This document shows positions 1 through 64,000 of a stretch of 64,000 bases of DNA, piece after piece; the first letter of the stretch is position 1; each line of letters begins with the position of its first letter. Both the position numbers and the translations under genes were made by a program. Below the pieces are notes generated by a model, which did no database searches, was not told the origin of the DNA, and saw only the letters and a program-made list of their open reading frames with translations. Origin of the DNA: Chelativorans sp. J32 (GTDB lineage: Bacteria > Pseudomonadota > Alphaproteobacteria > Rhizobiales > Rhizobiaceae); assembly GCF_000518985.1 (NCBI RefSeq), contig NZ_JAEQ01000014.1:1-64000 (forward strand). The letters run 5' to 3'.

Positions 1-20
1 CTAAGGCCTGTTGAGATTCA
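1..20 (+). repeat. IS5-type left terminal inverted repeat
   Basis: CTAAGGCCTGTTGAGATTCA is the exact reverse complement of 808-827. Family knowledge says that transposase binds these ends. Confidence 0.93.
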
Positions 21-58
21 GGATTCCATGCCGCGCTTGTTCGTGATTCAAGCTTCGG

Positions 59-810
59 ATGGAGCGATTCGTACTGACTGACGCCCAATGGGCGAAGATG
101 GAGCCACATTGCCTGGGCAAGCCGACGGACCCCGGGCGAAGCGGCAGCGACAACCGTCTGTTCCTCGAAGCGGTGTTGTGGATCGTGCGGACGGGCAGCC
201 CGTGGCGCGACCTGCCCGCGCTCTTTGGTAACTGGAACACGGTGTTCAAGCGATACCGAGACTGGGTCAAAGCCGATATATTCGTTCGGCTTTTTGACGC
301 GTGCTCCGACGAGCCGGATATGGAGTACGCCATGGTCGACGCCACCATCATCAAGGTCCACCGCCACGGCCAGGGCGCAAAAGGGGGACTCAGAGCCAGG
401 CCATAGGCCGTTCCAAGGGCGGTATGACCACCAAGATCCTCGCGCTCACCGATGCGCTCGGTAACCTCGTGCGCTTCATTCTCCTGCCCGGCCATCGCTT
501 CGATACGGTCGGCGTGCCGCCGCTCATTGACGGTGTCGCTTTCGGCGCGCTGATCGCCGACAAGGCCTTCGACAGCAATTCCATCGTCGCAGACCTGAAC
601 GAACGCGGCGCCAGGATCATCATCTCCCAGCACCCGCGCCGCGCTCAGCCTCTTGCTCTCGATGCGGAGATGTACAAATGGCGTCATCTGATCGAAAACT
701 TCTTCTGCAAACTCAAAGAGTTCAAGCGCATCGCCATGCGTGCCGACAAAACCGACCAGAGCTTCAACGCCATCATCCATCTCGCAGCAGCCGTCATAAA
801 CTCCCGATGA
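59..810 (+). CDS. IS5-family transposase made by -1 frameshift (orfA 59-406, orfB continuing to 810)
   Basis: DDE transposase in two overlapping frames. OrfA (115 aa) carries the N-terminal DUF4096-type region (LTDAQWAKMEP, WIVRTGSPWRDLP) and the first catalytic Asp in MVDATIIKVHRHG. The second frame carries the rest: GGMTTKILALTDALG, the second Asp in LIADKAFDSN, and the Y-R-E-K signature around KWRHLIENFFCKLKEFKR. The joining point is the run AAAAGGGGG at 379-387. Slipping one base back there gives the canonical GAKGGTQSQAIGRSKGG sequence. This is the usual programmed frameshift of this subgroup, so the element may be active; a simple inactivating indel is the alternative. OrfA stops at 404-406 if no shift occurs. 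Confidence 0.9.
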
Positions 811-827
811 ATCTCAACAGGCCTTAG
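808..827 (+). repeat. IS5-type right terminal inverted repeat
   Basis: TGAATCTCAACAGGCCTTAG matches the left end perfectly in inverse orientation. It overlaps the last three bases of the transposase frame. Confidence 0.93.
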
Positions 828-859
828 AGCGAATTGCGCTTACACTCGTATGCTGGCTC

Positions 860-2167
860 TTAGGCGTTTCCGAAGACCCGCTTGAAGATCGTATCCACAT
901 GCTTGGTGTGGTAGCCGAGGTCAAATTTCTCACGGATCTCGGCTTCTGAAAGGGCTGCGCGCACCTCTTTGTCGGCGAGCAACTCCTGCAGGAAGTCCGC
1001 TCCCTGCTCCCACACTTTCATCGCATTGCGCTGGACGAGCCTGTAGGCATCCTCGCGGCTGACGCCGGCCTGGGTGAGGGCGAGCAGGACGCGCTGTGAG
1101 TGGACGAGGCCGCGGAAGCGATCGAGGTTCTTCTCCATGTTCCGCGGATAGACGACCAGCCTTTCCATGAGTCCGGTGAGCCGGACGAGCGCGAAATCGA
1201 GGGTCACCGTCGCGTCGGGCCCGATCATGCGCTCGACGGAAGAATGAGAGATGTCCCGCTCGTGCCAGAGCGCGACATTTTCCATCGCCGGCAGTGCGTA
1301 GGAGCGCACCATGCGCGCCAGTCCGGTCAAATTCTCGGAGAGCACCGGGTTGCGCTTGTGCGGCATGGCAGAAGAGCCTTTCTGCCCTGGCGAGAAATAT
1401 TCCTCCGCCTCCAGCACTTCGGTGCGCTGAAGATGGCGCACTTCCGTGGCGAGCCGTTCGATGGAGGAGGCAATAACCGCAAGCGTGGCAAAGAACATCG
1501 CATGGCGGTCACGCGGGATCACCTGAGTGGAGACCGGCTCCGGCTTCAGGCCCATCTGGGCCGCAACATATTCCTCTACGCGCGGGTCGATATTCGCGAA
1601 GGTGCCGACGGCGCCGGAAATTGCGCAGGTGGCGACTTCCTCGCGTGCGTGCACCAGCCGCTCGCGACAACGGAAAAATTCGGCATAGGCTTGTGCCAGC
1701 TTCAGGCCGAAGGTGGTGGGCTCGGCATGAATTCCATGGCTACGGCCGATGGTGACGGTATCCTTGTGCTCGAAAGCACGCTTCTTCAGCACTTCGAGCA
1801 GAGCGTCCAGATCGGCGAGCAGAAGATCGCTCGCTTTCACGAGCTGCACGTTGAAGCAGGTATCGAGCACGTCGGACGAGGTCATGCCCTGATGCACGAA
1901 ACGCGCCTCCGGCCCGACGATCTCGGCAAGGTGCGTGAGGAAGGCGATCACGTCGTGCTTAGTCTCGCGCTCGATCTCATCGATCCGCTCGATATCGAAT
2001 TTCGCGTTGCCGGCCTTTTCCCAGATGGTTTTTGCCGCTTCCTTCGGCACGATGCCGAGCTCGGCCATGGCATCGGCCGCATGCGCTTCGATCTCGAACC
2101 AGATGCGGAATTTCGTCTCGGGAGACCAGATGGACGCCATTTCGGGCCGGGAATAGCGGGGGATCAT
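860..2167 (-). CDS. purB: Adenylosuccinate lyase
   Basis: Cytosolic lyase of purine synthesis. It releases fumarate from SAICAR and from adenylosuccinate on the way to AMP. The 435-aa length is that of the short bacterial/archaeal-type PurB. The family signature SSAMPHKRNPVLSENLTG is at about residues 264-281. TSSDVLDTCFNVQL (about 96-109) and the catalytic-His region GRSHGIHAEPTTFG (about 141-154) are also present. It begins MIPRYSRPEMASIWSPETKF, as rhizobial homologues do. The IS5 element ends just beyond its 3' end and leaves the frame intact. Confidence 0.97.
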   Translation of the reverse strand: MIPRYSRPEMASIWSPETKFRIWFEIEAHAADAMAELGIVPKEAAKTIWEKAGNAKFDIERIDEIERETKHDVIAFLTHLAEIVGPEARFVHQGMTSSDVLDTCFNVQLVKASDLLLADLDALLEVLKKRAFEHKDTVTIGRSHGIHAEPTTFGLKLAQAYAEFFRCRERLVHAREEVATCAISGAVGTFANIDPRVEEYVAAQMGLKPEPVSTQVIPRDRHAMFFATLAVIASSIERLATEVRHLQRTEVLEAEEYFSPGQKGSSAMPHKRNPVLSENLTGLARMVRSYALPAMENVALWHERDISHSSVERMIGPDATVTLDFALVRLTGLMERLVVYPRNMEKNLDRFRGLVHSQRVLLALTQAGVSREDAYRLVQRNAMKVWEQGADFLQELLADKEVRAALSEAEIREKFDLGYHTKHVDTIFKRVFGNA

Positions 2168-2252
2168 GGAACAGCCTGCATAGGTTGGAAAGAGTCGCGT
2201 GGGGTCCTATCAGACAGGCGCTCGAAGCTCAACGCTCGTGGCCCATCCCGCT

Positions 2253-2975
2253 TCATAGTTTACCCGTCACAGCGAGGAAGCGATGGTCCGGGCCCTCGAA
2301 ACCGACGCGGCGAACCGCAATCAGCACTGCGAAAACGGGCTCGCCGCCCGGCGGATGGAATGTTTGGACCCCGGCGATGCGATAGCCGAGCGGACATGCA
2401 CGGCTCGGCGGCACCTGCTCGTCTTCGTGCAGGATCGCGGTCTCTGCACCCGCAACGGTTCCGATACGAAGCAGGCGGAAGCCAACGGTATCCCCCATGC
2501 CCTCGCAGTTCTCGGACTGTGCGACCGGCACTTCTTCAAGCCGGAACTCAAGAGGATCGTCGAGCGGCGGCACGATCGGACGGGGATTGACGATCATCCG
2601 ATGCGGATCGGCGGAAAGCTCCGTTACGTCGTTCCAACCGGCTTGAAAACCAAGGTTTTCCTTCAGTTCATTATCCGAACTTATCGCCTGGGCTCTTTTC
2701 CTCGCCTCTTCCCGAGCCAATTCCACCGTTGCTTGCTCGTCATCGAGCCGGACACGGATCGGCGTGCCCGGAAGGAAATCATCGCTGGCCGTATCGATGT
2801 AGAACCGGTTGGCATAGGGAAAGCCCGAGCCGTCCTGGACGCCATATTCCTCGAAGGCGAAGAGGCTGCCGTCGGCACTGAAGCCGAGAATTTCCACCGT
2901 TGCCATATCGCCCGCATTTGCAGGACCAAGGGAGAATAGGAGAGCAGCAGCGGCTGCTCGGAAAAGTGGCTGCAT
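2253..2975 (-). CDS. DUF2259-type secreted protein
   Basis: 240-aa protein with a clear signal peptide (about residues 1-21, ending PANAG), so probably periplasmic. The mature start VEILGFSADGSLFAFEEYG and the overall layout recall the DUF2259 family of predicted secreted proteins. No enzymatic motif is visible and the function is unknown. It starts 12 bases after the stop of the P1 peptidase gene, which itself abuts a periplasmic binding protein gene, so the three are probably one transcript. The ATG start is supported by the signal peptide beginning at residue 1. Confidence 0.75.
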   Translation of the reverse strand: MQPLFRAAAAALLFSLGPANAGDMATVEILGFSADGSLFAFEEYGVQDGSGFPYANRFYIDTASDDFLPGTPIRVRLDDEQATVELAREEARKRAQAISSDNELKENLGFQAGWNDVTELSADPHRMIVNPRPIVPPLDDPLEFRLEEVPVAQSENCEGMGDTVGFRLLRIGTVAGAETAILHEDEQVPPSRACPLGYRIAGVQTFHPPGGEPVFAVLIAVRRVGFEGPDHRFLAVTGKL

Positions 2976-2987
2976 GGAGGCCTTCTC

Positions 2988-4010
2988 TCAACGATGTTTC
3001 AGATATTCCGCATGGCGCTCGTGCCAGGTGGGCATAAGGTCTCCGTCCGCTGGCGTCGCGGCATAGACGCCCCGGGCAATCGCCCTGGCCATGGTTGCCG
3101 ACGCGGCCGCATGCAACTCCTTGCTTGCGCCAAGGTCCAGGTCGCCCGGATGCCCGCCCGTCGCCACCGCAAAGACGAGATCGCCATCCATCGGGGTATG
3201 GGAAGGCCAGATCGCGCGCGAGAAACCGTCATGGGCGGAAATTGCCAGTCGCTTCGCACCCGCCTTGTCGAGCCGCGCATCCGTTGCGATGACTGCGATC
3301 GTGGTGTTTCCGGCAGCTCCGCCAATTTCCTTCGTGCTGATGTGGCGCGCCTCCGGTGGAAGAGGGGAGGGCAGGCCGAAGCCGCCGAATTCTGCACCGA
3401 TTTCGAAAGGTGCAGCCCAGAAATGAGGGGTTTCGGCCAGGGTGACTGAGCCGACCGCGTTTACGGCCACAAGCGCGCCTACGGTCACTCCGTTGGAAAG
3501 CACCGTCGAGGCGGAACCAAGGCCTCCCTTGAGTCCGGCAGTCAGAGCTCCGGCGCCGGCGCCGTGGCTGCCGAGGCTGAAATCGGCCGAAGCTGCGCGA
3601 CAGGCTTCGTAACCCAGTTCCCTATATGGCGGATAATTCCCCCACTCCTTGTCGCCACCATTGGCAAGGTCGAACAGGATCGCTGCAGGAACGATCGGCA
3701 CGCGGTGGCCTGCCACTTCGAACCCGTGTCCCATCTCACGCAGGGCTGCTTGAACACCGGAGGCCGCATCAAGGCCGAAGGCCGATCCGCCGGAAAGCAC
3801 GATGCCGTTGATGTGCTCGATGAGATTGTGTGGCTCGAGCAGGTCGGTTTCCCGCGTTCCCGGTGCGCCGCCCAGAACCTGCACGCCGGCGACGGCCGGC
3901 TTCTCGCAAACGACCACCGTCACGCCTGACTTGAGACTGGAATCCTGTCTGTTCCCCACATGAAGGCCAGGAACGTCGGTGATCAGGTTTCGCGGGCCGC
4001 TCTCGAACAC
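2988..4010 (-). CDS. P1 family peptidase (DmpA/BapA-type aminopeptidase)
   Basis: 340-aa member of the S58/P1 family (L-aminopeptidase/D-esterase DmpA, beta-peptidyl aminopeptidase BapA), which are self-cleaving N-terminal nucleophile hydrolases. Visible hallmarks are NLITDVPGLHVGN at the N terminus, GIVLSGGSAFGLDAASGV (about 70-87), and GNTTIAVIATDARLDKAGAKR (about 238-258), where the chain is expected to split before the hydroxyl residue. Here that residue is Thr in NTT, which is common in this branch. There is no signal peptide. The stop of the upstream substrate-binding-protein gene abuts its start. Together they suggest uptake and trimming of small peptides or amides, which is inference. 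Confidence 0.88.
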   Translation of the reverse strand: MFESGPRNLITDVPGLHVGNRQDSSLKSGVTVVVCEKPAVAGVQVLGGAPGTRETDLLEPHNLIEHINGIVLSGGSAFGLDAASGVQAALREMGHGFEVAGHRVPIVPAAILFDLANGGDKEWGNYPPYRELGYEACRAASADFSLGSHGAGAGALTAGLKGGLGSASTVLSNGVTVGALVAVNAVGSVTLAETPHFWAAPFEIGAEFGGFGLPSPLPPEARHISTKEIGGAAGNTTIAVIATDARLDKAGAKRLAISAHDGFSRAIWPSHTPMDGDLVFAVATGGHPGDLDLGASKELHAAASATMARAIARGVYAATPADGDLMPTWHERHAEYLKHR

Positions 4011-5072
4011 TCAATCTGTCTCCACGAAGCGCTCTCCATCATAGCGGAAGAGCCGATAGGGGTTTTCGGCGAGGTCACCCTTCTCGTTGAACCGGATCTC
4101 CCCAATGCCGGTGCTGAAACTCAGCCGGGAGAGTGCATCCGCCACCGGCAAGCCCGCCTGTAGAGCCTCCCGGCTCGCCTTCACCGCGATTTGGAACGCC
4201 GCGAACCCCGGAAGCACGTAGCCTTCCGGCAGTATGCCTGCACTGCTCAGCACCTGGGACGCCTCGGGAGTGGCAAGCTCCTGTCCGTCCGGCAGGCCGA
4301 CCATCAGCACCCCTGCAGGCAGGGGCAAACCTTCTTCGGACCGGAGGGCTTCGCCTCCTGCAAAGGTCACAGAGTAGTCGAGCTTGCCTGCGTCGCGGGC
4401 CATGATGGCCACATCGCTACGGTCGCCGCCGACAAAGACATATGCGGCGCCGGCTCTCCGCAGCCTGCCAACGAGGCCGATCTGGTTATCCATCTGCGGA
4501 CGGAAGGTGTCCACGAGCACGGGCTTGAGCTTGGCAAGCTCCGCCTCTGCACGCAAATTCTCGGCGAGCTCCCGGCCGTGAATGGTGCCATCGTCCACAA
4601 TGGCAAAGAACTCCTCCCGCCAAAGCGGGACAAGTATTTCTGCCACCGCCTTTCGCTCGTCGTCCGCCCTCGGCCCGAGCCGGAAAATGGGCCAGCCCGT
4701 TCGGTCCTTCTGGTCGGTGAGACTGTTGGTCCTGACGGGAGTGATGACGGGAATGCCCGCCTGCTTCAGGATCGGCATGGCCGCTTCGATCGCCGGCGTG
4801 CAGAGAAAGCCGATGACGATCGATGCCTTGGCCTCGACGAATCGCCGGGCGGCGGCAGCCCCGCCTTCTTCCGTGCACGCATCGTCGGCTTCGATGAGGC
4901 GGACGGACTGGTCCCGCGTTGCAGCCGTCCGTGCACCGTTGAACCATTGCTCTCCGAGCATCTGAAAGTCGCCGCTTATGGGCGCTGCGGCCCCAACCAC
5001 CAATTCCTGGGAATAGGCCGGCGGGGTTCCCGTCGCACAGAGAAGGACCAGGATTAATGTGACCAGACGCAT
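4011..5072 (-). CDS. Branched-chain amino acid-type ABC substrate-binding protein
   Basis: Periplasmic binding protein of the Leu/Ile/Val type (Peripla_BP_6). I place the start at the ATG at 5072, giving 353 aa, because it opens directly into a signal peptide (MRLVTLILVLLCATG...AYSQ). A longer frame begins 40 codons upstream but has no plausible function. The mature protein begins ELVVGAAAPISGDFQMLGEQ, and a ligand-lobe region reads VIGFLCTPAIEAAMPILKQAGIPVITP. No permease or ATPase genes are adjacent, so it is either an orphan binding protein or serves a transporter elsewhere. It probably leads the operon with the P1 peptidase. Confidence 0.85.
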   Translation of the reverse strand: MRLVTLILVLLCATGTPPAYSQELVVGAAAPISGDFQMLGEQWFNGARTAATRDQSVRLIEADDACTEEGGAAAARRFVEAKASIVIGFLCTPAIEAAMPILKQAGIPVITPVRTNSLTDQKDRTGWPIFRLGPRADDERKAVAEILVPLWREEFFAIVDDGTIHGRELAENLRAEAELAKLKPVLVDTFRPQMDNQIGLVGRLRRAGAAYVFVGGDRSDVAIMARDAGKLDYSVTFAGGEALRSEEGLPLPAGVLMVGLPDGQELATPEASQVLSSAGILPEGYVLPGFAAFQIAVKASREALQAGLPVADALSRLSFSTGIGEIRFNEKGDLAENPYRLFRYDGERFVETD

Positions 5073-5149
5073 CGGCACTGTAACGTTCGAGGCTGCAAGC
5101 AGCGGTACCACCAGCACTGGTAAAGCTTGGCAGCGCCCCGCGCAACACG

Positions 5150-5202
5150 CTACAGCATCGGCCCGAAAACCAGAATCGGTTTTCGGAAGCACGGTGCTGT
5201 AG
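5150..5202. repeat. 53-bp palindromic intergenic element
   Basis: An interrupted palindrome with outer arms CTACAGCA / TGCTGTAG and inner arms CCGAAAACC (5163-5171) / GGTTTTCGG (5178-5186) around a six-base centre. It lies between divergent genes, so it is not an ordinary terminator. Its form resembles the dispersed short palindromes of rhizobial genomes. No second copy was found by eye in this window. Confidence 0.75.
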
Positions 5203-5323
5203 ATTCAACCGATAGCGTCCTTGGCGCGTCAGAACGGACGCCTGACGCTGTATTGACTGCCCGGGCCGACGCTTGCATGCATCCGGTCCGCACCTATATC
5301 GAAGCTGGGCGAGGATTTTTCTT

Positions 5324-5818
5324 GTGCTGAAGACGAACGACGTAGCTCCCCAGGATTACCGGAACGCGATGGCCCACTTTGCTGGAGCCGTCCACGTGAT
5401 CACGACCGACGGCGCCGCTGGCAGACGCGGCGTGACCGTGATTGCGGCCTGTTCGGTCTCCGATAATCCGCCCACTGTCCTTGCCTGTCTCAATCGCCAG
5501 AACCCAAGCAACGATCTTTTCCTGAACAATGGCGTTTTTGCTCTGAACACGCTTGCTGCGGGGCAGGAAGAGCTGGCTAACGCATTTTCCGGGCTGACCG
5601 GCCTGTCGCAGGATGAGCGTTTTGGGCTCGCTGAATGGGATACGATCTCTACGGGAGCGCCAACGCTGCCTGGCGCGCTTGCGGTGTTCGACTGCCAGCT
5701 GATCGATGCAAAGGAACTTGCCACTCACCGGATTTATTTCGGCAAGGTGACAGGGCTGCGTATCGGCGCTAACCTCAAGCCGCTTCTTTATCACGATCGT
5801 GGCTATCGCATCCTCTGA
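5324..5818 (+). CDS. Flavin reductase family protein (RutF/HpaC-like)
   Basis: About 164-aa member of the flavin_reduct domain family, which reduces FMN or FAD with NAD(P)H for a partner oxygenase. Motifs: YRNAMAHFAGAVHVITTDG at the N terminus, GVTVIAACSVSDNPPTVLACLNR (about 31-53) and the C-terminal LLYHDRGYRIL. The GTG at 5324 is preferred because GAGG lies about nine bases upstream and the product then starts like other family members. An in-frame ATG at 5273 would add 17 residues that do not look conserved. It precedes the MoxR-like gene by 18 bases and may be co-transcribed with the molybdenum-enzyme maturation genes. Confidence 0.85.
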   Translation: MLKTNDVAPQDYRNAMAHFAGAVHVITTDGAAGRRGVTVIAACSVSDNPPTVLACLNRQNPSNDLFLNNGVFALNTLAAGQEELANAFSGLTGLSQDERFGLAEWDTISTGAPTLPGALAVFDCQLIDAKELATHRIYFGKVTGLRIGANLKPLLYHDRGYRIL

Positions 5819-5836
5819 GCCAATTCCGGAGAGAAC

Positions 5837-6766
5837 ATGTCCGAGAGCAAGCCGCGCGCCTTTCCGCAGTCGATAGACGACACGGTCACGCTGCTCAACG
5901 AGGCGGATTATGTCGCCGATCGCGCGCTTGCGACCGTGGTTTTCCTGAGCCTCAAGATGAAGCGTCCCCTCTTTCTCGAAGGGGAGGCCGGGGTTGGCAA
6001 GACAGAAATCGCCAAAGTGTTGGCTCAATCGCTCGGCCGCCGGCTTATCCGCCTGCAATGCTATGAAGGGCTGGACGTATCCTCCGCCGTCTACGAGTGG
6101 AACTATGCCGGCCAGATGATCGAAATCCGGATGGAGGAGGCTGCGGGTGTCGCGGATCGCGACATCATGGAGCACAATGTCTTCTCCGAGAAATACCTGA
6201 TCCGCCGCCCGGTGCTGGAAGCGCTTACGGGCACCGCGGGGGCTGCACCGGTTTTTCTCATCGACGAACTCGATCGCACCGACGAGGCTTTCGAGGCATT
6301 CCTGCTCGAAATCCTGTCCGACTACCAGGTAACCGTTCCCGAACTGGGAACGATCCGCGCCGAGGAGCCGCCGGTCGTGATCATCACGACGAACCGTACG
6401 CGCGAGATCCACGATGCGCTGAAGCGCCGTTGCCTCTATCATTGGGTTGACTATCCCGATGCGGAGCGGGAGCTGGAAATCGTCCGCCGCAAGGTTCCGC
6501 AGGCCAACAGCCGCCTTTCCGACGAGGTTGTGCGCTATATCCAGAAGCTGCGCGGCATGGACCTCTTCAAGGTGCCTGGCGTGGCCGAATCGATCGATTG
6601 GGCAAGTGCGCTTGCCGAACTCGACCAGGTGGCGCTGGATCCCGAGACGGTTTCCGACACCCTGGGCGTGCTTCTCAAATATCAGGACGACATCGCCCGC
6701 CTGCGTGAGGGAGAGAGCGTACGCATTCTGAACGAGGTGAAGGCTGAGCTCGCGGCCGCCGGGTGA
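5837..6766 (+). CDS. MoxR-family AAA+ ATPase, CoxD-like
   Basis: 309-aa AAA+ ATPase. Walker A is GEAGVGKTEIAKVLA (about 49-63). Walker B is PVFLIDELDRTDEAFEAFLLE (about 139-159). A sensor/arginine-finger region reads TTNRTREIHDALKRRCLYHWVDYPD. In the cox loci of aerobic CO dehydrogenase, CoxD of this family works with the VWA protein CoxE to build the copper-sulphur-molybdenum site. The same pairing is seen here because a VWA gene starts four bases after the stop. No coxMSL structural genes are in the window, so the client may be another molybdenum hydroxylase (inference). Confidence 0.88.
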   Translation: MSESKPRAFPQSIDDTVTLLNEADYVADRALATVVFLSLKMKRPLFLEGEAGVGKTEIAKVLAQSLGRRLIRLQCYEGLDVSSAVYEWNYAGQMIEIRMEEAAGVADRDIMEHNVFSEKYLIRRPVLEALTGTAGAAPVFLIDELDRTDEAFEAFLLEILSDYQVTVPELGTIRAEEPPVVIITTNRTREIHDALKRRCLYHWVDYPDAERELEIVRRKVPQANSRLSDEVVRYIQKLRGMDLFKVPGVAESIDWASALAELDQVALDPETVSDTLGVLLKYQDDIARLREGESVRILNEVKAELAAAG

Positions 6767-6770
6767 GATC

Positions 6771-8018
6771 ATGGCCGGAAGGGGCGCAGAGGACCACGAG
6801 ACTGCCGCCGATCCGGACGGGCGGATCGCAGATAATATCGTTTATTTCGCCCGGGCTTTGCGGAAAGCGGGGCTGCGGGTCGGACCTGCCGCGGTTACCG
6901 ACGCGATTCAGGCGGTTCTGGTCGCCGGGATCGGGACGCGCGAGGATTTCTACTGGACGCTCCATTCCGTTCTGGTGACCCGTCACGAGGACCACGCGGT
7001 CTTTGATGAAGCCTTCCGTCTGTTCTGGCGCTCCCGCGAGCTCATCGAGAAGATGCTTGCCATGTTGTCGCCTCTGGCGCCCGCTCCGGTGCAGAAGGAA
7101 AAACCGCGGGCAGGGGAGACGCGCGCCGGCCACGCGCTGCTCAGCGAGCGCGAAGACCAGCGGCAGGAAATGCCGCCCGAGCTGGAGATTGATGCCAGGC
7201 TCACCCTTTCTTCCCGCGAGGTGCTGCGCCAGAAGGATTTCGCCCAGATGACTGCGGATGAACTCGCCGAGGCCAGGAACGCCATCGCCCGCCTCGTCAT
7301 GCCGCATGATCTCGTCTGGACGCGCCGGCATCGGCCCGATCCCAAAGGACGCCGCGTCGATCCCCGGGCCATGATGCGTCTTGGGCTGCGCACCGGCGGC
7401 GACTTGATCCTTCCACGCTACAAATCACCCCGCCGTGTGCACCCCCCTTTGGTCGTGCTTGCCGATATCTCCGGATCGATGAGCCAATACACGCGCGTCT
7501 TCCTGCATTTCCTGCATGCGCTGACGGAAAGCCGCAGGCGTGTGTCGAGCTTTGTGTTCGGGACGCGGCTTACCAATCTCACGCGCCAGCTGCGCAACCG
7601 CGATCCCGACGAGGCGCTGGCCGAATGCGCCGCAGCCGTCCAGGACTGGTCTGGCGGAACGCGTATCGGTGAGGCGATCGGCACCTTCAACCGCCTCTGG
7701 TCGCGCAGGGTATTGGGGCAGGGGGCTGTGGTGCTCCTGATCACCGATGGCCTGGAACGCGACGAGATCGGCGCTCTCGCCCACGAGATGGAGCGCCTGC
7801 ACAAATCCTGCCGCAGGCTCATTTGGCTCAACCCTCTCCTGCGTTTCGAAGGATTCGAGCCGAGAGCACGGGGGATGCAGGCCATGCTGCCCCATGTGGA
7901 TGAATTGAGGCCGGTGCATTCGCTGGATGCGCTTTCTGATCTTTGCCAGGCTCTCTCCGCCACGCCGAGGGGGCGTACCGCCGTTCTCGAAGGGCTTGGC
8001 AAGCAGCGCCCTGCATGA
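6771..8018 (+). CDS. VWA domain protein, CoxE-like
   Basis: 415-aa protein of the CoxE family (VWA_CoxE). The C-terminal half holds a von Willebrand A fold with an intact MIDAS, DISGSMSQYTR (about 236-246). A conserved Thr region (WSGGTRIGEAIGTFN) and VVLLITDGLERDEIG follow. The N-terminal half is helical. In CO dehydrogenase maturation, CoxE acts with the ATPase CoxD. The four-base spacing to the upstream ATPase gene implies translational coupling. The function here is inferred from family and context. Confidence 0.87.
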   Translation: MAGRGAEDHETAADPDGRIADNIVYFARALRKAGLRVGPAAVTDAIQAVLVAGIGTREDFYWTLHSVLVTRHEDHAVFDEAFRLFWRSRELIEKMLAMLSPLAPAPVQKEKPRAGETRAGHALLSEREDQRQEMPPELEIDARLTLSSREVLRQKDFAQMTADELAEARNAIARLVMPHDLVWTRRHRPDPKGRRVDPRAMMRLGLRTGGDLILPRYKSPRRVHPPLVVLADISGSMSQYTRVFLHFLHALTESRRRVSSFVFGTRLTNLTRQLRNRDPDEALAECAAAVQDWSGGTRIGEAIGTFNRLWSRRVLGQGAVVLLITDGLERDEIGALAHEMERLHKSCRRLIWLNPLLRFEGFEPRARGMQAMLPHVDELRPVHSLDALSDLCQALSATPRGRTAVLEGLGKQRPA

Positions 8019-8057
8019 GCATATTGTAAATCCGGGCCTCATATTGGGGAGGCAGAG

Positions 8058-8396
8058 ATGTCCGAAATACAAATTGCCCATGAACCGCGCGATCCTCTGA
8101 TGATCGCCGAAGAGTGGATGAAGGCCGGCAAGGATGTAGCCGTGGCTACCGTCGTGGAGACATGGGGTTCAGCACCGCGTCCGGTTGGCAGCCATCTGGT
8201 CATCGATTCCGACGGCCTGTTCGAGGGATCCGTTTCCGGCGGCTGCGTCGAGGGGGCGGTGGTGGCCGAGGCGGCCGAGGTCATCGCAGATGGCAAGCCA
8301 CGCATGCTGGAATTCGGCGTCGCCGACGAAACGGCCTGGCGCGTCGGTCTTTCCTGTGGCGGCCGCATCAAGGTCTATGTGGAGCGGCTGGGCTGA
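8058..8396 (+). CDS. XdhC/CoxI N-terminal-domain protein
   Basis: 112-aa protein made only of the XdhC_CoxI domain. Motifs are VATVVETWGSAPRPVGSHLV and GLFEGSVSGGCVEGAVVAEA, and it ends LSCGGRIKVYVERLG. XdhC proteins bind the molybdenum cofactor, help sulphurate it and insert it into xanthine-dehydrogenase-type enzymes. In most bacteria this domain is fused to a Rossmann domain. Here the Rossmann half is a separate gene starting one base after this stop. The cysteine proposed to matter for sulphuration is plausibly the one in SGGCVEG. Forty bases separate it from the CoxE-like gene. Confidence 0.85.
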   Translation: MSEIQIAHEPRDPLMIAEEWMKAGKDVAVATVVETWGSAPRPVGSHLVIDSDGLFEGSVSGGCVEGAVVAEAAEVIADGKPRMLEFGVADETAWRVGLSCGGRIKVYVERLG

Positions 8397-8397
8397 G

Positions 8398-9105
8398 ATG
8401 GATCCTCATTCCCTGAAGAAGCTCAATCAGTGCCGCCGTGAGCGCCGCGCGGCGATCCTCGTGACCGATCTGGGCGATGGCCGTGACCGTGTCGTGGTGG
8501 AAGGCGATGCGCCAGCGGGAGAGCTGGGAGAGGCGCTCGGCGCTGCGTTTCGGTCCGGCAAATCCGGCACTGTGGAGGCTGACGGGCGGAATTTTTTCCT
8601 GAACGTATATTTGCCGCCGCCGCGCCTCGTGATGATCGGAGCGGTGCACATCAGCCAAGCCCTGGCGCCGATGGCAGGGATCGCGGGCTTCGATCTGCAT
8701 ATCATCGATCCCCGCACCGCCTTTGCTTCGCCCGAACGGTTTCCGGGCATCCGGTTGGATGCCGAATGGCCGGAGGACGTGCTGAAAAGGAGCCCGCTTG
8801 ACGCCTACTGCGCGGTGGCTGCCCTTACCCACGATCCGAAGATTGACGATCCGGCGCTCAAGGCGGCGCTGGAAGCCGGATGTTTCTATATCGGTGCGCT
8901 CGGCAGCCGGAAGACCCACGCGAAGCGGGTCGAGCGGCTTGCGGCGGCTGGCGTTCCGATGAGCGCCGTCGAGAGGATCCGTGCGCCAATCGGTCTTTCC
9001 ATCGGGGCTGCGAGCCCGGCTGAGATCGCCGTGGCTGTGCTTGCCGAAGTGATCGAGGCCCTCCGCTCGCGTGGACTGCAGGCCCGGAAGGGCGAGGCGG
9101 CATGA
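8398..9105 (+). CDS. XdhC Rossmann-domain protein
   Basis: 235-aa partner of the preceding gene. The N-terminal part (MDPHSLKKLNQCRRERRAAI...) is followed by the XdhC C-terminal Rossmann domain. PRLVMIGAVHISQALAPMA (about 77-95) is the nucleotide-binding loop, and YIGALGSRKTHAKRVERL plus a C-terminal PIGLSIGAASPAEIAVAVLAE block are typical. The start is the ATG one base beyond the previous stop; the longer upstream frame would overlap the XdhC N-terminal gene. The two halves are probably made together and associate. Its stop overlaps the start of the next gene in an ATGA junction. Confidence 0.86.
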   Translation: MDPHSLKKLNQCRRERRAAILVTDLGDGRDRVVVEGDAPAGELGEALGAAFRSGKSGTVEADGRNFFLNVYLPPPRLVMIGAVHISQALAPMAGIAGFDLHIIDPRTAFASPERFPGIRLDAEWPEDVLKRSPLDAYCAVAALTHDPKIDDPALKAALEAGCFYIGALGSRKTHAKRVERLAAAGVPMSAVERIRAPIGLSIGAASPAEIAVAVLAEVIEALRSRGLQARKGEAA

Positions 9106-10718
9106 AGTTCGGCACCATTGCGACTGAAGGGGCGGAAGGTGCGATCCTGGCTCACGCCACATTCGCGGGCGAGAAGCGTCTGCGCAAGGCCCACCGCCTG
9201 ACCGCCGGAGATGTGGAGGACCTTCTGCGTGCAGGGGTCAGGGAGGTGATTGCAGCTGTCCTGGACCCGGGTGACCTCAATGAGGATGCGGCTGCCGCCC
9301 GGGTGGCTGCCGCCCTCGTATCCGACCATGTGGAGGGGCGGCCACCCTCGACCGGCAGGGTCAATCTGCACGCCACCGAGGCGGGCATTTTCGTTGTCGA
9401 TCGCAGCATTGTCGATGCCATCAACCGCGTCGATCCGGCGATAACCCTCGCCACGCTTGAACCCTATGCCGCCGTAGAGGCGGGGCAGATGGTGGCGACG
9501 GTCAAGATCATCCCCTTCGCGGTTCAAGAAGGGCTACTGGCGCGGGCCGAGGCCATAGCGGGTGAAGGCTCAGCCTTTTCGGTCCGTCCCTTTGTTCCTC
9601 GTTCCATTGGCCTCATTCAGACCGTCCTTCCGAGCATCAAGGCGAGTGTGCTTGATAAGACCGCCCGCATTACTGAAGCGCGCTTGGCGCGATCGGTGAG
9701 CCGCGTCACCGGTGAGTTGCGCCCGGTCCACGAAGTGGAGGCGGTTGCCGAGGCGATACGCAAGCAGGCCCGTTCCAATGATGTAGTGCTTGTCTTCGGG
9801 GCTTCGGCTGTTTCCGACGAGAATGACGTCGTGCCTGCTGCCATCCGGAAGGCCGGCGGCGAGGTTACGCGGGTAGGCATGCCCGTCGATCCTGGGAACC
9901 TGCTGGTGATGGGCTCGCTCGACGGCAAGCCCGTGATGGGCGTTCCAGGCTGTGCCCGCAGCCCAAAGCTCAACGGTTTCGATTGGGTGCTGGATCGCCT
10001 GATCGCGGGTATCGAGGTTTCGCCCGATGATATCGGGGCCATGGGCGTTGGCGGCCTTCTGATGGAAATCCCGACGCGTCCGCAGCCAAGGGAGGAGCGG
10101 GCCACGCGTGCTCCGGCAAAGGTCTGGGCGATATTGCTTGCCGCCGGACAGTCCCGGCGGATGGGGCCGCAAAACAAGCTGCTGGCGGAGTTTGAAGGAA
10201 AGCCGCTGGTAAGGCGCATGGCCGAGCGTCTTCTTGCAAGCGGGGCAGCGGGCACCCTTGTGGTGCTCGGACATGAACGTGAAGCCTTATCGAATGCTCT
10301 ATCCGGCCTTGAGGCGAGAACCGTTTACAATACTGACTTTGCAACCGGGCTGGCGAGTTCCCTGAAAACCGGCATCCGTGCTCTTCCCCCCTCCGCCGAC
10401 GCAGCACTCGTCGCACTCGCCGACATGCCAGGCCTGACGACGGCCGACATCGACCGGCTGGTTGCGGCTTTCTCCGCGTCCGGCGGACGCAGCATCATTC
10501 GCGCCACCCATAATGGCAAGCGCGGCAATCCGGTGATCCTCCCTCGTGCGCTCTTTCCCGAGGTGGAGAAACTCGAGGGCGACACAGGTGCGCGCCAGAT
10601 CGTGGAGAGTGCCGTCGATGTGGTCGACGTCGAACTTGGTGCGGCGGCAAGTCTGGATGTGGATACGCCAGATGCCCTGCGGGCCGCGGGCGGCGTGCTG
10701 AATCCCCGGGCATCCTAG
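9102..10718 (+). CDS. Molybdopterin-binding / MobA-like nucleotidyltransferase fusion protein
   Basis: 538-aa two-domain protein. The N-terminal ~340 residues resemble the MoeA/MogA-type molybdopterin-binding region (LRKAHRLTAGDVEDLLRAG, VLVFGASAVSDENDVVPAAI, VDPGNLLVMGSLDGKPVMGVPG). From about residue 345 there is a nucleotidyltransferase domain with LLAAGQSRRMGPQNKLL, ALVALADMPGLTT and KRGNPVILPR. The LAAG and GNPV forms resemble the cytidylyltransferase MocA more than the guanylyltransferase MobA. It therefore probably makes the cytosine dinucleotide cofactor used by xanthine-oxidase-family hydroxylases (inference). It overlaps the XdhC Rossmann gene by four bases and ends the island. Confidence 0.87.
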   Translation: MKFGTIATEGAEGAILAHATFAGEKRLRKAHRLTAGDVEDLLRAGVREVIAAVLDPGDLNEDAAAARVAAALVSDHVEGRPPSTGRVNLHATEAGIFVVDRSIVDAINRVDPAITLATLEPYAAVEAGQMVATVKIIPFAVQEGLLARAEAIAGEGSAFSVRPFVPRSIGLIQTVLPSIKASVLDKTARITEARLARSVSRVTGELRPVHEVEAVAEAIRKQARSNDVVLVFGASAVSDENDVVPAAIRKAGGEVTRVGMPVDPGNLLVMGSLDGKPVMGVPGCARSPKLNGFDWVLDRLIAGIEVSPDDIGAMGVGGLLMEIPTRPQPREERATRAPAKVWAILLAAGQSRRMGPQNKLLAEFEGKPLVRRMAERLLASGAAGTLVVLGHEREALSNALSGLEARTVYNTDFATGLASSLKTGIRALPPSADAALVALADMPGLTTADIDRLVAAFSASGGRSIIRATHNGKRGNPVILPRALFPEVEKLEGDTGARQIVESAVDVVDVELGAAASLDVDTPDALRAAGGVLNPRAS

Positions 10719-10861
10719 CGCAGTAGATGCCGGTGTTCCTTCCTGCGCTTTTCTGGCCTGCCGATTATCTCCCCCCCAACTGGCGAGATTGCGCCAGCTG
10801 GCTGCTTCTGCATGTATTCTGCAGGGCTGGTAAGGGGAGGACCAAACGGAAGTGGCGCCTT

Positions 10862-11725
10862 ATGACCGCGCTCCTGGTCGGACTCGTAGGCTTGTCCGCC
10901 GTTCCCGCTTTCTCATTTGAACTCGGTTCCTTCAAGGATCGCCTCTTCGCCTACCCGCGCATATTGCAGGAAAGCGACGGTGGAGATTATCGCGTCGTGG
11001 ATTACCGCGAGATGCGGGACATCAATGGCCGGGACGCCGTACCGGAACGCCGGGTTGAAGGCCGATACGTCTCGACTGACATCCGCCGCCTGCAGCGCGA
11101 TTTGGTGGTGAAAACCAGCGCGGGGGAGATTGCCCATTTCGTGGTCGGCGCGACCGAAAGGGCGCGCGTCATCACCATCTATCTCCACGGCCAAGGCGGC
11201 AACCGGCGACAGGGCGTGGACGACTTTACGTTCGGTGGCAATTTCAACCGCATCAAGAATTTGATGGGGCGGAATGGCGGTCTCTATCTCTCGCCGGATT
11301 TCTCCGACTTCGGGGAGAAAGGGGCGGGGGAGGTCGAGGCACTCCTTACGCACTACGCCGAGCGCTCGCCTGGTGCCCCGATCTTCGTCGCCTGCGGCTC
11401 GATGGGCGGCGCTCTGTGCTGGCAGGTTGCACAATCCAAGCCCCTGGCGGGGCGCTTCGGCGGTTTTCTCCTGCTGGGTTCTCTTTGGGATCAAACCTTC
11501 CTGGATTCACCTGCTTTCCGCGATCGCGTGCCAGTCTTCTTCGGCCATGGCAGCCGAGACAAGGTTTTCCCGATCGAGAAGCAGGAGGCATTCTACCGCA
11601 CGATAAGGGAGAGCACCCCAGACTACCCGGTTCGATTCGTCCGCTTCGAGACGGGAACGCACGGAACGCCGATCCGCATGACCGATTGGCGCGAGACGCT
11701 CAACTGGATGCTGTCCTTGCGTTGA
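10862..11725 (+). CDS. Secreted alpha/beta-hydrolase-fold protein of unknown function
   Basis: About 287 aa from the ATG at 10862, which opens a signal peptide (MTALLVGLVGLSAVPAFSFE). An upstream in-frame ATG at 10727 adds 45 residues including a basic KRKWRL stretch. No convincing ribosome site sits at either start, so the exact start is unsure. The fold is suggested by ITIYLHGQGGNRRQG, a nucleophile-elbow-like ACGSMGGALCW in which the first Gly of GxSxG is Cys, and a late PVFFGHGSRDKVFP with a final His in GTHGTP. The substrate is unknown. It follows the molybdopterin gene but is not clearly part of that operon. Confidence 0.7.
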   Translation: MTALLVGLVGLSAVPAFSFELGSFKDRLFAYPRILQESDGGDYRVVDYREMRDINGRDAVPERRVEGRYVSTDIRRLQRDLVVKTSAGEIAHFVVGATERARVITIYLHGQGGNRRQGVDDFTFGGNFNRIKNLMGRNGGLYLSPDFSDFGEKGAGEVEALLTHYAERSPGAPIFVACGSMGGALCWQVAQSKPLAGRFGGFLLLGSLWDQTFLDSPAFRDRVPVFFGHGSRDKVFPIEKQEAFYRTIRESTPDYPVRFVRFETGTHGTPIRMTDWRETLNWMLSLR

Positions 11726-11751
11726 TGCCGCAATGACACGCCAGACTGCCG

Positions 11752-12792
11752 CTACGGCCCGCTTGCATAATCGAGCACCGTCTCCGGATTGATCTCGCCG
11801 TCATAGGACGCATCCACATCGTAACGGACGAGGGAAAACGAGCCCGACCGGAAGATCCATTGCCCGCTGGAAGACGCATCCCCCACGCCGCGCCATTTCT
11901 CGTGGGTGGTCAGCGTAAGCGTTTCCGGGTCGAATTCCGAGTTTACAAGCTGATCCTGCGTCTTGAAGCCAATGATCCGTACCTCCTCGACAGGCCCCTC
12001 CCTGTCCTCGTTCTCATAGCGGATATCGAGATCCGGCGAAGCAAAACTCAAGGGGAGGATCTCGTCATTCTCGTTGGCGAGAAGATAGACATGGATCTCG
12101 TTGTAAGCGCCGCGATCGCAGAAGAAGCGGAACAGCCGCGCCTCATGCGGCGGCGTGCCCTCAGCGTCATAGTCGTAGTTGAAACGCATGACGTGGCTCT
12201 GGGTCTCCGCCCCGCTTCCCGATCCTTCTCTCGAACAGATGCTGCCATAGGCGGTGTCGAAAAGTCGCTCGGCACGCTGCAACGTTGCGTCGGCCTCCTG
12301 CTGAACGCCTTCGCCGCAGTTTGCCGGTAGCGCCTCGTTCAGCGGACTGTCCGAAGGCTCAAGCGTCCCGCCCTCTATCTGAAGCGGCATATAGGGCGTG
12401 GTCTGCACCGAGGGCTGCACGAACCTGAATCTATAGCAGCCCGCAAAGACCTTCTCCGCGCCACCCGCTTTACGGGCCAGAATGGCGACCGGAAGCGAGT
12501 AGTAGATGCTCCCTGCAGCACCTTCTTCGCTGGCAGTGCCGGTAACCACATCCACGCTTTCGGTATCTTCGAATCCCGCCGCATAGGATTCCAAGTCCTT
12601 CGCCGGAGGCGTGCCGAAATAGGAAAATGCCCGCGCATATTCCCTGCGGTTGATCGCGTTATAAAGCGATTGCACCAGGGTTTCGGGGCTTGACCGGTCG
12701 TCCAGATAAGAGGGCTCCCCCGTCTGGGCCCGAACCCCGGGAGCCGTGAGCAGGACCGCGCCGGCGATAAAGAGGAGAATGCGTGGCTTCAT
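11752..12792 (-). CDS. DUF1176-like secreted protein
   Basis: 346-aa protein with a signal peptide (MKPRILLFIAGAVLLTAPGVRAQ). The N-terminal half has SSPETLVQSLYNAINRREYARAFSYF. The C-terminal half (KWRGVGDASSSGQWIFRSGSFSLVRYDVD) resembles the DUF1176 family. Several cysteines (CYRF, ANCGEG, SICSR, FFCDRG) could form periplasmic disulphides. Function is unknown. It converges on the hydrolase gene to its left with a gap of 26 bases and stands alone. Confidence 0.7.
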   Translation of the reverse strand: MKPRILLFIAGAVLLTAPGVRAQTGEPSYLDDRSSPETLVQSLYNAINRREYARAFSYFGTPPAKDLESYAAGFEDTESVDVVTGTASEEGAAGSIYYSLPVAILARKAGGAEKVFAGCYRFRFVQPSVQTTPYMPLQIEGGTLEPSDSPLNEALPANCGEGVQQEADATLQRAERLFDTAYGSICSREGSGSGAETQSHVMRFNYDYDAEGTPPHEARLFRFFCDRGAYNEIHVYLLANENDEILPLSFASPDLDIRYENEDREGPVEEVRIIGFKTQDQLVNSEFDPETLTLTTHEKWRGVGDASSSGQWIFRSGSFSLVRYDVDASYDGEINPETVLDYASGP

Positions 12793-12966
12793 AGGAACGC
12801 TCCGCTATACGCTTGGCCGATAAGGACGACTTTAAAGGATGTATTGGGCGCTTTCTGTGAAAGCTGCTCAAATTGTGCCGGCGTCTGCTCGATTTGTGTG
12901 GATCACGGCATATTTTTCTTAACGACCGGGCTCTAATTTGGCGTCGTTGTCTCTCAGGCGGTTTCC

Positions 12967-13389
12967 ATGACCACACGCGCGCCGCGCGACTTCGCAAGCA
13001 TGCTCGATGAGCTCCTCGCCGACAGGGCCCAGGAGCCGGATCGAGCACATCTTCTATCGGTGGACTATCTCTCGGTGGTCGAGGAGTTGCATTCCGGCCG
13101 GATCGTCTTCTCGGACGACAGCCTTCAGGCTGCCTATGCCGCCGCGAGCGAGGCTCGCGCGGAGGAACCGGTGGGGTCTGTCGATCCCGAGGATATCGCG
13201 CGTGAACTCGGGCTCGAAGGTGCGGCCAAGCTGCGGGAGCTCGACCGGCTGCGCCGAGACTTCGCGCTTCGCAATCATCCGGACCGCGTGCCCGAACACC
13301 TGCGCGCCCGTGCCGTCATTCGCATGCAGGTGGCCAACATGCTTATCGACGAGGCCAAGAGGCGGCGCCTCAGGCGGAAAAAGGCATGA
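12967..13389 (+). CDS. J-domain-like small protein
   Basis: 140-aa cytosolic protein. Its C-terminal third (about residues 76-138) looks like a divergent J domain: DIARELGLEGAAKLRELDRL, then the hallmark HPD tripeptide at residues 104-106 inside LRRDFALRNHPDRVPEH, then a helix RMQVANMLIDEAKRRR. J domains stimulate Hsp70 ATPase. The order is close to a DnaJ domain, but there is no G/F or zinc region and the N-terminal 70 residues have no recognised motif. Its last 20 bases overlap the end of the convergent MATE gene. It is probably real, given its own divergent promoter region and good codon structure. The co-chaperone role is inference. Confidence 0.7.
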   Translation: MTTRAPRDFASMLDELLADRAQEPDRAHLLSVDYLSVVEELHSGRIVFSDDSLQAAYAAASEARAEEPVGSVDPEDIARELGLEGAAKLRELDRLRRDFALRNHPDRVPEHLRARAVIRMQVANMLIDEAKRRRLRRKKA

Positions 13390-14767
13390 GCCTGTCGCGC
13401 TTCAACCAGCGTGAGAGAAGCAAAACGGCCACCACCGCCAGCCCGGCGCAAAGACCGATCCAGATGCCGACGCCACTATATTGCAGCGGAAAGGCGAGAA
13501 TGACGCCGAGCGGCAAACCAATGCCCCAATATCCCAGGGCCGCATAAAGCATCGGTATCGTTGTATCGTGCAAACCTCGCAGCATGCCGCTCGCTACCGC
13601 TTGAGCGCCGTCCGCGATTTGGAAAAGCGCTGCGAAGGCGAGGAATGTGACGGCCATCGAAATTACGGGCTGGTTCGCCGCAGCATCGAGATCCAGGAAG
13701 CCACTGATTAGAAGTCGCGGTGCAAGGAACATCAGCAGCGCCGTCATTCCCATGAAGCTTACGCCCATGACGAACGCAGTCCAGCCTGCACGCGTGATAG
13801 CGCCCGGATCTTCCGCTCCGTAGGCCCGCCCCACGCGCACCGTGACAGCTTGGCCCAGCCCCATCGGGATCATGAACGTCACCGAAGAAATCTGCAGGGC
13901 GATCGCATGGGCGGCAAGAGGCACAGTGCCGATGCGCCCCATCAGGAATGCGGCCACATTGAAGATTGAAACCTCGAAGGTGACGATGCCCGCAATGGGA
14001 AGGCCAAGCTTGAGCAGGGCCACAAAGCGCGGCCAATCGGGCCTCCAGAAGCGTCCGAACACTTTGAAGCGACGGAAATGGCGTTCGGTCGTGACGATCG
14101 CAGCCAGACCAACGAACATGAACGTGCTGGACAGGGTCGTGGCAAGGCCTGCCCCTGTCAGCCCCAGGGCGGGAAAGCCGAGATTGCCGAAGATAAGGCA
14201 CCAGGCGGCCAGCGCATTCAACGCGACCGCGAGAAAAGCGATGCCGAATGCCCAGGCTGGGCGCTCAAGTGCCGAGATGAAAGAACGAAGCACGATATAG
14301 AAATAGAAGGGCAGCGCGGCCCATTGAAGAGCGTGTACATACTGCTTCGCCCCGTGCGCGAGTGCCGCGTCCTGGCCCATTGCGAGCAGGATGGGCTCGG
14401 TGTTCCACAGTATAAGCCAGATGGGGACGCAGACGAGGGCGGCAAGCCAGAACCCCTGACGCACCGTACGCCGCACATCACGGACATAGCGGCGGCGCCT
14501 GCCGATTGCGCTGGCCATCATCGGCGATGTCGCCGACAAAAGCCCAAGGCCGAAAATCACCAGCATGAAATAGAGATTGTGGCCGAGCGTGCCGGACGCC
14601 AGTGCATCGGGCGACAGCCGTCCCAACATCATGACATCGGTGACCGTCATCGCAGTCTGGGCGAGATTGGTAAAGATCATCGGCCAGGCAAGCGACAGCG
14701 TCGCGCGTGCCTCGTAAAGCCAGAGATTGACCCGGGGCGCTTCCGCGTCCGTAGCCAGGGCTGACAT
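13370..14767 (-). CDS. MATE family multidrug efflux transporter (NorM-like)
   Basis: 465-aa integral membrane protein with about twelve hydrophobic segments in two similar halves. Family-like stretches are SLAWPMIFTNLAQTAMTVTDVMMLGRL (about 29-55) and IPMGLGQAVTVRVGRAYGAEDPG (about 300-322) at the equivalent position of the second half. MATE proteins expel cationic drugs or other compounds in exchange for Na+ or H+. The substrate is not predictable. It is transcribed alone and converges with the J-domain-like gene, sharing 20 bases at the 3' ends. Confidence 0.92.
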   Translation of the reverse strand: MSALATDAEAPRVNLWLYEARATLSLAWPMIFTNLAQTAMTVTDVMMLGRLSPDALASGTLGHNLYFMLVIFGLGLLSATSPMMASAIGRRRRYVRDVRRTVRQGFWLAALVCVPIWLILWNTEPILLAMGQDAALAHGAKQYVHALQWAALPFYFYIVLRSFISALERPAWAFGIAFLAVALNALAAWCLIFGNLGFPALGLTGAGLATTLSSTFMFVGLAAIVTTERHFRRFKVFGRFWRPDWPRFVALLKLGLPIAGIVTFEVSIFNVAAFLMGRIGTVPLAAHAIALQISSVTFMIPMGLGQAVTVRVGRAYGAEDPGAITRAGWTAFVMGVSFMGMTALLMFLAPRLLISGFLDLDAAANQPVISMAVTFLAFAALFQIADGAQAVASGMLRGLHDTTIPMLYAALGYWGIGLPLGVILAFPLQYSGVGIWIGLCAGLAVVAVLLLSRWLKRDRLMPFSA

Positions 14768-14984
14768 GACCCGCTTTCCCTTGAGACGATTGCAGCTAGA
14801 TGCCGCATGAAATCACGCGGCGAATCCTGATGGAACTTCCCGCTAGTTGCTTAATAGCGCCAATGCGACATTGGACAAGTCAATTTCTCTTCTTGGAAGC
14901 AGCAACTCCGTTGATCCTTTCCGCCGGAACGAATGCAGGGCTACCCTCAGGTCGGGCGCCGGTCGCATTCATCGCGCAAATGTG

Positions 14985-15004
14985 AACCGGCCATGCCGGT
15001 TTTT
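14985..15004 (+). other. Hairpin with T-run upstream of DUF1194 gene
   Basis: AACCGGC / GCCGGTT (14985-14991 with 14995-15001) with a three-base loop and a following T-run looks like a small intrinsic terminator. It is read in the direction of the gene starting at 15053 but lies before it. It could be an attenuator in that leader, or end a short upstream transcript. Confidence 0.4.
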
Positions 15005-15052
15005 CACAAGGCGTGAATTGCCGCAGGCGCAGCCTCACGTAAACTCCCATTC

Positions 15053-15895
15053 ATGTGTGCCCCAGGTCGACAATGGCGCTGGCGAATCCTGGGCACGGTC
15101 GCCGCGTTCATCATGGCCCTCCATCCCGGCTCCTCGCAAGCGCAGGAGGCGGTGGATGTCGAGCTGGTGCTGGCCGTGGACGTTTCCCTTTCCATGTCCC
15201 CCGGGGAGCTTGAAATCCAGCGGCACGGATATGCTGCGGCGCTGACCCATCCATCGGTCATTGAAGCGATCAAGAACGGGATGAACGGGCGCATCGCCGT
15301 TACTTTCTTCGAATGGGCAGGTGACTTCTCGCAGCGCGTCCTCGTCCCATGGACGGTCGTTGCCTCGGCGGAAGATGCTGAAAAGGTCGCGGGCATGTTG
15401 ACGGCCAGTCCATCCCAGAGCGCCCGCCGAACCTCCATTTCCGGCGCGATCAATTTCGCGGCCGATCTCTTCGCGGAAAGTCCCTATAAGGGCATGCGCC
15501 GCGTGCTGGATATTTCCGGGGACGGGCCCAACAATCAGGGACCATCCGTCACCGAGGCGCGAGATCAGTTGGTGGCCGGCGGCATCACCATCAATGGTCT
15601 GCCTCTGATGACGAACGACGGTTTCACCTCATCCTACGATGTCTCGGACCTGGACGAGTATTATTCCAATTGCGTGATCGGAGGGCCAGGCGCCTTCATG
15701 ATCCCGGTGAACGAGTGGTCTCAATTTCCGGAGGCCATACGCCGGAAACTGGTCATCGAGCTTGCGAACGATGACCAGGAAAAGGTGCGTCCGCCGATCA
15801 TGCTGGCCCAGGCGAGCCCTGCCTACGATTGCCAGATCGGCGAGAAGATGTGGCGCAACCGGTCCTGGATGTGGCAGGACCGGCAGTCACCTTAG
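15053..15895 (+). CDS. DUF1194 family VWA-like secreted protein
   Basis: 280-aa protein with a signal peptide (about residues 1-33, ending SQAQ). The mature part is a von Willebrand A-type fold with a MIDAS-like motif in ELVLAVDVSLSMSPGE (about 37-52). VLDISGDGPNNQGPSV (about 153-168) and CVIGGPGAFM near the end are typical of DUF1194, a periplasmic family of unknown role common in Hyphomicrobiales. A binding or scaffold function is inferred from the fold. No partner gene is adjacent. Confidence 0.85.
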   Translation: MCAPGRQWRWRILGTVAAFIMALHPGSSQAQEAVDVELVLAVDVSLSMSPGELEIQRHGYAAALTHPSVIEAIKNGMNGRIAVTFFEWAGDFSQRVLVPWTVVASAEDAEKVAGMLTASPSQSARRTSISGAINFAADLFAESPYKGMRRVLDISGDGPNNQGPSVTEARDQLVAGGITINGLPLMTNDGFTSSYDVSDLDEYYSNCVIGGPGAFMIPVNEWSQFPEAIRRKLVIELANDDQEKVRPPIMLAQASPAYDCQIGEKMWRNRSWMWQDRQSP

Positions 15896-16636
15896 TGCCG
15901 TTCATGGCCCTGCAGACGCGGCGGCGGGAGCCGGCTTTCACGGACAGGCGCCTGTAGCTCTTGCAGCGGCTTGGCCGCTCTCCGCTCATCGTCAGAGTGC
16001 ACCATTCGCTTTGGCCACCCAGCGTCGGTGGGCGTTCTTATGGCGGTCATCCGGTCCTGCTGGGATCATTGAAGTTTGACAGACTTCAACTTTCCCGGCG
16101 CGGACCAGATGGTCTGGCTGTTGAAGCCCACCGCTAGCGTGCGTTGCCGCTGGTACTACCGTTGCTTCCACCGGGGTTGCCAGCATTATCGGCTGGAGCG
16201 TTCTGCAAGGCTGGCGGTTGATTTGGCTGCGCAGGCGGCTGATTTTGAGGCGCAGGTGGCGGATTTTGCGCGGCCAGTGGCTGATTTGGCGGCGCGGCTG
16301 GCGTTGTTATTCCCCGTCTCCATGCGTCCAGGCGGGCATTAAAGCTGCTGACCGGCAGCCAGGAATTTGTCCAGCGGCCTCTTTCGGGGCCAATCTTCCC
16401 ATCTGGCATGTTACTGATCTCCGTTGCTGTTCGAACGGCATCAGTCCACCTGACGCCGGTGGCTCCTCTTCCAACGGCCGGCTCTTATTCCAAATTCGAA
16501 ACTATCGATGAATGTACCGTCGGGTCAAAGATCGCCTGCCGAGGTTCATCCCGCTCCCGGAAGAGGAATCTTCGACCCTCTCAGCATTCCAGTTCGGACC
16601 GGTAAACCCCTCGAAAGCTCACATCCGGGGCGAATA
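15896..16636. other. Intergenic region with no firm gene
   Basis: 741 bases between the DUF1194 gene and the GlxA-type regulator. The centre (about 16180-16310) is an imperfect short tandem repeat that encodes a Pro/Gln/Asn-rich stretch on the minus strand, listed separately. No RNA gene, IS end or clear promoter was recognised. Codon structure outside the repeat is poor in all frames, so this may be decayed coding sequence. Confidence 0.5.
16134..16409 (-). CDS. Possible Pro/Gln-rich low-complexity protein or gene remnant
   Basis: Open frame of 91 codons. The C-terminal half repeats variants of NQPPA/PAPQNQPP and then a Gly/Ser/Asn tail (NAGNPGGSNGSTSGNAR). There is no signal peptide or known domain, and the first 35 residues look unconserved. 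It could be the surviving 3' end of a longer gene with a proline-rich tail, or chance coding from a tandem DNA repeat. Nothing in the neighbourhood supports a function. Confidence 0.25.
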   Translation of the reverse strand: MPDGKIGPERGRWTNSWLPVSSFNARLDAWRRGITTPAAPPNQPLAAQNPPPAPQNQPPAQPNQPPALQNAPADNAGNPGGSNGSTSGNAR

Positions 16637-17635
16637 TCACGCAGCCAGGCGCTGCCTGCCGCCATGACGCTCCTGCTGGGGTGAGCGCGCGTAGAGTTCG
16701 CGGTAGCATTTGGAAAAGTGCGATGCGGAAACGAAGCCGCAGGCGACCGCCACCTCGACGATCGGCATTGTGGACTGGAGCAGTAGATTACGCGCCCTGT
16801 CCAGGCGTATTTCAAGGTAGTAGCGGGCAGGGGACCGGCCCATTTCCTGGCGGAAGAGGCGCTCGACCTGCCGGCGGGAGAGGCCCACGCGGTCGGCGAT
16901 TTCCATGAGCGACAGCGGCTCGCAGAGATTTGCCTCCATGAGCTCGATAATGGTGAGCACCTTGGAATTCTGCACGCCCAGGCGGGCGCGAAGCGGCAGG
17001 CGCTGGCGGTCGGACGGATTTCTCACCCGATCCGTCAGCATCTGCTCGCAAACGCGGTTGACCAGATTGTCGCCGAAATCCTCGCCGATCAGGCGGAACA
17101 TCATGTCCATGGCGGCGGTGCCGCCGGCACAGGTGTAGATGTTGGAATCGATCTCGAACAGATCTGCGAAGACATTGGCTTTCGGAAAGGCCTCGGCAAA
17201 CCCGGGCAGGTTCTCCCAATGGATCGCACAGCGCTTGTCGGAGAGCAGGCCGGCTGCTGCAAGGATATGCGCGCCCGTGCACAACCCGCCAAGGGTCACC
17301 CCGCGGTTATATTCCTCCCGCAGCCAGGCAAAGACCGTTTTGTTGCTGTAGGCTTCAACATTGAGGCCGCTGCAGACGATCACCATTGTGGGCCGATCAC
17401 TGCCGATCATCTTTCGCCGCTCATCGGCGAGCGAGGCATTGACGGCAAGCTCGACCCCATTCGAAGCCCGAACCGGGCCGCCGTCCGCACTCGCCAGCCG
17501 CCAGCGGTACGCCTCGTAACCGAGCATCCGGTTGGCCGAGCGAAGCGGCTCCAGAGCGGTTGCGAATGCGATCATGGTAAAATCCGGGATCAGGAAGAAA
17601 ACCAGTGACCGTTTGAGCTGCCGTTCCTCCCGCAT
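16637..17635 (-). CDS. GlxA-family transcriptional regulator (DJ-1/PfpI plus AraC HTH)
   Basis: 332-aa regulator. Residues about 10-185 form a DJ-1/PfpI-like amidotransferase fold (FFLIPDFTMIAFATALEPLRSANRM; elbow GGLCTGAHILAAAGLL). Residues about 220-325 form an AraC-type double helix-turn-helix (EPLSLMEIADRVGLSRRQVERLF; IVEVAVACGFVSASHFSKCYRE). Relatives GbdR, CdhR and ArgR-type proteins control catabolism of glycine betaine, carnitine or arginine. It might control the methylamine-type genes at 20.9-30.4 kb, which is speculation based on family only. The start is supported by a GGAGG about seven bases upstream. Confidence 0.9.
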   Translation of the reverse strand: MREERQLKRSLVFFLIPDFTMIAFATALEPLRSANRMLGYEAYRWRLASADGGPVRASNGVELAVNASLADERRKMIGSDRPTMVIVCSGLNVEAYSNKTVFAWLREEYNRGVTLGGLCTGAHILAAAGLLSDKRCAIHWENLPGFAEAFPKANVFADLFEIDSNIYTCAGGTAAMDMMFRLIGEDFGDNLVNRVCEQMLTDRVRNPSDRQRLPLRARLGVQNSKVLTIIELMEANLCEPLSLMEIADRVGLSRRQVERLFRQEMGRSPARYYLEIRLDRARNLLLQSTMPIVEVAVACGFVSASHFSKCYRELYARSPQQERHGGRQRLAA

Positions 17636-17787
17636 CCCTGCCTCCGCGGACGCTGCTGCCCGCCGACGATGTCGCTGACAGGCAAGGGTTCCTCCGAAAA
17701 CCCTTGCCTGTCAATGTACTACGATAGGCTGATGGCGAGTTTCGCCGGTTCCGTTCAGACCGGGCATCCTGTCCCTGCGGCTGGGCA

Positions 17788-17982
17788 TCAACGGTACGAA
17801 TGGGGCTCGAGATCGGGACTGGAGCCATGATGCGTCATCCTCACGGGGATGCCGCTGCTGGGCCATCCGATATCCTTCTGAATCTCGGCCGGAAGATTGC
17901 TGATGAAGCGTTCAGTGCGCCGGCGGCGCCAGAGCGCGGCACGACGGCGCATATATGCCGTCAGCGATGCACGAAAAGGCAT
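17788..17982 (-). CDS. DUF1127 (YjiS-like) small protein
   Basis: 64-aa basic protein. The core RRRTERFISNLPAEIQKDIGWP matches the DUF1127 pattern of an arginine-rich helix followed by an L-x-DIG motif. Some alphaproteobacterial relatives bind RNA and affect phosphate or stress responses. An AGGAG ribosome site precedes the ATG by about seven bases. It is transcribed divergently from the LysR gene at 18111, and the 128-base gap probably holds both promoters. Confidence 0.75.
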   Translation of the reverse strand: MPFRASLTAYMRRRAALWRRRRTERFISNLPAEIQKDIGWPSSGIPVRMTHHGSSPDLEPHSYR

Positions 17983-18110
17983 TATCCTGCTCCTTCTGCT
18001 TCGGGCGGATAGTTTCCGTCCTGTTTCCTTGCGTTGACTATGGGGCTGTTTTGGTGTTCAATCAAACGCAATGACTTTATGGTTGAGTTCAATGAAATTG
18101 AAGGTTCGCC

Positions 18111-19010
18111 ATGAATGCGCCTCTAAATCATCCACTGCCGCTTTTGGAACTGGACGTCTTGCGGACCTTCGTGGCCATCGCGGAGACGGGCAGCTTCACT
18201 GCAGCTTCCAACGCGGTGTTTCGCACTCCCTCCGCCGTTTCCATGCAGATCAAGAAGCTTGAAGAGCAGCTTGGCCGCCCGGTCTTCGTGCGGGACGCAC
18301 GTTCCGTCGCCCTCACCTCCGATGGCGAGATGCTTTTGAGCTATGCGCGCCGGCTTCTGGCGCTCAATCGCGAAGCGGTCTCCAAATTCGTGATGCCCGA
18401 CATCAGCGGCGTCGTCAGGCTCGGCTCGCCGGACGATTTCGGTGAACGTGTGCTCCCGAGCGTGCTGAAGCGCTTCGCCCAGACCCATCCGGCCATTGCC
18501 GTTGACGTGGTGATCGATCAGAGCGTCAATTTGAGAAAGCGGATGGCCGCACGCCAGCTCGACATCACTTTGATGACCTGCTCGGAAGACCTTGAGTACC
18601 AGGGGGTGGAAATCCTTCTTGCCGAGCCGATCGTATGGGCGGGGGCGAGGGGCGGGTGTGCACATATGCGGGAACCGCTTCCCGTTTCGCTCTGGGAGGA
18701 GGGTTGTGCCTGGCGCGCCTCTGCGGTGAAGGCGCTCGCCAAATACAGCCGCGAATACCGCATCGCCTATATGAGCGCGCATACGGCCGGACAGCGTGCG
18801 GCGATCCTCGCCGATCTGGCGATTGCCCCCTTGCCCAAATCCTTTATCGCGGATGGTCTGGTGGAGCTGGGGCCCAAGGACGGCCTGCCGGAGCTCGGCA
18901 ATTATCAGATCGGCATGGCCGTAACGCCCGATGCGTCAGCGCCGGTGAAGGCTGCCGCCGACCATATCCGCGCTGCGTTCGACATGTTCAACGAGACCGG
19001 CCGGTTCTGA
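18111..19010 (+). CDS. LysR family transcriptional regulator
   Basis: 299-aa LysR-type regulator. The N-terminal winged helix is LDVLRTFVAIAETGSFTAASNAVFRTPSAVSMQIKKLEEQLG (about 12-53; the typical LTTR helix-turn-helix). It is followed by the effector-binding domain (VRLGSPDDFGERVLPSVLKRFAQTHPAIAVDVV). A target cannot be read from the sequence. The divergent DUF1127 gene is the obvious candidate, because LysR proteins often control a divergent neighbour. Confidence 0.92.
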   Translation: MNAPLNHPLPLLELDVLRTFVAIAETGSFTAASNAVFRTPSAVSMQIKKLEEQLGRPVFVRDARSVALTSDGEMLLSYARRLLALNREAVSKFVMPDISGVVRLGSPDDFGERVLPSVLKRFAQTHPAIAVDVVIDQSVNLRKRMAARQLDITLMTCSEDLEYQGVEILLAEPIVWAGARGGCAHMREPLPVSLWEEGCAWRASAVKALAKYSREYRIAYMSAHTAGQRAAILADLAIAPLPKSFIADGLVELGPKDGLPELGNYQIGMAVTPDASAPVKAAADHIRAAFDMFNETGRF

Positions 19011-19092
19011 GTTCCGGCTGGAACCTGGCGGGACGGGCCGAATTAAGCTTGGCGTACCCGCACACCTGCGGATGCGTCGCCAGGAGGCCGAT

Positions 19093-20010
19093 ATGCAACG
19101 CGAACAGCGCGAGACGATCGCCGGTATTTCCTTGTCCCACCCGGACAAGGTGCTCTTTGAAACTCAAGGGCTGACCAAGGCAGATATCGCGAGGCATTAT
19201 CTGCGTGTGGCGGATCGCATGCTGCCCGGCATAAAAAATCGCCTTGTGAGCCTCGTGCGCTGTCCGGACGGCCCCAGTCAGCAATGCTTCTTCCAGAAGC
19301 ACGCGGGGAGGGGCTTTCCGGAAGCGGTGAAACGGCAGGAGATCATCGAGAAGGACGGCGACAAGGCCGAATATCTCTATGTCACCGACCTCAAGGGCAT
19401 CATCGCCGGCGTGCAGATGAACACACTGGAATTCCATATCTGGGGATCGCGGATCGATGCCCTCGAACAGCCCGATCGTCTCGTGTTCGATCTCGACCCG
19501 GATGAAGGTCTTGGATTTGCCGATGTCAGACAGGCCTGCTTCGATCTACGGGACCGGCTTGAGGATATAGGGCTCAGAACGCTGCCCCTGGTGACCGGCG
19601 GTAAGGGGGTGCATGTGGTTGCGCCGCTTTCGCGTCGCGCCGAATGGCCGGCGGTTAAGGCATTCGCGCGCGCCATTGCCAAGCGGATCGGCGAAGAGGA
19701 GCCGGAGCGTTTTCTGGCGGAGGCCTCCAAAGCCAAGCGAAAGGGCCGCATTTTCATCGACTGGCTGAGAAATGAGCGCGGCGCAACAGCGATAGCGCCT
19801 TATTCTACACGGGCACGTCCCGGGGCGCCGATCGCCACCCCAATCTCCTGGGCCGAACTTGAAAAACTGGACGCCGCGAACAGCTTCCGGATCCATGATA
19901 TGGAAGCGCGCATGCAGGAGCCAGATCCCTGGGCCGAAGCCAATGGCTGGCGGCAGGCGATCACGAAATCTATGCTCCAGGAGGTCGGAGCGGATCTCGC
20001 CAGTGGCTAA
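19093..20010 (+). CDS. Stand-alone LigD-type polymerase domain (NHEJ primase-polymerase)
   Basis: 305-aa protein of the archaeo-eukaryotic primase type found as the polymerase part of LigD. Motifs: LSHPDKVLFETQGLTKADIARHY (about 13-35), RLVFDLDPDEGLGFADVR with the catalytic DLD (about 131-148), LVTGGKGVHVVAPLSR (about 170-185) and FIDWLRNERGATAIAPYS with the third acidic residue (about 219-236). It lacks ligase and phosphoesterase domains, and no ku gene is in the window. The ATG at 19093 is chosen because AGGAGG lies five bases upstream; a start seven codons earlier is possible. The role would be gap filling at double-strand ends. Confidence 0.9.
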   Translation: MQREQRETIAGISLSHPDKVLFETQGLTKADIARHYLRVADRMLPGIKNRLVSLVRCPDGPSQQCFFQKHAGRGFPEAVKRQEIIEKDGDKAEYLYVTDLKGIIAGVQMNTLEFHIWGSRIDALEQPDRLVFDLDPDEGLGFADVRQACFDLRDRLEDIGLRTLPLVTGGKGVHVVAPLSRRAEWPAVKAFARAIAKRIGEEEPERFLAEASKAKRKGRIFIDWLRNERGATAIAPYSTRARPGAPIATPISWAELEKLDAANSFRIHDMEARMQEPDPWAEANGWRQAITKSMLQEVGADLASG

Positions 20011-20021
20011 GCGGGCGTGAA

Positions 20022-20894
20022 ATGCCAATCGAACCCTCCTTCTTCGAGGATTTCCAACTCGAGTTCATCGAGTTGCCGGAAGCGCGGCTGCGGGTCCGTC
20101 ATTACCGCTCAGGCCCACCCGTCCTGCTGCTGCACGGCCACCCTCGCACGCATACGACATGGTGGCGCGTCGCGCCGAAGTTGGCTCTGACTCACACAGT
20201 GGTCTGCCCGGACCTGCGCGGCTTCGGCCAATCCTCAAAACCGCTCGATACGCCCGACCACCGCCACTCCTCCAAGCGTGCCAAGGCGGCGGATTGCGTC
20301 GCGCTCATGCGCCAACTCGGTTTTGAGCGCTTCGCGGTCGTCGGTCACGACAGGGGCAGCTACACCGCTTTCCGGATGGCAATGGATTTCCCCGATGTAA
20401 TTTCCAAACTCGTGATCCTCGATGGTGTGCCGATCCTGGAGGCTCTGGAGCGCTGTGATGCGCGCTTTGCCACGGCGTGGTGGCACTGGTTCTTTTTCGC
20501 GCAGCCGGAGAAGCCAGAGCGGGCCATTCTCGCCGACTCTGACCGATGGTATCTTGGATCGCCGGAGAGGATGGGGGCGGAGAACCATTCGGATTTCCGT
20601 CTCGCCACCCGCGATCCGGATACCGTGCACGGAATGATCGAGGATTACCGGGCGGGGCTTGGAATTGATCGGCAGCACGACGCGGCGGATCGTGCCGCTG
20701 GCCGCACGATACAGTGCCCGACGATGGTCCTGTGGTCGCTGCGTGATGATCTCGAACAGCTCTATGGCGATGTCCTCGCGATATGGCGGCCCTGGGCTCC
20801 CAATCTCAGCGGGTATGGTATCGAGAGCGGCCATCACATGGCCGAAGAGGCGCCGGACGCGCTCGCGGAGGCGTTGCTACGATTCCTTGCCTGA
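20022..20894 (+). CDS. Alpha/beta hydrolase, haloacetate dehalogenase-like
   Basis: 290-aa hydrolase. LLLHGHPRTHTTWWRVAPKL (about 34-53) is the oxyanion region, and VVGHDRGSYTAFRMAMDFP (about 107-125) carries the Asp nucleophile (HDRG). AWWHWFFFAQPEKPERAI (about 151-168) and a final His in ESGHHMAEEAPD follow. The Asp nucleophile and the WHWFF segment match fluoroacetate/haloacetate dehalogenases (DehH1, FAcD), though epoxide hydrolases share the fold. It cleaves C-halogen bonds if the closest relatives are a guide. The last 18 bases overlap the end of the convergent activase gene. Confidence 0.83.
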   Translation: MPIEPSFFEDFQLEFIELPEARLRVRHYRSGPPVLLLHGHPRTHTTWWRVAPKLALTHTVVCPDLRGFGQSSKPLDTPDHRHSSKRAKAADCVALMRQLGFERFAVVGHDRGSYTAFRMAMDFPDVISKLVILDGVPILEALERCDARFATAWWHWFFFAQPEKPERAILADSDRWYLGSPERMGAENHSDFRLATRDPDTVHGMIEDYRAGLGIDRQHDAADRAAGRTIQCPTMVLWSLRDDLEQLYGDVLAIWRPWAPNLSGYGIESGHHMAEEAPDALAEALLRFLA

Positions 20895-22949
20895 TTGTCC
20901 CGTGCAACGCCGGCGCGGCTTCAAAATCTCCGCCTTGCGTCGCGCCCCCCCGCGCGAACGTCGGCGAGGTTCCTCCGAGAGCGCCTTGCACGGCGGAAGC
21001 TCCATTTGCTGCCTGAGCTTGGGGAAGGGATCCATCTTGTTGGGCAGCGCCATGGCGTGAACGAAATGCTTCTGGAATTTTGGCTCCAATGCAGTCTCGA
21101 TCTTCTCGATCCGGCGAACGACCTCCTCGATTTCGCGGCGGAAGCTGCGGTTTAGCAGTGCCATACGCGCTCCGGTGCCGGCCGAGTTGCCAACGGCCGA
21201 AACGTTTTTCAACTCGCAATCGGGAATGAGGCCCAGCACCATCGCATATATCGGATCGACGTAGGAGCCGAACGCACCTGCAAGACGGATCGCGTCCACT
21301 CTCTCCACCCCCTGCTTCTCCATGAGCAGCTTCGTGCCGGCATAGAGTGCTGCCTTGGCGAGTTGGATCGCGCGCACATCGTTTTGAGTCACCAGGATGC
21401 GTGGTTCGCCATCGTGGAGGAGATAGGCAAAGGTCCGGCCCTGGCTAACGATACGCGCGGTGCGTGTAGCAAGCCCGCCATCCACCACACCATCCTCGGA
21501 AATGATGCCGGAAAGATACATTTCCGCAATCACCTCTATGATCCCGGAGCCGCAAATGCCGGTTAACCCCGTCGCAGCGATCGCCTCGGCAAAGCCGGGT
21601 TCATTCGACCAAAGCTGGGACCCGATGACCTGAAAGCGCGGCTCTAGCGTTGTGCGGTCGATGCGGACGCGTTCGATGGCGCCAGCAGCGGCGCGCTGGC
21701 CGGAGGAAATCTCCGCGCCTTCAAAGGCCGGACCCGTGGGGGAGGAGGCAGCTACGAGCCGCTTCCTGTTGCCGAGCACGATTTCGGCATTCGTCCCGAT
21801 ATCGACGATCAGCATCATCTTGTCCTGGCGGTGAGGCCCCTCCGAGAGCGTGACAGCGGCGGCATCGGCGCCCACATGGCCGGCGATGCAGGGCAGCATG
21901 TAGATGCGCGCGCCGGAATTGAGGCCAAGATGCAGATCCGCCGCGCGCGCCTTGACCGCGCCGGAGACGGCAAGTGCAAACGGCGCGCCGCCGAGCTCTG
22001 TCGGGTCGATACCGAGGAACAGGTGGTGCATGACGGGATTACCGACGAACACCGCGTCGAGAATATCGCTGCGGTTCACCCCTCCCTCCGTCGCCACCCG
22101 GTCGACCAGCCTTGAAATCTCCAGCCGCACGGCCTTGGTCATCGCCTGCCGCCCATCCGGGTTCAGCATCACGTAGGAAACGCGGCTCATCAGGTCTTCG
22201 CCGAACCGGATCTGGGGGTTCGGCGCCCCCGCTGAAGCCACCACGCGGCCAGAGAGAAGGGAGACCAGATGCATGGCGATGGTCGTTGAGCCGATATCGC
22301 AGGCAAGGCCATAGGCCTCGTTCTTCAGCCCCGGCCAGAGCGCGATGATCCGGGCGGCGTCCTCCTCCTCGTCGTGATGAATGGCGACTGTCACCGCCCA
22401 ATTGCCCTGGCGCAAGGTTTTCTGCACATCACACAGAACATGAAAATCAGCGTCCAGCCGATTATAGCCCCAGTCTTTTCGGATTTGCGCCTTCAGCCGG
22501 TCGAGGTCGCCCAGCGGATGGTGCATGTCAGGCTCTTCCACCTCGATATAGCGAAGGTGCACCGCTGGATGCCGCTCAATGACACGGTTGTCCGCGTCCT
22601 TCCGAACGATTTGCGCATTGGCTGCTCCCTCCTGGGGCACGTCGATGACCAGATCCCCTTCGATCGTGGCCGAGCAGGAGAGGCGCCTGCCGGGCGCGAG
22701 TTCGCGCTTTTCCGCATAGCGCGCCTCCTTGGCACCGACCGGGGAGAGATGCTCCGTTGCAGAGAGGATCTTATGCTTGGCGAAGTGGCCTTCCTGCACC
22801 TCGATCTCGCAGCGCCCGCAGGTGGCCCGACCGCCGCAGACGCTTTCCACATAGACCCCTAGCCGTCTTGCCGCTTCCAGTACTGTCGTTCCCCTGGGGA
22901 AGCGCCCGCGCTTGCCTGACGGCATGAAGAGGACGAGAGGATCGCTCAT
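20877..22949 (-). CDS. Ferredoxin/ASKHA corrinoid reductive activase (RamA/RACo-like, DUF4445)
   Basis: 690-aa protein. The N-terminal ~95 residues are a 2Fe-2S ferredoxin with the cluster cysteines in VCGGRATCGRC and later LSCSA. After a linker comes an ASKHA ATPase domain with phosphate loops CDIGSTTIAMHLVS and LIVDIGTNAEIVLGN and a late RLAGAFGSYVDP. Such proteins use ATP to drive reduction of inactive Co(II) corrinoids, restoring corrinoid methyltransferases. That fits the methyltransferase and corrinoid protein genes 0.1-4 kb away on the same strand. The last ~60 residues form a lysine- and arginine-rich tail (RRRSRGGARRK), unusual for the family. Confidence 0.87.
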   Translation of the reverse strand: MSDPLVLFMPSGKRGRFPRGTTVLEAARRLGVYVESVCGGRATCGRCEIEVQEGHFAKHKILSATEHLSPVGAKEARYAEKRELAPGRRLSCSATIEGDLVIDVPQEGAANAQIVRKDADNRVIERHPAVHLRYIEVEEPDMHHPLGDLDRLKAQIRKDWGYNRLDADFHVLCDVQKTLRQGNWAVTVAIHHDEEEDAARIIALWPGLKNEAYGLACDIGSTTIAMHLVSLLSGRVVASAGAPNPQIRFGEDLMSRVSYVMLNPDGRQAMTKAVRLEISRLVDRVATEGGVNRSDILDAVFVGNPVMHHLFLGIDPTELGGAPFALAVSGAVKARAADLHLGLNSGARIYMLPCIAGHVGADAAAVTLSEGPHRQDKMMLIVDIGTNAEIVLGNRKRLVAASSPTGPAFEGAEISSGQRAAAGAIERVRIDRTTLEPRFQVIGSQLWSNEPGFAEAIAATGLTGICGSGIIEVIAEMYLSGIISEDGVVDGGLATRTARIVSQGRTFAYLLHDGEPRILVTQNDVRAIQLAKAALYAGTKLLMEKQGVERVDAIRLAGAFGSYVDPIYAMVLGLIPDCELKNVSAVGNSAGTGARMALLNRSFRREIEEVVRRIEKIETALEPKFQKHFVHAMALPNKMDPFPKLRQQMELPPCKALSEEPRRRSRGGARRKAEILKPRRRCTGQSGKES

Positions 22950-23107
22950 CGGTCAGTATTTGGGTGCGAGGGATGGCAGACACAAAAGTTCCCGCAGCCA
23001 CCGGGTGCCACGAAGGCAAGCTCGAGGGCCAAGAAGGAGGGAAGGCGCATCGGTTCTATATGCCTCTCATCCTGGGTGAGAGCGGAGCGAGCCACGAAGG
23101 GAGAGGG

Positions 23108-24100
23108 TCATGCGGACTCCAAATCGTCGTTTCCCCGACCGAGCCTCGCCCGCCGGGCCTCACGTCCGCCTCGGCGGCGGACGCCTTCCTGACCACCGCC
23201 ATTCGGGGAGTCCACCACGGATTGGGAGGTCCCAAGCGTGGGCTGGTGGTTGCGGTAGGTCCTTATCCAGGCCTGACAGTTTGGATCGGTCCCGTTCAGT
23301 ACATTGGCGGCGCGTACTATCTCCATCTCCTGAGGCCGGCAGGGATTCATGATCGCGCTTGTCATGCCCGCACCTATAACCATGGGGATGAAGGCTGCAT
23401 TGATCCCATGCCGGTGTGGCAGGCCGAAGGAGATGTTGGAAAGGCCACAGGTGGTATTGACCTCAAGTTCCTCGCGGAGCCGGCGCAGCAGCGCAAACAC
23501 TTGTTTGGCTGCCGTTTCCATCGCGCCGATCGGCATCACCAGAGGATCGACCACGATATCCCGGACCGGGATCCCGTAATCCGCCGCGCGCCGGACGATC
23601 CTCTTGGCCACCTCGAAGCGGACGTCCGGATCTTCGGAAATCCCCGTTTCGTCGTTTGAAATTGCGACCACCGGGACATCATATTTCTTAACCAGCGGCA
23701 GGATCGTTTCCAGTTTCTCCTCCTCGCCGGTGACCGAGTTTACCAGCGGCCGACCCTTGGCCACTTTCAGCGCTGCCTCGATCGCGGCAGAGACGGAGGA
23801 ATCGATCGAGAGCGGAACGTCCACGAGTTCCTGCACGATCTGAAGCGTCTGCACGAGAAGGCCCGGTTCCGTGGCGTTGGGATCGACAGCGCTCACGCCG
23901 GCATTGATATCCAGCATGGTGGCGCCCGCAGCCACCTGCTCCAGCGCGTCTCTTTCCACGGTCTCGAAATTGCCCGCCACCATCTCGGCTGCAAGCTTCT
24001 TTCGCCCGGTGGGATTGATCCGCTCGCCGATGACACAGAAAGGCTGGTCGAACCCGATCACGAGCTCCCGGGTTGCAGAAGCAACGATGGTGCGGGTCAT
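23108..24100 (-). CDS. Methyltetrahydrofolate:corrinoid methyltransferase
   Basis: 330-aa pterin-binding TIM-barrel enzyme (AcsE/MtgA-like; the fold shared with MetH and dihydropteroate synthase). Motifs: CVIGERINPTGRKKLAAEM (about 22-40), ATMLDINAGVSAVDPNATEP, PLSIDSSVSAAIEAALKV, PLVNSVTGEEEK and AISNDETGISEDPDVRF. It moves a methyl group between a corrinoid protein and tetrahydrofolate. In demethylating systems it takes the methyl from the corrinoid protein. The start at 24100 is preferred over one 11 codons upstream because MTRTIVASATRELVIGF matches family N termini. The C-terminal 30 residues are Gly/Arg rich and look non-conserved. The activase gene begins 158 bases downstream. Confidence 0.9.
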   Translation of the reverse strand: MTRTIVASATRELVIGFDQPFCVIGERINPTGRKKLAAEMVAGNFETVERDALEQVAAGATMLDINAGVSAVDPNATEPGLLVQTLQIVQELVDVPLSIDSSVSAAIEAALKVAKGRPLVNSVTGEEEKLETILPLVKKYDVPVVAISNDETGISEDPDVRFEVAKRIVRRAADYGIPVRDIVVDPLVMPIGAMETAAKQVFALLRRLREELEVNTTCGLSNISFGLPHRHGINAAFIPMVIGAGMTSAIMNPCRPQEMEIVRAANVLNGTDPNCQAWIRTYRNHQPTLGTSQSVVDSPNGGGQEGVRRRGGREARRARLGRGNDDLESA

Positions 24101-24214
24101 ATGCGGCGCTCCTCCATCAAACCCTTCGGGCATAGTTTGGAGAATTGCCGAGGGTTTTGCCGTTGACGCGTTGTTAAGCGACGCGCTCCGCCATCAAAAG
24201 CGACGTCGCGAGTG

Positions 24215-24862
24215 TCAGAAAAGGAAGAAGGCGGCCAGGGCGCCCGCGCTGCCGATGATGATCGCAATCAGTGCGAACGAAAACAGCCCCACCGCGACCG
24301 CCGTGCCCAGCAGAAGCCCGTCGCGCTCCGAAAGCGCAAGCCCGAGCAGTGCACATGCGAGAGCCGGTAGCCAGTTGCCGAATGGAATCGGAAGCGTGAT
24401 CACCGTGGAAAGCAGCAGGGCGAAGAGACCGACCATGCGATCGACCCTTCGATCCGCGAAAGGCCAGTAGCGAGGTCGGATCAACCGCTCCACCCACCGG
24501 ACCCTGGGGACAAGCCTTTCGCTCATCTGACGGAACTGATCCACGCCCACCGACTTCGTCAGGATCGTGCGCGGCAGCCAGACGGTCTTGCGGCCGAGCA
24601 CCATCTGCATCGAGACGAGCAGAAGCGGAACACCGAGAACAAGCGTGCTTCCCGGCGGGAGCGGAAGCAGGTTGAGAAGAGCGAAGAAGACAAGCAGCGT
24701 CGCGAAGCTGCGGTCGCCGAGGGCGTCCCGCAACTGCTCCATCGTGATCGCGGTCTTTGCGTTCTTAGCGAGATCCTCAAAGATCTGCGATAGGCGCCTT
24801 GGCGGCGGACCGGAAAACCGGCGTGCCGTCGCTGTCTCGAGTGCGCTTCCTTCCGCTTTCAA
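24215..24862 (-). CDS. exoD: ExoD-family exopolysaccharide synthesis protein
   Basis: 215-aa inner-membrane protein with three to four hydrophobic segments. Landmarks are LSQIFEDLAKNAKTAITMEQLRDALGDRSFATLLVFFALLNLLPLPPG split over the first half, RYWPFADRRVDRMVGL, and VITLPIPFGNWLPALACALLGLALSERDG. ExoD of Sinorhizobium is needed for normal exopolysaccharide and nodule invasion, but its biochemical role is unknown. The frame opens with a TTG just after an in-frame stop, so TTG is the probable start. It seems unrelated to the methyl-transfer genes around it. Confidence 0.85.
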   Translation of the reverse strand: MKAEGSALETATARRFSGPPPRRLSQIFEDLAKNAKTAITMEQLRDALGDRSFATLLVFFALLNLLPLPPGSTLVLGVPLLLVSMQMVLGRKTVWLPRTILTKSVGVDQFRQMSERLVPRVRWVERLIRPRYWPFADRRVDRMVGLFALLLSTVITLPIPFGNWLPALACALLGLALSERDGLLLGTAVAVGLFSFALIAIIIGSAGALAAFFLF

Positions 24863-24941
24863 CCTGCTCGACTTTCAACCAATTTTACTACAGGGGGCTT
24901 GTACCGCGCGGTGCGGTTAAGGCCCGGTCTCATATAGGAAC

Positions 24942-25526
24942 TCAACGCGAGCGGCGAAACTCCAATATATCGAGCTTCGACTCGCGTGCAGGCGCTGGAA
25001 ACTCGATACGCCAGTGGTCCTGGCCGTCGCGAAACACATAGCCGGCCTGATCCGTTTCGGGCCCGAGGCCGTAACGTGGCGGCGTCTCACCGGCGATGAA
25101 GAAGGCGCCGAGATAGATGAGCCGCTTGTCACCATCATCGAAGAAACGTCCCTTGGTTCTCTGCGAGCCCGAGAGCTTTTCCAGGGTCCAACCGGAGCCG
25201 TCATCCGTAACGCGGCAGCGAAACCAGTCATAGATGACGAGCGAGGCAAGTCCGCCGGCCTTGATCGTCCGGCATTGCCACTCGCCCACTATGTCAAAAC
25301 GGTCGAAGGAGAGGGCGGGACGAGATATGATTTGCTTGAAAGTGGCCACGTCGGTGGGCGATCCGCCGGCTTCGGCCTCCGCCACAGCCTCCTGGCGAGT
25401 AGTCTCATAGTCTTTTAGCCGAGCGGAGTCGGGCTTCGTGATGATGCGGATGATTTCGCCATCCGCGTGAGCGATGCCGCTTACACTGATCAGAAGAAAT
25501 GCCAGCAACGAAAATCGAACAAACAT
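24942..25526 (-). CDS. DUF4893-like secreted protein
   Basis: 194-aa protein from the ATG at 25526, which follows GGAGG by about six bases and opens a signal peptide (MFVRFSLLAFLLISVSGIAHA). A longer upstream frame of arginine-rich sequence is a shadow of the DUF1638 gene. The mature part contains DIVGEWQCRTIKAGG, YDWFRCRVTDDGSGW and a C-terminal WRIEFPAPARESKLDILEF, matching the DUF4893 family. Its two conserved-looking cysteines might pair. Function is unknown and it is probably periplasmic. Confidence 0.78.
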   Translation of the reverse strand: MFVRFSLLAFLLISVSGIAHADGEIIRIITKPDSARLKDYETTRQEAVAEAEAGGSPTDVATFKQIISRPALSFDRFDIVGEWQCRTIKAGGLASLVIYDWFRCRVTDDGSGWTLEKLSGSQRTKGRFFDDGDKRLIYLGAFFIAGETPPRYGLGPETDQAGYVFRDGQDHWRIEFPAPARESKLDILEFRRSR

Positions 25527-25591
25527 CCACACCCTCCGAAAACAATAGGTGCTATAGCAGCAATTCCGGCTCTTTCGTGACTCATCGACAC

Positions 25592-26230
25592 TCAAAGGGA
25601 TAGAGTGCCGGCCTTGCGCAAGGCTGCCGTCAGATCCCCGTAACCAGTGAAGCGTCGTTCGTAGGAAAGCCCGAGCAGCCGCGCGGCGTTCCGGGCGACC
25701 TCCTCCAGGACGGGATCTTCCACCTGGGCCAGATACACGAGTTTCTCGTAATTGCCGAAGAAATCCGTGATCAGTTCGGGATGCCGGTCGATGCCAAGTG
25801 GCTTTAGGAAGAACGCCTCGAACTGGCGGCAGAGGAAATCCGTCATATAAAAGGAGGTCATATCCTCCTCGGCTTTTTCCGCGAAACTCGAAAGCCCCTG
25901 GTAAAAGCCGAAGCAATGGGGTCCGGCGATGCGGGAGACCGCGTGCTTCTCGCACACTCGGTCGATTTCTCCGCCGGTTCCGCAATCCGCATACCCGACG
26001 AAGATATTGCGATAGCCTTCCGCCTGTGCACGGCCGATCGCGGCATCAAGGGCAGGGGGAATGCGATCGGGGTAGTAGTGATATTCGGCGGGCAGGCAGG
26101 TGAGTTCCAGGTGTTTGAAGCCGAGGCGCTCGCGCACTGCCAGCACTTCGCGGGCGATCATCCCGCAGGCAATGACCAGAACCTTTTCCGGCTCAGAGCG
26201 TTCTATGGCCGTCATTGCGATTGCTTTCAC
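25592..26230 (-). CDS. DUF1638 protein (corrinoid-methyltransferase-associated)
   Basis: 212-aa cytosolic protein of the DUF1638 family. Conserved blocks are VLVIACGMIAREVLAVRE, LTCLPAEYHYYPDRIPPALD, IFVGYADCGTGGEID and GPHCFGFYQG. Four cysteines in conserved settings suggest metal or cofactor binding (inference). Genes of this family frequently neighbour MttB-type methyltransferases and corrinoid proteins, as here, but no activity is established. The frame opens with GTG; an ATG five codons further in (26215) is an equally possible start. Confidence 0.82.
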   Translation of the reverse strand: MKAIAMTAIERSEPEKVLVIACGMIAREVLAVRERLGFKHLELTCLPAEYHYYPDRIPPALDAAIGRAQAEGYRNIFVGYADCGTGGEIDRVCEKHAVSRIAGPHCFGFYQGLSSFAEKAEEDMTSFYMTDFLCRQFEAFFLKPLGIDRHPELITDFFGNYEKLVYLAQVEDPVLEEVARNAARLLGLSYERRFTGYGDLTAALRKAGTLSL

Positions 26231-26265
26231 GTCTCACGCGTGGAGCAGAACGGGGAAACAGGATT

Positions 26266-26427
26266 ATGTCTGCCAAGATACTTTCGCGCATCGCAGTTCT
26301 CGTTGCCGCTATCTGCCTGACCGCCGGGTGCGCCAATACCATCCGCGGCGTGGGCCAAGACACGGCAAATGCCGTCAACGCCACGCAGAACGCGGGCCAG
26401 AATGTGGCGAACGCCGCCGAGAGATAG
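26266..26427 (+). CDS. Entericidin-like small lipoprotein
   Basis: 53-aa protein with a lipoprotein signal peptide ending in the lipobox LTAGC (Cys about residue 21). The mature part CANTIRGVGQDTANAVNATQNAGQ has the pattern of entericidin A/B proteins. Such envelope lipoproteins were described as toxin/antidote pairs in E. coli, but in alphaproteobacteria single copies are common and their role is unclear. The start is fixed by the signal peptide and the preceding ACAGGA. It is divergent from the DUF1638 gene and converges on the corrinoid protein gene. Confidence 0.85.
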   Translation: MSAKILSRIAVLVAAICLTAGCANTIRGVGQDTANAVNATQNAGQNVANAAER

Positions 26428-26453
26428 CCCGTTCACTCGAACGGGAGCGGCGC

Positions 26454-27146
26454 TCACGCCACGAGATTGTGCTTGCGCCTCATGAGTTCCTTCGCGGTTT
26501 CGACCGCAACGGCCGCGTCACGGCAATAGGCGTCCGCTCCCACGGCTTGCCCAAATTCCTCGTTTAGCGGCGCGCCGCCAACGAGGACGATGATTTCGTC
26601 CCGGATTCCCTTTTCCTTCAGCGTATCGATGACGACTTTCATATAAGGCATGGTCGTGGTGAGGAGGGCCGACATCCCGATGATGTCGGGCCTGTGTTTT
26701 TCGATCGCAGCGAGATAGTTTTCGACCGGGTTGTTGATGCCGAGGTCGATCACTTCGAAGCCGGCGCCTTCCATCATCATGCTGACCAGGTTCTTGCCGA
26801 TATCGTGGATATCGCCCTTGACCGTACCGATCACCATCTTGCCTTGTTTCGGCGCTCCAGTCTCCGCTAGAAGCGGCCGCAGGATCGCCATGCCGGCCTT
26901 CATCGCGTTGGCCGAGAGCAGCACCTCGGGGACGAACAGGATGCCGTCGCGAAAATCCTCGCCCACAATGCGCATGCCCTCGACCAGGGCCTTGGTGAGC
27001 ACGTCATAGGGTGCCCAGCCGCGTTCGAGCAGGATGCGCGTGCTTTCCTCGATTTCCTCCTTCAGGCCATCATAGAGATCATCGTGCATCTGTAACACAA
27101 GCTCGTCATCAGGCAGCTGCGAGAGGATAATTTCATCGTCGGACAT
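26454..27146 (-). CDS. Methyltransferase corrinoid protein (MttC/MtgC-like)
   Basis: 230-aa cobalamin carrier. The N-terminal ~95 residues form the B12-binding-2 helical cap (GMRIVGEDFRDGILFVPEVLLSANAMKAG). The rest is the B12-binding Rossmann domain with the base-off DxHxxG motif GDIHDIGKN (Asp112, His114, Gly117) and VVLVGGAPLN-like IIVLVGGAPLNEEF. It accepts a methyl group from an MttB-type enzyme and hands it to the tetrahydrofolate methyltransferase. The start at 27146 is chosen because the extra 24 codons upstream look unconserved. The MttB homologue lies 1.7 kb away on the opposite strand. Confidence 0.92.
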   Translation of the reverse strand: MSDDEIILSQLPDDELVLQMHDDLYDGLKEEIEESTRILLERGWAPYDVLTKALVEGMRIVGEDFRDGILFVPEVLLSANAMKAGMAILRPLLAETGAPKQGKMVIGTVKGDIHDIGKNLVSMMMEGAGFEVIDLGINNPVENYLAAIEKHRPDIIGMSALLTTTMPYMKVVIDTLKEKGIRDEIIVLVGGAPLNEEFGQAVGADAYCRDAAVAVETAKELMRRKHNLVA

Positions 27147-27397
27147 GCCTGGCTCCTGCCTGTGCTCCGCTTCCGGTCCTGGTAGATAAGCCTCGTTGCG
27201 CGGCGATCCATTGCCCATTTACGACGCAAATGCTGAGCGAAAGCGACCGTGGTCTCACGTCACAGTTGTTGATCACCGCCGTGAGCGATTGACAATCTGG
27301 AGTTGCGTTCGCATTAATGAATGCACGCGTTAATTTTTTATTAAGCACGGTTCGTTAGCTCTGAAATTGCGGGGGCAAGTTTCGCCTAGGAGCATAT

Positions 27398-27865
27398 ATG
27401 AAGAAAGCTTTGCTTGCCGCCGCCTTGCTTGTAACAGCCGCGGCACCTGCCGCCGCTGTTACGGAAACGATGACCTTTAGCGGCACGGTCAATCCAGTGT
27501 GCACGATCACCATCGATTCTCCCGGTGTACTGGTACCGGATGCTACTCTGGTGCAGTTGAGCACCAGACAGGTAGGCGGGACCGCTGGTATGGCGACCAT
27601 CCAGACCACCGGCTCTAGCTTCAACGTTTCCACCACGGCGCCGAGCGCCTTCACGTCTGCTCCCGCCGGAGCCGACGCGAATGTCACCTTCGCCGCCCTG
27701 TACAGCGCCACCGGCGCAACGACCCTGAGCGACGTCCCCGGCGCAACCCCTTCGCCGCTTGGTCAGGGCACGACGACCTTGAATGTTAATTTAACGGCCA
27801 TGAAGTCGAGCGGGACGTTCCCCGACGGCGAATATTCGGCCGATCTCGTCGTCACCTGCGAATAG
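27398..27865 (+). CDS. Secreted pilin/spore-coat-U-like protein
   Basis: 155-aa protein with a signal peptide (MKKALLAAALLVTAAAPAAA). The mature part is Thr/Ser/Ala rich with alternating beta-strand character. It has one early and one terminal cysteine (FSGTVNPVCTITID ... YSADLVVTCE), a spacing reminiscent of chaperone-usher pilins and SCPU proteins. It leads a three-gene operon with a chaperone-like protein ten bases downstream. No usher gene follows. The family assignment is tentative. The 250-base upstream region is AT rich (GCGTTAATTTTTTATTAAG) and may hold a strong promoter. Confidence 0.65.
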   Translation: MKKALLAAALLVTAAAPAAAVTETMTFSGTVNPVCTITIDSPGVLVPDATLVQLSTRQVGGTAGMATIQTTGSSFNVSTTAPSAFTSAPAGADANVTFAALYSATGATTLSDVPGATPSPLGQGTTTLNVNLTAMKSSGTFPDGEYSADLVVTCE

Positions 27866-27874
27866 GAGCGGGGC

Positions 27875-28267
27875 ATGAGACCGGGCCTGCTGCTCCGGGT
27901 GATCGTGCTGGTGGTTGCCTGTGTAGGACAGGCGGGCGCGCAATCGATGTCTCCGATGCGCGGCACCGTCACCAGCTTCACCGACGAGTTTGCCGTCCGC
28001 GTCTTTCCGAAGAATCCGTACCGCCGTCCAGTGGAAGTGGCGGTACGGGTCTATGATGAGAAGTTCCGGCCGGTGGAAGCGCGGATATCACCTCCATCGA
28101 TGATGCTGGCCGCCGGAGCATCGCGCCCTGTCGTCGTCGTCGTCGGCTTCGGGGAGGAGAATGTACGGCGCGTTCGCGTCTGCACTGAAAGTGTTCCCTT
28201 TCCCGAAGGCAAAACAAGGATCAGAGCGCAGATATGTGGACGCTTCCTGGCGCGCCGCGTGCGGTGA
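27875..28267 (+). CDS. PapD-like single-domain periplasmic protein
   Basis: 130-aa protein with a signal peptide (about 1-22, ending AGAQS). The remaining ~105 residues resemble the N-terminal immunoglobulin-like domain of pilus chaperones: TDEFAVRVFPKNPYRRPVEVAVRVYDEKFRPVEA, then a basic strand and VRRVRVCTESVPF. There is no second chaperone domain. It probably helps fold the upstream pilin-like protein (inference). AGGAGCGGGGC precedes the ATG. Its end overlaps the next gene or abuts its internal start. Confidence 0.6.
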   Translation: MRPGLLLRVIVLVVACVGQAGAQSMSPMRGTVTSFTDEFAVRVFPKNPYRRPVEVAVRVYDEKFRPVEARISPPSMMLAAGASRPVVVVVGFGEENVRRVRVCTESVPFPEGKTRIRAQICGRFLARRVR

Positions 28268-28716
28268 GCATGGCGATTCTGGCGGTCTTTCTGCTGCAAG
28301 GTCGTGCAATGGCGGACGACTACATCATCAACCAGAACCAGACCGGCATTGCCTTGCCGGGGGTTGCCCTGCCGAACGGGTATGACGAGGTCAGGGCCGC
28401 CGACGGAACCGTGTGCCGCTCCGCGGTAAGCGGATCGGGGGCCTATATCGATTCAGGGCTGATCGGCGGGGGGCTCAACAGCAACAATCGAAACACGATA
28501 TCGGCTTACGGCCGGGTGGTCATTCCACTCGGTACAAAGCCTGACAGGCTCAATTGCGACCATCTCTATCAGCTCGAATTGGAACGGCTGCGATTTGAGG
28601 TGCAAATGCTGAAACGCGGACTGGACCCTCGGCTGAACCAGCCGTCGACCTCCGACGAGGAGTGGGCAACGGAAGGTTGGTCCGCGGCGGGCAAGACCGT
28701 CGGCCTGCCGAAATAG
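28234..28716 (+). CDS. Secreted protein of unknown function
   Basis: 160 aa from 28234, overlapping the chaperone-like gene by 34 bases. An ATG at 28270, three bases after that gene's stop, would give a shorter protein that still starts with a signal peptide (MAILAVFLLQGRAMA). The mature part begins DDYIINQNQTGIALPGVALPNGYDEV and has a single Cys pair (GTVCRSAV, LNCDHLY) and GGGLNSNNRNTISAYGRVVIPLG. There is no recognised family. It is the third gene of the pilin-like operon, so it may be a minor subunit or anchor. Confidence 0.6.
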   Translation: MWTLPGAPRAVSMAILAVFLLQGRAMADDYIINQNQTGIALPGVALPNGYDEVRAADGTVCRSAVSGSGAYIDSGLIGGGLNSNNRNTISAYGRVVIPLGTKPDRLNCDHLYQLELERLRFEVQMLKRGLDPRLNQPSTSDEEWATEGWSAAGKTVGLPK

Positions 28717-28836
28717 TTGCATGTGAAAGCCTCCGCTCTCGTTGCGACATGGCTTGGCGCTCGCGGAACGGCCGGTTCCGCGCGGACAGATAGGATGATG
28801 CCCACGGCATTGACCAGGGAGCGCAAGGGTTGAGCC

Positions 28837-30393
28837 ATGGACCAGGAGCCTGGAGGTGAGGCGAGGCGCACACGCGGCGGAGGTGGAGCGGCTGCCCGAC
28901 GTGCAGCCCGCGCCGGTGGCGCGCTAGGGCCGCAACTCAGTTATATCCGCCGAAAACTGCCGAATTACGAAGTCCTTGGCGAGGAGGGGCTTGCGCTAAT
29001 CGAAGCCAATGCCGACTCGGTGCTCGAGGAGATCGGCATCGAGTTTCGCGGCGACGCCGAGGCGCTGAGTCTTTGGAGAGAGGTTGGGGCCGATGTTACG
29101 GGAGAGCGCGTGCGCTTCCCCAAAGGCCTCTGCCAAAGCCTGTTGCGAACGGCGCCTTCGATATTCACCCAACATGCCCGCAATCCTGAGCGTTCGGTGA
29201 AGATCGGCGGCGACGCCACTGTCTTCGCACCGGTTTACGGACCGCCCTTCGTGCGGGACCTGGATGGCAGCCGCCGTTATGCAACGGTGGAAGATTTCCG
29301 CAATCTCGTTAAGCTGTCCTATCTGGCACCGGCGATCCATCACTCCGGCGGCACGGTTTGCGAACCGGTGGACGTACCGGTCAATAAGCGCCATCTCGAC
29401 ATGGTCTATGCGCATATGCGCTTCTCAGACAAGCCATTCATGGGTTCTGTGACTGCGCCCGAGCGGGCGGAGGATACGGTGGCGATGGCGAAGATCCTCT
29501 TCGGAGAGGATTTCGTAGAGGAAAACACGGTCATCATCAGCCTGATCAATGCGAACTCGCCGATGGTCTTCGACGAGACCATGCTGGGCGCTGCCAAGGT
29601 CTATGCGCGTCACAACCAGGCGACGATCATCACCCCCTTCATCCTGGCAGGAGCCATGAGCCCGGTGACCGTGGCGGGTACGCTGACGCAGGTACTCGCG
29701 GAAGTCCTTGCCGGAGCGGCTTTCACACAGCTCGTGCGTCCGGGGGCGCCCGTTGTCTTCGGCACCTTCGCGTCGTCCATCTCCATGCAATCGGGGGCGC
29801 CGACCTTCGGAACGCCGGAGCCCTCGCTCGTCTCATATGGTGCGGCGCAATTGGCTCGCCGCCTGGGCCTGCCATTCCGCACGGGCGGTTCGCTGACCGC
29901 CTCGAAAGTCTGCGATGCACAGGCAGCTTATGAGAGTGCCAACACGCTCAATTCCACGATGCTTGCGGGCACGAATTTTGTTTTGCATGCGGCTGGCTGG
30001 CTGGAAGGCGGGCTCGTCTCTTCCTACGAGAAATTCGTGATGGATGCGGATCAGCTCGGAATGCAGCAACGCTTCGCCGAGGGAATTGACCTCTCCGAAA
30101 ACGGCCAGGCCATGGATGCGATCCGGGAGGTGGGTCCGGGCAGCCATTATCTTGGCTGTGCTCACACCCAGGCCAACTTCCAGACTGCCTTCTATCGCTC
30201 CTCGGTGGCCGACAACAATTCTTTCGAGCAATGGCTGGCGGAGGGGGAGAAGACAGCCCACCAGCGCGCCAATCAGCTTGCCCGGCAGTGGCTGGAATCA
30301 TATCAGGCTCCGCCGCTGGACGAGGCAGTAGACGATGCTTTGCGGGACTTTATCGCCCGCAAGAAAGCCTCGATGCCTGACGCTTTTGCATGA
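28837..30393 (+). CDS. MttB-superfamily trimethylamine/quaternary-amine methyltransferase
   Basis: 518-aa TIM-barrel methyltransferase of the MttB superfamily. Landmarks: NYEVLGEEGLALIEANADSVLEEIGIEF, FAPVYGPPFVRDLDGSRRYATVEDF, SGGTVCEPVDVPVNKRHLDM, SGAPTFGTPEPSLVSYGAAQLARR and GPGSHYLGCAHTQANFQTAFYRS. The frame has no amber codon, so it belongs to the non-pyrrolysine branch, whose studied members (such as MtgB) demethylate glycine betaine and related quaternary amines instead of trimethylamine. The partner corrinoid protein, folate methyltransferase and activase are all within 8 kb. The first ~30 residues are Arg/Gly/Ala rich and probably disordered. The substrate is not determinable here. 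Confidence 0.92.
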   Translation: MDQEPGGEARRTRGGGGAAARRAARAGGALGPQLSYIRRKLPNYEVLGEEGLALIEANADSVLEEIGIEFRGDAEALSLWREVGADVTGERVRFPKGLCQSLLRTAPSIFTQHARNPERSVKIGGDATVFAPVYGPPFVRDLDGSRRYATVEDFRNLVKLSYLAPAIHHSGGTVCEPVDVPVNKRHLDMVYAHMRFSDKPFMGSVTAPERAEDTVAMAKILFGEDFVEENTVIISLINANSPMVFDETMLGAAKVYARHNQATIITPFILAGAMSPVTVAGTLTQVLAEVLAGAAFTQLVRPGAPVVFGTFASSISMQSGAPTFGTPEPSLVSYGAAQLARRLGLPFRTGGSLTASKVCDAQAAYESANTLNSTMLAGTNFVLHAAGWLEGGLVSSYEKFVMDADQLGMQQRFAEGIDLSENGQAMDAIREVGPGSHYLGCAHTQANFQTAFYRSSVADNNSFEQWLAEGEKTAHQRANQLARQWLESYQAPPLDEAVDDALRDFIARKKASMPDAFA

Positions 30394-30489
30394 GGTGAGC
30401 CCTGTTCTGCCGGGGGACTGGCAATAATTGCCTGGATATAGGAAAAAACCTCCAAGGCTTGGCGCGGCCTTTTTCGGAGGTGTGAGGGA

Positions 30490-31224
30490 ATGGCAAAAGA
30501 AGAAATCGAGATCAAGACCTCGGAAGGTACGGCCAAGGCCGGTCTATTTATGCCGGAGGCCGGCGCTTCTCGGGCCGGCGTGATCCTTTATATGGATGCA
30601 TTCGGATTGCGGCCCGCGCTCGACGTGATGGCGCAGCGCATCTGCCGCGAGGGTTACACGGTGCTCGTGCCGGATCTCTTCTATCGTTTCGGGCAGTATG
30701 GGCCCTATGATGCGAGGACCGCATTCCAGAACGAAGCATCCGCCAAAGAAATCAGACATATGATTGCCGAGACGACGCAGGAGATGACGCAGCGCGATAC
30801 GGGCGCCTTTCTAGCCGCACTCGATCAGGGCGGTGCCAGCGGCCCGATTGCCACGGTCGGATACTGCATGGGAGGAGCGCGTGCCCTCAATGCCGCTGCT
30901 GCCTATCCCGGCCGCATCTTGGCGGCTGCAAGCTTCCATGGCGGAAACCTCGCATCGGACACTTCCGACAGTCCTCATCTCAAAGCCGCATCCATCAAGG
31001 CTCGCGTATATGTGGGCATGGCCGGCGTCGACCGCTCGTTCCCACCGGAACAATCCACCCGCTTTGCTGACGCCTTCCGGGCGGCGGAAGTGGATTTCGC
31101 CATGGAGAACTATGTGGGCATGCAGCATGGCTGGGCCGTGCCTGACCACAGCGTCTTCGATGAAGCCGGTGCCGAGCGGCACTGGCGGCGGCTTCTCTGC
31201 TTGCTTTCGGAGACGCTTCGGTAG
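30490..31224 (+). CDS. Dienelactone hydrolase family protein
   Basis: 244-aa alpha/beta hydrolase. The Cys nucleophile lies in VGYCMGGARALNAAAAYPG (about 122-140). The acid is plausibly in the GMAGVDRSFPPE segment and the base is the His of GMQHGWAVPD (about 216-225). Carboxymethylenebutenolidase uses a Cys-Asp-His triad to open dienelactone in chlorocatechol breakdown, but most paralogues have other ester or lactone substrates. A GGAGG-rich site lies just before the ATG. The gene appears monocistronic. Confidence 0.88.
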   Translation: MAKEEIEIKTSEGTAKAGLFMPEAGASRAGVILYMDAFGLRPALDVMAQRICREGYTVLVPDLFYRFGQYGPYDARTAFQNEASAKEIRHMIAETTQEMTQRDTGAFLAALDQGGASGPIATVGYCMGGARALNAAAAYPGRILAAASFHGGNLASDTSDSPHLKAASIKARVYVGMAGVDRSFPPEQSTRFADAFRAAEVDFAMENYVGMQHGWAVPDHSVFDEAGAERHWRRLLCLLSETLR

Positions 31225-31552
31225 CCGAAAAACCCGCTCCGGGTCGCGGATGCGCTGCGGTTACCAATCGCAGGAGCGACACTGCTTCGCTCATGCTCCA
31301 GTGATGTTAGAAAAACAAAACCGCGTTCTCCAGGCAGGAAAAACGCGGTCTTCTACACTCTACTCTGTCGGCCCCGGCGATACTCATACACCTGCGGGGC
31401 CTGCCGCTCCGGTACGCGAGACCTGATCCGGAGCCGGGGAGGCTTCAATGTCCGCCTCGTGTTCTGTTTTAGCGGGACATCGTTACCGGGAGGTTAGCAA
31501 GTGCTTGCAGATTCCTTAATTCGGGATTTTTTCCTTCCATCCGCGCAGTTGT
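31225..31552. other. Intergenic region between convergent genes, with structured DNA
   Basis: 328 bases without a gene. A minus-strand terminator lies at 31311-31349. GC-rich inverted repeats between 31370 and 31439 can form either two hairpins (31370-31375 with 31396-31401; 31407-31412 with 31428-31433) or one longer pairing (31372-31377 with 31434-31439). Either a long 3' untranslated region of mmsB or a small RNA ending at the terminator would fit. Confidence 0.5.
31311..31349 (-). terminator. Rho-independent terminator, minus strand
   Basis: On the minus strand ACCGCGTT and AACGCGGT (31349-31342 and 31327-31320) pair over a 14-base loop and are followed by TTTGTTTTT. It would end a transcript coming from mmsB, about 200 bases upstream, or a short RNA in between. 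Confidence 0.75.
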
Positions 31553-32434
31553 TCAGTCCGCTCCGCGGAGAAGATTTATGATGCCGGAAAAATCCTTCAT
31601 TCCCTGGCCTATGGCATTGAAAAGCGCGTAGAGCTGGGCTGCCTCGGCTCCAAGCGGTGTCACTGCGCCGGCGGCTTGCGCGGCTTCCTGGGCAAGCCGC
31701 AGATCCTTCAGCATCAGGCTCGCCGCAAAGCCAGGCTGGTAATCTCTGTTGGCGGGAGAGGTTGGAACGGGGCCCGGCACCGGGCAATAGGTGGTAAGGG
31801 ACCAACACTGGCCCGACGAGGTGGAAGCGACATCGAAGAGCGCTTGGTGCGAAAGTCCGAGCTTCTCCGCAAGGACAAATGCTTCGCCGACCGCAATCAT
31901 CGAGATGCCGAGGATCATATTGTTGCAGATCTTCGCTGCCTGACCGGCACCTCCACGGCCACAATGGACGATACGGCCCGCCATCGGCTTCAGGATGGGC
32001 TCGGCCCTGGCAAAGGCTTCATCCTTTCCGCCCGCCATGAAGGTCAAAGTGCCGGCCTCCGCTCCGACCACCCCGCCAGAAACCGGCGCATCGATGGAAA
32101 AGAGCCCATGCTCACCGGCAATCATGTGCGCCTTTCGGGCGGATTCGACATCGATGGTCGATGAATCGATGAAGAGCGTGCCAGCAGCGGCCTTCGGCAC
32201 AATATCCTCGTAAACCGAGAGCACATGCTTTCCGGCGGGCAACATGGTGATCACCACCTCCGCCCCTTGGATTGCCGCTTCGGCACTTGCGGTTTTGCCC
32301 ACCCCGTTCTGCTCGGCACGGGAAAGGTTCTCGGGCAGAAGGTCGAATCCGTGCACGTCATGTCCGGCTTTCACCAAATTGGCGGCCATAGGATTGCCCA
32401 TGTTTCCCAAGCCGATAAAGGCGATCTTGGTCAT
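31553..32434 (-). CDS. mmsB: 3-hydroxyisobutyrate dehydrogenase
   Basis: 293-aa NAD-dependent enzyme of valine catabolism, oxidising 3-hydroxyisobutyrate to methylmalonate semialdehyde. The NAD loop is IAFIGLGNMGNPMAANL at the N terminus. Substrate-binding DAPVSGGVVGAEAGTLTFM (about 117-135) and the catalytic-lysine helix GGAGQAAKICNNMILG (about 160-175) follow. The start at 32434 has GGAGG five bases upstream; six extra codons in the longer frame are not needed. An isobutyryl-CoA dehydrogenase homologue lies 66 bases upstream on the same strand, matching two steps of one pathway. Confidence 0.94.
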   Translation of the reverse strand: MTKIAFIGLGNMGNPMAANLVKAGHDVHGFDLLPENLSRAEQNGVGKTASAEAAIQGAEVVITMLPAGKHVLSVYEDIVPKAAAGTLFIDSSTIDVESARKAHMIAGEHGLFSIDAPVSGGVVGAEAGTLTFMAGGKDEAFARAEPILKPMAGRIVHCGRGGAGQAAKICNNMILGISMIAVGEAFVLAEKLGLSHQALFDVASTSSGQCWSLTTYCPVPGPVPTSPANRDYQPGFAASLMLKDLRLAQEAAQAAGAVTPLGAEAAQLYALFNAIGQGMKDFSGIINLLRGAD

Positions 32435-32500
32435 GTTCTCCTCCGGAACCAAACGGCAGGATCAAGGCAATGAAGCAACCGACCCTGCTGCCCTGTTGCC

Positions 32501-33667
32501 CTACTGCCTGCCTATCAGATGCCGTGCGATGATGATGCGCATGATTTCATTGGTACCCTCAAGGATCTGGTGGACGCGCAGGTCACGCACGAGTTTCTCG
32601 ATCCCATAATCGTGGAGGTAGCCGTAACCGCCATGAAGCTGGAGCGCCTCGTTGGCCACCTCGAAACAGGTATCCGTCACGAAGCGTTTGGCCATGGCTG
32701 ACCATTTCGTCGCGTCGGCGCTCCTGGCGTCGAGCTTCGCAGCAGCGCTGTAGAGCAGTTGACGCGCAGCCGCCAGGTTCGTCTCCATGTCGGCGAATTT
32801 GAATTGTAGTGCCTGGAACTGGTTTATCGGCCGTTCGAAAGCCTGGCGCTCGGCGGCATAGGCAAGCGCCTTCTCGTGGGCTGCCTGCGCTCCGCCGAGT
32901 GAGCAGGCCGCGATGTTCAGCCTGCCACCATCGAGGCCGGCCATCGCTATTGGAAAACCGCCGCCTTCGCGGCCCAACAGATTTTGCACGGAAACCCGGC
33001 AATTCTCGAAGATCACCTGGCGGGTCGGCTGCATCAGCCAGCCCATCTTCTTCTCCAGAGGCCCGAAAGAGAGGCCGGGCGCATCCTTCGGCACGATCAG
33101 CGCGGAGATCCCCCGGGGACCGCCTTCGCCTGTCCTGACCATGACGATATAGAGGTCCGAGACGCCCGCACCCGAGATGAACTGCTTCGTACCGTTCAGG
33201 ATATAGTGATCGCCGCTCCGCTCGGCCTTGGTCTTCAGCGCCGCCGCATCCGAGCCCGAACCCGGTTCGGTCAGACAGTAGCTGGCGAGCCATTCCATGG
33301 AGGTGAGCTTCGGCAGAAAATCGCGACGTTGCGGATCGTTGCCGAATGTGTCGATCATCCACGCGGCCATGTTGTGGATGGAGATGAAGGAGGAGAAGCC
33401 GGGGCAGGCGGCTGCCAGGGCCTCGAAGATCAGCACGGCATCGAGCCGTTTAAGGGCCGAACCGCCATGCTCTTCGGAGCAATAAATGCCGCCAAAGCCG
33501 AGCGGGCCGGTTTGCCGGATGATGTCGACCGGAAAATAATGTCTCAGGTCCCAGTCAAGGGCGAATGGTGCGACGTGTTTCGCAGCAAAACTCCGCGCCA
33601 TCTCCTGAACGGCGCGCTGATCCCCGTTGAGTTCGAAAGGTCCGCCTTCCTCCTCTGCGGCTTCCAT
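32501..33667 (-). CDS. Acyl-CoA dehydrogenase, probable isobutyryl-CoA dehydrogenase
   Basis: 388-aa FAD flavoenzyme. Signatures are SYCLTEPGSGSDAAALKTKAE (about 131-151), the catalytic-Glu helix DYGIEKLVRDLRVHQILEGTNEIMRI near the C terminus, and LHGGYGYLHDYG. The N-terminal AACPGFSSFISIHNMAAWMID resembles isobutyryl-CoA dehydrogenase (ACAD8) sequences. Pairing with mmsB supports valine breakdown. No mmsA or enoyl-CoA hydratase is in the window. Short-chain acyl-CoA alternatives cannot be excluded. Confidence 0.88.
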   Translation of the reverse strand: MEAAEEEGGPFELNGDQRAVQEMARSFAAKHVAPFALDWDLRHYFPVDIIRQTGPLGFGGIYCSEEHGGSALKRLDAVLIFEALAAACPGFSSFISIHNMAAWMIDTFGNDPQRRDFLPKLTSMEWLASYCLTEPGSGSDAAALKTKAERSGDHYILNGTKQFISGAGVSDLYIVMVRTGEGGPRGISALIVPKDAPGLSFGPLEKKMGWLMQPTRQVIFENCRVSVQNLLGREGGGFPIAMAGLDGGRLNIAACSLGGAQAAHEKALAYAAERQAFERPINQFQALQFKFADMETNLAAARQLLYSAAAKLDARSADATKWSAMAKRFVTDTCFEVANEALQLHGGYGYLHDYGIEKLVRDLRVHQILEGTNEIMRIIIARHLIGRQ

Positions 33668-33771
33668 CGTCTCCTCCCGACAAGCACCCCCTGATGGCAG
33701 TCTAATTCATTGGAGCGCCGGAGCAACAGGGCGCCTTGAGCCGAGCTTTCCCGGGGCCGAATGATGGGAAC

Positions 33772-34203
33772 TCAGTTCCCGCTTTCCTCGTGCGCCTTGG
33801 GCCAGTACGTGCCGACGGACCAGACATTGCCCTCGGGATCGCGGCAGATGAATTCCCTGCTGCCATAGTCCCGGTCGGTGAGGCCCTCGAGAATTTCCGC
33901 GCCCGCCTTCACCGCGCGAGCATAGACCAGGTCGGCGTCCTCGACTGCGATATAGACGGATTTCCCGCCATTCTGCCCGGGCTCGCCGACCATTGAGCCG
34001 TAGTCATCATCCTTCGCCTGGCCGAGCATGATCATGGAGGAGCCAAGCGCGAGTTCGGCATGGGCGACCTCGGTTCCTTCTCCATAACGCGCGTGGACGG
34101 AAAAACCGAACACGTCAACAAGCCAGTCGATCATGGCGACGGGATTGCGATAGCGGAAGGTAGGGAAGACGCGTGGCGGCTGGATCGAGAAGGATTTGCT
34201 CAT
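33772..34203 (-). CDS. VOC family (glyoxalase/bleomycin-resistance fold) protein
   Basis: 143-aa protein with the beta-alpha-beta-beta-beta vicinal-oxygen-chelate fold. Features include FPTFRYRNPVAMIDWLVDVFGFSVHARYGEG, HAELALGSSMIMLGQ, KSVYIAVEDADLVYARAVKAGAEILEGLTDRDYGSREFICRDPEGNVWSVGTYWP split over the second half. Members act as dioxygenases, epimerases or drug-binding proteins; the substrate is unknown. It lies 76 bases after the end of the peptide ABC transporter operon and may be read from it. Confidence 0.85.
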   Translation of the reverse strand: MSKSFSIQPPRVFPTFRYRNPVAMIDWLVDVFGFSVHARYGEGTEVAHAELALGSSMIMLGQAKDDDYGSMVGEPGQNGGKSVYIAVEDADLVYARAVKAGAEILEGLTDRDYGSREFICRDPEGNVWSVGTYWPKAHEESGN

Positions 34204-34279
34204 CTTGCATTCCTATCTTGCTGCGAATGGCCTGCTTGCCCATGCCCCAAGACAATCTGCACACGGGCGCGCGAGGTTT

Positions 34280-35911
34280 TCAATCCCTCGTGGCTCGCGC
34301 CACGGCTTTCTCCAGGCTCATCTTCAGGTTGGGAGCAGCGGCGACAAGCGCCTTGGCTGCATCGCTTTTCGGATTTCCGAGAACGACTTCCGTCGGCCCT
34401 GTTTCGACGATTTCCCCCTCATGCATTACCATGGTGGTATCGGTGATCGCGCGGGCCACCGTAAGGTCGTGTGTGATGAAAAGATAGGCGACCCCCAAAC
34501 TGTCGCTCAGGTCTGCCAAGAGATCGAGGATCTGCGCCCGGATGGAAACATCGAGGGCAGAAACAGGTTCATCGGCAATGATGAGCTTCGGACGGGTAAT
34601 GATGGCGCGTGCAATGGCGAGACGCTGACGCTGCCCGCCTGAAAATTCGTGCGGATATTTGTCCATATCCGCGGGCGAAAGGCCCACTTGTTCGAGCACC
34701 TCTGCCACCAGGTCGCGCCGGCGTCTTGCATCCGGTCTTTGGTTCAGAAGGTGAAGCGGTTCGGCGACGAGCCTCTCTGCCCTGTGTCGCGGGTCGAAGG
34801 AGCCGTAGGGATCCTGGAAGACGACCTGCATCTCCCGCCGTAGGGGCCGTAACGCTTCTTCGCTGACGCCGCAGATCTCCTCGCCCTGGAAGCGAATGGA
34901 GCCCGAACTTGGCGGGTCCAGCGCCAGGATCATGCGGGCAAGCGTCGATTTCCCGCAGCCGGAGCGACCGACAAGCGCGGTCTTCTGGCCGGCTGCCAGT
35001 GAAAAGGAAACGCCATTCACGGCGCGGAACATGGTTTCTCGCCCAAAGACACGGCTGCGGCGCAAGGAATAATTGCGCGTGAGGTCTCGCACCTCCAGGA
35101 GCGGCTCCGACACGGGCGAGGGCTCCAGGCCTCGCGCTCGTGCCGGAACATGCGTCGAGGCCTCAGCGAGCTGTCGGGTGAAGGGGTGGGCTTGCTCCGA
35201 GAGGATCCGGGAGGTCTCGCCGGTTTCCATCACGGTTCCGTGGCGGACAATGGTGAGCCGGTCCGCCATCTCCGCCACGACGGCAAGGTCGTGGGAGATG
35301 AGGAGCATGCTCATGCCGTTCTCCTCCACCAGACCGCGCAGAAGCGTCAGGATCTGCTTTTGCAGCACGACATCGAGTGCGGTCGTAGGCTCGTCTGCGA
35401 TCAGAAGCTTTGGTTTCAACGCGCAGGCGATCGCGATGACGACGCGCTGGCGTTGTCCGCCGGAAAGCTCGTGCGGGTAGCGGGTGAGGGGGAATTTTTG
35501 CTCCGGGAGCCCTACGCGTTCCAGCATGAGACGCGCTCTCGCCTCCGCATCGGGCCGGTTTGCACCGGTGTGCCAGCGGATTCCTTCCGCCACCTGCTCA
35601 CCGATCGTCTTGACGGGGTTAAGTGCCGTCATGGGCTCCTGGAACACCATGCCGATCTCCCTGCCACGCAGCCTGCACATGGCGGCCTCGGGAGCGGCAA
35701 GGATATCGACCCCGTCAAACAGCGCTCGGCCGTCGACCCTCGCCCCGTCCGGCAGGAGCTTCATGAGCGTAAGAGCCGTCATGGATTTGCCGGAACCGGA
35801 TTCACCCACGAGCCCCATCACCTCGCCGGGCGCGATCGACAGGTCGATGCTCTTCAGGATCGGGGTGGGGCCGATCGAAAGTGTCAAATCCTCGATTGCG
35901 AGCAGGCTCAT
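34280..35911 (-). CDS. Peptide-type ABC transporter ATPase, fused DppD-DppF
   Basis: 543-aa protein holding two complete ABC domains. The first has Walker A GLVGESGSGKSMTAL and signature LSGGQRQRVVIAIAC. The second has Walker A ALVGRSGCGKSTLAR and signature FSGGQRQRLAIARA. Each has a Walker B (LLIADEPTTALD, LIIADEPVSALD). The fusion of the two ATPases, separate in Dpp/Opp of E. coli, is common in rhizobia (as in YejF or GsiA). It energises import by the two permeases whose genes overlap just upstream (four bases with the DppC-like gene). Confidence 0.93.
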   Translation of the reverse strand: MSLLAIEDLTLSIGPTPILKSIDLSIAPGEVMGLVGESGSGKSMTALTLMKLLPDGARVDGRALFDGVDILAAPEAAMCRLRGREIGMVFQEPMTALNPVKTIGEQVAEGIRWHTGANRPDAEARARLMLERVGLPEQKFPLTRYPHELSGGQRQRVVIAIACALKPKLLIADEPTTALDVVLQKQILTLLRGLVEENGMSMLLISHDLAVVAEMADRLTIVRHGTVMETGETSRILSEQAHPFTRQLAEASTHVPARARGLEPSPVSEPLLEVRDLTRNYSLRRSRVFGRETMFRAVNGVSFSLAAGQKTALVGRSGCGKSTLARMILALDPPSSGSIRFQGEEICGVSEEALRPLRREMQVVFQDPYGSFDPRHRAERLVAEPLHLLNQRPDARRRRDLVAEVLEQVGLSPADMDKYPHEFSGGQRQRLAIARAIITRPKLIIADEPVSALDVSIRAQILDLLADLSDSLGVAYLFITHDLTVARAITDTTMVMHEGEIVETGPTEVVLGNPKSDAAKALVAAAPNLKMSLEKAVARATRD

Positions 35912-36777
35912 CGCTCGCGCCTCAATTTCGGGTCGAGGACGTCCCGCAGACCGTCTCCGAGCAGGTTGAGACCGAGCACTGTGATAACGATGGCGAGGCC
36001 GGGAAAAAGCGCGAGATGCGGCGCTATGGCTATGCGCGTTTGCGCGTCGAAGAGCATCCTTCCCCAGGACGGCATGGGCGGTTGGGCTCCAAGGCCGAGG
36101 TAAGACAACCCCGCTTCCGCCAGAATGCCCAACGCGAACTGGATCGTGCCCTGAACCAGAAGCAAGCCTGCGATATTTGGCAGGATATGCTCGATGGTGA
36201 TCAGCACCTTTCCCTTGCCCGCCGCACGTGCCGCAAGGATGAACTCACGGGGCCAGAGCGCCAGGGCGCCAGCACGCGCCACGCGCGCGAAGACGGGGAT
36301 ATTGAAGATGCCGATGGCGATGATCGCGTTTATCGCCCCTGGACCGAAAATCGCAGTGATCATCACCGCTGAGAGCAGGGAAGGGAAGGCGAACACCACA
36401 TCATTGGCGCGCATCAGCACCTCGTCCACCCAGCCACCGCGCGCAGCAGCCCAGGTGCCGAGCGGAACACCGATGCCCATGCCGATAGCCACGGCCACGA
36501 CCGCAACTGCAATCGAGTTGCGCGCGCCGATCATGATCATGGAAAGGATGTCGCGGCCCATGTGATCGGTACCCAACGGGTGCTCTGCGGATAATCCCAG
36601 CAGCCGGTTTGCGACCGCAAGCCGGGTGATGTCGTAGGGCGTCCAGAAGAGGGAGATGAGCGCCATCAGGATCACAAGACTGGCGATCGAGAGTCCGACA
36701 AGGAAGGAGCGGTTGGCGAGCGCTCTGCGCAGCCATCGCTCGCGGTGCGCAGGCGCGAGAACCGGATCGAGGCTCAT
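35908..36777 (-). CDS. Peptide-type ABC transporter permease, DppC-like
   Basis: 289-aa inner-membrane permease with about six hydrophobic segments. The N-terminal ALANRSFLVGLSIASLVILMALIS and HPLGTDHMGRDILSMIMIGARNSI are typical of DppC/OppC. The EAA loop appears in EFILAARAAGKGKVLITIEHILPNI (about 205-229). It overlaps the DppB-like gene and the ATPase gene by four bases each, an arrangement that implies translational coupling. Confidence 0.93.
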   Translation of the reverse strand: MSLDPVLAPAHRERWLRRALANRSFLVGLSIASLVILMALISLFWTPYDITRLAVANRLLGLSAEHPLGTDHMGRDILSMIMIGARNSIAVAVVAVAIGMGIGVPLGTWAAARGGWVDEVLMRANDVVFAFPSLLSAVMITAIFGPGAINAIIAIGIFNIPVFARVARAGALALWPREFILAARAAGKGKVLITIEHILPNIAGLLLVQGTIQFALGILAEAGLSYLGLGAQPPMPSWGRMLFDAQTRIAIAPHLALFPGLAIVITVLGLNLLGDGLRDVLDPKLRRER

Positions 36778-37730
36778 CGGCCGTCTCGCAGGCGCGGATC
36801 GACCACTGCATAGCAGATATCGACCATTAGATTGATGAGGATCACGCTCGCCACGAGCAGCATCACAACGCCTTGCACGACAATCAGATCACGCTGGCTG
36901 ATCGCCTGAAAGATGAGACGTCCCAATCCAGGCAGGTAGAACACGTTTTCGATGATGATGGTGCCGGCAAGAAGGAAGGCGAATTGCAGCCCCATAATCG
37001 TGAGAACCGGGATCAGCGCGTTGCGCAGGGCATGCCGCCAGAGCACGATGCGCTGCGGCAGGCCCTTCGCTCGAGCGGTTCGGATGAAATCCTCGCCCAT
37101 GACCTCCACGACGGCCGAGCGTGTCACGCGGGCCAGAATTGCAGCCTGGGGGAGAGCGAGCGAGACCGCCGGCAGGACGAGAGCCTGAAATGCCTGCCCA
37201 TGAGAGCTCCAGGTTTCGCCCCAGCCCGGAAAGCCGCCAGCCGGAACGAGCCTGAAGCCAACCGCAAAAACATAGACGAGGAGGAGTGCGAACCAGAAAT
37301 TGGGTATCGCCACGCCAAACTGCGCCAGTCCCATGGCCACCGTATCCGCTGGCCGGCCACGTCTCGCCGCCGCAAATACCCCGACAGGAATGGCAATGAT
37401 CGTAGAGAGGGTGAGAGCCATCAGGGCCAGCGGCAGAGAGACGGCCAGCCGCTCCTCGACGAGATCGATCACCGGCGAGGAATAAGTGAGCGAGCGGCCG
37501 AAATCCCCCGTGACCATTCCGTAAAGCCATTCGAGATAACGGACGACGACCGGTTGGTCGAGGCCCATCTGGGTGCGCAGCGTCTCTATTGCTTCGGGGC
37601 TTGCATTCAGGCCGAGCATCAGGCGCGCCGGATCTCCCGGCAGGATCTCAAGAACTGCAAACACCACGAGCGACGCCAGCAAGAGAGTGGCAACGGCGCT
37701 CGCAAGGCGATGCAGGAGGTAGGGGATCAT
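36774..37730 (-). CDS. Peptide-type ABC transporter permease, DppB-like
   Basis: 318-aa inner-membrane permease. It starts MIPYLLHRLASAVATLLLASLVVFAVLE split over the first segment. It has the conserved ILPGDPARLMLG and DQPVVVRYLEWLYGMVTGDFGRSL blocks and an EAA loop at EDFIRTARAKGLPQRIVLWRHALRN (about 213-237). It is second in the operon after the binding protein and overlaps the DppC-like gene. Import of peptides or other amide-like solutes is the family role. Confidence 0.93.
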   Translation of the reverse strand: MIPYLLHRLASAVATLLLASLVVFAVLEILPGDPARLMLGLNASPEAIETLRTQMGLDQPVVVRYLEWLYGMVTGDFGRSLTYSSPVIDLVEERLAVSLPLALMALTLSTIIAIPVGVFAAARRGRPADTVAMGLAQFGVAIPNFWFALLLVYVFAVGFRLVPAGGFPGWGETWSSHGQAFQALVLPAVSLALPQAAILARVTRSAVVEVMGEDFIRTARAKGLPQRIVLWRHALRNALIPVLTIMGLQFAFLLAGTIIIENVFYLPGLGRLIFQAISQRDLIVVQGVVMLLVASVILINLMVDICYAVVDPRLRDGR

Positions 37731-37809
37731 CGAACCAGCCTTGTCCTAGACCGAGCTAGCCGGCAGGGCAGAGGGGGTGACAGAAAGCACAAAGCTTTAC
37801 GAGCTCGAT

Positions 37810-39291
37810 TCAATCCACCCAATGCGCGCTGGTCAGGTCATTGGCCTGGATGGGCATATTCTCCCACATACCCTCGATCTTGGCGTCCCACACCCCGATT
37901 TTCGGAAGCTGGAAGAGGAACACGTTTGCTGCATCATCCGCGATGATCCGCTGCGCCTGGCTGTAGAGCTCCTTGCGCTTTTCAGGATCCGCTGTGGCAT
38001 CAAGCTCCGTCATGACCGCTTTGAACTCCGGGCTCTTGTAATCGAAATAGTAGTCGTCACGGGCGTAGATGTTGATGTCGTCAGGCTCGGTATGGGAGAT
38101 GATGGTTAGATCATAGTCCTTGTTGGTGAAGACCTGTTCCAGCCACTGCGCCCATTCCATCGGTACGATTTCGAGGTTGATGCCCACTTCACGCAGTTGC
38201 GACGCGATGATCTCGCCGCCGAGACGGGCATAGGGCGGCGGCGGCAGCTTCAAGGTGGCGGAGAAGCCATCCGGATATCCCGCTTCGGCCAGAAGGGCCT
38301 TGGCCCTTTCGACATCGTAAGGGTAGGTCGCGGTAAGGTCCACATAAGCGGGATTGGCCGGCGAGAAGTGCGAGCCGATAGGCACGCCATACCCATTGGT
38401 CGCCCCCAAGATCACTTCGTCGCGGTTGACGGCATGGGAGATCGCCTGGCGGATTTTCAGGTCGTCAAAGGGCTTCTTGCCATTGTTTATCGCAAGGATG
38501 GTCTCGCCCTCCGTCGCGCCGATCACCACCTTGAAGCGCAGATCCGCTTCGATCTGAGCCAGTGCATCGCCGGCCTGAAGATTCGGGAAGGCCTGGACGT
38601 CTCCTGATAGTAGCGCCGTCACCGCTGCGGCCGCATCGGGGATAAAGCGGAACTCGGCTCGATCGAGTCCTGCGGGCTCACCCCAATAATCCGCGTTTTT
38701 CACGATGGTGACGGATGATCCCCGTGCCCAGTTCTCGAACTTGAACGGGCCCGTTCCGATCGGTTTCTCCTTGTTTCCATCTGCCGATTCCGGAGCGACG
38801 ATGACTGCATCCCCCCAGGCCATATTGTAGAGAAAGGATCCCTGCGGCTGCTTGAGGGTGATTTTTAAGGAAACGGGGTCCAGGACTTCGATTGAATCGA
38901 TCGCGGAGAAGAGCACCTTCTGGGCATTGGTCGAATCCTCGGCCATGGCGCGTTCCAGAGAGAATTTCACGTCGGCGGCATCGAAAACCGTCCCGTCGTG
39001 AAATTTGACGCCTCCGCGGAGCTTGAACGTGTAGGTTCTGCCGTCGTCCGAAATGTCCCAATCTTCCGCAAGAGCGGGAAGGATATCGCCGCCGGGGCCG
39101 ATCCGGGTAAGCCCTTCGTAGATATTGGCGTAGACGATCTCGTCGATTGCCGCGGCGGCTCCCGCCGTGGGGTCGAGATGCGGCGGTTCCAGCACCACGC
39201 CAAGCACGAGGTCTGTCCGTGAACTCAAGGCTGCGGAAGCCGAAACGGCCAGCATCGCGGCCGCTCCCACCAATCGTGCAAACATTCTCAT
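37810..39291 (-). CDS. Peptide-type ABC transporter substrate-binding protein (SBP_bac_5)
   Basis: 493-aa periplasmic protein with a signal peptide (MRMFARLVGAAAMLAVSASAAL). The mature part has LGVVLEPPHLDPTAG, IVYANIYEGLTRIG, LAEDWDISDDGRTYTFKLRGGVKFHDG split over the family signature region, and KKPFDDLKIRQAISHAVNRDEV. It captures the ligand for the DppBC-like permeases encoded downstream. GGGGAG precedes the ATG. It is the first gene of the operon. The 257-base region upstream, shared with the divergent L,D-transpeptidase gene, must hold the promoter. Confidence 0.93.
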   Translation of the reverse strand: MRMFARLVGAAAMLAVSASAALSSRTDLVLGVVLEPPHLDPTAGAAAAIDEIVYANIYEGLTRIGPGGDILPALAEDWDISDDGRTYTFKLRGGVKFHDGTVFDAADVKFSLERAMAEDSTNAQKVLFSAIDSIEVLDPVSLKITLKQPQGSFLYNMAWGDAVIVAPESADGNKEKPIGTGPFKFENWARGSSVTIVKNADYWGEPAGLDRAEFRFIPDAAAAVTALLSGDVQAFPNLQAGDALAQIEADLRFKVVIGATEGETILAINNGKKPFDDLKIRQAISHAVNRDEVILGATNGYGVPIGSHFSPANPAYVDLTATYPYDVERAKALLAEAGYPDGFSATLKLPPPPYARLGGEIIASQLREVGINLEIVPMEWAQWLEQVFTNKDYDLTIISHTEPDDINIYARDDYYFDYKSPEFKAVMTELDATADPEKRKELYSQAQRIIADDAANVFLFQLPKIGVWDAKIEGMWENMPIQANDLTSAHWVD

Positions 39292-39548
39292 CCGGTCACT
39301 CCCCGCTTCGGCATCCAGTTCGGGTGCATGTTTTGCGACGATTAGAGACTGAATCCAAGAGGCAGTAAATTGCGCTTTGTTTGGGAGGGCCCTGACGGCG
39401 GATGATGCGCCGAAGCTCCGGTCCTTCCAGCTGCTATCGGGTAAGGCTGCTCGGTAGAGTTCATCAGTTGAAATTAGAGGGACGGTAAAACTTCCAGATG
39501 TATCCCTCGCGAATCGTTGACGGCCATGCTGCGAGGAGAGAGGGCGAG

Positions 39549-39980
39549 ATGAGAAAGCTGCTCGGGAGTATCATTGTGGCGGTCTCGCTTTCCGCTTGCT
39601 TCTCCGCGGAGGCCGCCGCAGCCGGCCTGGAGGCCTGGGTGAGTATCTCCAAGCAGATCATGGTGGTGAAATCGGGCGATCGGGTTCTTTATCAGTGGCC
39701 GGTTTCCACTGCGCGAAAGGGGTATGTGACCCCGCGCGGGCGCTGGAAACCGACGCGCATGCATCGCATGTGGCGCTCGCGCAAATACGACATGTCCCCG
39801 ATGCCCTTTTCGATCTTCTACCACAAGGGCTACGCAGTGCACGGTACGTATGCGGTGAAGTCGCTCGGCCGCCCGGCCTCTCATGGCTGTGTGCGGTTGC
39901 ACCCCGACAACGCAGCCCGGCTCTATTCGCTCGTTCAGAAGGTCGGGCCGGCCAACACGGTTATCGTCGTCACCGACTGA
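39549..39980 (+). CDS. L,D-transpeptidase (YkuD domain)
   Basis: 143-aa secreted protein from the ATG at 39549, which opens a signal peptide (MRKLLGSIIVAVSLSACFSAEAAAA) after a GAGAGAGGGCGAG ribosome site. A lipobox reading of SLSAC is possible but weak. The YkuD active site is AVHGTYAVKSLGRPASHGCVRL with His and the catalytic Cys in SHGCVR. Such enzymes make 3-3 peptidoglycan crosslinks or attach proteins to the wall. It is short for the family and consists of little more than the catalytic domain. Confidence 0.9.
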   Translation: MRKLLGSIIVAVSLSACFSAEAAAAGLEAWVSISKQIMVVKSGDRVLYQWPVSTARKGYVTPRGRWKPTRMHRMWRSRKYDMSPMPFSIFYHKGYAVHGTYAVKSLGRPASHGCVRLHPDNAARLYSLVQKVGPANTVIVVTD

Positions 39981-39985
39981 GAAGG

Positions 39986-40906
39986 CTATCGGATCTGCCA
40001 GCGCTTGTGGAACCACATCCACTGGCCAGGGTCGGCCCTTACCCATTCCTCGACGACATCGTTCAGAAGCTGCGCGGTTTGTTGGACGTCGATCTCTCCC
40101 TTTTGGTCTCGCGGCAACGTCAGCTTGTCCCCGATCTCCAGGCGGAACCGTCCCCCCGGCAAACGGATGCAGCGGGCTGGATACACTTCGCAGTCATAGT
40201 GGCGCGCAAGCTTTGGCACGAGCGGGCTGGTCAGGCATTCCCGACCGAAAAAACTGGTACGCACGCCGCCAGTGAACTTCTGGTCCACAAGCGCGCCGAT
40301 ATTGCCTCCCTCATCAAGGACGCGTGCCAGCTGGAGCGCGGCACCTGTCCGTGAAGCAAGCAGTCCGCCCATGGAGGAGCGCCGCGTCTTGTAGATGTAG
40401 TCGGCGATATAGGGGTTGTTCGGCGGGCGGAATAGCGAAGTAAGCTGGAGGCCGAACGTCGCAGCCGCGATTGGCAGGAACTCGAAATTTCCAAGATGGG
40501 CGGTGAAAAAGATATGCGGCCGCTTGTCTTCGCGCAGCCTCAGGAAAATGTCGATGCCAGAGACTTCGACCCGGCCGGGGTTCGGCCTATCCGGATCGAA
40601 ATCGAAGAGCTTGTCGAGGAACACATATTCCACCGCAAGTCGCGCCATGTTGGCCCACATGTCGGAGGCGATCGCCTCGATCTCGGCATCCGACTTTTCG
40701 GGATAGGCACGACGAAGATTGTTGAGCGCCACTCGATGCCGGCCAATCAACGGTCCGATTCGCCGTGCGACGCGCTCTGCGAAATCGAGGGACGCGTCCG
40801 GCGGAAGAAGCCTCAGGAGCCGGAGAATGGCGAGCGCCACCTGGGCGGTCAGCCAATGCTCCAAGGTTTTGAGCCTGCGGCTGAACTTTCGGAGGAAGCG
40901 CTTCAT
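39986..40906 (-). CDS. lpxXL: Lipid A very-long-chain acyltransferase
   Basis: 306-aa membrane-associated acyltransferase of the LpxL/HtrB family. The HX4(D/E) motif is HLGNFE within IFFTAHLGNFEFLPIAAA (about 133-150). It has an N-terminal hydrophobic anchor (VALAILRLLRLLPP) and YPARCIRLPGGRFRLEIGDKL later. In rhizobia LpxXL transfers the 27-hydroxyoctacosanoyl chain from AcpXL to lipid A. It is the last gene of the acpXL cluster and starts 11 bases after the alcohol dehydrogenase stop. Confidence 0.9.
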   Translation of the reverse strand: MKRFLRKFSRRLKTLEHWLTAQVALAILRLLRLLPPDASLDFAERVARRIGPLIGRHRVALNNLRRAYPEKSDAEIEAIASDMWANMARLAVEYVFLDKLFDFDPDRPNPGRVEVSGIDIFLRLREDKRPHIFFTAHLGNFEFLPIAAATFGLQLTSLFRPPNNPYIADYIYKTRRSSMGGLLASRTGAALQLARVLDEGGNIGALVDQKFTGGVRTSFFGRECLTSPLVPKLARHYDCEVYPARCIRLPGGRFRLEIGDKLTLPRDQKGEIDVQQTAQLLNDVVEEWVRADPGQWMWFHKRWQIR

Positions 40907-40916
40907 GGCAGCGGGC

Positions 40917-42002
40917 TCAACCCACGCGCAGGATGATCTTGCCGAAAACGTTCCGGCCTTCCATACGCGCGAGCGCCGTGTCGATCGCGTCGAATTCGAC
41001 TTCGGTATCGATTACCGGCGAAACCAGGCCGGCCGCCATCTTCTGCATGGCGTCGGCCATGTTTTCCATGCGACAACCGAAGGAGCCGAAGATCTTCAGC
41101 TGTTGCTGGAAGAGCTGCATCAGGTTCATGCTGGTTGAAACGCCGGAGGTCGATCCGCATGTGACGAGCCGCCCACCGCGCTTCAGGCACAGCATGGAGC
41201 CCGCCCATGTGTCGGCACCTACATGCTCGAAAACCACATCCACGCCGCGCTTCTTGGTGATTTTGCGCACTGCACCTTCGAAGCGGTCCTCGCGGTAATT
41301 TATCACATGGTCTGCACCGAGCGCCTTTGCCGGTTCGATCTTCTCGTCCGAACCGACAGTGGTGATCACCGTACAGCCCATGCGCTTGGCAAGCTGGATC
41401 GCGGCGGAACCGATGCCGGAGCCGCCGGCATGGATCAGTATGGTCTCGCCGGGTTCGAGCTTCGCATTGTCGAACAGCATGTGCTCGACCGTGCCGAAGG
41501 TGACCGGAGCCACCGCCGCGCCGATTTCGTCCACCCCGGGAGGGGCGGGCACCAGCAGACGCGCCGGGATATTGATCTTTTCCTGGGCGAAGCCATCGAG
41601 GTGGAAGCCGTGCACACCGCCCACATGTTCGCAGAGATTGTCGCGTCCTTCCCGGCAGGGACGGCAGAGGCCGCAGGTGCGCGCGCCATAAATGGAGACG
41701 AGTTGGCCCGGGACCAGGCAGCTGACGCCGGGACCGATCGCATCAACCCGGCCCGATGCCTCAGCGCCGACCGTGAGCGGGAGCTTCCGCTTGGCGAACG
41801 CCATTCCGCGCCAACCCCACACATCGATGTGGTTGAGCGCAACAGCCGCAATCTTCAGTGTCACCTCGCCATGCCCCGGCGGGGGCGGCGGCGAAATATC
41901 GGCGATTTCGAGCTGGCGGTCGGCGATGAGCTGGAGTGCGCGCATGGTGTCCCGGTCTGTTTGACAGGCCGGTCGCTTAGCCCGCTTCGCGCGCCATGAC
42001 AA
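40917..42002 (-). CDS. Zinc-binding alcohol dehydrogenase of the acpXL cluster
   Basis: 361-aa medium-chain dehydrogenase. The structural-zinc cysteines are in YGARTCGLCRPCREGRDNLC, the NAD(P) fold is ILIHAGGSGIGSAAIQLAKRMG, and the start region LKIAAVALNHIDVWGWRG is typical. In rhizobia an enzyme of this type is conserved in the very-long-chain fatty acid locus. It may act on the chain as an enoyl- or keto-acyl reductase, but its exact step is unproved. An ATG around residue 20 (MRALQLIADRQLEI) may be the true start. The frame given overlaps the ketosynthase gene by 26 bases. Confidence 0.88.
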   Translation of the reverse strand: MSWRAKRAKRPACQTDRDTMRALQLIADRQLEIADISPPPPPGHGEVTLKIAAVALNHIDVWGWRGMAFAKRKLPLTVGAEASGRVDAIGPGVSCLVPGQLVSIYGARTCGLCRPCREGRDNLCEHVGGVHGFHLDGFAQEKINIPARLLVPAPPGVDEIGAAVAPVTFGTVEHMLFDNAKLEPGETILIHAGGSGIGSAAIQLAKRMGCTVITTVGSDEKIEPAKALGADHVINYREDRFEGAVRKITKKRGVDVVFEHVGADTWAGSMLCLKRGGRLVTCGSTSGVSTSMNLMQLFQQQLKIFGSFGCRMENMADAMQKMAAGLVSPVIDTEVEFDAIDTALARMEGRNVFGKIILRVG

Positions 42003-43245
42003 GGCAAGTGTTCTGGCCGCCGAAACCGAAAGAGTTCGAAAGCACGCTCGCCACGTCCGCTTCGCGCTTCACATTGGGCACGACATCGAGCTCGATCGCC
42101 GGATCGGGAATCTCGTAATTGATGGTGGGTGGAATGACACCCTCCCGCATCGTCATGAGCGAGAATACGGCCTCGACCGCGCCCGCGGCGGAGAGCGTGT
42201 GCCCGATCATGGACTTGTTCGAGGAGATGGGAATCCCGCGCATACGCTCTCCAAAGACGGTGGAGAGCGACAGATGCTCCATCTTGTCGTTCTCAGGCGT
42301 CGAGGTTCCATGCGCGTTGATGTAGTCGATCTCGTCTTCCGACATTCCGGCATCGCTAAGCGCTGCACGTACAGCGCCAATGGCGGGCGATCCGTCGGGC
42401 TTCGAGCGCGTCCGATGGAAATCATCCGCCTTCTCGCCGCAGCCACGAATGATGCCCAGGATCTCCGCGCCGCGCGCCAGGGCGTTTTCCAAGGATTCCA
42501 GTACGAGGGCGCCGGAACCCTCTGCAAGCACGAAGCCATCGCGGTCTTTCGAGAATGGCTTCGATGCTTTCTCTGGCCGCTCGTTCTGGGTGGAGAGGGC
42601 GGAAAGAAGCGAGAAACGGATGAGCGCTTCAGCAGTCGCCGAGCCATCCGCACCAATGGCGAGCGCGCGGTCGCATTCCCCACGGCGGATCGCTTCCGTT
42701 CCAAGTTGGATGGCCGTGGCGCCGGAAGCGCAGGCCGTCGACAGCGTAATCGGCAGGCCGCGCATGCCGTATTTGTCTGCCAGCCGGTCGGCGATCGAGG
42801 CAAACTGACTTTCCTCGAACAGACCGCGTTCGCTGGCCTTGCGAGCGGCTTCGATCAGACTGCGCCAGCCATTTGAACGGTCGGATTGGTCATAGAGCTT
42901 CAGCCGGTTGCGCCAGTCGAGTTCTACCGGCGGCGCTGCCAGGAAGAGCGGTCCGCCAAAATCGGTTCTGGAAAGACCGGACTCGGCGATGGCTTCGTCG
43001 GCCGCCGAATCGGCGAGAGCGAAGGTAAGTGCGCTTGCACCCATGCTGCTTTCGGGCAGGAAGTCGACCATACCCGCGATTGTCGTCGCAAGATGGTCTG
43101 TCGGAAAACGCGTGATCGGATGGATCCCGGAGCGGCCACTGGTCAAGGCTTCCCAGTTGTCTCCCTTACCCTGCCCGAGAGAGGTCACAAGCCCCATGCC
43201 GGTGACGGCGACGAGCGGGCGTCCGAAGCTGTCGGTGGTTCTCAT
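41977..43245 (-). CDS. Beta-ketoacyl-ACP synthase II-type (FabF1XL-like)
   Basis: 422-aa condensing enzyme with the full Cys-His-His triad: Cys in TLSTACASGATAIQLG (about 160-175), His in YINAHGTSTPENDKM and His in NKSMIGHTLSAAGAVE. In the acpXL pathway it elongates the acyl chain carried on AcpXL towards C28. GAAAGGAGCGTTC precedes the ATG. It lies 13 bases after the degenerate ketosynthase, and the two may act as a heterodimer. The dehydrogenase gene follows with a short overlap. Confidence 0.9.
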   Translation of the reverse strand: MRTTDSFGRPLVAVTGMGLVTSLGQGKGDNWEALTSGRSGIHPITRFPTDHLATTIAGMVDFLPESSMGASALTFALADSAADEAIAESGLSRTDFGGPLFLAAPPVELDWRNRLKLYDQSDRSNGWRSLIEAARKASERGLFEESQFASIADRLADKYGMRGLPITLSTACASGATAIQLGTEAIRRGECDRALAIGADGSATAEALIRFSLLSALSTQNERPEKASKPFSKDRDGFVLAEGSGALVLESLENALARGAEILGIIRGCGEKADDFHRTRSKPDGSPAIGAVRAALSDAGMSEDEIDYINAHGTSTPENDKMEHLSLSTVFGERMRGIPISSNKSMIGHTLSAAGAVEAVFSLMTMREGVIPPTINYEIPDPAIELDVVPNVKREADVASVLSNSFGFGGQNTCLVMAREAG

Positions 43246-43258
43246 GAACGCTCCTTTC

Positions 43259-44443
43259 TCAGGCCTCGATCACGAGCGCCATTCCCTCAAAGCAATCATA
43301 GCCGACGCCGGTGGCGAGCACCGCCTTGGGCGAGCCCTCGAAGGGCTTTTCACGTGAGGAATCGAAGGCAGGGTAGGCCTCCCGATTGCGGATGGCCAGC
43401 GCCGCCAACGCCACCGCGAAGGGGAACTGCGCCTCCTTCAAATGGCCCGTAAGCGTGTTGAAACCGCGCGCGATCGCGCCGGAACTCTCAAGGGCCGTTT
43501 CTTCGGCGGCGGTTGGCATATGCGCCCCTGATGCACCGGAAATAGCGAGGATCGGCTCCTTCTTCTGCGTAATGGTGCCGATCATGTCAGCCAGCGCGTT
43601 CTGCAGGCCACCATTCTTCCGCCTTGCTCGACCGGAAACCACAGGGCCGATGGTCGCGTAGGGTGTGCGTCCGCGTCTTTCCGCGTGCTCCCTTGCTTCG
43701 AGCACCAGGAACGCGGCCCCCGAGCCGGTGATCACGCCGCCGCCCAGATCCCGGCTGCGCTGCCAGACCGGCGACCATTTCTCGCGCTGCAGATAACCGC
43801 CAAGCTCATAGGCGAGAAGCATGTCCGGGTGCTCGGTCTGGAAGGCCGCTCCCACCAGGAGGTGCGTCGATTGGCCCGAACGGATCCGCGCCGCCGCCGT
43901 CTCGATCGCCGACACCCCTGCGCCGTCCTCGCCCATGAAGGTGCGCGAAGAGCCCGTAACCTTGTGCACGATCGAGATGTTGCCGGCCAGGAGGTTGGAA
44001 AGCTGGGCAAGGAACAGCGTCGGACGAAGCTCAGTCGTGAGCTTTTCGTTCAACAGGACGTCATGGTCGCTGCGCGTGAGCGAGGCGTCTAAAATCGCCT
44101 GATCGACCGCCACATCGCGCTCGCCGCCGCCGGCAGCCACGATCATGTCCATGGAAGCGCAGAGCTCTTCCTCTTCCTTGATCCCCGCATCTTCCAGGGC
44201 CAGGCCTGCCGTGTAGGTTCCCAGCCGCTGCCAGGTTTCCATTTGCCGCTGGTCGCCCCGCTTGGGGATCTGCGTGCTCCAGTCGATCTCGGGCAGGGGA
44301 TGGACGATGTAGGGCGAAAAGCGCTCGAAATCGACGACGGGCACGGGCTCGCGATTCGTCAATGCCTGCCAATGCGCGTCTGTGCCGAGGCCCAGCGAGG
44401 AGACGATACCGATACCGGTGATGACCACGTCTGTCGGGTTCAT
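43259..44443 (-). CDS. Ketosynthase-like protein lacking the active-site Cys (FabF2XL-like)
   Basis: 394-aa ketosynthase-fold protein. It starts MNPTDVVITGIGIVSSLGLG and ends KAVLATGVGYDCFEGMALVIEA. Where FabF has its TACSTG nucleophile, this protein reads VTGSSRTFMGEDGAGVSAIE with no cysteine. The first His motif (NAHGT) is also absent (LAISGASGAHMPTA), while a late TLTGHLKEA His remains. It therefore resembles chain-length-factor (KS-beta) proteins and may set product length with the neighbouring active ketosynthase (inference). The ATG at 44443 lies 23 bases after the acpXL stop, leaving no room for the fabZ gene expected there. Confidence 0.87.
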   Translation of the reverse strand: MNPTDVVITGIGIVSSLGLGTDAHWQALTNREPVPVVDFERFSPYIVHPLPEIDWSTQIPKRGDQRQMETWQRLGTYTAGLALEDAGIKEEEELCASMDMIVAAGGGERDVAVDQAILDASLTRSDHDVLLNEKLTTELRPTLFLAQLSNLLAGNISIVHKVTGSSRTFMGEDGAGVSAIETAAARIRSGQSTHLLVGAAFQTEHPDMLLAYELGGYLQREKWSPVWQRSRDLGGGVITGSGAAFLVLEAREHAERRGRTPYATIGPVVSGRARRKNGGLQNALADMIGTITQKKEPILAISGASGAHMPTAAEETALESSGAIARGFNTLTGHLKEAQFPFAVALAALAIRNREAYPAFDSSREKPFEGSPKAVLATGVGYDCFEGMALVIEA

Positions 44444-44466
44444 GTCCCCTCGCTTGAAAGCAGAGC

Positions 44467-44751
44467 TTAGCTGGTCGCCTTGGCGGCAACGAGTTCGTCG
44501 ATCTTGGCGCAAAGGTTCTTCATGACGAAGTACTCCTCGCCCGCGACCTTTCCGTCATTGACTTCCTGCGTCCACTTCTCGAGCGGAATCTTGATGCCGA
44601 ATTCTTTGTCGATCGCAAAGACGATGTCGAGGAAATCCAGGCTGTCGATCCCCAGATCGTCGATCGTGTGGCTCTCGGGCGTAATCTTGTCGCGGTCGAT
44701 CTCGCTTGTTTCAGCGATGATATCGGCCACCTTGTCAAATGTCGTCGTCAC
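44467..44751 (-). CDS. acpXL: Very-long-chain acyl carrier protein AcpXL
   Basis: 94-aa acyl carrier protein. The phosphopantetheine Ser is in [22 protein letters not shown] (Ser about residue 37), and the rest ([21 protein letters not shown]) is characteristic of AcpXL and not of housekeeping AcpP. It carries the growing 27-OH-C28 chain that is attached to rhizobial lipid A. The start is a GTG with GAGGGA upstream. It is the first gene of the cluster running through lpxXL at 39986. Confidence 0.94.
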
Positions 44752-44846
44752 TGGCTTCCCTCGGGAACGGGATTCGGTTTTCTAAATGGATCAGCGGCTC
44801 TCTAATCGGTTTTTGAAGGCAGGAAAAGGGCAGAAGGCAAGGAAGA

Positions 44847-45398
44847 CTAATTGAAGGTGATGCGTGCCGCCGCACCTTTTATCTCGTTGGAACGCGAGAC
44901 GATGATTGCTTCTGCGTCACGTGGGCGCGCGCCAGTGAGTGCTTCGATCACGGCGGGATGGGTCACCATGATCAGATTTCCGGCTCCGCTATAGGCGAGG
45001 ATGCGCTCCCGAAGCGCTGCGATCTGCTTTTTCTCCGCTTCCGATCCCGGCTCGAAATTGTCGAGCGCATCGAAGATCTCCGCATCCCCGAAGGCAAGGG
45101 TGGCGGTCTCGTATGCCCGGCAATAGCGGCTGGAAAGCACCGCATCTATCGGCGCCGCGCGGGCGAAGAACAGCGCTCCCATCCTGCGCGCCTGTTCCCG
45201 GCCGCGATCGGAAAGATTGCGCTGGGTAGCGCAGGATTCGATGTCGAAATTCGCTGGCTCACCATGCCCAAGCGCGTTGGCATGGCTGATGAGCACGACT
45301 TGCCCGCCTTCCCGCAACAGTGCCCACCCCGCTTCCGTAGCCGCAGCTTGCATGGTGGCGAGGGAAAGCAGAAGGACAGCGATTGCGGTGCGGATCAT
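44847..45398 (-). CDS. Histidine phosphatase family protein with altered RH motif
   Basis: 183-aa secreted protein from 45398 (signal peptide MIRTAIAVLLLSLATMQAAA); an upstream ATG at 45425 would add nine residues. The layout matches periplasmic branch-1 histidine phosphatases (FDIESCATQRNLSDRGREQARRMG, VLSSRYCRAYETA, IMVTHPAVIEALTG). But the phosphate-binding RH motif near the start reads VVLISHANALGHG, with Ser (AGC) in place of the Arg. The catalytic His remains. One base change from CGC would explain it. Activity may be lost or altered. Confidence 0.82.
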   Translation of the reverse strand: MIRTAIAVLLLSLATMQAAATEAGWALLREGGQVVLISHANALGHGEPANFDIESCATQRNLSDRGREQARRMGALFFARAAPIDAVLSSRYCRAYETATLAFGDAEIFDALDNFEPGSEAEKKQIAALRERILAYSGAGNLIMVTHPAVIEALTGARPRDAEAIIVSRSNEIKGAAARITFN

Positions 45399-45517
45399 CA
45401 CATTCTCTCGTTTCATCAAACTCATATAGAGTTCATCGGCTGGTTTCGGAATGTAACACTCCGGCGCGCCTGGTTCGCTTCTTGCGCAGGTGAAGGGAGT
45501 GGCATAAGCGAAGGTGG

Positions 45518-46465
45518 ATGTCTTCTCTTGTAGAAACAGTCGCGTTCGTCTTCGCGCTGGTTGCCCTTGGCTATTTATCCGGATGGTCCGGCCTTCTGAA
45601 GAAGGAGACCGGGACGGGTCTCAGCGACTTCGCCGTCTCGGTTGCGATGCCGTTGCTTCTTTTCCGCACCATGGCGCAGGCCGATTTCGGCGGCGGACTG
45701 CCATTGCGCCTGTGGGGCACCTATTTTGCGGCTGCCATCGTAACCTGGCTTCTGGCTCAACTCGTCATCGTCCACATCTTCGGCCGGGATGCCAGGGCCG
45801 CCATCGTGGGAGGGCTTTCCGCCAGCTTCTCCAATCTCGCCCTGCTTGGAATCCCGCTGATCCTTGGGGTCTTTGGGCATGACGGCTTCGCGATCCTGTC
45901 CCTGATCCTTTCCATCCATCTCCCTTTGATGGTCGGCGCCTCGACGGCACTGTTGTCCTGGTTTGGCGGCAAGGGTGCGCCTCACGGCCTGAAGGGGGTG
46001 GTGCGCGATTTCGCCGTCAACATCGCCGGAAATCCCCTGATGATCGGGATAGCGGCAGGACTTTTGTGGCGCGTGACCGGCCTGGAAATGCCGTTGCTTG
46101 CGTCCCGGCTTGTGGATGCGCTTGCCGATGTCGCTGCACCTGTGGCCCTTTTCGCGATGGGGTTGGGCCTGCTCCACTACGGGATAAGCGGCAATGTGCG
46201 GCCAGCCGTTGCCATTGCTGCCTTCAAGCTCCTGTTTATGCCCGCCTTGGTGCTCCTCCTGGCCAGCATGACCGGTCTGTCGGGGATCAGTGCCAAGGTG
46301 GCGGTGACCGCGGCCTCCATGCCGCTTGGCGTCAATCCCTACCTCGTCGCCGTGCGTTTCGGCACCGGCCAGGCGCTCGCGTCGAATTCCATGAGCATCA
46401 GCACCGCCCTTGCTGCTTTCACCACCGCCGGCTGGGTGGCGATCGCGCAGTGGATATTTGGTTGA
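45518..46465 (+). CDS. AEC family transporter (auxin efflux carrier fold)
   Basis: 315-aa inner-membrane protein with about ten hydrophobic segments. VAFVFALVALGYLSGWSGLLKKETGTGLSDFAV opens the first half (split here as read), with SASFSNLALLGIPLI and VTAASMPLGVNPYLVAVRFG later; the Asn-Pro-type helix breaks are typical of AEC permeases. Bacterial members export or import small carboxylates such as malonate or malate. It is monocistronic. The substrate is unknown. Confidence 0.9.
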   Translation: MSSLVETVAFVFALVALGYLSGWSGLLKKETGTGLSDFAVSVAMPLLLFRTMAQADFGGGLPLRLWGTYFAAAIVTWLLAQLVIVHIFGRDARAAIVGGLSASFSNLALLGIPLILGVFGHDGFAILSLILSIHLPLMVGASTALLSWFGGKGAPHGLKGVVRDFAVNIAGNPLMIGIAAGLLWRVTGLEMPLLASRLVDALADVAAPVALFAMGLGLLHYGISGNVRPAVAIAAFKLLFMPALVLLLASMTGLSGISAKVAVTAASMPLGVNPYLVAVRFGTGQALASNSMSISTALAAFTTAGWVAIAQWIFG

Positions 46466-46546
46466 GCGATTATCGTTTCGGTGGGCTCTCGTGTCGACGC
46501 CACCGACTGATGAAGGCCCAGTGCTTGAACCAGGCGAAAATCTCCC

Positions 46547-46560
46547 CACCTTCGAAGGTG
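46547..46560. promoter_or_regulatory. Perfect 14-bp palindrome upstream of gabD
   Basis: CACCTTCGAAGGTG, centred about 55 bases before the succinate-semialdehyde dehydrogenase start. Size, symmetry and location suit a dimeric repressor or activator site. No regulator is encoded next to it. Confidence 0.35.
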
Positions 46561-46607
46561 ATCCGATAGTCTGGCGGTAGAAGCGCTTTCGGCGCCGAGG
46601 AGGACCA

Positions 46608-48065
46608 ATGCTCAAGAAGACCAGTCATTTTCTGCGTGAGGCGAATTTCATCGGCGGGAGTTGGGTCGAGGCAGACTCAGGTGCCGCAATAGAGGTGACC
46701 AATCCCGCGACCAGGCAGACGATCGGCACCGTGCCGAAATGCGGTCGAGCGGAGACGCGCCGCGCCATCGAAGCCGCTCAGGAAGCGTTCCAATCGTGGA
46801 AGAAAACCTCGGCCAATGACCGAGCCAAGCTTCTTCGCAAGCTGCACGATGCGATCATGGACAATCAGGATGCCCTTGCAGAGCTTCTCGTCATGGAGCA
46901 GGGCAAGCCCCTTTTCGAGGCCAAGGGGGAGGTGGGCATGTCGGCCGCCTATATCCTCTGGTTCGCGGAGGAGGGCCGGCGCGTCTATGGAGATGTCGTG
47001 CCTTCTCCCTGGGCTGATCGGCGCATTCTCGTCACCAAGGAGCCGGTGGGCGTCATCGGCGCTATAACGCCCTGGAACTTCCCGTCCTCGATGCTCGCCC
47101 GCAAACTGGGGCCGGCGCTTGCGGCCGGCTGCACTGCGGTGGCCAAGCCCGCCTCGCAGACGCCCTATTCGGGGCTGGCTTGGGGTGTTCTGGCCGAAGA
47201 AGTCGGCTTTCCGAAGGGCGTGATCAATATCGTCACCGGATCGGCCTCGGAAATCGGGGACGAGCTCACGGAGAACCCGTTGGTGCGAAAGATCACCTTC
47301 ACCGGCTCCACCGAAATTGGCAAGCTTTTGATGCAGAAGGCTGCAGGGACGGTGAAGAAGGTGTCGATGGAACTCGGCGGCAACGCGCCGTTCCTCGTCT
47401 TTGACGACGCTGACCTCGATCGCGCGGTTGAGGGAGCCATCATCGCTAAATACCGCAACTCCGGGCAGACCTGTGTGTGCACCAACCGCTTCTTCGTGCA
47501 GGATGGCATCTACGACCGCTTTGTCGAAAAGCTGGTCGAGGCAACGAAGAAGCTGAAGGTCGGCTCCGGCCTGGAAGACGGTGTGCAGCAGGGGCCGCTG
47601 ATCGACGATGGAGCGGTCGAGAAGGTGGAGGAACTCCTCGCAGACGCCACCGAGAAGGGCGGCAAGATTGCGACTGGCGGCAAACGTCATGATCTTGGAG
47701 GCACTTTTTTCGAGCCGACCGTGCTGACGGAGGCCTCGCCCAGAATGCGCCTCATGGAGGAGGAGATCTTCGGTCCCGTCGCGCCCGTCTTCCGCTTCAA
47801 GGAAGAGGCCGAAGGCGTCGCCATGGCCAACGACACTTCCTTTGGTCTGGCCTGCTATTTCTATACGAGCGATCTCGGCCGCGCCTTTCGCGTCATGGAA
47901 GGCCTGAGATATGGCCTTGTTGGCGTGAACGAGGGCCTGATCACTACGGTGGAGGCGCCTTTCGGCGGGTTCAAGGAGTCCGGTCTCGGTAAGGAGGGCG
48001 GCCATCAGGGCATCGAGGATTATCTCGACACCAAATATGTCTGCATCGGCGGACTGGGGCTCTGA
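46608..48065 (+). CDS. gabD: NAD(P)-dependent succinate-semialdehyde dehydrogenase
   Basis: 485-aa aldehyde dehydrogenase of the GabD class, oxidising succinate semialdehyde from GABA breakdown to succinate. Motifs: PWNFPSSMLARKLGPALAAGC (about 149-169), the Glu in MELGGNAPFLVFDDADLD, and the catalytic Cys in NSGQTCVCTNRFF (about 285-297). The first Cys of TCVC is the nucleophile; the paired cysteine is also seen in GabD enzymes, where it can act as a redox switch. GGAGGACC precedes the ATG. It converges with the kinase gene ten bases downstream. Confidence 0.93.
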   Translation: MLKKTSHFLREANFIGGSWVEADSGAAIEVTNPATRQTIGTVPKCGRAETRRAIEAAQEAFQSWKKTSANDRAKLLRKLHDAIMDNQDALAELLVMEQGKPLFEAKGEVGMSAAYILWFAEEGRRVYGDVVPSPWADRRILVTKEPVGVIGAITPWNFPSSMLARKLGPALAAGCTAVAKPASQTPYSGLAWGVLAEEVGFPKGVINIVTGSASEIGDELTENPLVRKITFTGSTEIGKLLMQKAAGTVKKVSMELGGNAPFLVFDDADLDRAVEGAIIAKYRNSGQTCVCTNRFFVQDGIYDRFVEKLVEATKKLKVGSGLEDGVQQGPLIDDGAVEKVEELLADATEKGGKIATGGKRHDLGGTFFEPTVLTEASPRMRLMEEEIFGPVAPVFRFKEEAEGVAMANDTSFGLACYFYTSDLGRAFRVMEGLRYGLVGVNEGLITTVEAPFGGFKESGLGKEGGHQGIEDYLDTKYVCIGGLGL

Positions 48066-48074
48066 TCGCGCCTC

Positions 48075-49001
48075 TCAGGCTCTTTGGAATGCCTCGCGTA
48101 GGACCTCGAACGGCGCCAATGCGCCATAGACCTGGATGACCGTCGCGGCGACGCGATGGGCGCGGCGGGCGGCGTCCTCCGGCGTGTTTCCCTCGAGCCG
48201 GGCCGCCAGATAGGCGCCGTTGAAGGAATCGCCGGCGCCCGTCGTATCTACGGGCTTTTCCACATGCAGCGCCGGAATGGATATGTCTTTCCCTTCGGCT
48301 GAAAGCAGCGTCGGCTCGGAGCCGTTCTTCACGACGACCTCCCTCACGCCTGCCTTCTTCATGCGTTCGAGCGTTTCCTGCGGACCGGCGTCGCCATAGA
48401 GCGCGGCTTCGTCGGGAAAGGTGGGAAGTGCGATATCACAGGCGGAAAGGGCGTCATCAAATGCCATCCGGGCCTGTTCCGGCGAGGTCCACAGGCGGGG
48501 ACGGTAGTTCGGATCGAATGCGATGCGGCTACCGGCCTCGCGCGCCTGCCTTAATGCGGCGACAAGGGTCGCGCGCGCGGAGTGCTCCAGAATTGCCAAA
48601 GTAATTCCGGAAAAATAGATAAGTTCGCGACCCTGAAGGCTTTTTCCGAGCGCATCCCTGTCATTCGCTAGAAGCCGGGCGGCCGAATCTGCGCGCCAAT
48701 AGGTGAAGGAGCGCTCGGCTCCATCGAGCGTGATAGCGTAAAGTCCAGGCCTGCGGCCGGGGATTACTGGGCTTGCGGCCGTTCCGATCCCATGCTGCGC
48801 AAAGAAATCCCTTTGTTGTTTGGAGAAGGGATCGTCGCCGAAGGCGCTTACGTAATCCGCCGGGATGGCAGGCGGGATCAGCCCACGGATAGCCCAGAGC
48901 GTGTTGAAGGTGTCGCCGGCATATCCCATGCGCCAGTTGCCCTCCTTACCGCCGGAAAGCTCCAGCATGCATTCTCCTATCGACGCGACGCCCTGTTGCA
49001 T
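48075..49001 (-). CDS. kdgK: PfkB-family sugar kinase, probable 2-dehydro-3-deoxygluconokinase
   Basis: 308-aa kinase from the ATG at 49001 (GGGAGAAG upstream); 18 more codons in the open frame look non-conserved. The N terminus VASIGECMLELSG with MGYAGDTFNTLWAIRG is characteristic of KDG kinases. The PfkB signature VDTTGAGDSFNGAYLAARLEG (about 245-265) carries the catalytic Asp. It phosphorylates 2-keto-3-deoxygluconate in hexuronate or Entner-Doudoroff-type catabolism. The next step, KDPG aldolase, is not in the window. Confidence 0.85.
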   Translation of the reverse strand: MQQGVASIGECMLELSGGKEGNWRMGYAGDTFNTLWAIRGLIPPAIPADYVSAFGDDPFSKQQRDFFAQHGIGTAASPVIPGRRPGLYAITLDGAERSFTYWRADSAARLLANDRDALGKSLQGRELIYFSGITLAILEHSARATLVAALRQAREAGSRIAFDPNYRPRLWTSPEQARMAFDDALSACDIALPTFPDEAALYGDAGPQETLERMKKAGVREVVVKNGSEPTLLSAEGKDISIPALHVEKPVDTTGAGDSFNGAYLAARLEGNTPEDAARRAHRVAATVIQVYGALAPFEVLREAFQRA

Positions 49002-49147
49002 TACGCTTCTCCCTGAAACCGCCTGTCGCGAATAGCATGATCGTGCCTGCTGCAAAACGGCATGTTGGGGCGTGTTCTCACTATGAATGAGGAATGCGAG
49101 AGTTGGATTTTAGACCTTCCTCATGGGCCTTATTCATGGGCAGTTTT

Positions 49148-50220
49148 TCATTTCTTGTCACACCCATGCTTTAGAATTGCAGAGGTCAGATTGGCACGGT
49201 GACCGCTTACGTAGTCAACTGCATATAAGGCCTGATCGGCATCGTTGGGGTCGAGCAGGAATGGTTCCAATTCAGGTTTCATATCCGCGAATAGATTGTA
49301 CTGATCCACGGAGGCATGATGCCTCGTGCGAGCAGACCACGGAAAATGCATAAGCTCTTCATAAGAGGGAGCGGTTCGGACGGAAACGCCTGCATTCCCC
49401 AGATCCGAAATGAGTGTTTCGTTGCCATAGAAGGTGACTTCGTTCCGGCTGAAGACGTCGCGGATCGCAACAAGCCGTTTGCCTTTCTCCTGCGCGCTCA
49501 TCCCTCTCTCGAAAATACGCGGGGCCAGCATAACGGCGACGGACGAGCCGGGGCTACTTGCAGCGGTTTCAGAGCTCCAACAATTTCATCCGCAGTGAAC
49601 AGGCGCCGCTTGCCGGAGGAGGTTGTATAATTGCCGCCAAGCCAGATCACATCATTCGCTGCAATAAGAGGAGAGCCCCTGACTTCGCCTGCGGCAAGCT
49701 TGGCTGGCGAAACGGTTTCGATAACCTGCGATGCTTCCCTCCAGACTTGGTTCCGCTCAGAAGTGAGGAGGCGATACCCTGAAATGTTCCTCAGTTTGAG
49801 CAAGCTCAATTGCGATTGGGTGAAAAACAGATTGAGCGCCGTGCGCTGCCCCAATCTCTGAAGCAGTTCGAGCGTATTCTGATCGATGAGATGGGCATAA
49901 AGACCGACTCTCTTCCCAGAGAACTTTGCATTTATGGCGCCAGACTGGGCAACATCACTCATGGCCCCCTGTCCGATGACAAGCACGCAATTGTGTTTGC
50001 CTGCCTCGAGTTCATCCAAGGGCATCTGAGACAGATTGACCAAGTCGGGTGTGCCATGACGCCATTGATCGCGTATGATCGCGGCTCCCGCAGCATCACC
50101 GCCGCCACCCTTGGTAATGATGAGAGTGGGAAGACTATCCGAACTTAATGTATGTGCCTTTGATGTGTAGGAAAAAAGGAACAGTGCTAAAAAGGCGAGC
50201 TTGCAAATTACTTCTCTCAT
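49148..50220 (-). pseudogene. Frameshifted AT-rich gene of unknown function
   Basis: Two adjoining frames appear to be one protein. The first (50220-49498, 240 codons) starts with a signal peptide (MREVICKLAFLALFLFSYTSKA) and includes GGGGDAAGAAIIRDQWRHG, NCVLVIGQGAMSDVAQSG and IAANDVIWLGGNYTTSSGKRR. It runs out at 49498 in an unlikely tail. The second frame (49531-49148, 127 codons) continues LAPRIFERGMSAQEKGKRLVAIRDVF to a natural-looking end. The shift lies near 49525-49560. The sequence is visibly richer in A and T than its neighbours, suggesting recent acquisition. Two overlapping genes or a sequencing error are alternatives. No family is recognised. Confidence 0.55.
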
Positions 50221-50493
50221 ATTTCTCTCAATCTTCAGGCGGCAATAATTAATTCATGTTCAAGCAAGCGTTATATATTTCGGCAATGTCGCAGGTCAGA
50301 GGCGCTTTAACGCGAATTCGTCAGATCAGGATGGTGCAAGGGCTTACTCCAGAAAGGAGGCAGTGAAGCCGATCGGCGCTTCGCGGCATCAAAGGCTTCA
50401 GGCGCATCTACACCCGTTTCAAAAAGCTCGACTCATGTTCAAGGTTTTCTCAAGCAGGCTCCCGCATTCTGCATCTTCCGGCGTGAACAGAAC

Positions 50494-50946
50494 CTAACGA
50501 TCCTTCACCGTCTCCATGGCAACAAAGGTGGAAGTGTGGGAAACGTGCGGCAGATTGGAGATTTTTTCGCCCAACACCCGGCGATAGGCGGAGATATCCT
50601 TCGTGCGGACCTTGAGAAGATAGTCGAAGCTCGCCGCGATCATATGGCACTGATCGACTTCCGGCACGGCAAGCACCGCTTTGTTGAAGGCTTCGAGCGC
50701 CGCCGAGCGCGTGTCCGACAAGGTCACTTGCACGAAAGCAATATGGCCTTCTCCCATGCGTTCGCGATCGACGATTGCCACATATCCACGGATATAGCCT
50801 TCCGCTTCCAGCCGGCGCAGCCGCGCCTGCACGGGTGTCTTGGAAAGGCCAACCCGTTTCGCAAGCTCTGCAGTCGACAGTCTGCCATCTTGCGAGAGCG
50901 CGTCCAGAATGTTCCTATCGATGCGGTCCAAGCGATCTGAGTTCAC
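50494..50946 (-). CDS. putR: Lrp/AsnC family regulator, probable PutR
   Basis: About 150 aa from the GTG at 50946, which gives the typical start NSDRLDRIDRNILDALSQDG; the open frame extends ten codons to a TTG. The helix-turn-helix is LSTAELAKRVGLSKTPVQARLRRLEAEG (about 22-49) and the rest is the ligand-binding RAM domain (ASFDYLLKVRTKDISAYRRVLGEKI). It is transcribed divergently from putA. In Agrobacterium and Rhodobacter, PutR of this family activates putA in response to proline. Confidence 0.9.
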   Translation of the reverse strand: MNSDRLDRIDRNILDALSQDGRLSTAELAKRVGLSKTPVQARLRRLEAEGYIRGYVAIVDRERMGEGHIAFVQVTLSDTRSAALEAFNKAVLAVPEVDQCHMIAASFDYLLKVRTKDISAYRRVLGEKISNLPHVSHTSTFVAMETVKDR

Positions 50947-51085
50947 GGCGTTTGCTAGTCCATTCCTGCCCCGCAATCCTGGTAGAACAGTATTCCTGGC
51001 ATGACAACTGCCCTATTTCAGTCCGCATCGCATCGACCCCATATGATATGAAGCCGCTGAAACCCACAGTGACCGAGGTTCCCAA

Positions 51086-54000
51086 ATGCCCGCACTCGAT
51101 GCCCTGCGCGACGAGATCCGGAAACACTATCTTGCCGACGAAGACCTTCTTCTGAGAAGGTTGATCGAATCTGCCGAAATTTCTTCGACGCGGCGAGAGG
51201 CTATTTCGGCCAAGGCCGCAGAACTGGTGCGGGCGGTGCGGGCAAGCTCGACCCGGCATTTGATGGAATCGTTTCTGGCGGAATACGGGCTTTCGACCAG
51301 TGAGGGCGTGGCTCTGATGTGCCTGGCCGAAGCGCTTCTGCGCGTGCCCGACACCGAGACCATGGACGATCTCATTCGTGATAAAATCGCGCCGCATGAT
51401 TGGTCCGCCCATTCGGGCGAGTCGGCGTCAATTTTCGTGAATGCCTCCACCTGGGCGCTGATGCTAACGGGGCGGGTCCTGGACGACGAGGGCAATGGCA
51501 TCGAGGCGATGCTTCGCGGTATGGTCCGTCGCTTGGGAGAACCGGTGATCCGCGCCGCCGTGGCCGCCGCCATGCGGGAAATGGGCGAACAATTTGTTCT
51601 CGGACGCACGATCGAAGAGGCGATCAAGCGCGGCCGTTCCATGACCACCAAGGGCTACACCTATTCCTACGACATGCTGGGCGAGGCGGCCCGCACCGAG
51701 GCTGATGCGCTGCGCTATTTCGAAGCCTATCGGAAAGCGATCGCCTCTTTGAAGGGCGAGGCCCGAAGCGACGATATCCGCGCCAACCCCGGTATCTCGG
51801 TCAAGCTCTCTGCCATTCACCCGCGCTATGAGGTCCCGCAGCGCGAGACCATGCTGCCGGTCATGGTGGAACGCCTGCTTCTGCTCGCGCAGGATGCCAA
51901 GGCCGCCCGGATGGGGCTCAATATCGATGCGGAGGAAGCGGACCGGCTGGACCTTTCGCTTGACGTGATCGAGCGCGTTTTGGCGCACCCGTCCCTCGAA
52001 GGCTGGGATGGGTTCGGCATTGTCGTTCAGGCTTATGGGCGGCGAGCGCCTTTCGTCATCGACTGGCTGCATGCGCTGGCGGAAAAGCTCGATCGCAGGA
52101 TCATGGTACGCCTCGTCAAGGGCGCATACTGGGACACCGAGATCAAACGCGCTCAGGTGATGGGGCTCGAAAGCTACCCGGTCTTCACGCGTAAGGTGAA
52201 CACGGATGTTTCCTATATCGCCTGCGCGCGGAAGCTGCTTTCGTTGACCGACCGCATCTATCCGCAATTTGCCACGCATAACGCGCACACGGCCGCGGCG
52301 ATTCTGGCCATCGCCGAGGACAAGGGCGCGTTCGAATTCCAGCGGCTGCATGGCATGGGTGAGGCGCTACATGATATCGTCCATCGCCGTGAAGGCACGC
52401 GCTGCCGGATCTACGCGCCGGTCGGTGCGCATGAGGACCTGCTTGCCTATCTGGTTCGTCGCCTCCTCGAAAACGGAGCGAACTCCTCCTTCGTGCACCA
52501 GATCATCGATGAGGAGGTGAGCGCCGAGGAGATCGCCCGCGATCCCTTCACTGTGGCCGAAGCCAATGGCGGAGCCGCCAATCCATCAATCCCGGTGCCA
52601 CGGTTCATCTTCGGGCGGCAGCGTCTGAACTCGAAAGGATGGGACATCACGGACACAACCACGCTCGGCGAGATCGATGCGGCGCGCCGGCCTTTCCAGG
52701 CCCCTCATCGTTGGGAAGCGCAGCCGCTGACAAAAGCGGCGGGCGGAGGCGAGATCCGCACCATCGTCAACCCCGCCTCGACCGCCGAGATCGTCGGCAC
52801 CGTCCAGGATGCGACACCTGAGCAGGTGACCGAAGCCATAGGGCTTGCGCTTGCGGCGCAACCTGCATGGGCGACGACCTCGGTGCAGCACCGAGCCGAG
52901 ATCTTGCTGCGCATCGCCGATCTCTATGAGGCCAATGCGGGCGAGTTCTTCGCGCTTTGCGCCCGCGAGGCGGGCAAGACGCTGTCCGACAGCATTGCCG
53001 AGCTTCGTGAGGCTGCCGACTTCCTGCGCTATTACGCAAACGAAGCGCGCCAGGCGGAGGAGGGGACCGAGGCGTGGGGTGTGATCGCCTGCATATCGCC
53101 CTGGAACTTTCCTCTGGCCATCTTTACCGGCCAGATCGCGGCGGCGCTCGTCACCGGTAATGCGGTGATCGCGAAACCTGCCGAGCAGACATGCCTGACC
53201 GCGGCAAGCGCCGTGGCGCTTATGCATGAGGCTGGCATTCCACGCGACGTCCTGCATCTCCTGCCGGGTGATGGACCTTCGGTCGGAGCGCCACTCACGG
53301 CTGACCCACGCATTGCCGGCGTCTGCTTTACAGGATCGACGGAAGTTGCCCGTCTCATAGAGCGGCAACTGGCCAAGACCGCAGCACCGGACGCAATGCT
53401 GATTGCCGAAACGGGTGGCCTCAATGCCATGATTGTCGACTCTACGGCTCTGCCAGAGCAGGCGGTGCGGGATATTCTCGCCTCCGCTTTCCAGAGCGCC
53501 GGGCAGCGTTGCTCGGCCCTGCGCGTTCTCTATGTCCAGAAGGATGTGGAGGCCCGCATGACCACCATGCTGCAAGGAGCCATGCAGGCGCTCGCAATGG
53601 GCAATCCCTGGGAGGTCTCGACCGATGTCGGTCCTGTCATCGACGAGGAGGCGCTTTCCGGGATCTCGGCCTATTGCGAGGAGATGGAAGAGAAGGGCCG
53701 CCTCATCGCCCGGATCGAACCGCCGAAAGGCGGGCGCTTTGTCGCGCCGAGCGCTTTCCGGGTGTCCGGGATCGAGGAAATGGAGCGTGAGGTCTTCGGG
53801 CCCGTTCTCCACGTCGCCACATTCGAGGCTGAAGACCTCGAAAAGGTCATCGCCGAGATCAACAGCAAGGGTTACGGCCTGACCTTCGGGCTCCACACGC
53901 GCATCGACGCACGGGTGCAGGAGATCGTGGACAGCATCCACGCCGGCAACATCTACATCAACCGCAACCAGATCGGCGCGGTGGTCGGATCCCAGCCTTT

Positions 54001-54700
54001 CGGGGGAGAGGGACTTTCCGGAACCGGGCCAAAGGCTGGCGGGCCGCTTTATCTTCGCCGCTTCCGCCGTGGCAAGGCCGGCCCGAACTCGGTGCCGATC
54101 AAAGCTCCGCTGATCGGTGCCAAGGAGCTGGCTCGGGCTATGCCCGATGCCCAGAAGAGTGGTTGGGCAAACCGCAGTGATCGCATCATAGCGCTCCGGC
54201 GCGCTCTACGCGGCCGTTGGCCTGAAATTCTTGCCGCTGCTGCAGCGCTGGATTTTGGACCGGTGGATTTGCCCGGGCCGACGGGCGAAGCCAATTCCCT
54301 CCAGCTTGCGCCGCGTGGCCGCGTGCTTTGCCTCGGTCCGGATGCCGACGCGCTTGCTGCTCAAGTGATCCAGGCACTTTCGGCAGGAAATGCAGTTCTT
54401 GCCGTAGCGGAGGATGCGCCTGCCATCCTTCACCCTCTGGTTAAGGCTGGACTCCCGCTTGCCGCATTTGACGGCGCGGTCGCACCGGAAAGCCTCACAA
54501 CCGCTCCGCTCGACCTGGTCGCCGCTACGGGCGAGCGGCAGTGGCTTACGGCATTGAGGATGGCGCTTTCCGCGCGAGAAGGTCAGATCATCCCGCTCGT
54601 GACGGAGCTCATCTATCCAGCTGCCTACGCGCACGAGCGCTCGGTCTGTGTCGATACGACAGCCGCGGGAGGAAATGCGAGCTTGCTTGCGGCGGCATAG
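51086..54700 (+). CDS. putA: Bifunctional proline dehydrogenase / P5C dehydrogenase
   Basis: 1204-aa bifunctional enzyme taking proline to glutamate. There is no N-terminal ribbon-helix-helix DNA-binding domain, so it is not self-regulating, consistent with a separate PutR. The FAD-dependent proline dehydrogenase barrel spans about residues 170-490 (GISVKLSAIHPRYE, RLVKGAYWDTEIKRAQ, FATHNAHT). The aldehyde dehydrogenase part spans about 540-1000, with SPWNFPLAIFTGQIAAAL, the Glu in AETGGLNAMIVDS and the catalytic Cys in SAGQRCSALRVL. A further ~180-residue C-terminal region matches the long (type B) PutA layout, which covers the substrate channel. Confidence 0.96.
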   Translation: MPALDALRDEIRKHYLADEDLLLRRLIESAEISSTRREAISAKAAELVRAVRASSTRHLMESFLAEYGLSTSEGVALMCLAEALLRVPDTETMDDLIRDKIAPHDWSAHSGESASIFVNASTWALMLTGRVLDDEGNGIEAMLRGMVRRLGEPVIRAAVAAAMREMGEQFVLGRTIEEAIKRGRSMTTKGYTYSYDMLGEAARTEADALRYFEAYRKAIASLKGEARSDDIRANPGISVKLSAIHPRYEVPQRETMLPVMVERLLLLAQDAKAARMGLNIDAEEADRLDLSLDVIERVLAHPSLEGWDGFGIVVQAYGRRAPFVIDWLHALAEKLDRRIMVRLVKGAYWDTEIKRAQVMGLESYPVFTRKVNTDVSYIACARKLLSLTDRIYPQFATHNAHTAAAILAIAEDKGAFEFQRLHGMGEALHDIVHRREGTRCRIYAPVGAHEDLLAYLVRRLLENGANSSFVHQIIDEEVSAEEIARDPFTVAEANGGAANPSIPVPRFIFGRQRLNSKGWDITDTTTLGEIDAARRPFQAPHRWEAQPLTKAAGGGEIRTIVNPASTAEIVGTVQDATPEQVTEAIGLALAAQPAWATTSVQHRAEILLRIADLYEANAGEFFALCAREAGKTLSDSIAELREAADFLRYYANEARQAEEGTEAWGVIACISPWNFPLAIFTGQIAAALVTGNAVIAKPAEQTCLTAASAVALMHEAGIPRDVLHLLPGDGPSVGAPLTADPRIAGVCFTGSTEVARLIERQLAKTAAPDAMLIAETGGLNAMIVDSTALPEQAVRDILASAFQSAGQRCSALRVLYVQKDVEARMTTMLQGAMQALAMGNPWEVSTDVGPVIDEEALSGISAYCEEMEEKGRLIARIEPPKGGRFVAPSAFRVSGIEEMEREVFGPVLHVATFEAEDLEKVIAEINSKGYGLTFGLHTRIDARVQEIVDSIHAGNIYINRNQIGAVVGSQPFGGEGLSGTGPKAGGPLYLRRFRRGKAGPNSVPIKAPLIGAKELARAMPDAQKSGWANRSDRIIALRRALRGRWPEILAAAAALDFGPVDLPGPTGEANSLQLAPRGRVLCLGPDADALAAQVIQALSAGNAVLAVAEDAPAILHPLVKAGLPLAAFDGAVAPESLTTAPLDLVAATGERQWLTALRMALSAREGQIIPLVTELIYPAAYAHERSVCVDTTAAGGNASLLAAA

Positions 54701-54709
54701 ATGGTCAGA

Positions 54710-54780
54710 GCCCCTCTCGTGCGATTCCAAGGCGTGCTTTGAACGGTGAAGGCCAAGTTTCGGAAATCGCAGAGAGGGGC
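54710..54780. terminator. Long inverted repeat after putA
   Basis: Arms 54710-54728 and 54762-54780 (GCCCCTCTC...GCGATTCC with GGAAATCGC...GAGAGGGGC) pair almost fully over a 33-base loop. The repeat begins ten bases after the putA stop, between convergent genes. A bidirectional terminator or a transcript-stabilising hairpin is likely, though there is no strong T run. Confidence 0.5.
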
Positions 54781-54806
54781 AATCCGCTTGCAGCGCTTGG
54801 CCGTCT

Positions 54807-55127
54807 CTAGGCGCCTTCGACCACGCTGAACCCTTCGAAGACGGGCGGGCCCTTATAGAGGTCCTTGTTCTGGCCGGCATTCTTGTGCGCGTTGCGGAAG
54901 TTTTCCGATTTCGTCCAGGCGAGGAAATCCTCCCGGCTTTTCCAGATCGTATGGGACGCGTAGAGCGTGTAGCCTTCCTCCTCGTTGCGCGGCCCGCGCA
55001 ACAGGCTGAACTCGATAAATCCCGGCATCTGGGCGAGGCTCGAATCCCGGTTCTTCCACACCTGCTCGAAGGCTTCTTCCTGGCCTTCCGCAACCCTGAA
55101 CCGATTCATCGCGATAAACGTGCTCAA
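54807..55127 (-). CDS. Haem-degrading monooxygenase, IsdG/HmuQ-like
   Basis: 106-aa ABM-fold protein (FIAMNRFRVAEGQEEAFEQVW; GFIEFSLLRGP; YTLYASHTIWKSREDFLAW). Asn8, Trp71 and His81 occupy positions like the Asn-Trp-His triad of IsdG-type haem oxygenases. In Bradyrhizobium and relatives HmuQ/HmuD of this family open the haem ring to release iron. Its place at the edge of the haem uptake locus supports that role over a general antibiotic-biosynthesis monooxygenase. A 265-base gap separates it from tonB on the same strand, so it may have its own promoter. Confidence 0.83.
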   Translation of the reverse strand: MSTFIAMNRFRVAEGQEEAFEQVWKNRDSSLAQMPGFIEFSLLRGPRNEEEGYTLYASHTIWKSREDFLAWTKSENFRNAHKNAGQNKDLYKGPPVFEGFSVVEGA

Positions 55128-55392
55128 TCCCTGTCTCCGTTTCTTCGTCTAAGGTTTTCTATTCATTGCCGAAGCGCTGAGGGGAAACAACAGCACGTTT
55201 TCCGCCAGCTTTCCTGTTCTGCGGTGCGCGGGATCCGGCCCGGCCTGACGCCCGCCACGGATCTCACCCACAGTGGGATCGCATAAGTCCGCCCCTTGTC
55301 GCATCATTTCCAGGAGCTCTTGCTTAAGGCCGTCGCCGCGCGGGGCGGCCAGTCGGTGAAGTGCGGTGAGGTGGAAAATCGGCGACATCCTA

Positions 55393-56664
55393 TCAACGCC
55401 TGAATTCGAGCGGCACAGTGAAAGGCCAGGAAGACCTGCCCGCATCGGCCGGGATTTTAGGAAATGGAGCGGCTCGTTGGACCGTCTCGACGGCGGCCTG
55501 GTCCAGAATGGGGGATCCGGAACTACGCACCACACGAATGCCACTCACCCCGCCATTGCTCGATACGATGAAAGCGACGCGCACCTCTCCACGGAGGCGT
55601 TGCCGCTGAGCTTCGCGGGGATAGCGCAGCGACCGGCGGAGCTTTGCAACGACCTTGCCTGGATAATTCGACACCGCGGCATTGCCGGCCTGCGAGGCGC
55701 GTCCGGCACCGCGGCTTGCCGCCCCATCTGCCGTCCGGCTGCCTTCGGACGAACCGCGCTTTGCATCCCGATCATCCCGGCCTCCGGAACCGCCGGCTCT
55801 TTGCGGCGCAGGCTTTTCGGCCTTCGGCTCCGGTCTTTCGGCTGCTCGCGCTGCACGTTGCTTCGGCTCAGCCACCTTTCGTTGAGGCTTGGGCGGCCGA
55901 TAATCCGGACGCGGTGTTGGACGAGGGACTGGAGCCATCGCCACCGCATCGTCTTCGGGGACGATTTCCTCCACAGGCTCGATGGGCTCCGCGGTAACCG
56001 GTTCCGGCGTGGTGATGCTTGCTTCCTGTGTCGCCGGTGCAACCAGGATCTGCTCCGGTTGGATCGGTTGAGCCTCGCTAGGCTTTTGCGGACTGGGCTC
56101 GCTGGATGGCTCGGGATCGATCGGCTCAAGCGGCTCGAGGGGGACCGGGTCTGTCGGCGTCTGCGATGTTTCCTCCGATGTCGTGTTGGCCGTCTCGACG
56201 GGCTCGATCCTCTCCTGGAGAGGCGTCAGCGACTCTACCGGCGCCGGCTCGGAGGTCGCCGCTTCGTCCGCCGGCTCGATGGTTTCCGTCGGCGCACCGG
56301 CGGCGCTGAAGTCCACCAGATCGGTGCCCCAGATGACGACTTCCTCCTCAGCACCGCCTGCGATCTGCACGTCCTGCCCTTTCAGGAAGAGAAAAGCCGC
56401 TGCAGCGCTGACATGGAGAGCTACGGAAAAACCGAAAGCGAGATTGCGGCGTGTGAAAAGGCCTTTGGCCTTGGCTTCCTTGGCGGGTACGGCTGGCGCA
56501 TCCGGAATGGTCACCGGAAGCGGTGCGTCGCTATCGCCCATTTCCGCCAATGCGGGGACGATGTCGAGCTTAACCGGACGCTCGCGAAGATCCGGCTCGG
56601 TCCCCCCGGCATCCTCGGCCGGGGTGCTGCGGTTGGGAACAATGTCGAGATCGATCGCGAGCAC
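55393..56664 (-). CDS. tonB: TonB energy-transducing protein
   Basis: 423-aa protein starting at a GTG. One membrane anchor (NLAFGFSVALHVSAAAAFLFL, about 74-94) is followed by a Pro/Glu/Thr-rich spacer (about 115-260) and a basic Gly/Ser/Arg region (about 260-330) that spans the periplasm. The TonB C-terminal domain comes last (RYPREAQRQRLRGEVRVAFI, GIRVVRSSGSPILDQAAVETV, FTVPLEF). It transmits proton-motive force to the receptor encoded upstream. exbB and exbD are not in the window. The receptor, a small periplasmic protein and tonB form one transcription unit. Confidence 0.92.
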   Translation of the reverse strand: MLAIDLDIVPNRSTPAEDAGGTEPDLRERPVKLDIVPALAEMGDSDAPLPVTIPDAPAVPAKEAKAKGLFTRRNLAFGFSVALHVSAAAAFLFLKGQDVQIAGGAEEEVVIWGTDLVDFSAAGAPTETIEPADEAATSEPAPVESLTPLQERIEPVETANTTSEETSQTPTDPVPLEPLEPIDPEPSSEPSPQKPSEAQPIQPEQILVAPATQEASITTPEPVTAEPIEPVEEIVPEDDAVAMAPVPRPTPRPDYRPPKPQRKVAEPKQRAARAAERPEPKAEKPAPQRAGGSGGRDDRDAKRGSSEGSRTADGAASRGAGRASQAGNAAVSNYPGKVVAKLRRSLRYPREAQRQRLRGEVRVAFIVSSNGGVSGIRVVRSSGSPILDQAAVETVQRAAPFPKIPADAGRSSWPFTVPLEFRR

Positions 56665-56676
56665 CGGCGGTAAGCC

Positions 56677-57105
56677 TCACTTTCCGAAGGTGACGGCGCT
56701 GCGAGTCGCCGTCTCCAGGCGCTCCATGCAGGCCGAAGCTTCCGGCCCTTCGCAGGCGGTGGCGCCATTGAGGAGGATGCGGCCCAGATCCGAGCAGTTG
56801 AGATCCGGAAGATCGAACTGGCGCACCTTCGTCTCTCCGTCCGGTAGCTCCTTGAAATCCAGGACGGTGAGCCGTTTCACGACTCCGTCCTTTCCAAAGA
56901 GCGCCACCTCATAGGCGGTTCGGGAGATATCCTTCCCAAGGCGGTTGGCTGCAACGAAGGTGAGCCTGCATCCACGCTGGCTGGCCTCCGCTCCGTTGAG
57001 TTCAAGCGAGAGGGAGGGCGGCGGGTTGCCGTCCTCTTGGGCCAGGGCGTGGCCGATACCGGCCGCGAGTGCCAGGATTAGTGAAAATGCCAGCCGCGCG
57101 CGCAT
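56677..57105 (-). CDS. Secreted protein of the haem uptake operon
   Basis: 142-aa protein with a signal peptide (MRARLAFSLILALAAGIGHALA). The mature part reads PPSLSLELNGAEASQRGCRLTF split near its start, then ISRTAYEVALFGKDGVVKRLTVLDF and a C-terminal NCSDLGRIL ... ACEGPEASACMERL, with four or more cysteines. Related small proteins accompany TonB-receptor loci in rhizobia but have no known function. It sits two bases after the receptor gene and 12 before tonB, so it is surely co-transcribed. Confidence 0.8.
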   Translation of the reverse strand: MRARLAFSLILALAAGIGHALAQEDGNPPPSLSLELNGAEASQRGCRLTFVAANRLGKDISRTAYEVALFGKDGVVKRLTVLDFKELPDGETKVRQFDLPDLNCSDLGRILLNGATACEGPEASACMERLETATRSAVTFGK

Positions 57106-57107
57106 GT

Positions 57108-59177
57108 TCAGCCTCCGAAGCGGAGGGTGGCGCCCACCTTCACGGTAACACCGGGCTGATAGTCGAAGCCGCTGGAGGTATCGACGAGCGGGACCACATA
57201 TTTCTCGTCGAAAAGGTTGTCGACGCGGAAATCCAGCCGCAGGTTCTCGGTCGCCTTATAGTTGGCGTAGATATTTACCAGCGTGTAGTCTTCTGCGAAG
57301 CTCGATCCCTTCGGCGCCTCGTTGAATTGAACCTCGCCGCCGACTGTCAGGCGCTCATCGAGGAAACGCATGCCGAGATCGGCCGTAACAGTCGTTGGCG
57401 GAATGGTCGCAAGGTCCGTCCGCGTGCCGTCCCGCTGGATTTCGTGGCCGTCGATGACGGAAATGCTCAATCCCCCGAAGAACCGGCCAGCATCGTAGTA
57501 TCCTTCGAGTTCAAAGCCGTCGATCTCGGCCGCATAGACGTTCTGGTACTGGACGCAGAACCGCATGGGCGAGAAGGAGCACGCCGAGCCCGGTCCCATG
57601 AAGATCGTCTCGGTCGTGATGAAATCGTCCACGTCATTGTGGAAATAGGCGGCCTTGAGCCTCAGCCTGTCGTCCGGCCGGAGGAGCCCTTCGGCAGCAT
57701 AGTTTACGCCGACCTCCCACGTCTTACCGGTTTCCGGCCTCAGGTCGGGATTGGGAAGGAAGGGGAAGGGCGGTCTGGGATGCATTCCGCTGATGAAGGC
57801 TTCGGACGTATTTGGCGCGCGATAGCCTTCGGCATAAGAACCATAGATCTGGAGGCCAGAAAGCAGGCCTTCGCGGAAGGGGGATACGCCTACGCTGATG
57901 CGTGGCGAGATACGGTCGTCGGAACTTTCTTCCGAGGCCTCCAGCGTATAGGAATCGTAACGCAGGCCCCCGACCACCTCGAGCCAATCATAGGTCAGCT
58001 TGTCCTGGATATAGGCGCCCCAGACGGTGCGCTTTCCGGCGGGGTTGAAGAAATCGGCACCACCAGCCGTGGTCGAACTGAAATCGTCATAGACCCAGTC
58101 GCCGCCGACCGTGAGTTCATGCTGCACGGCGCCGGTATCCAAATAGGAGGTGTTCCAGATATCGAAGCTCGAGGTTCGAAGATCGTATTCGGTCGGCTCA
58201 CCCGCGTCCGTCTCGGTAAGATCCATGGAGTTGACCGCGCCCTTCACATTGAGGTTCAGCCATTTCTCCCCCTCGTCGGAGATCTTGAACTCGCCGGTGA
58301 AGGTACTGTCGCGCAGCTCGTTGTCTGTCACGTCCGACGTGGACCATTCGTCGCGTGAGCCAGTCCAGCCAAGCGTGAGTTCGCTCAAATCGGTTGGCTT
58401 CAGCGTCGCCTTGGCATGGCCGCTCAGAACTTCGAAGCCTGAATGTTCGACCGTATTGCCGGCGCCATCGTCATAATCGCCGTAATCGCGCCAGACGATG
58501 TTTCCCAGGACCGAAAAGCTATCGGTGAGCCGGTAAGCGCCGGTCGCGCTGGTGGTCCAGCCCGAACCGTTCGATTCGTAACGAGCCGTGGTGGAAAGAG
58601 CGTAGGTCTCCCAATCGCGCAGAAAATCTTCCGCCGTCTTGGTCTCGAAATACACGACGCCGCCAATTGCGCCGGAGCCGAAAGTATTGGCGCTCGGCCC
58701 GCGGATCACGTCAACCTGCTTGATCAGCTCGGGGTCGATCCAGAACATGCGCGAGACGTCGTGGCCGTTCTTGTGGAAGTTCTGGCGCGCGCCATCGACG
58801 ATGACGGCGACGCGTCCGGCATCCTGCAGGCCGCGGATATTGATATTGGCGACCGAAGGCTGCCCGTCCGCATAGATATTGATGCCCGGAACGCCGAAGA
58901 GCAGATCGCTGGGCGTCGTCGCCATGCGGCGCTCGAGCCGCTCCTCGCCGACGTGACTGACCGAAGCCATGCTCTCGATCGGCGTTTCGCCGGTTCGACT
59001 TACGACCGTGATTCTGTCGAGGAGTGTACCGGATGCGTTTTCACGACTGATTTGGCTTGGCTGGTCGGCTTCCGCCCCCTGATTTCCGGTTTCCTGGGCG
59101 GCTGCGCCAATAGAAGTAACAAGAACAGCTACGCAGCCAAGCATTGCTGTCCGATGTCGAGCGATAAGCCCCTTCAT
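57108..59177 (-). CDS. hmuR: TonB-dependent haem/haemoglobin receptor
   Basis: 689-aa outer-membrane receptor from the ATG at 59177 (AGGGGATT upstream; signal peptide MKGLIARHRTAMLGCVAVLV...AAAQ). An upstream in-frame start adds 32 residues with no signal character. The TonB box is probably LLDRITVVS. The plug domain contains VSHVGEERLERRM and IDPELIKQVDVIRGPSANTFGSGAIGG split across it. The barrel has the haem-receptor pair YAEGYRAPNTSEAF (FRAP-like) and NPDLRPETGKTWEVG (NPNL-like), with a His between them. It ends in an aromatic-poor GATLRFGG. It is divergent from hmuP. Confidence 0.93.
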   Translation of the reverse strand: MKGLIARHRTAMLGCVAVLVTSIGAAAQETGNQGAEADQPSQISRENASGTLLDRITVVSRTGETPIESMASVSHVGEERLERRMATTPSDLLFGVPGINIYADGQPSVANINIRGLQDAGRVAVIVDGARQNFHKNGHDVSRMFWIDPELIKQVDVIRGPSANTFGSGAIGGVVYFETKTAEDFLRDWETYALSTTARYESNGSGWTTSATGAYRLTDSFSVLGNIVWRDYGDYDDGAGNTVEHSGFEVLSGHAKATLKPTDLSELTLGWTGSRDEWSTSDVTDNELRDSTFTGEFKISDEGEKWLNLNVKGAVNSMDLTETDAGEPTEYDLRTSSFDIWNTSYLDTGAVQHELTVGGDWVYDDFSSTTAGGADFFNPAGKRTVWGAYIQDKLTYDWLEVVGGLRYDSYTLEASEESSDDRISPRISVGVSPFREGLLSGLQIYGSYAEGYRAPNTSEAFISGMHPRPPFPFLPNPDLRPETGKTWEVGVNYAAEGLLRPDDRLRLKAAYFHNDVDDFITTETIFMGPGSACSFSPMRFCVQYQNVYAAEIDGFELEGYYDAGRFFGGLSISVIDGHEIQRDGTRTDLATIPPTTVTADLGMRFLDERLTVGGEVQFNEAPKGSSFAEDYTLVNIYANYKATENLRLDFRVDNLFDEKYVVPLVDTSSGFDYQPGVTVKVGATLRFGG

Positions 59178-59301
59178 GCGAATCCCCTGATCTCTCGATG
59201 AGGCCTTCGCTGGCTTGCCTAAAGAGGCTTGCTGGCTTGCCTTGCCCCCCGGCGGGCTAATGTTGAGTAGCATTATCCGGTATTGCGCTTCCTATTTAAG
59301 T

Positions 59302-59316
59302 TGATTATTGGTGTCA
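59302..59316. promoter_or_regulatory. IRO-type motif TGA-N9-TCA (candidate RirA site)
   Basis: TGA at 59302-59304 and TCA at 59314-59316, separated by nine bases, lie in the 215-base divergent region between hmuR and hmuP. RirA-controlled promoters of Rhizobium carry an iron-responsive operator of this form, and rirA itself ends this locus. It would repress both transcripts when iron is ample. Confidence 0.65.
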
Positions 59317-59392
59317 AGAAATCAGATCACAGTCACGACATCGCCCAGCCAGCCCCAATGCGAGCCAGGCGCCAAGACCAAGGGCACCGAAC

Positions 59393-59596
59393 GTGAACGC
59401 TGAATTTTCTCTGGATCGCAAGCCGCCCACGGCACCGCGCGACGAGGCTGAACTGCCTCGCAATGACACGCCGCCTTTACGCACCGTTACGAGCGAGGAA
59501 CTCTTTCGTGGCGCGCAGGAGATCGTCATCGTTCACAGCGGCTCATTTTACCGCCTGAAGATCACCAGGCAGGGCAAGCTTATTCTCAACAAGTAG
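59393..59596 (+). CDS. hmuP: Haemin uptake protein HmuP/HemP
   Basis: 67-aa protein. The C-terminal half RTVTSEELFRGAQEIVIVHSGSFYRLKITRQGKLILNK (read in pieces: SEELFRG, IVIVHSGSFYRLK, TRQGKLILNK) is the HemP domain. In Sinorhizobium and Bradyrhizobium HmuP is needed as a coactivator for haem receptor expression. The first 30 residues are variable and Pro-rich. It starts the plus-strand haem operon, 14 bases before hmuS. Confidence 0.92.
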   Translation: MNAEFSLDRKPPTAPRDEAELPRNDTPPLRTVTSEELFRGAQEIVIVHSGSFYRLKITRQGKLILNK

Positions 59597-59610
59597 GACT
59601 GGGGGACATC

Positions 59611-60669
59611 ATGAGTGTCGAGGCGACTCTTCGGCCGGAAGACATCCGGCTGAAGCGCGAGCAGAATCCGAAGATGCGCGAGCGGGACCTCGCCCGTATC
59701 CTCGGTATTTCAGAGGCCGAGCTGGTGGCTGCCCATTGCGGCCAAGGCGCGAGGCGCATCGAGCCGCGGGTGGCGGAATTCCTGGCAGGCATGGAGGCCG
59801 TAGGCACGGTCATGGCGCTGACGCGCAACGAAAGTGCCGTCCACGAGAAGATCGGCGTTTATGAGAACGCGTCGGCTTCCGAGAAGAGCGCCATCGTGCT
59901 CGGCAAGGAAATCGATCTCAGGATCTTCCCGATGCACTGGGTGCACGCTTTCGCGGTCGAGAAGCGCGATGGCGGGGATGTGCGTCACAGTCTGCAATTC
60001 TTCGACCGGGCAGGGGACGCCGTCCACAAAGTGCATTTACGGCCGGAATCTGACCTCAATGCCTATTTGAGCTTGGTCGAGAAGCTTACGAGCGTGGACC
60101 AGAGCCCGCGGGTCGAGGTGACGCCGATCGTTTCCAGCGAGACGTCCTGTGGGAACGATGCGGCGATTGGCGAGACCCTGCGCGAGCGCTGGACCGCGAT
60201 GCAGGATGTCCACCAATTGGTGGGCATCCTGCGCGCCTTGAAGCTGACCCGCCGTCAAGCCGTGCATTTGATCGGTGACGAATTCGCTTGGCGGCTGGAT
60301 CACGCTGCCGTTTCCATGATGATGGAGCGCGCGGTCGAGAAGAAAACGCCGATCATGTGCTTCGTGGGCAGCCGCGGTTGCATACAGATCCACTCGGGGC
60401 CAGTCATGAACGTGGCGCCCATGGGGCCGTGGCTCAATGTTATGGATCCTACATTCCACATGCACCTGCGGCTCGATCATCTTGTCGAGTTGTGGGCGGT
60501 CCGCAAGCCGACCAAGGACGGCCATGTGACCTCCCTGGAAGCTTACGACGCTGCCGGACATCTCGTCGTCCAGTTCTTCGGGAAGAGGCATGAGGGCGAA
60601 AGCGAGCGGGCGGACTGGCGCTTGCTTATGGAAGAACTGCCGCGTCTCGCGCAGGCGTCGGCGGCCTAA
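59611..60669 (+). CDS. hmuS: Haemin-degrading/haem-trafficking factor HmuS
   Basis: 352-aa cytosolic protein of the HemS/ChuS family with two related halves. Signatures are RLKREQNPKMRERDLARILGISEAELVAAHCG at the start (in pieces), MALTRNESAVHEKIGVYEN, LRIFPMHWVHAFAVEK, and in the second half MCFVGSRGCIQIHSGPV and MGPWLNVMDPTFHMHLR. These proteins receive haem from the inner-membrane transporter and, in some species, degrade it. It is followed 14 bases later by hmuT. Confidence 0.94.
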   Translation: MSVEATLRPEDIRLKREQNPKMRERDLARILGISEAELVAAHCGQGARRIEPRVAEFLAGMEAVGTVMALTRNESAVHEKIGVYENASASEKSAIVLGKEIDLRIFPMHWVHAFAVEKRDGGDVRHSLQFFDRAGDAVHKVHLRPESDLNAYLSLVEKLTSVDQSPRVEVTPIVSSETSCGNDAAIGETLRERWTAMQDVHQLVGILRALKLTRRQAVHLIGDEFAWRLDHAAVSMMMERAVEKKTPIMCFVGSRGCIQIHSGPVMNVAPMGPWLNVMDPTFHMHLRLDHLVELWAVRKPTKDGHVTSLEAYDAAGHLVVQFFGKRHEGESERADWRLLMEELPRLAQASAA

Positions 60670-60683
60670 GGAGAATTGGCGGA

Positions 60684-61562
60684 ATGAAGTTCCCTAGGCT
60701 TGCCGCGTTCTTGATGGCAATCGTCTGCTCGTTTCCGAGCTACGCGCAAGACGATCTGCCGGAACCCTTCGAGGATCCTTCTCGCCTCGTGACCATAGGC
60801 GGGTCTCTCACCGAGATCGTCTATGCTCTCGGCGAGGAGCACCTGCTCGTCGCACGCGATTCGACAAGCATGTTCCCTCAGCAGGCCATGGAACTGCCGG
60901 ACATCGGCTATATGCGCCAGCTTTCGCCGGAAGGTGTGCTCTCGGTCGCGCCCACGGCCATCCTGGCGCTGGAAGGCAGCGGACCGCCAGATGCCCTTGA
61001 TGTGCTCGCCAGGGCAAGCGTGCCGCTCGTTCTGGTTCCGGAGACCTTCGACCGCGACGCCATCCTGCGAAAGATCCGCATCGTCGGGAGTGCCTTGGGA
61101 AAGGACGAAGAGGCTGAGAAACTTGCCGCAAAAGTGGGCGCGGAAATCGATCAGGCGGAAGCGCTGACGAAAGACGTTGCAGAACGCAAGCGCGTGCTTT
61201 TCATCCTAAGCAACCAGGGTGGTCGCATACTCGCTTCCGGGACGGGCACCGCCGCGGACGGCATCATTCGTATGGCTGGTGCGATCAACGCTGTTGGAGT
61301 GTTTCCGGGATACAAGCAGCTATCCGAAGAAGCGATCATCGAGGCGCAACCCGACCTGATCCTGATGATGAATCGCGGCGAAGGTCTGGATATCGGCGAA
61401 GAGGACCTCTTGGCAAATCCCGCGATCGCCGCGACGCCGGCAGGCCGCAACAAGGCTATCGTGCGGATGGACGGCGGCTATCTCCTGGCGTTTGGCCCGC
61501 GGACAGGCGACGCGGTTCGCGATCTGGCGGCAGCGCTCTACGGCACCGGCATCGCAAACTGA
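60684..61562 (+). CDS. hmuT: Haemin ABC transporter periplasmic binding protein HmuT
   Basis: 292-aa periplasmic protein with a signal peptide (MKFPRLAAFLMAIVCSFPSYAQ). RLVTIGGSLTEIVYALGEE is the family start. DIGYMRQLSPEGVLSVAPT carries the Tyr that is a haem ligand in HmuT relatives, and IRMAGAINAVGVFPGYKQLSEEA follows. It hands haem to HmuUV. Two bases separate its stop from the hmuU start. Confidence 0.94.
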   Translation: MKFPRLAAFLMAIVCSFPSYAQDDLPEPFEDPSRLVTIGGSLTEIVYALGEEHLLVARDSTSMFPQQAMELPDIGYMRQLSPEGVLSVAPTAILALEGSGPPDALDVLARASVPLVLVPETFDRDAILRKIRIVGSALGKDEEAEKLAAKVGAEIDQAEALTKDVAERKRVLFILSNQGGRILASGTGTAADGIIRMAGAINAVGVFPGYKQLSEEAIIEAQPDLILMMNRGEGLDIGEEDLLANPAIAATPAGRNKAIVRMDGGYLLAFGPRTGDAVRDLAAALYGTGIAN

Positions 61563-61564
61563 CC

Positions 61565-62662
61565 ATGAGCCAGCCTGTGGAAATGACGCTCTTCCGTCGA
61601 TTTGCCGACGCTCCGGAGGGAGATCGATCGGCCCGGGCGAGGTTCGTGCTGGTGCTCCTCGCGCTCCTGCTCGGTGTCATCACAGTGTTCGGCATTGCGA
61701 CGGGCGCCTCCGACGCGTCAGTTTCCGGTGTGATCGAGAGCTGGTTCTATGGAGGCACCGATGGCGTGCTTTCAGAACGCGACCGTCTGATCATCCACGA
61801 AATCCGTCTGCCGCGCATCGCGCTGGGAATTCTGGTCGGCGCGGCGCTCGCTGTTTCGGGTGCTGTCATGCAAGGGCTCTTCCGCAATCCGCTTGCCGAT
61901 CCGGGTATCGTCGGCGTGGCCGGCGGCGCGGGCTTGGGGGCCATTTCCATCATTGTGCTGGGGAGTACCCTCCTTTCGCCTCTTGTCGTCCTTTCGGGGC
62001 TCTATGCGCTGCCGCTTGCCGCATTCTGTGGTGGATTGCTGACAACGCTCATCCTCTATCGCGTCGCGACGAGGCGAGGGCAGACCTCGATTGCGACAAT
62101 GCTGCTGGCCGGTATCGCACTAGCGGCTTTCGCAGGAGCCTTATCGGGCGTGCTCATCTATCTCGCAGACGATCGGCAATTGCGCGATCTCACGTTCTGG
62201 CAGCTCGGCTCTCTGGGGGGCGCGACATGGGTGAAGATCTTGGCAGCCGGACCCATTATTGTTGCAGCGCTCGCTCTGACGCCATTGCTCTCACGCGGAC
62301 TTAACGCACTTGCCTTAGGCGAGGCTTCAGCCCGGCATCTCGGTGTACCTGTCCAGCGCGTGAAGGTCTTGGCAGTTCTCGCCGTGGCCGGTGCTACCGG
62401 TGCTTCCGTGGCCTTCACAGGGGGTATAGGCTTTATCGGCATCGTCGTGCCTCATCTTCTGCGCCTTATCATCGGTCCGGACCACCGCTACTTGTTGCCC
62501 GCTTCGGCATTGCTGGGCGCCAGCCTCCTCCTCCTGGCCGATGCGGTGAGCCGCACCATAGTGGCGCCGGCAGAACTGCCCATCGGGATCGTCACCGCTG
62601 TTTTCGGGGCGCCCTTCTTTCTGTGGGTGCTGCTGCGCCGGCGTGGAATTCTCGACTTGTGA
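61565..62662 (+). CDS. hmuU: Haemin ABC transporter permease HmuU
   Basis: 365-aa inner-membrane permease of the FecCD/BtuC type with about ten hydrophobic segments. Typical blocks are IIHEIRLPRIALGILVGAALAVSGAVMQGLFRNPLADPGIVGV (in pieces), GLGAISIIVLG and FTGGIGFIGIVVPHLLRLIIGPDHR. It forms the haem channel with HmuV. The ATG lies two bases after the hmuT stop. Confidence 0.95.
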   Translation: MSQPVEMTLFRRFADAPEGDRSARARFVLVLLALLLGVITVFGIATGASDASVSGVIESWFYGGTDGVLSERDRLIIHEIRLPRIALGILVGAALAVSGAVMQGLFRNPLADPGIVGVAGGAGLGAISIIVLGSTLLSPLVVLSGLYALPLAAFCGGLLTTLILYRVATRRGQTSIATMLLAGIALAAFAGALSGVLIYLADDRQLRDLTFWQLGSLGGATWVKILAAGPIIVAALALTPLLSRGLNALALGEASARHLGVPVQRVKVLAVLAVAGATGASVAFTGGIGFIGIVVPHLLRLIIGPDHRYLLPASALLGASLLLLADAVSRTIVAPAELPIGIVTAVFGAPFFLWVLLRRRGILDL

Positions 62663-62671
62663 GGACTGGCC

Positions 62672-63460
62672 ATGATTGAGACACGAGACCTTGGCGTCTC
62701 GATCGGGGGAAAGCGCATTCTCTCCCGCCTCGCCTTCACCGCAGAGCCGGGCCTTGTCACCGCGATCGTCGGTCCGAACGGTTCGGGCAAATCCACCCTG
62801 ATCAAGGCGCTTTCGGGCGATCTGCCATATGAAGGCAGCATCACCTTTAACGGTATCGAGCTCGCTGGTCTCAAACCTGCGGATGCAGCAATGGTGAGAG
62901 CCGTTCTGCCACAGGCGGTTGCTCTTTCTTTTCCCTACACGGTACGGGAGGTTGTGAGCCTTGGTATTCTGGCGGGATATACCGGGGTCGATGCCGGCCA
63001 GAGCCATCACTTGCCGGAACGCGCTTTGGCTAAGGTCGATCTCGCGGGCTTTGCAGGCCGGCTCTATCAGGAGCTTTCAGGTGGCGAACAGCAGCGTGTC
63101 CAGCTCGCACGCGTCCTGTGTCAGGTCTGGACAGCGGTGCTCGAGGGGAGGCCCCGATATCTGCTGCTTGATGAGCCGGTATCGAGCCTGGACATAAAGC
63201 ATCAGCTTCTTGTCATGCGGATCGCGCGTGACTTCGCCCGACGCGGGGGAGGGGTGGTGGCTGTGCTCCACGATCTCAACCTGACGGTCGCAGGCGCCGA
63301 CAAGGTGCTTGTCATGCACCGGGGGCAAGCAGCCGCCTGCGGTACGCCTAGGGAGGTGATGCGGGATGCGTTGCTGTCGGAGGTTTTCGATTGCCAGCTG
63401 AGAGTAGGCGCAGTTCCGGCGGAGGCACCGTTTCTCCTGCCGCAGACGGCGCTGGGGTAA
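62672..63460 (+). CDS. hmuV: Haemin ABC transporter ATP-binding protein HmuV
   Basis: 262-aa ATPase. Walker A AIVGPNGSGKSTLIKALSGD (about 31-50), signature ELSGGEQQRVQLARVL (about 134-149), Walker B YLLLDEPVSSLD and an H-loop in VVAVLHDLNL. It powers haem import through HmuU. The gene ends four bases before the end of the convergent rirA gene. Confidence 0.95.
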   Translation: MIETRDLGVSIGGKRILSRLAFTAEPGLVTAIVGPNGSGKSTLIKALSGDLPYEGSITFNGIELAGLKPADAAMVRAVLPQAVALSFPYTVREVVSLGILAGYTGVDAGQSHHLPERALAKVDLAGFAGRLYQELSGGEQQRVQLARVLCQVWTAVLEGRPRYLLLDEPVSSLDIKHQLLVMRIARDFARRGGGVVAVLHDLNLTVAGADKVLVMHRGQAAACGTPREVMRDALLSEVFDCQLRVGAVPAEAPFLLPQTALG

Positions 63461-63463
63461 CAC

Positions 63464-63925
63464 TTAGATCGGCGCTGCCGCTCGATCCAATTGCACGTCC
63501 AGACCCAGTAGATCGCGCATGTTGGGGCGCGCATCGATCAGATCCTGGATCGTATAGGAGGCGAGGACTTCGAAAAATGCGCCGAGTGCCTTCCGGAGCG
63601 CCTCGTTAAGACCGCATCCCTCTACCAGCGGGCACTCCGTATCGCTCTCGAAGCACTCCGCCATGGCAAAACTCTCTTCCGTCACGCGTACGACATCGAA
63701 CAAGGTGATTTCCTCGGCCGGCTTGGCGAGCTTCACGCCACCATTGCGGCCGCGCACCGTCTGCACGAAACCGGCTTCAACCAGAGGCTGAAGGATCTTG
63801 AAGAGAAAAAGATCGGACAGGGAATAAGCCTGGGCAATATCCGGGATCCGGCTGAGACGGCCTTCATTCGCCGCGCAGTACATCAGAATCCGGATTGCGT
63901 AATTCGTCTGTCGGGTGAGCCGCAT
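63464..63925 (-). CDS. rirA: Rrf2-family iron regulator RirA
   Basis: 153-aa regulator from the ATG at 63925 (MRLTRQTNYAIRILMYCAAN; the open frame runs ten codons further to a TTG). The N-terminal winged helix is followed by ECFESDTECPLVEGC, with the three cysteines that hold the iron-sulphur cluster in RirA. RirA represses iron and haem uptake genes when iron is sufficient, through IRO boxes such as the TGA-N9-TCA at 59302-59316. IscR is the related alternative, but sequence and haem-locus context favour RirA. Confidence 0.92.
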   Translation of the reverse strand: MRLTRQTNYAIRILMYCAANEGRLSRIPDIAQAYSLSDLFLFKILQPLVEAGFVQTVRGRNGGVKLAKPAEEITLFDVVRVTEESFAMAECFESDTECPLVEGCGLNEALRKALGAFFEVLASYTIQDLIDARPNMRDLLGLDVQLDRAAAPI

Positions 63926-64000
63926 GGAAAGCCCTTCGCTGTAAGTCTGCTTCAATATGGATCATAGATTAGAACAATTCCAGACATGATTCACAAAAAT

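What the first reader, a model, noticed from the sequence alone, without database searches (positions are those of the whole stretch)
20877..30393. A complete corrinoid-dependent demethylation module in an apparently aerobic alphaproteobacterium
All four functional parts of a quaternary-amine demethylation route are present: MttB-superfamily methyltransferase without pyrrolysine (28837-30393), corrinoid protein with DIHDIGKN (26454-27146), methyl-tetrahydrofolate:corrinoid methyltransferase (23108-24100) and ferredoxin/ASKHA activase (20877-22949). DUF1638 is a fifth, associated member. Such systems are best studied in anaerobes. Here the parts are spread over two strands with unrelated genes between them, suggesting a remodelled cluster feeding one-carbon units to folate. 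The substrate is open: glycine betaine, proline betaine, carnitine or another N-methyl compound.
Basis: partly seen in the sequence, partly recalled or inferred. Interest (0 to 1): 0.72.

Follow-up and report, generated by a model that had tools for sequence, protein, structure and literature searches.

The report
Betaine demethylase module that lost methionine arm
This is the already described vitamin-B12-dependent betaine demethylation module of aerobic alphaproteobacteria, but in this one bacterium it has lost the parts that elsewhere let it also make methionine, which makes it a natural test of how the two jobs are linked.

Summary
In detail: MttB-family methyltransferase (28837-30393), corrinoid protein, DUF1638, pterin-binding methyltransferase and RACo-type activase are intact and co-conserved. 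The system is not new. It is MtgBCD plus two reactivation proteins; genetics on MtgC and MtgD in aerobic Ruegeria pomeroyi showed roles in glycine betaine breakdown and methionine synthesis (PMC12478193), and the activase and DUF1638 were tied to B12 methionine synthesis in Phaeobacter (PMC5764234). The layout is not a remodelled oddity: 70 of 70 relatives' loci that hold all five genes have the same order and strands. What is unusual is what is missing. The 12 other module-bearing genomes of the genus all keep the homocysteine arm MtgE and a small PF13769 protein; this genome lacks both, lacks the linked methylenetetrahydrofolate reductase, and is the only module-bearing one with a single-chain MetH. 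MtgD and RamA, and more weakly MtgC, evolve faster here; the demethylase MtgB does not. Best reading: a demethylation-only derivative of a dual-function enzyme. Substrate most likely glycine betaine; not proven.

The parts
28837..30393 (+). MtgB: non-pyrrolysine MttB-family betaine:corrinoid methyltransferase
   Evidence: PF06253 790 bits; 932 bits to PDB 4yyc, 428 and 426 bits to 2qne and 9yce (D. hafniense MtgB); 192 of 406 compared residues identical to 9yce, and four published docking-predicted betaine contacts conserved as Y134, N238, R348, H384
26454..27146 (-). MtgC: corrinoid protein (B12 cap + B12-binding domain, DIHDIGKN)
   Evidence: PF02607, PF02310; best NCBIfam model MtgC NF047996 219 bits, below its cut-off 370
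25592..26230 (-). DUF1638 protein, accessory, probably corrinoid reactivation
   Evidence: PF07796 82.6 bits; in 76 of 80 loci and 12 of 12 module-bearing congeners; fitness link to B12 methionine synthase in P. inhibens (PMC5764234); invariant C22, H40, C45, H51, C83, H105, C106 in 40 aligned sequences
23108..24100 (-). MtgD: methylcorrinoid:tetrahydrofolate methyltransferase (pterin-binding)
   Evidence: PF00809 99.7 bits; NCBIfam NF005719 396 bits, over cut-off 259; accelerated in this lineage, 29:7
20877..22949 (-). RamA/RACo-like corrinoid activase (ferredoxin + ASKHA)
   Evidence: Fer2, RACo_linker, Raco_middle, RACo_C_ter; accelerated, 61:26
24134..24214 (.). Deletion site: in relatives the PF13769 gene and, mostly, MTHFR genes lie here; 81 bases remain between ExoD and the longest mtgD frame (114 to the ATG at 24100)
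   Evidence: PF13769 gene between mtgD and DUF1638 in 71 of 71 loci that hold mtgD and in the fetched region of 12 of 12 module-bearing congeners; no match in this genome
30394..31552 (.). Place where mtgE lies in the nearest module-bearing relative G011, between mtgB and a dehydrogenase gene; here a dienelactone-hydrolase-like gene instead
   Evidence: G011 layout; dehydrogenase label by eye; PF01738 for 30490-31224; no MtgE-type PF02574 gene in the genome
24215..24862 (-). ExoD-like protein, frequent neighbour, not assigned to the pathway
   Evidence: PF06055; in 31 of 80 loci
16637..17635 (-). AraC-type regulator resembling GbdR (choline/betaine regulator), possible regulator of the module
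   Evidence: NCBIfam NF052371 GbdR 373 bits, below cut-off 480; homologue on 5 of 80 loci; most flanks do not reach that far

Best explanation
The five genes encode an MtgB/MtgC/MtgD demethylase with its two accessory proteins. MtgB moves a methyl group from a quaternary amine, most likely glycine betaine (giving dimethylglycine), to cob(I)alamin on MtgC; MtgD passes it to tetrahydrofolate; the RamA-like protein, with DUF1638 helping, re-reduces cob(II)alamin that forms by oxidation. In relatives MtgC and MtgD also run in reverse with MtgE to make methionine. In this lineage a single-chain MetH does that job, and MtgE and the PF13769 protein have been lost, so the module is now used for demethylation only. 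Methyl-folate is presumably oxidised by an unlinked MTHFR. Shown here: gene content, co-conservation, losses, MetH presence, rate pattern, purifying selection. Shown by others in relatives: roles of MtgC and MtgD in betaine growth and methionine synthesis. Inferred: MtgB activity and substrate in this species, demethylation-only use, the route of methyl-folate.
For: Domains. Same five genes, order and strands in 70 of 70 loci that hold them all. R. pomeroyi mtgC and mtgD mutants fail to grow on glycine betaine and need methionine (PMC12478193). Within 16 genomes of the genus: MtgD and MTTB in 13; MtgE and PF13769 in 12 of the 12 other module-bearing genomes, absent here and in the 3 without module; single-chain MetH only here and in those 3; two-piece MetH in 3; no MetH match in the other 9. 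MetH here has all domains including activation. Species tree of 8 proteins: this genome sister to module-less G006, then G011, then G012, support 1.0 at each node. Relative rates own:G011, outgroup G012: MtgD 29:7 (p 0.0003), RamA 61:26 (p 0.0002), MtgC 10:2 (p 0.04); MtgB 18:20, DUF1638 15:9, eight control genes 154:129. Pairwise dN/dS 0.04-0.13 against G011. Predicted betaine contacts conserved. A protein with FAD-oxidoreductase plus GcvT domains, as in dimethylglycine/sarcosine dehydrogenases (recalled), is encoded on the same contig. No GbcA: the only Rieske oxygenase match scores 84 of 670 bits for GbcA.
Against: No experiment on this organism, and in the passages read MtgB itself was not tested alone in an aerobe. 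The contact residues were predicted by docking and would suit other betaines. Having MetH does not by itself remove MtgE: S. meliloti keeps both (PMC12478193, PMC5764234), and G008, G009 and G015 have a two-piece MetH with MtgE. Sister species G006 lost the whole module, so this one may be on the way out rather than specialised. RamA excess is weaker with outgroup G007 (52:32, p 0.04), MtgC is not significant with G007 or G004 (p 0.15, 0.34), and one control gene (S58, outgroup G007) is as uneven, 35:15, p 0.007; no correction for 13 genes. One lineage, so the link between loss of MtgE and faster MtgD/RamA is a single event. No linked MTHFR; the folate sink is inferred.
Confidence: 0.68

Rival explanations
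1. Same demethylation module, but the substrate is another N-methylated compound (proline betaine, carnitine, gamma-butyrobetaine or similar), glycine betaine being only a close relative of the true substrate.
For: The MttB family covers several betaines (PMC12478193 discussion); contact residues are docking predictions; MtgB specificity was not shown individually for alphaproteobacterial proteins in the passages read.
Against: This is the sole MTTB gene of the genome and belongs to the higher-scoring group (787-799 bits) found in 11 of 12 module-bearing congeners, while a lower-scoring paralogue (608-680 bits) comes and goes (9 of 12); GbdR-like regulator in the window; FAD/GcvT dehydrogenase present.
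Confidence: 0.22
2. The module is a decaying remnant: MetH made it dispensable, the sister lineage has already lost it, and this species is losing it piece by piece.
For: Graded series: MTHFR missing in G012 and G011, then MtgE and PF13769 missing here, whole module missing in sister G006; faster MtgD and RamA, with 15 of 61 RamA and 5 of 29 MtgD changes at columns at least 95% conserved among the loci, against 3 of 26 and 1 of 7 in G011.
Against: All five frames open, motifs present; dN/dS 0.04-0.13 to G011; MtgB and DUF1638 not significantly accelerated.
Confidence: 0.15
3. The module still makes methionine here, with another homocysteine S-methyltransferase (the 323-aa frame on contig 20) replacing MtgE.
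For: That protein is in PF02574.
Against: It scores 63 of 338 bits for the betaine-homocysteine model and 50 of 215 for homocysteine S-methyltransferase; PF02574 proteins of the same bit range (118-138) occur in 6 congeners that also have MtgE or MetH (G004, G006, G007, G008, G010, G011); a complete MetH is present.
Confidence: 0.05

Closest known systems
MtgBCD(E) of Ruegeria pomeroyi DSS-3 (Mausz et al. 2025, PMC12478193)
   Same: MtgB, MtgC, MtgD, RamA-like and DUF1638 proteins; aerobic alphaproteobacterium; folate as methyl acceptor
   Different: Genes clustered here; no MtgE, no PF13769 gene, no linked MTHFR; MetH present. Sequences were not compared directly (R. pomeroyi was not fetched)
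Split B12 methionine synthase of Phaeobacter inhibens (Price et al. 2018, PMC5764234)
   Same: Corrinoid protein, pterin protein, DUF4445/RamA-like and DUF1638 proteins
   Different: The homocysteine methyltransferase subunit that defines methionine synthesis is absent from this genome
MtgABC of Desulfitobacterium hafniense (anaerobe)
   Same: MtgB homologue, 192 of 406 compared residues identical; same chemistry expected
   Different: Host lineage taken to be aerobic (not tested). Whether the pterin protein is closer to D. hafniense MtgA or to MetH/CFeSP methyltransferases was not tested: no chain in the list is named MtgA, but only chain names were seen
Sinorhizobium mtg cluster and PDB 4yyc
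   Same: Four Sinorhizobium loci carry the module; L067, L068 and L074 hold all five genes in the same order; 4yyc is the closest solved protein, 932 bits (that 4yyc is from S. meliloti is recalled)
   Different: S. medicae L067 keeps MtgE, PF13769 and MetF/MetV in the cluster

Membership tests
MtgBCD-type corrinoid betaine demethylase | MTTB-family protein without pyrrolysine | tested here: met
   PF06253 790 bits, no in-frame stop, below cut-off of the pyrrolysine model
MtgBCD-type corrinoid betaine demethylase | Separate corrinoid protein and pterin-binding methyltransferase linked to it | tested here: met
   same order in 70 of 70 loci holding all five
MtgBCD-type corrinoid betaine demethylase | Reductive activase and DUF1638 | tested here: met
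MtgBCD-type corrinoid betaine demethylase | Methyl transfer from glycine betaine | not testable with these tools
   Only residue conservation
MtgBCD-type corrinoid betaine demethylase | Closer to the R. pomeroyi proteins than to other MTTB/MtgC groups in a tree | not tested
   R. pomeroyi and the characterised Eubacterium enzymes were not fetched
Split B12-dependent methionine synthase (MtgCDE) | MtgE, a PF02574 homocysteine-binding subunit (208-222 bits in congeners) | tested here: not met
   Absent here, present in 12 of 12 module-bearing congeners
Split B12-dependent methionine synthase (MtgCDE) | No single-chain MetH to do the job (usual, not strict: S. meliloti has both) | tested here: not met
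   MetH of 1276 aa with activation domain
Pyrrolysine trimethylamine methyltransferase MttB | In-frame amber codon / score over TIGR02369 cut-off | tested here: not met
   No in-frame stop; 288 bits, cut-off 525
Rieske-type betaine monooxygenase route (GbcAB) | GbcA homologue in the genome | tested here: not met
   One PF00848 match; GbcA model 84 of 670 bits

The most novel reading that the evidence does not exclude
The PF13769 'virulence factor' protein is an unrecognised subunit of the methionine-making side of MtgCDE, not of demethylation: it lies between mtgD and DUF1638 in all 71 loci that hold mtgD and in the fetched module region of all 12 module-bearing congeners, and it vanishes together with MtgE in the one genome of the genus where single-chain MetH coexists with the module, while DUF1638 stays and so belongs to the shared corrinoid chemistry. 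Released from methionine synthesis, MtgD and RamA then changed quickly to suit one-way demethylation.
Probability: 0.25. Interest if true: 0.6.

Novelty: new variant of a known kind. Interest (0 to 1): 0.42.

Why it matters
The published model says one corrinoid core serves both betaine breakdown and methionine synthesis. A lineage that has MetH, has dropped the methionine arm and has kept the demethylase separates the two functions without a laboratory mutant. It suggests which accessory proteins belong to which function (DUF1638 to the shared core, PF13769 to the methionine side); for DUF1638 the authors of PMC5764234 had no specific proposal, and for PF13769 no paper was found in the searches made.

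Tried and rejected
Pyrrolysine reading of MttB: rejected. 'Remodelled cluster' from strand layout: rejected. Fusion of mtgD with a neighbour, suggested by open frames of 1018-1051 aa for G009 and G014: no frame over 600 aa holding mtgD was seen on re-reading those two regions. Horizontal origin of the fast-evolving genes: single-gene trees place this genome's MtgC, MtgD, DUF1638 and RamA in clades of congeners (some with L037, Nitratireductor sp. B36), MtgB with G011 and G012 (0.97); but the rooted MtgB tree does not show the genus as one clade, MtgC joins G007, and the place of MtgD inside the genus is unresolved, so recombination is not excluded. DUF1638 function by fold: pLDDT 86, no PDB match at E 0.001 or better, none by sequence up to E 10. 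PF13769 protein: pLDDT 92 for the best model but 71-73 for the other four, no PDB match at E 0.001 or better. Origin of metH: 93% identical to G006, 85% to G001, 84% to G003, no shared neighbour gene found within about 8 kb; vertical descent and gain both remain possible. purB alone gave too weak a tree. Promoter scan of 27140-28850: no promoter-like site, one terminator-like site, not above chance. Searches for papers on the specific combination (MtgE loss, PF13769 link); nothing found beyond PMC12478193 and PMC5764234, which is a statement about these searches only. Papers: PMC12478193 outline, passages, results part 1 of 2 and discussion; PMC5764234, PMC6855144 and PMC9842639 passages; all others search listings only. 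A tree against characterised MtgB/MtpB/MtcB/MtyB was not made.
Full report
What is there. Pfam gives MTTB, B12 cap plus B12-binding, DUF1638, Pterin_bind and the four RACo domains, in intact frames. The MttB protein is the only match of its family in the genome, has no in-frame stop and scores 288 bits where the pyrrolysine model asks 525. Among solved structures it is closest to 4yyc (932 bits), then to D. hafniense MtgB (2qne 428, 9yce 426 bits), with 192 of 406 residues identical to 9yce in the part compared. The four docking-predicted betaine contacts of PMC6855144 (Y94, N199, R309, H345, taken as one less than the 9yce count because that makes all four letters fit) are Y134, N238, R348 and H384 here. 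They would suit other carboxylated betaines too.

Is it conserved. The one genome-contig scan kept the best 80 of 587 confirmed stretches, 78-86% identical, nearly all titled as rhizobial genera (Mesorhizobium, Aminobacter, Phyllobacterium, Nitratireductor, Hoeflea, Sinorhizobium and others). All five genes were found on 70 of 80, and in those 70 the order and strands are the same: ramA, mtgD, DUF1638, mtgC on one strand and mtgB diverging on the other. Of the other 10, most are short records; L033 and L076 have full flanks without mtgD and ramA in reach. So the two-strand layout is the usual one. ExoD (31 of 80) and DUF4893 (50 of 80) neighbours recur. The three small genes between mtgC and mtgB (27398-28716) are in 6 of the 12 congener regions (two of the 12 do not reach mtgC) and in 1 of the 80 loci, Nitratireductor sp. 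B36; they have no Pfam match, and 'fimbrial-like' is my impression only.

What is known. PMC12478193 (results part 1, discussion and passages read) shows in R. pomeroyi that mtgC and mtgD mutants fail on glycine betaine and need methionine, names MtgB to MtgE, and points to RamA and DUF1638 for corrinoid reactivation; it reports mtgBCDE and the reactivation genes together in S. meliloti. [quoted passage not shown] inhibens, with no specific role proposed for DUF1638. The finding as put forward is therefore a member of a published system.

What is missing here. Between mtgD and DUF1638 relatives carry a PF13769 protein of about 100 residues, in 71 of 71 loci that hold mtgD, and usually MTHFR genes: a MetF-like plus a PF12225 protein (56 loci) or a second MetF type (14 loci); two of the 72 loci with the PF13769 gene, L064 and L075, have no MTHFR. 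On 60 of 80 loci an MtgE-type gene lies within the flank beyond mtgB. In the window ExoD ends 81 bases from the longest mtgD frame and none of these genes is present. Genome-wide the PF13769 protein has no match here, while the same search finds it in 12 of 15 congeners, which is its positive control. PF02574 finds MetH and a divergent 323-aa frame but no MtgE.

The genus table (16 genomes). MtgD (85% or more identical) and MTTB: 13 of 16, not G001, G003, G006. MtgE: 12 of the 12 other module-bearing genomes, not here, not in the three. PF13769: the same. Single-chain MetH (1270-1280 aa): this genome and the three without module. G008, G009 and G015 have a MetH in two neighbouring pieces; domains of the larger piece were read for G015 only (pterin, B12, activation). 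The other nine show no MetH match in either search. MTHFR is missing from the interval also in G011 and G012. The MTTB group of 787-799 bits is found here and in 11 of 12 congeners; in G015 the contig ends in the module and the gene used as its MtgB is a paralogue (G015 is not used in the rate tests). Nine of 12 congeners have two MTTB genes, G015 both of the lower class.

Order of events. A tree of eight proteins from the purB region, held for all 16 genomes, gives (G012,(G011,(this genome,G006))) with support 1.0 at each of these nodes. G011 and G012 lack the MTHFR but keep MtgE and PF13769; this genome has lost those and has MetH; its sister G006 has MetH and no module. Whether MetH was gained or kept is not settled. 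The genus is probably Nitratireductor, since L037 falls among the congeners in the MtgC, MtgD and DUF1638 trees; that is inference.

Rates. Changes special to this genome against G011, outgroup G012: MtgD 29 to 7, RamA 61 to 26, MtgC 10 to 2, MtgB 18 to 20, DUF1638 15 to 9; eight control genes together 154 to 129, and G006 against G011 146 to 135. With outgroups G007 and G004, MtgD has p 0.003 and 0.005, RamA 0.04 and 0.0005, MtgC 0.15 and 0.34; one control gene, S58 with G007, reaches p 0.007. No multiple-test correction was made. Synonymous divergence is high (dS near 1) and this lineage has rather larger dS overall, but dN/dS is 0.04-0.13 against G011 for all five genes, so all are under constraint. 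Faster change in parts shared with methionine synthesis and none in the demethylase is what release from a second job predicts; one lineage cannot prove it, and recombination is not excluded.

A caution. MetH alone does not explain the loss: S. meliloti has MetH and MtgE together by the two papers, and G008, G009 and G015 have two-piece MetH and MtgE.

Mechanism. MtgB to MtgC to tetrahydrofolate by MtgD, reactivation by RamA with DUF1638. The methyl-folate must be used or oxidised: the genome has a canonical MetF and two proteins of the second MetF type, each beside a LigM/DesA-like O-demethylase gene, one with a gene that by eye is a formyltetrahydrofolate hydrolase. A FAD-oxidoreductase/GcvT protein, the make-up of dimethylglycine and sarcosine dehydrogenases (recalled), lies about 70 kb away on the same contig. 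No GbcA-like oxygenase was found. A GbdR-like regulator lies at 16637-17635. Betaine transporters were not searched for.

Verdict. Observation confirmed; system already described; new is a variant that looks demethylation-only, within a genus where the 12 other carriers keep both functions.

Noticed in passing
27398-28716 +: Three small genes between mtgC and mtgB, present in 6 of 12 congener regions and in Nitratireductor sp. B36 (49-57% identical), with no Pfam match; secreted or fimbrial-like by eye.
   Followed up: partly
L009:5082-5384 and relatives: PF13769 'virulence factor' protein tracks the mtg module (71 of 71 loci with mtgD, 12 of 12 module-bearing congeners); no paper linking them was found.
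   Followed up: partly
L088, L089 (own genome contigs 10 and 13): Two LigM/DesA-like aromatic O-demethylase genes (both over the LigM model cut-off), each next to an atypical MTHFR.
   Followed up: partly
L221, L222, L223 (G008, G009, G015): MetH in two neighbouring pieces (frames of 369-383 aa and 894 aa) in genomes that also have MtgE.
   Followed up: partly
L162-L171: A second MTTB paralogue (608-680 bits) in 9 of 12 module-bearing congeners, 6.7-10.5 kb from the first in 8 of the 9; absent here.
   Followed up: no
window:25592-26230: DUF1638 has seven invariant Cys/His residues in 40 sequences (C22, H40, C45, H51, C83, H105, C106), a possible metal or corrinoid site; the fold has no clear PDB match.
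   Followed up: partly
6771-10718 +: CoxE-like VWA, XdhC-like and MobA-like genes in a row, as in molybdenum hydroxylase maturation (recalled), found in the purB region of all 15 congeners.
   Followed up: no
L217:8774-12604 (own genome contig 1) and L218-L220: metH has no shared neighbour gene within about 8 kb between this genome and its sister G006, although the proteins are 93% identical.
   Followed up: partly
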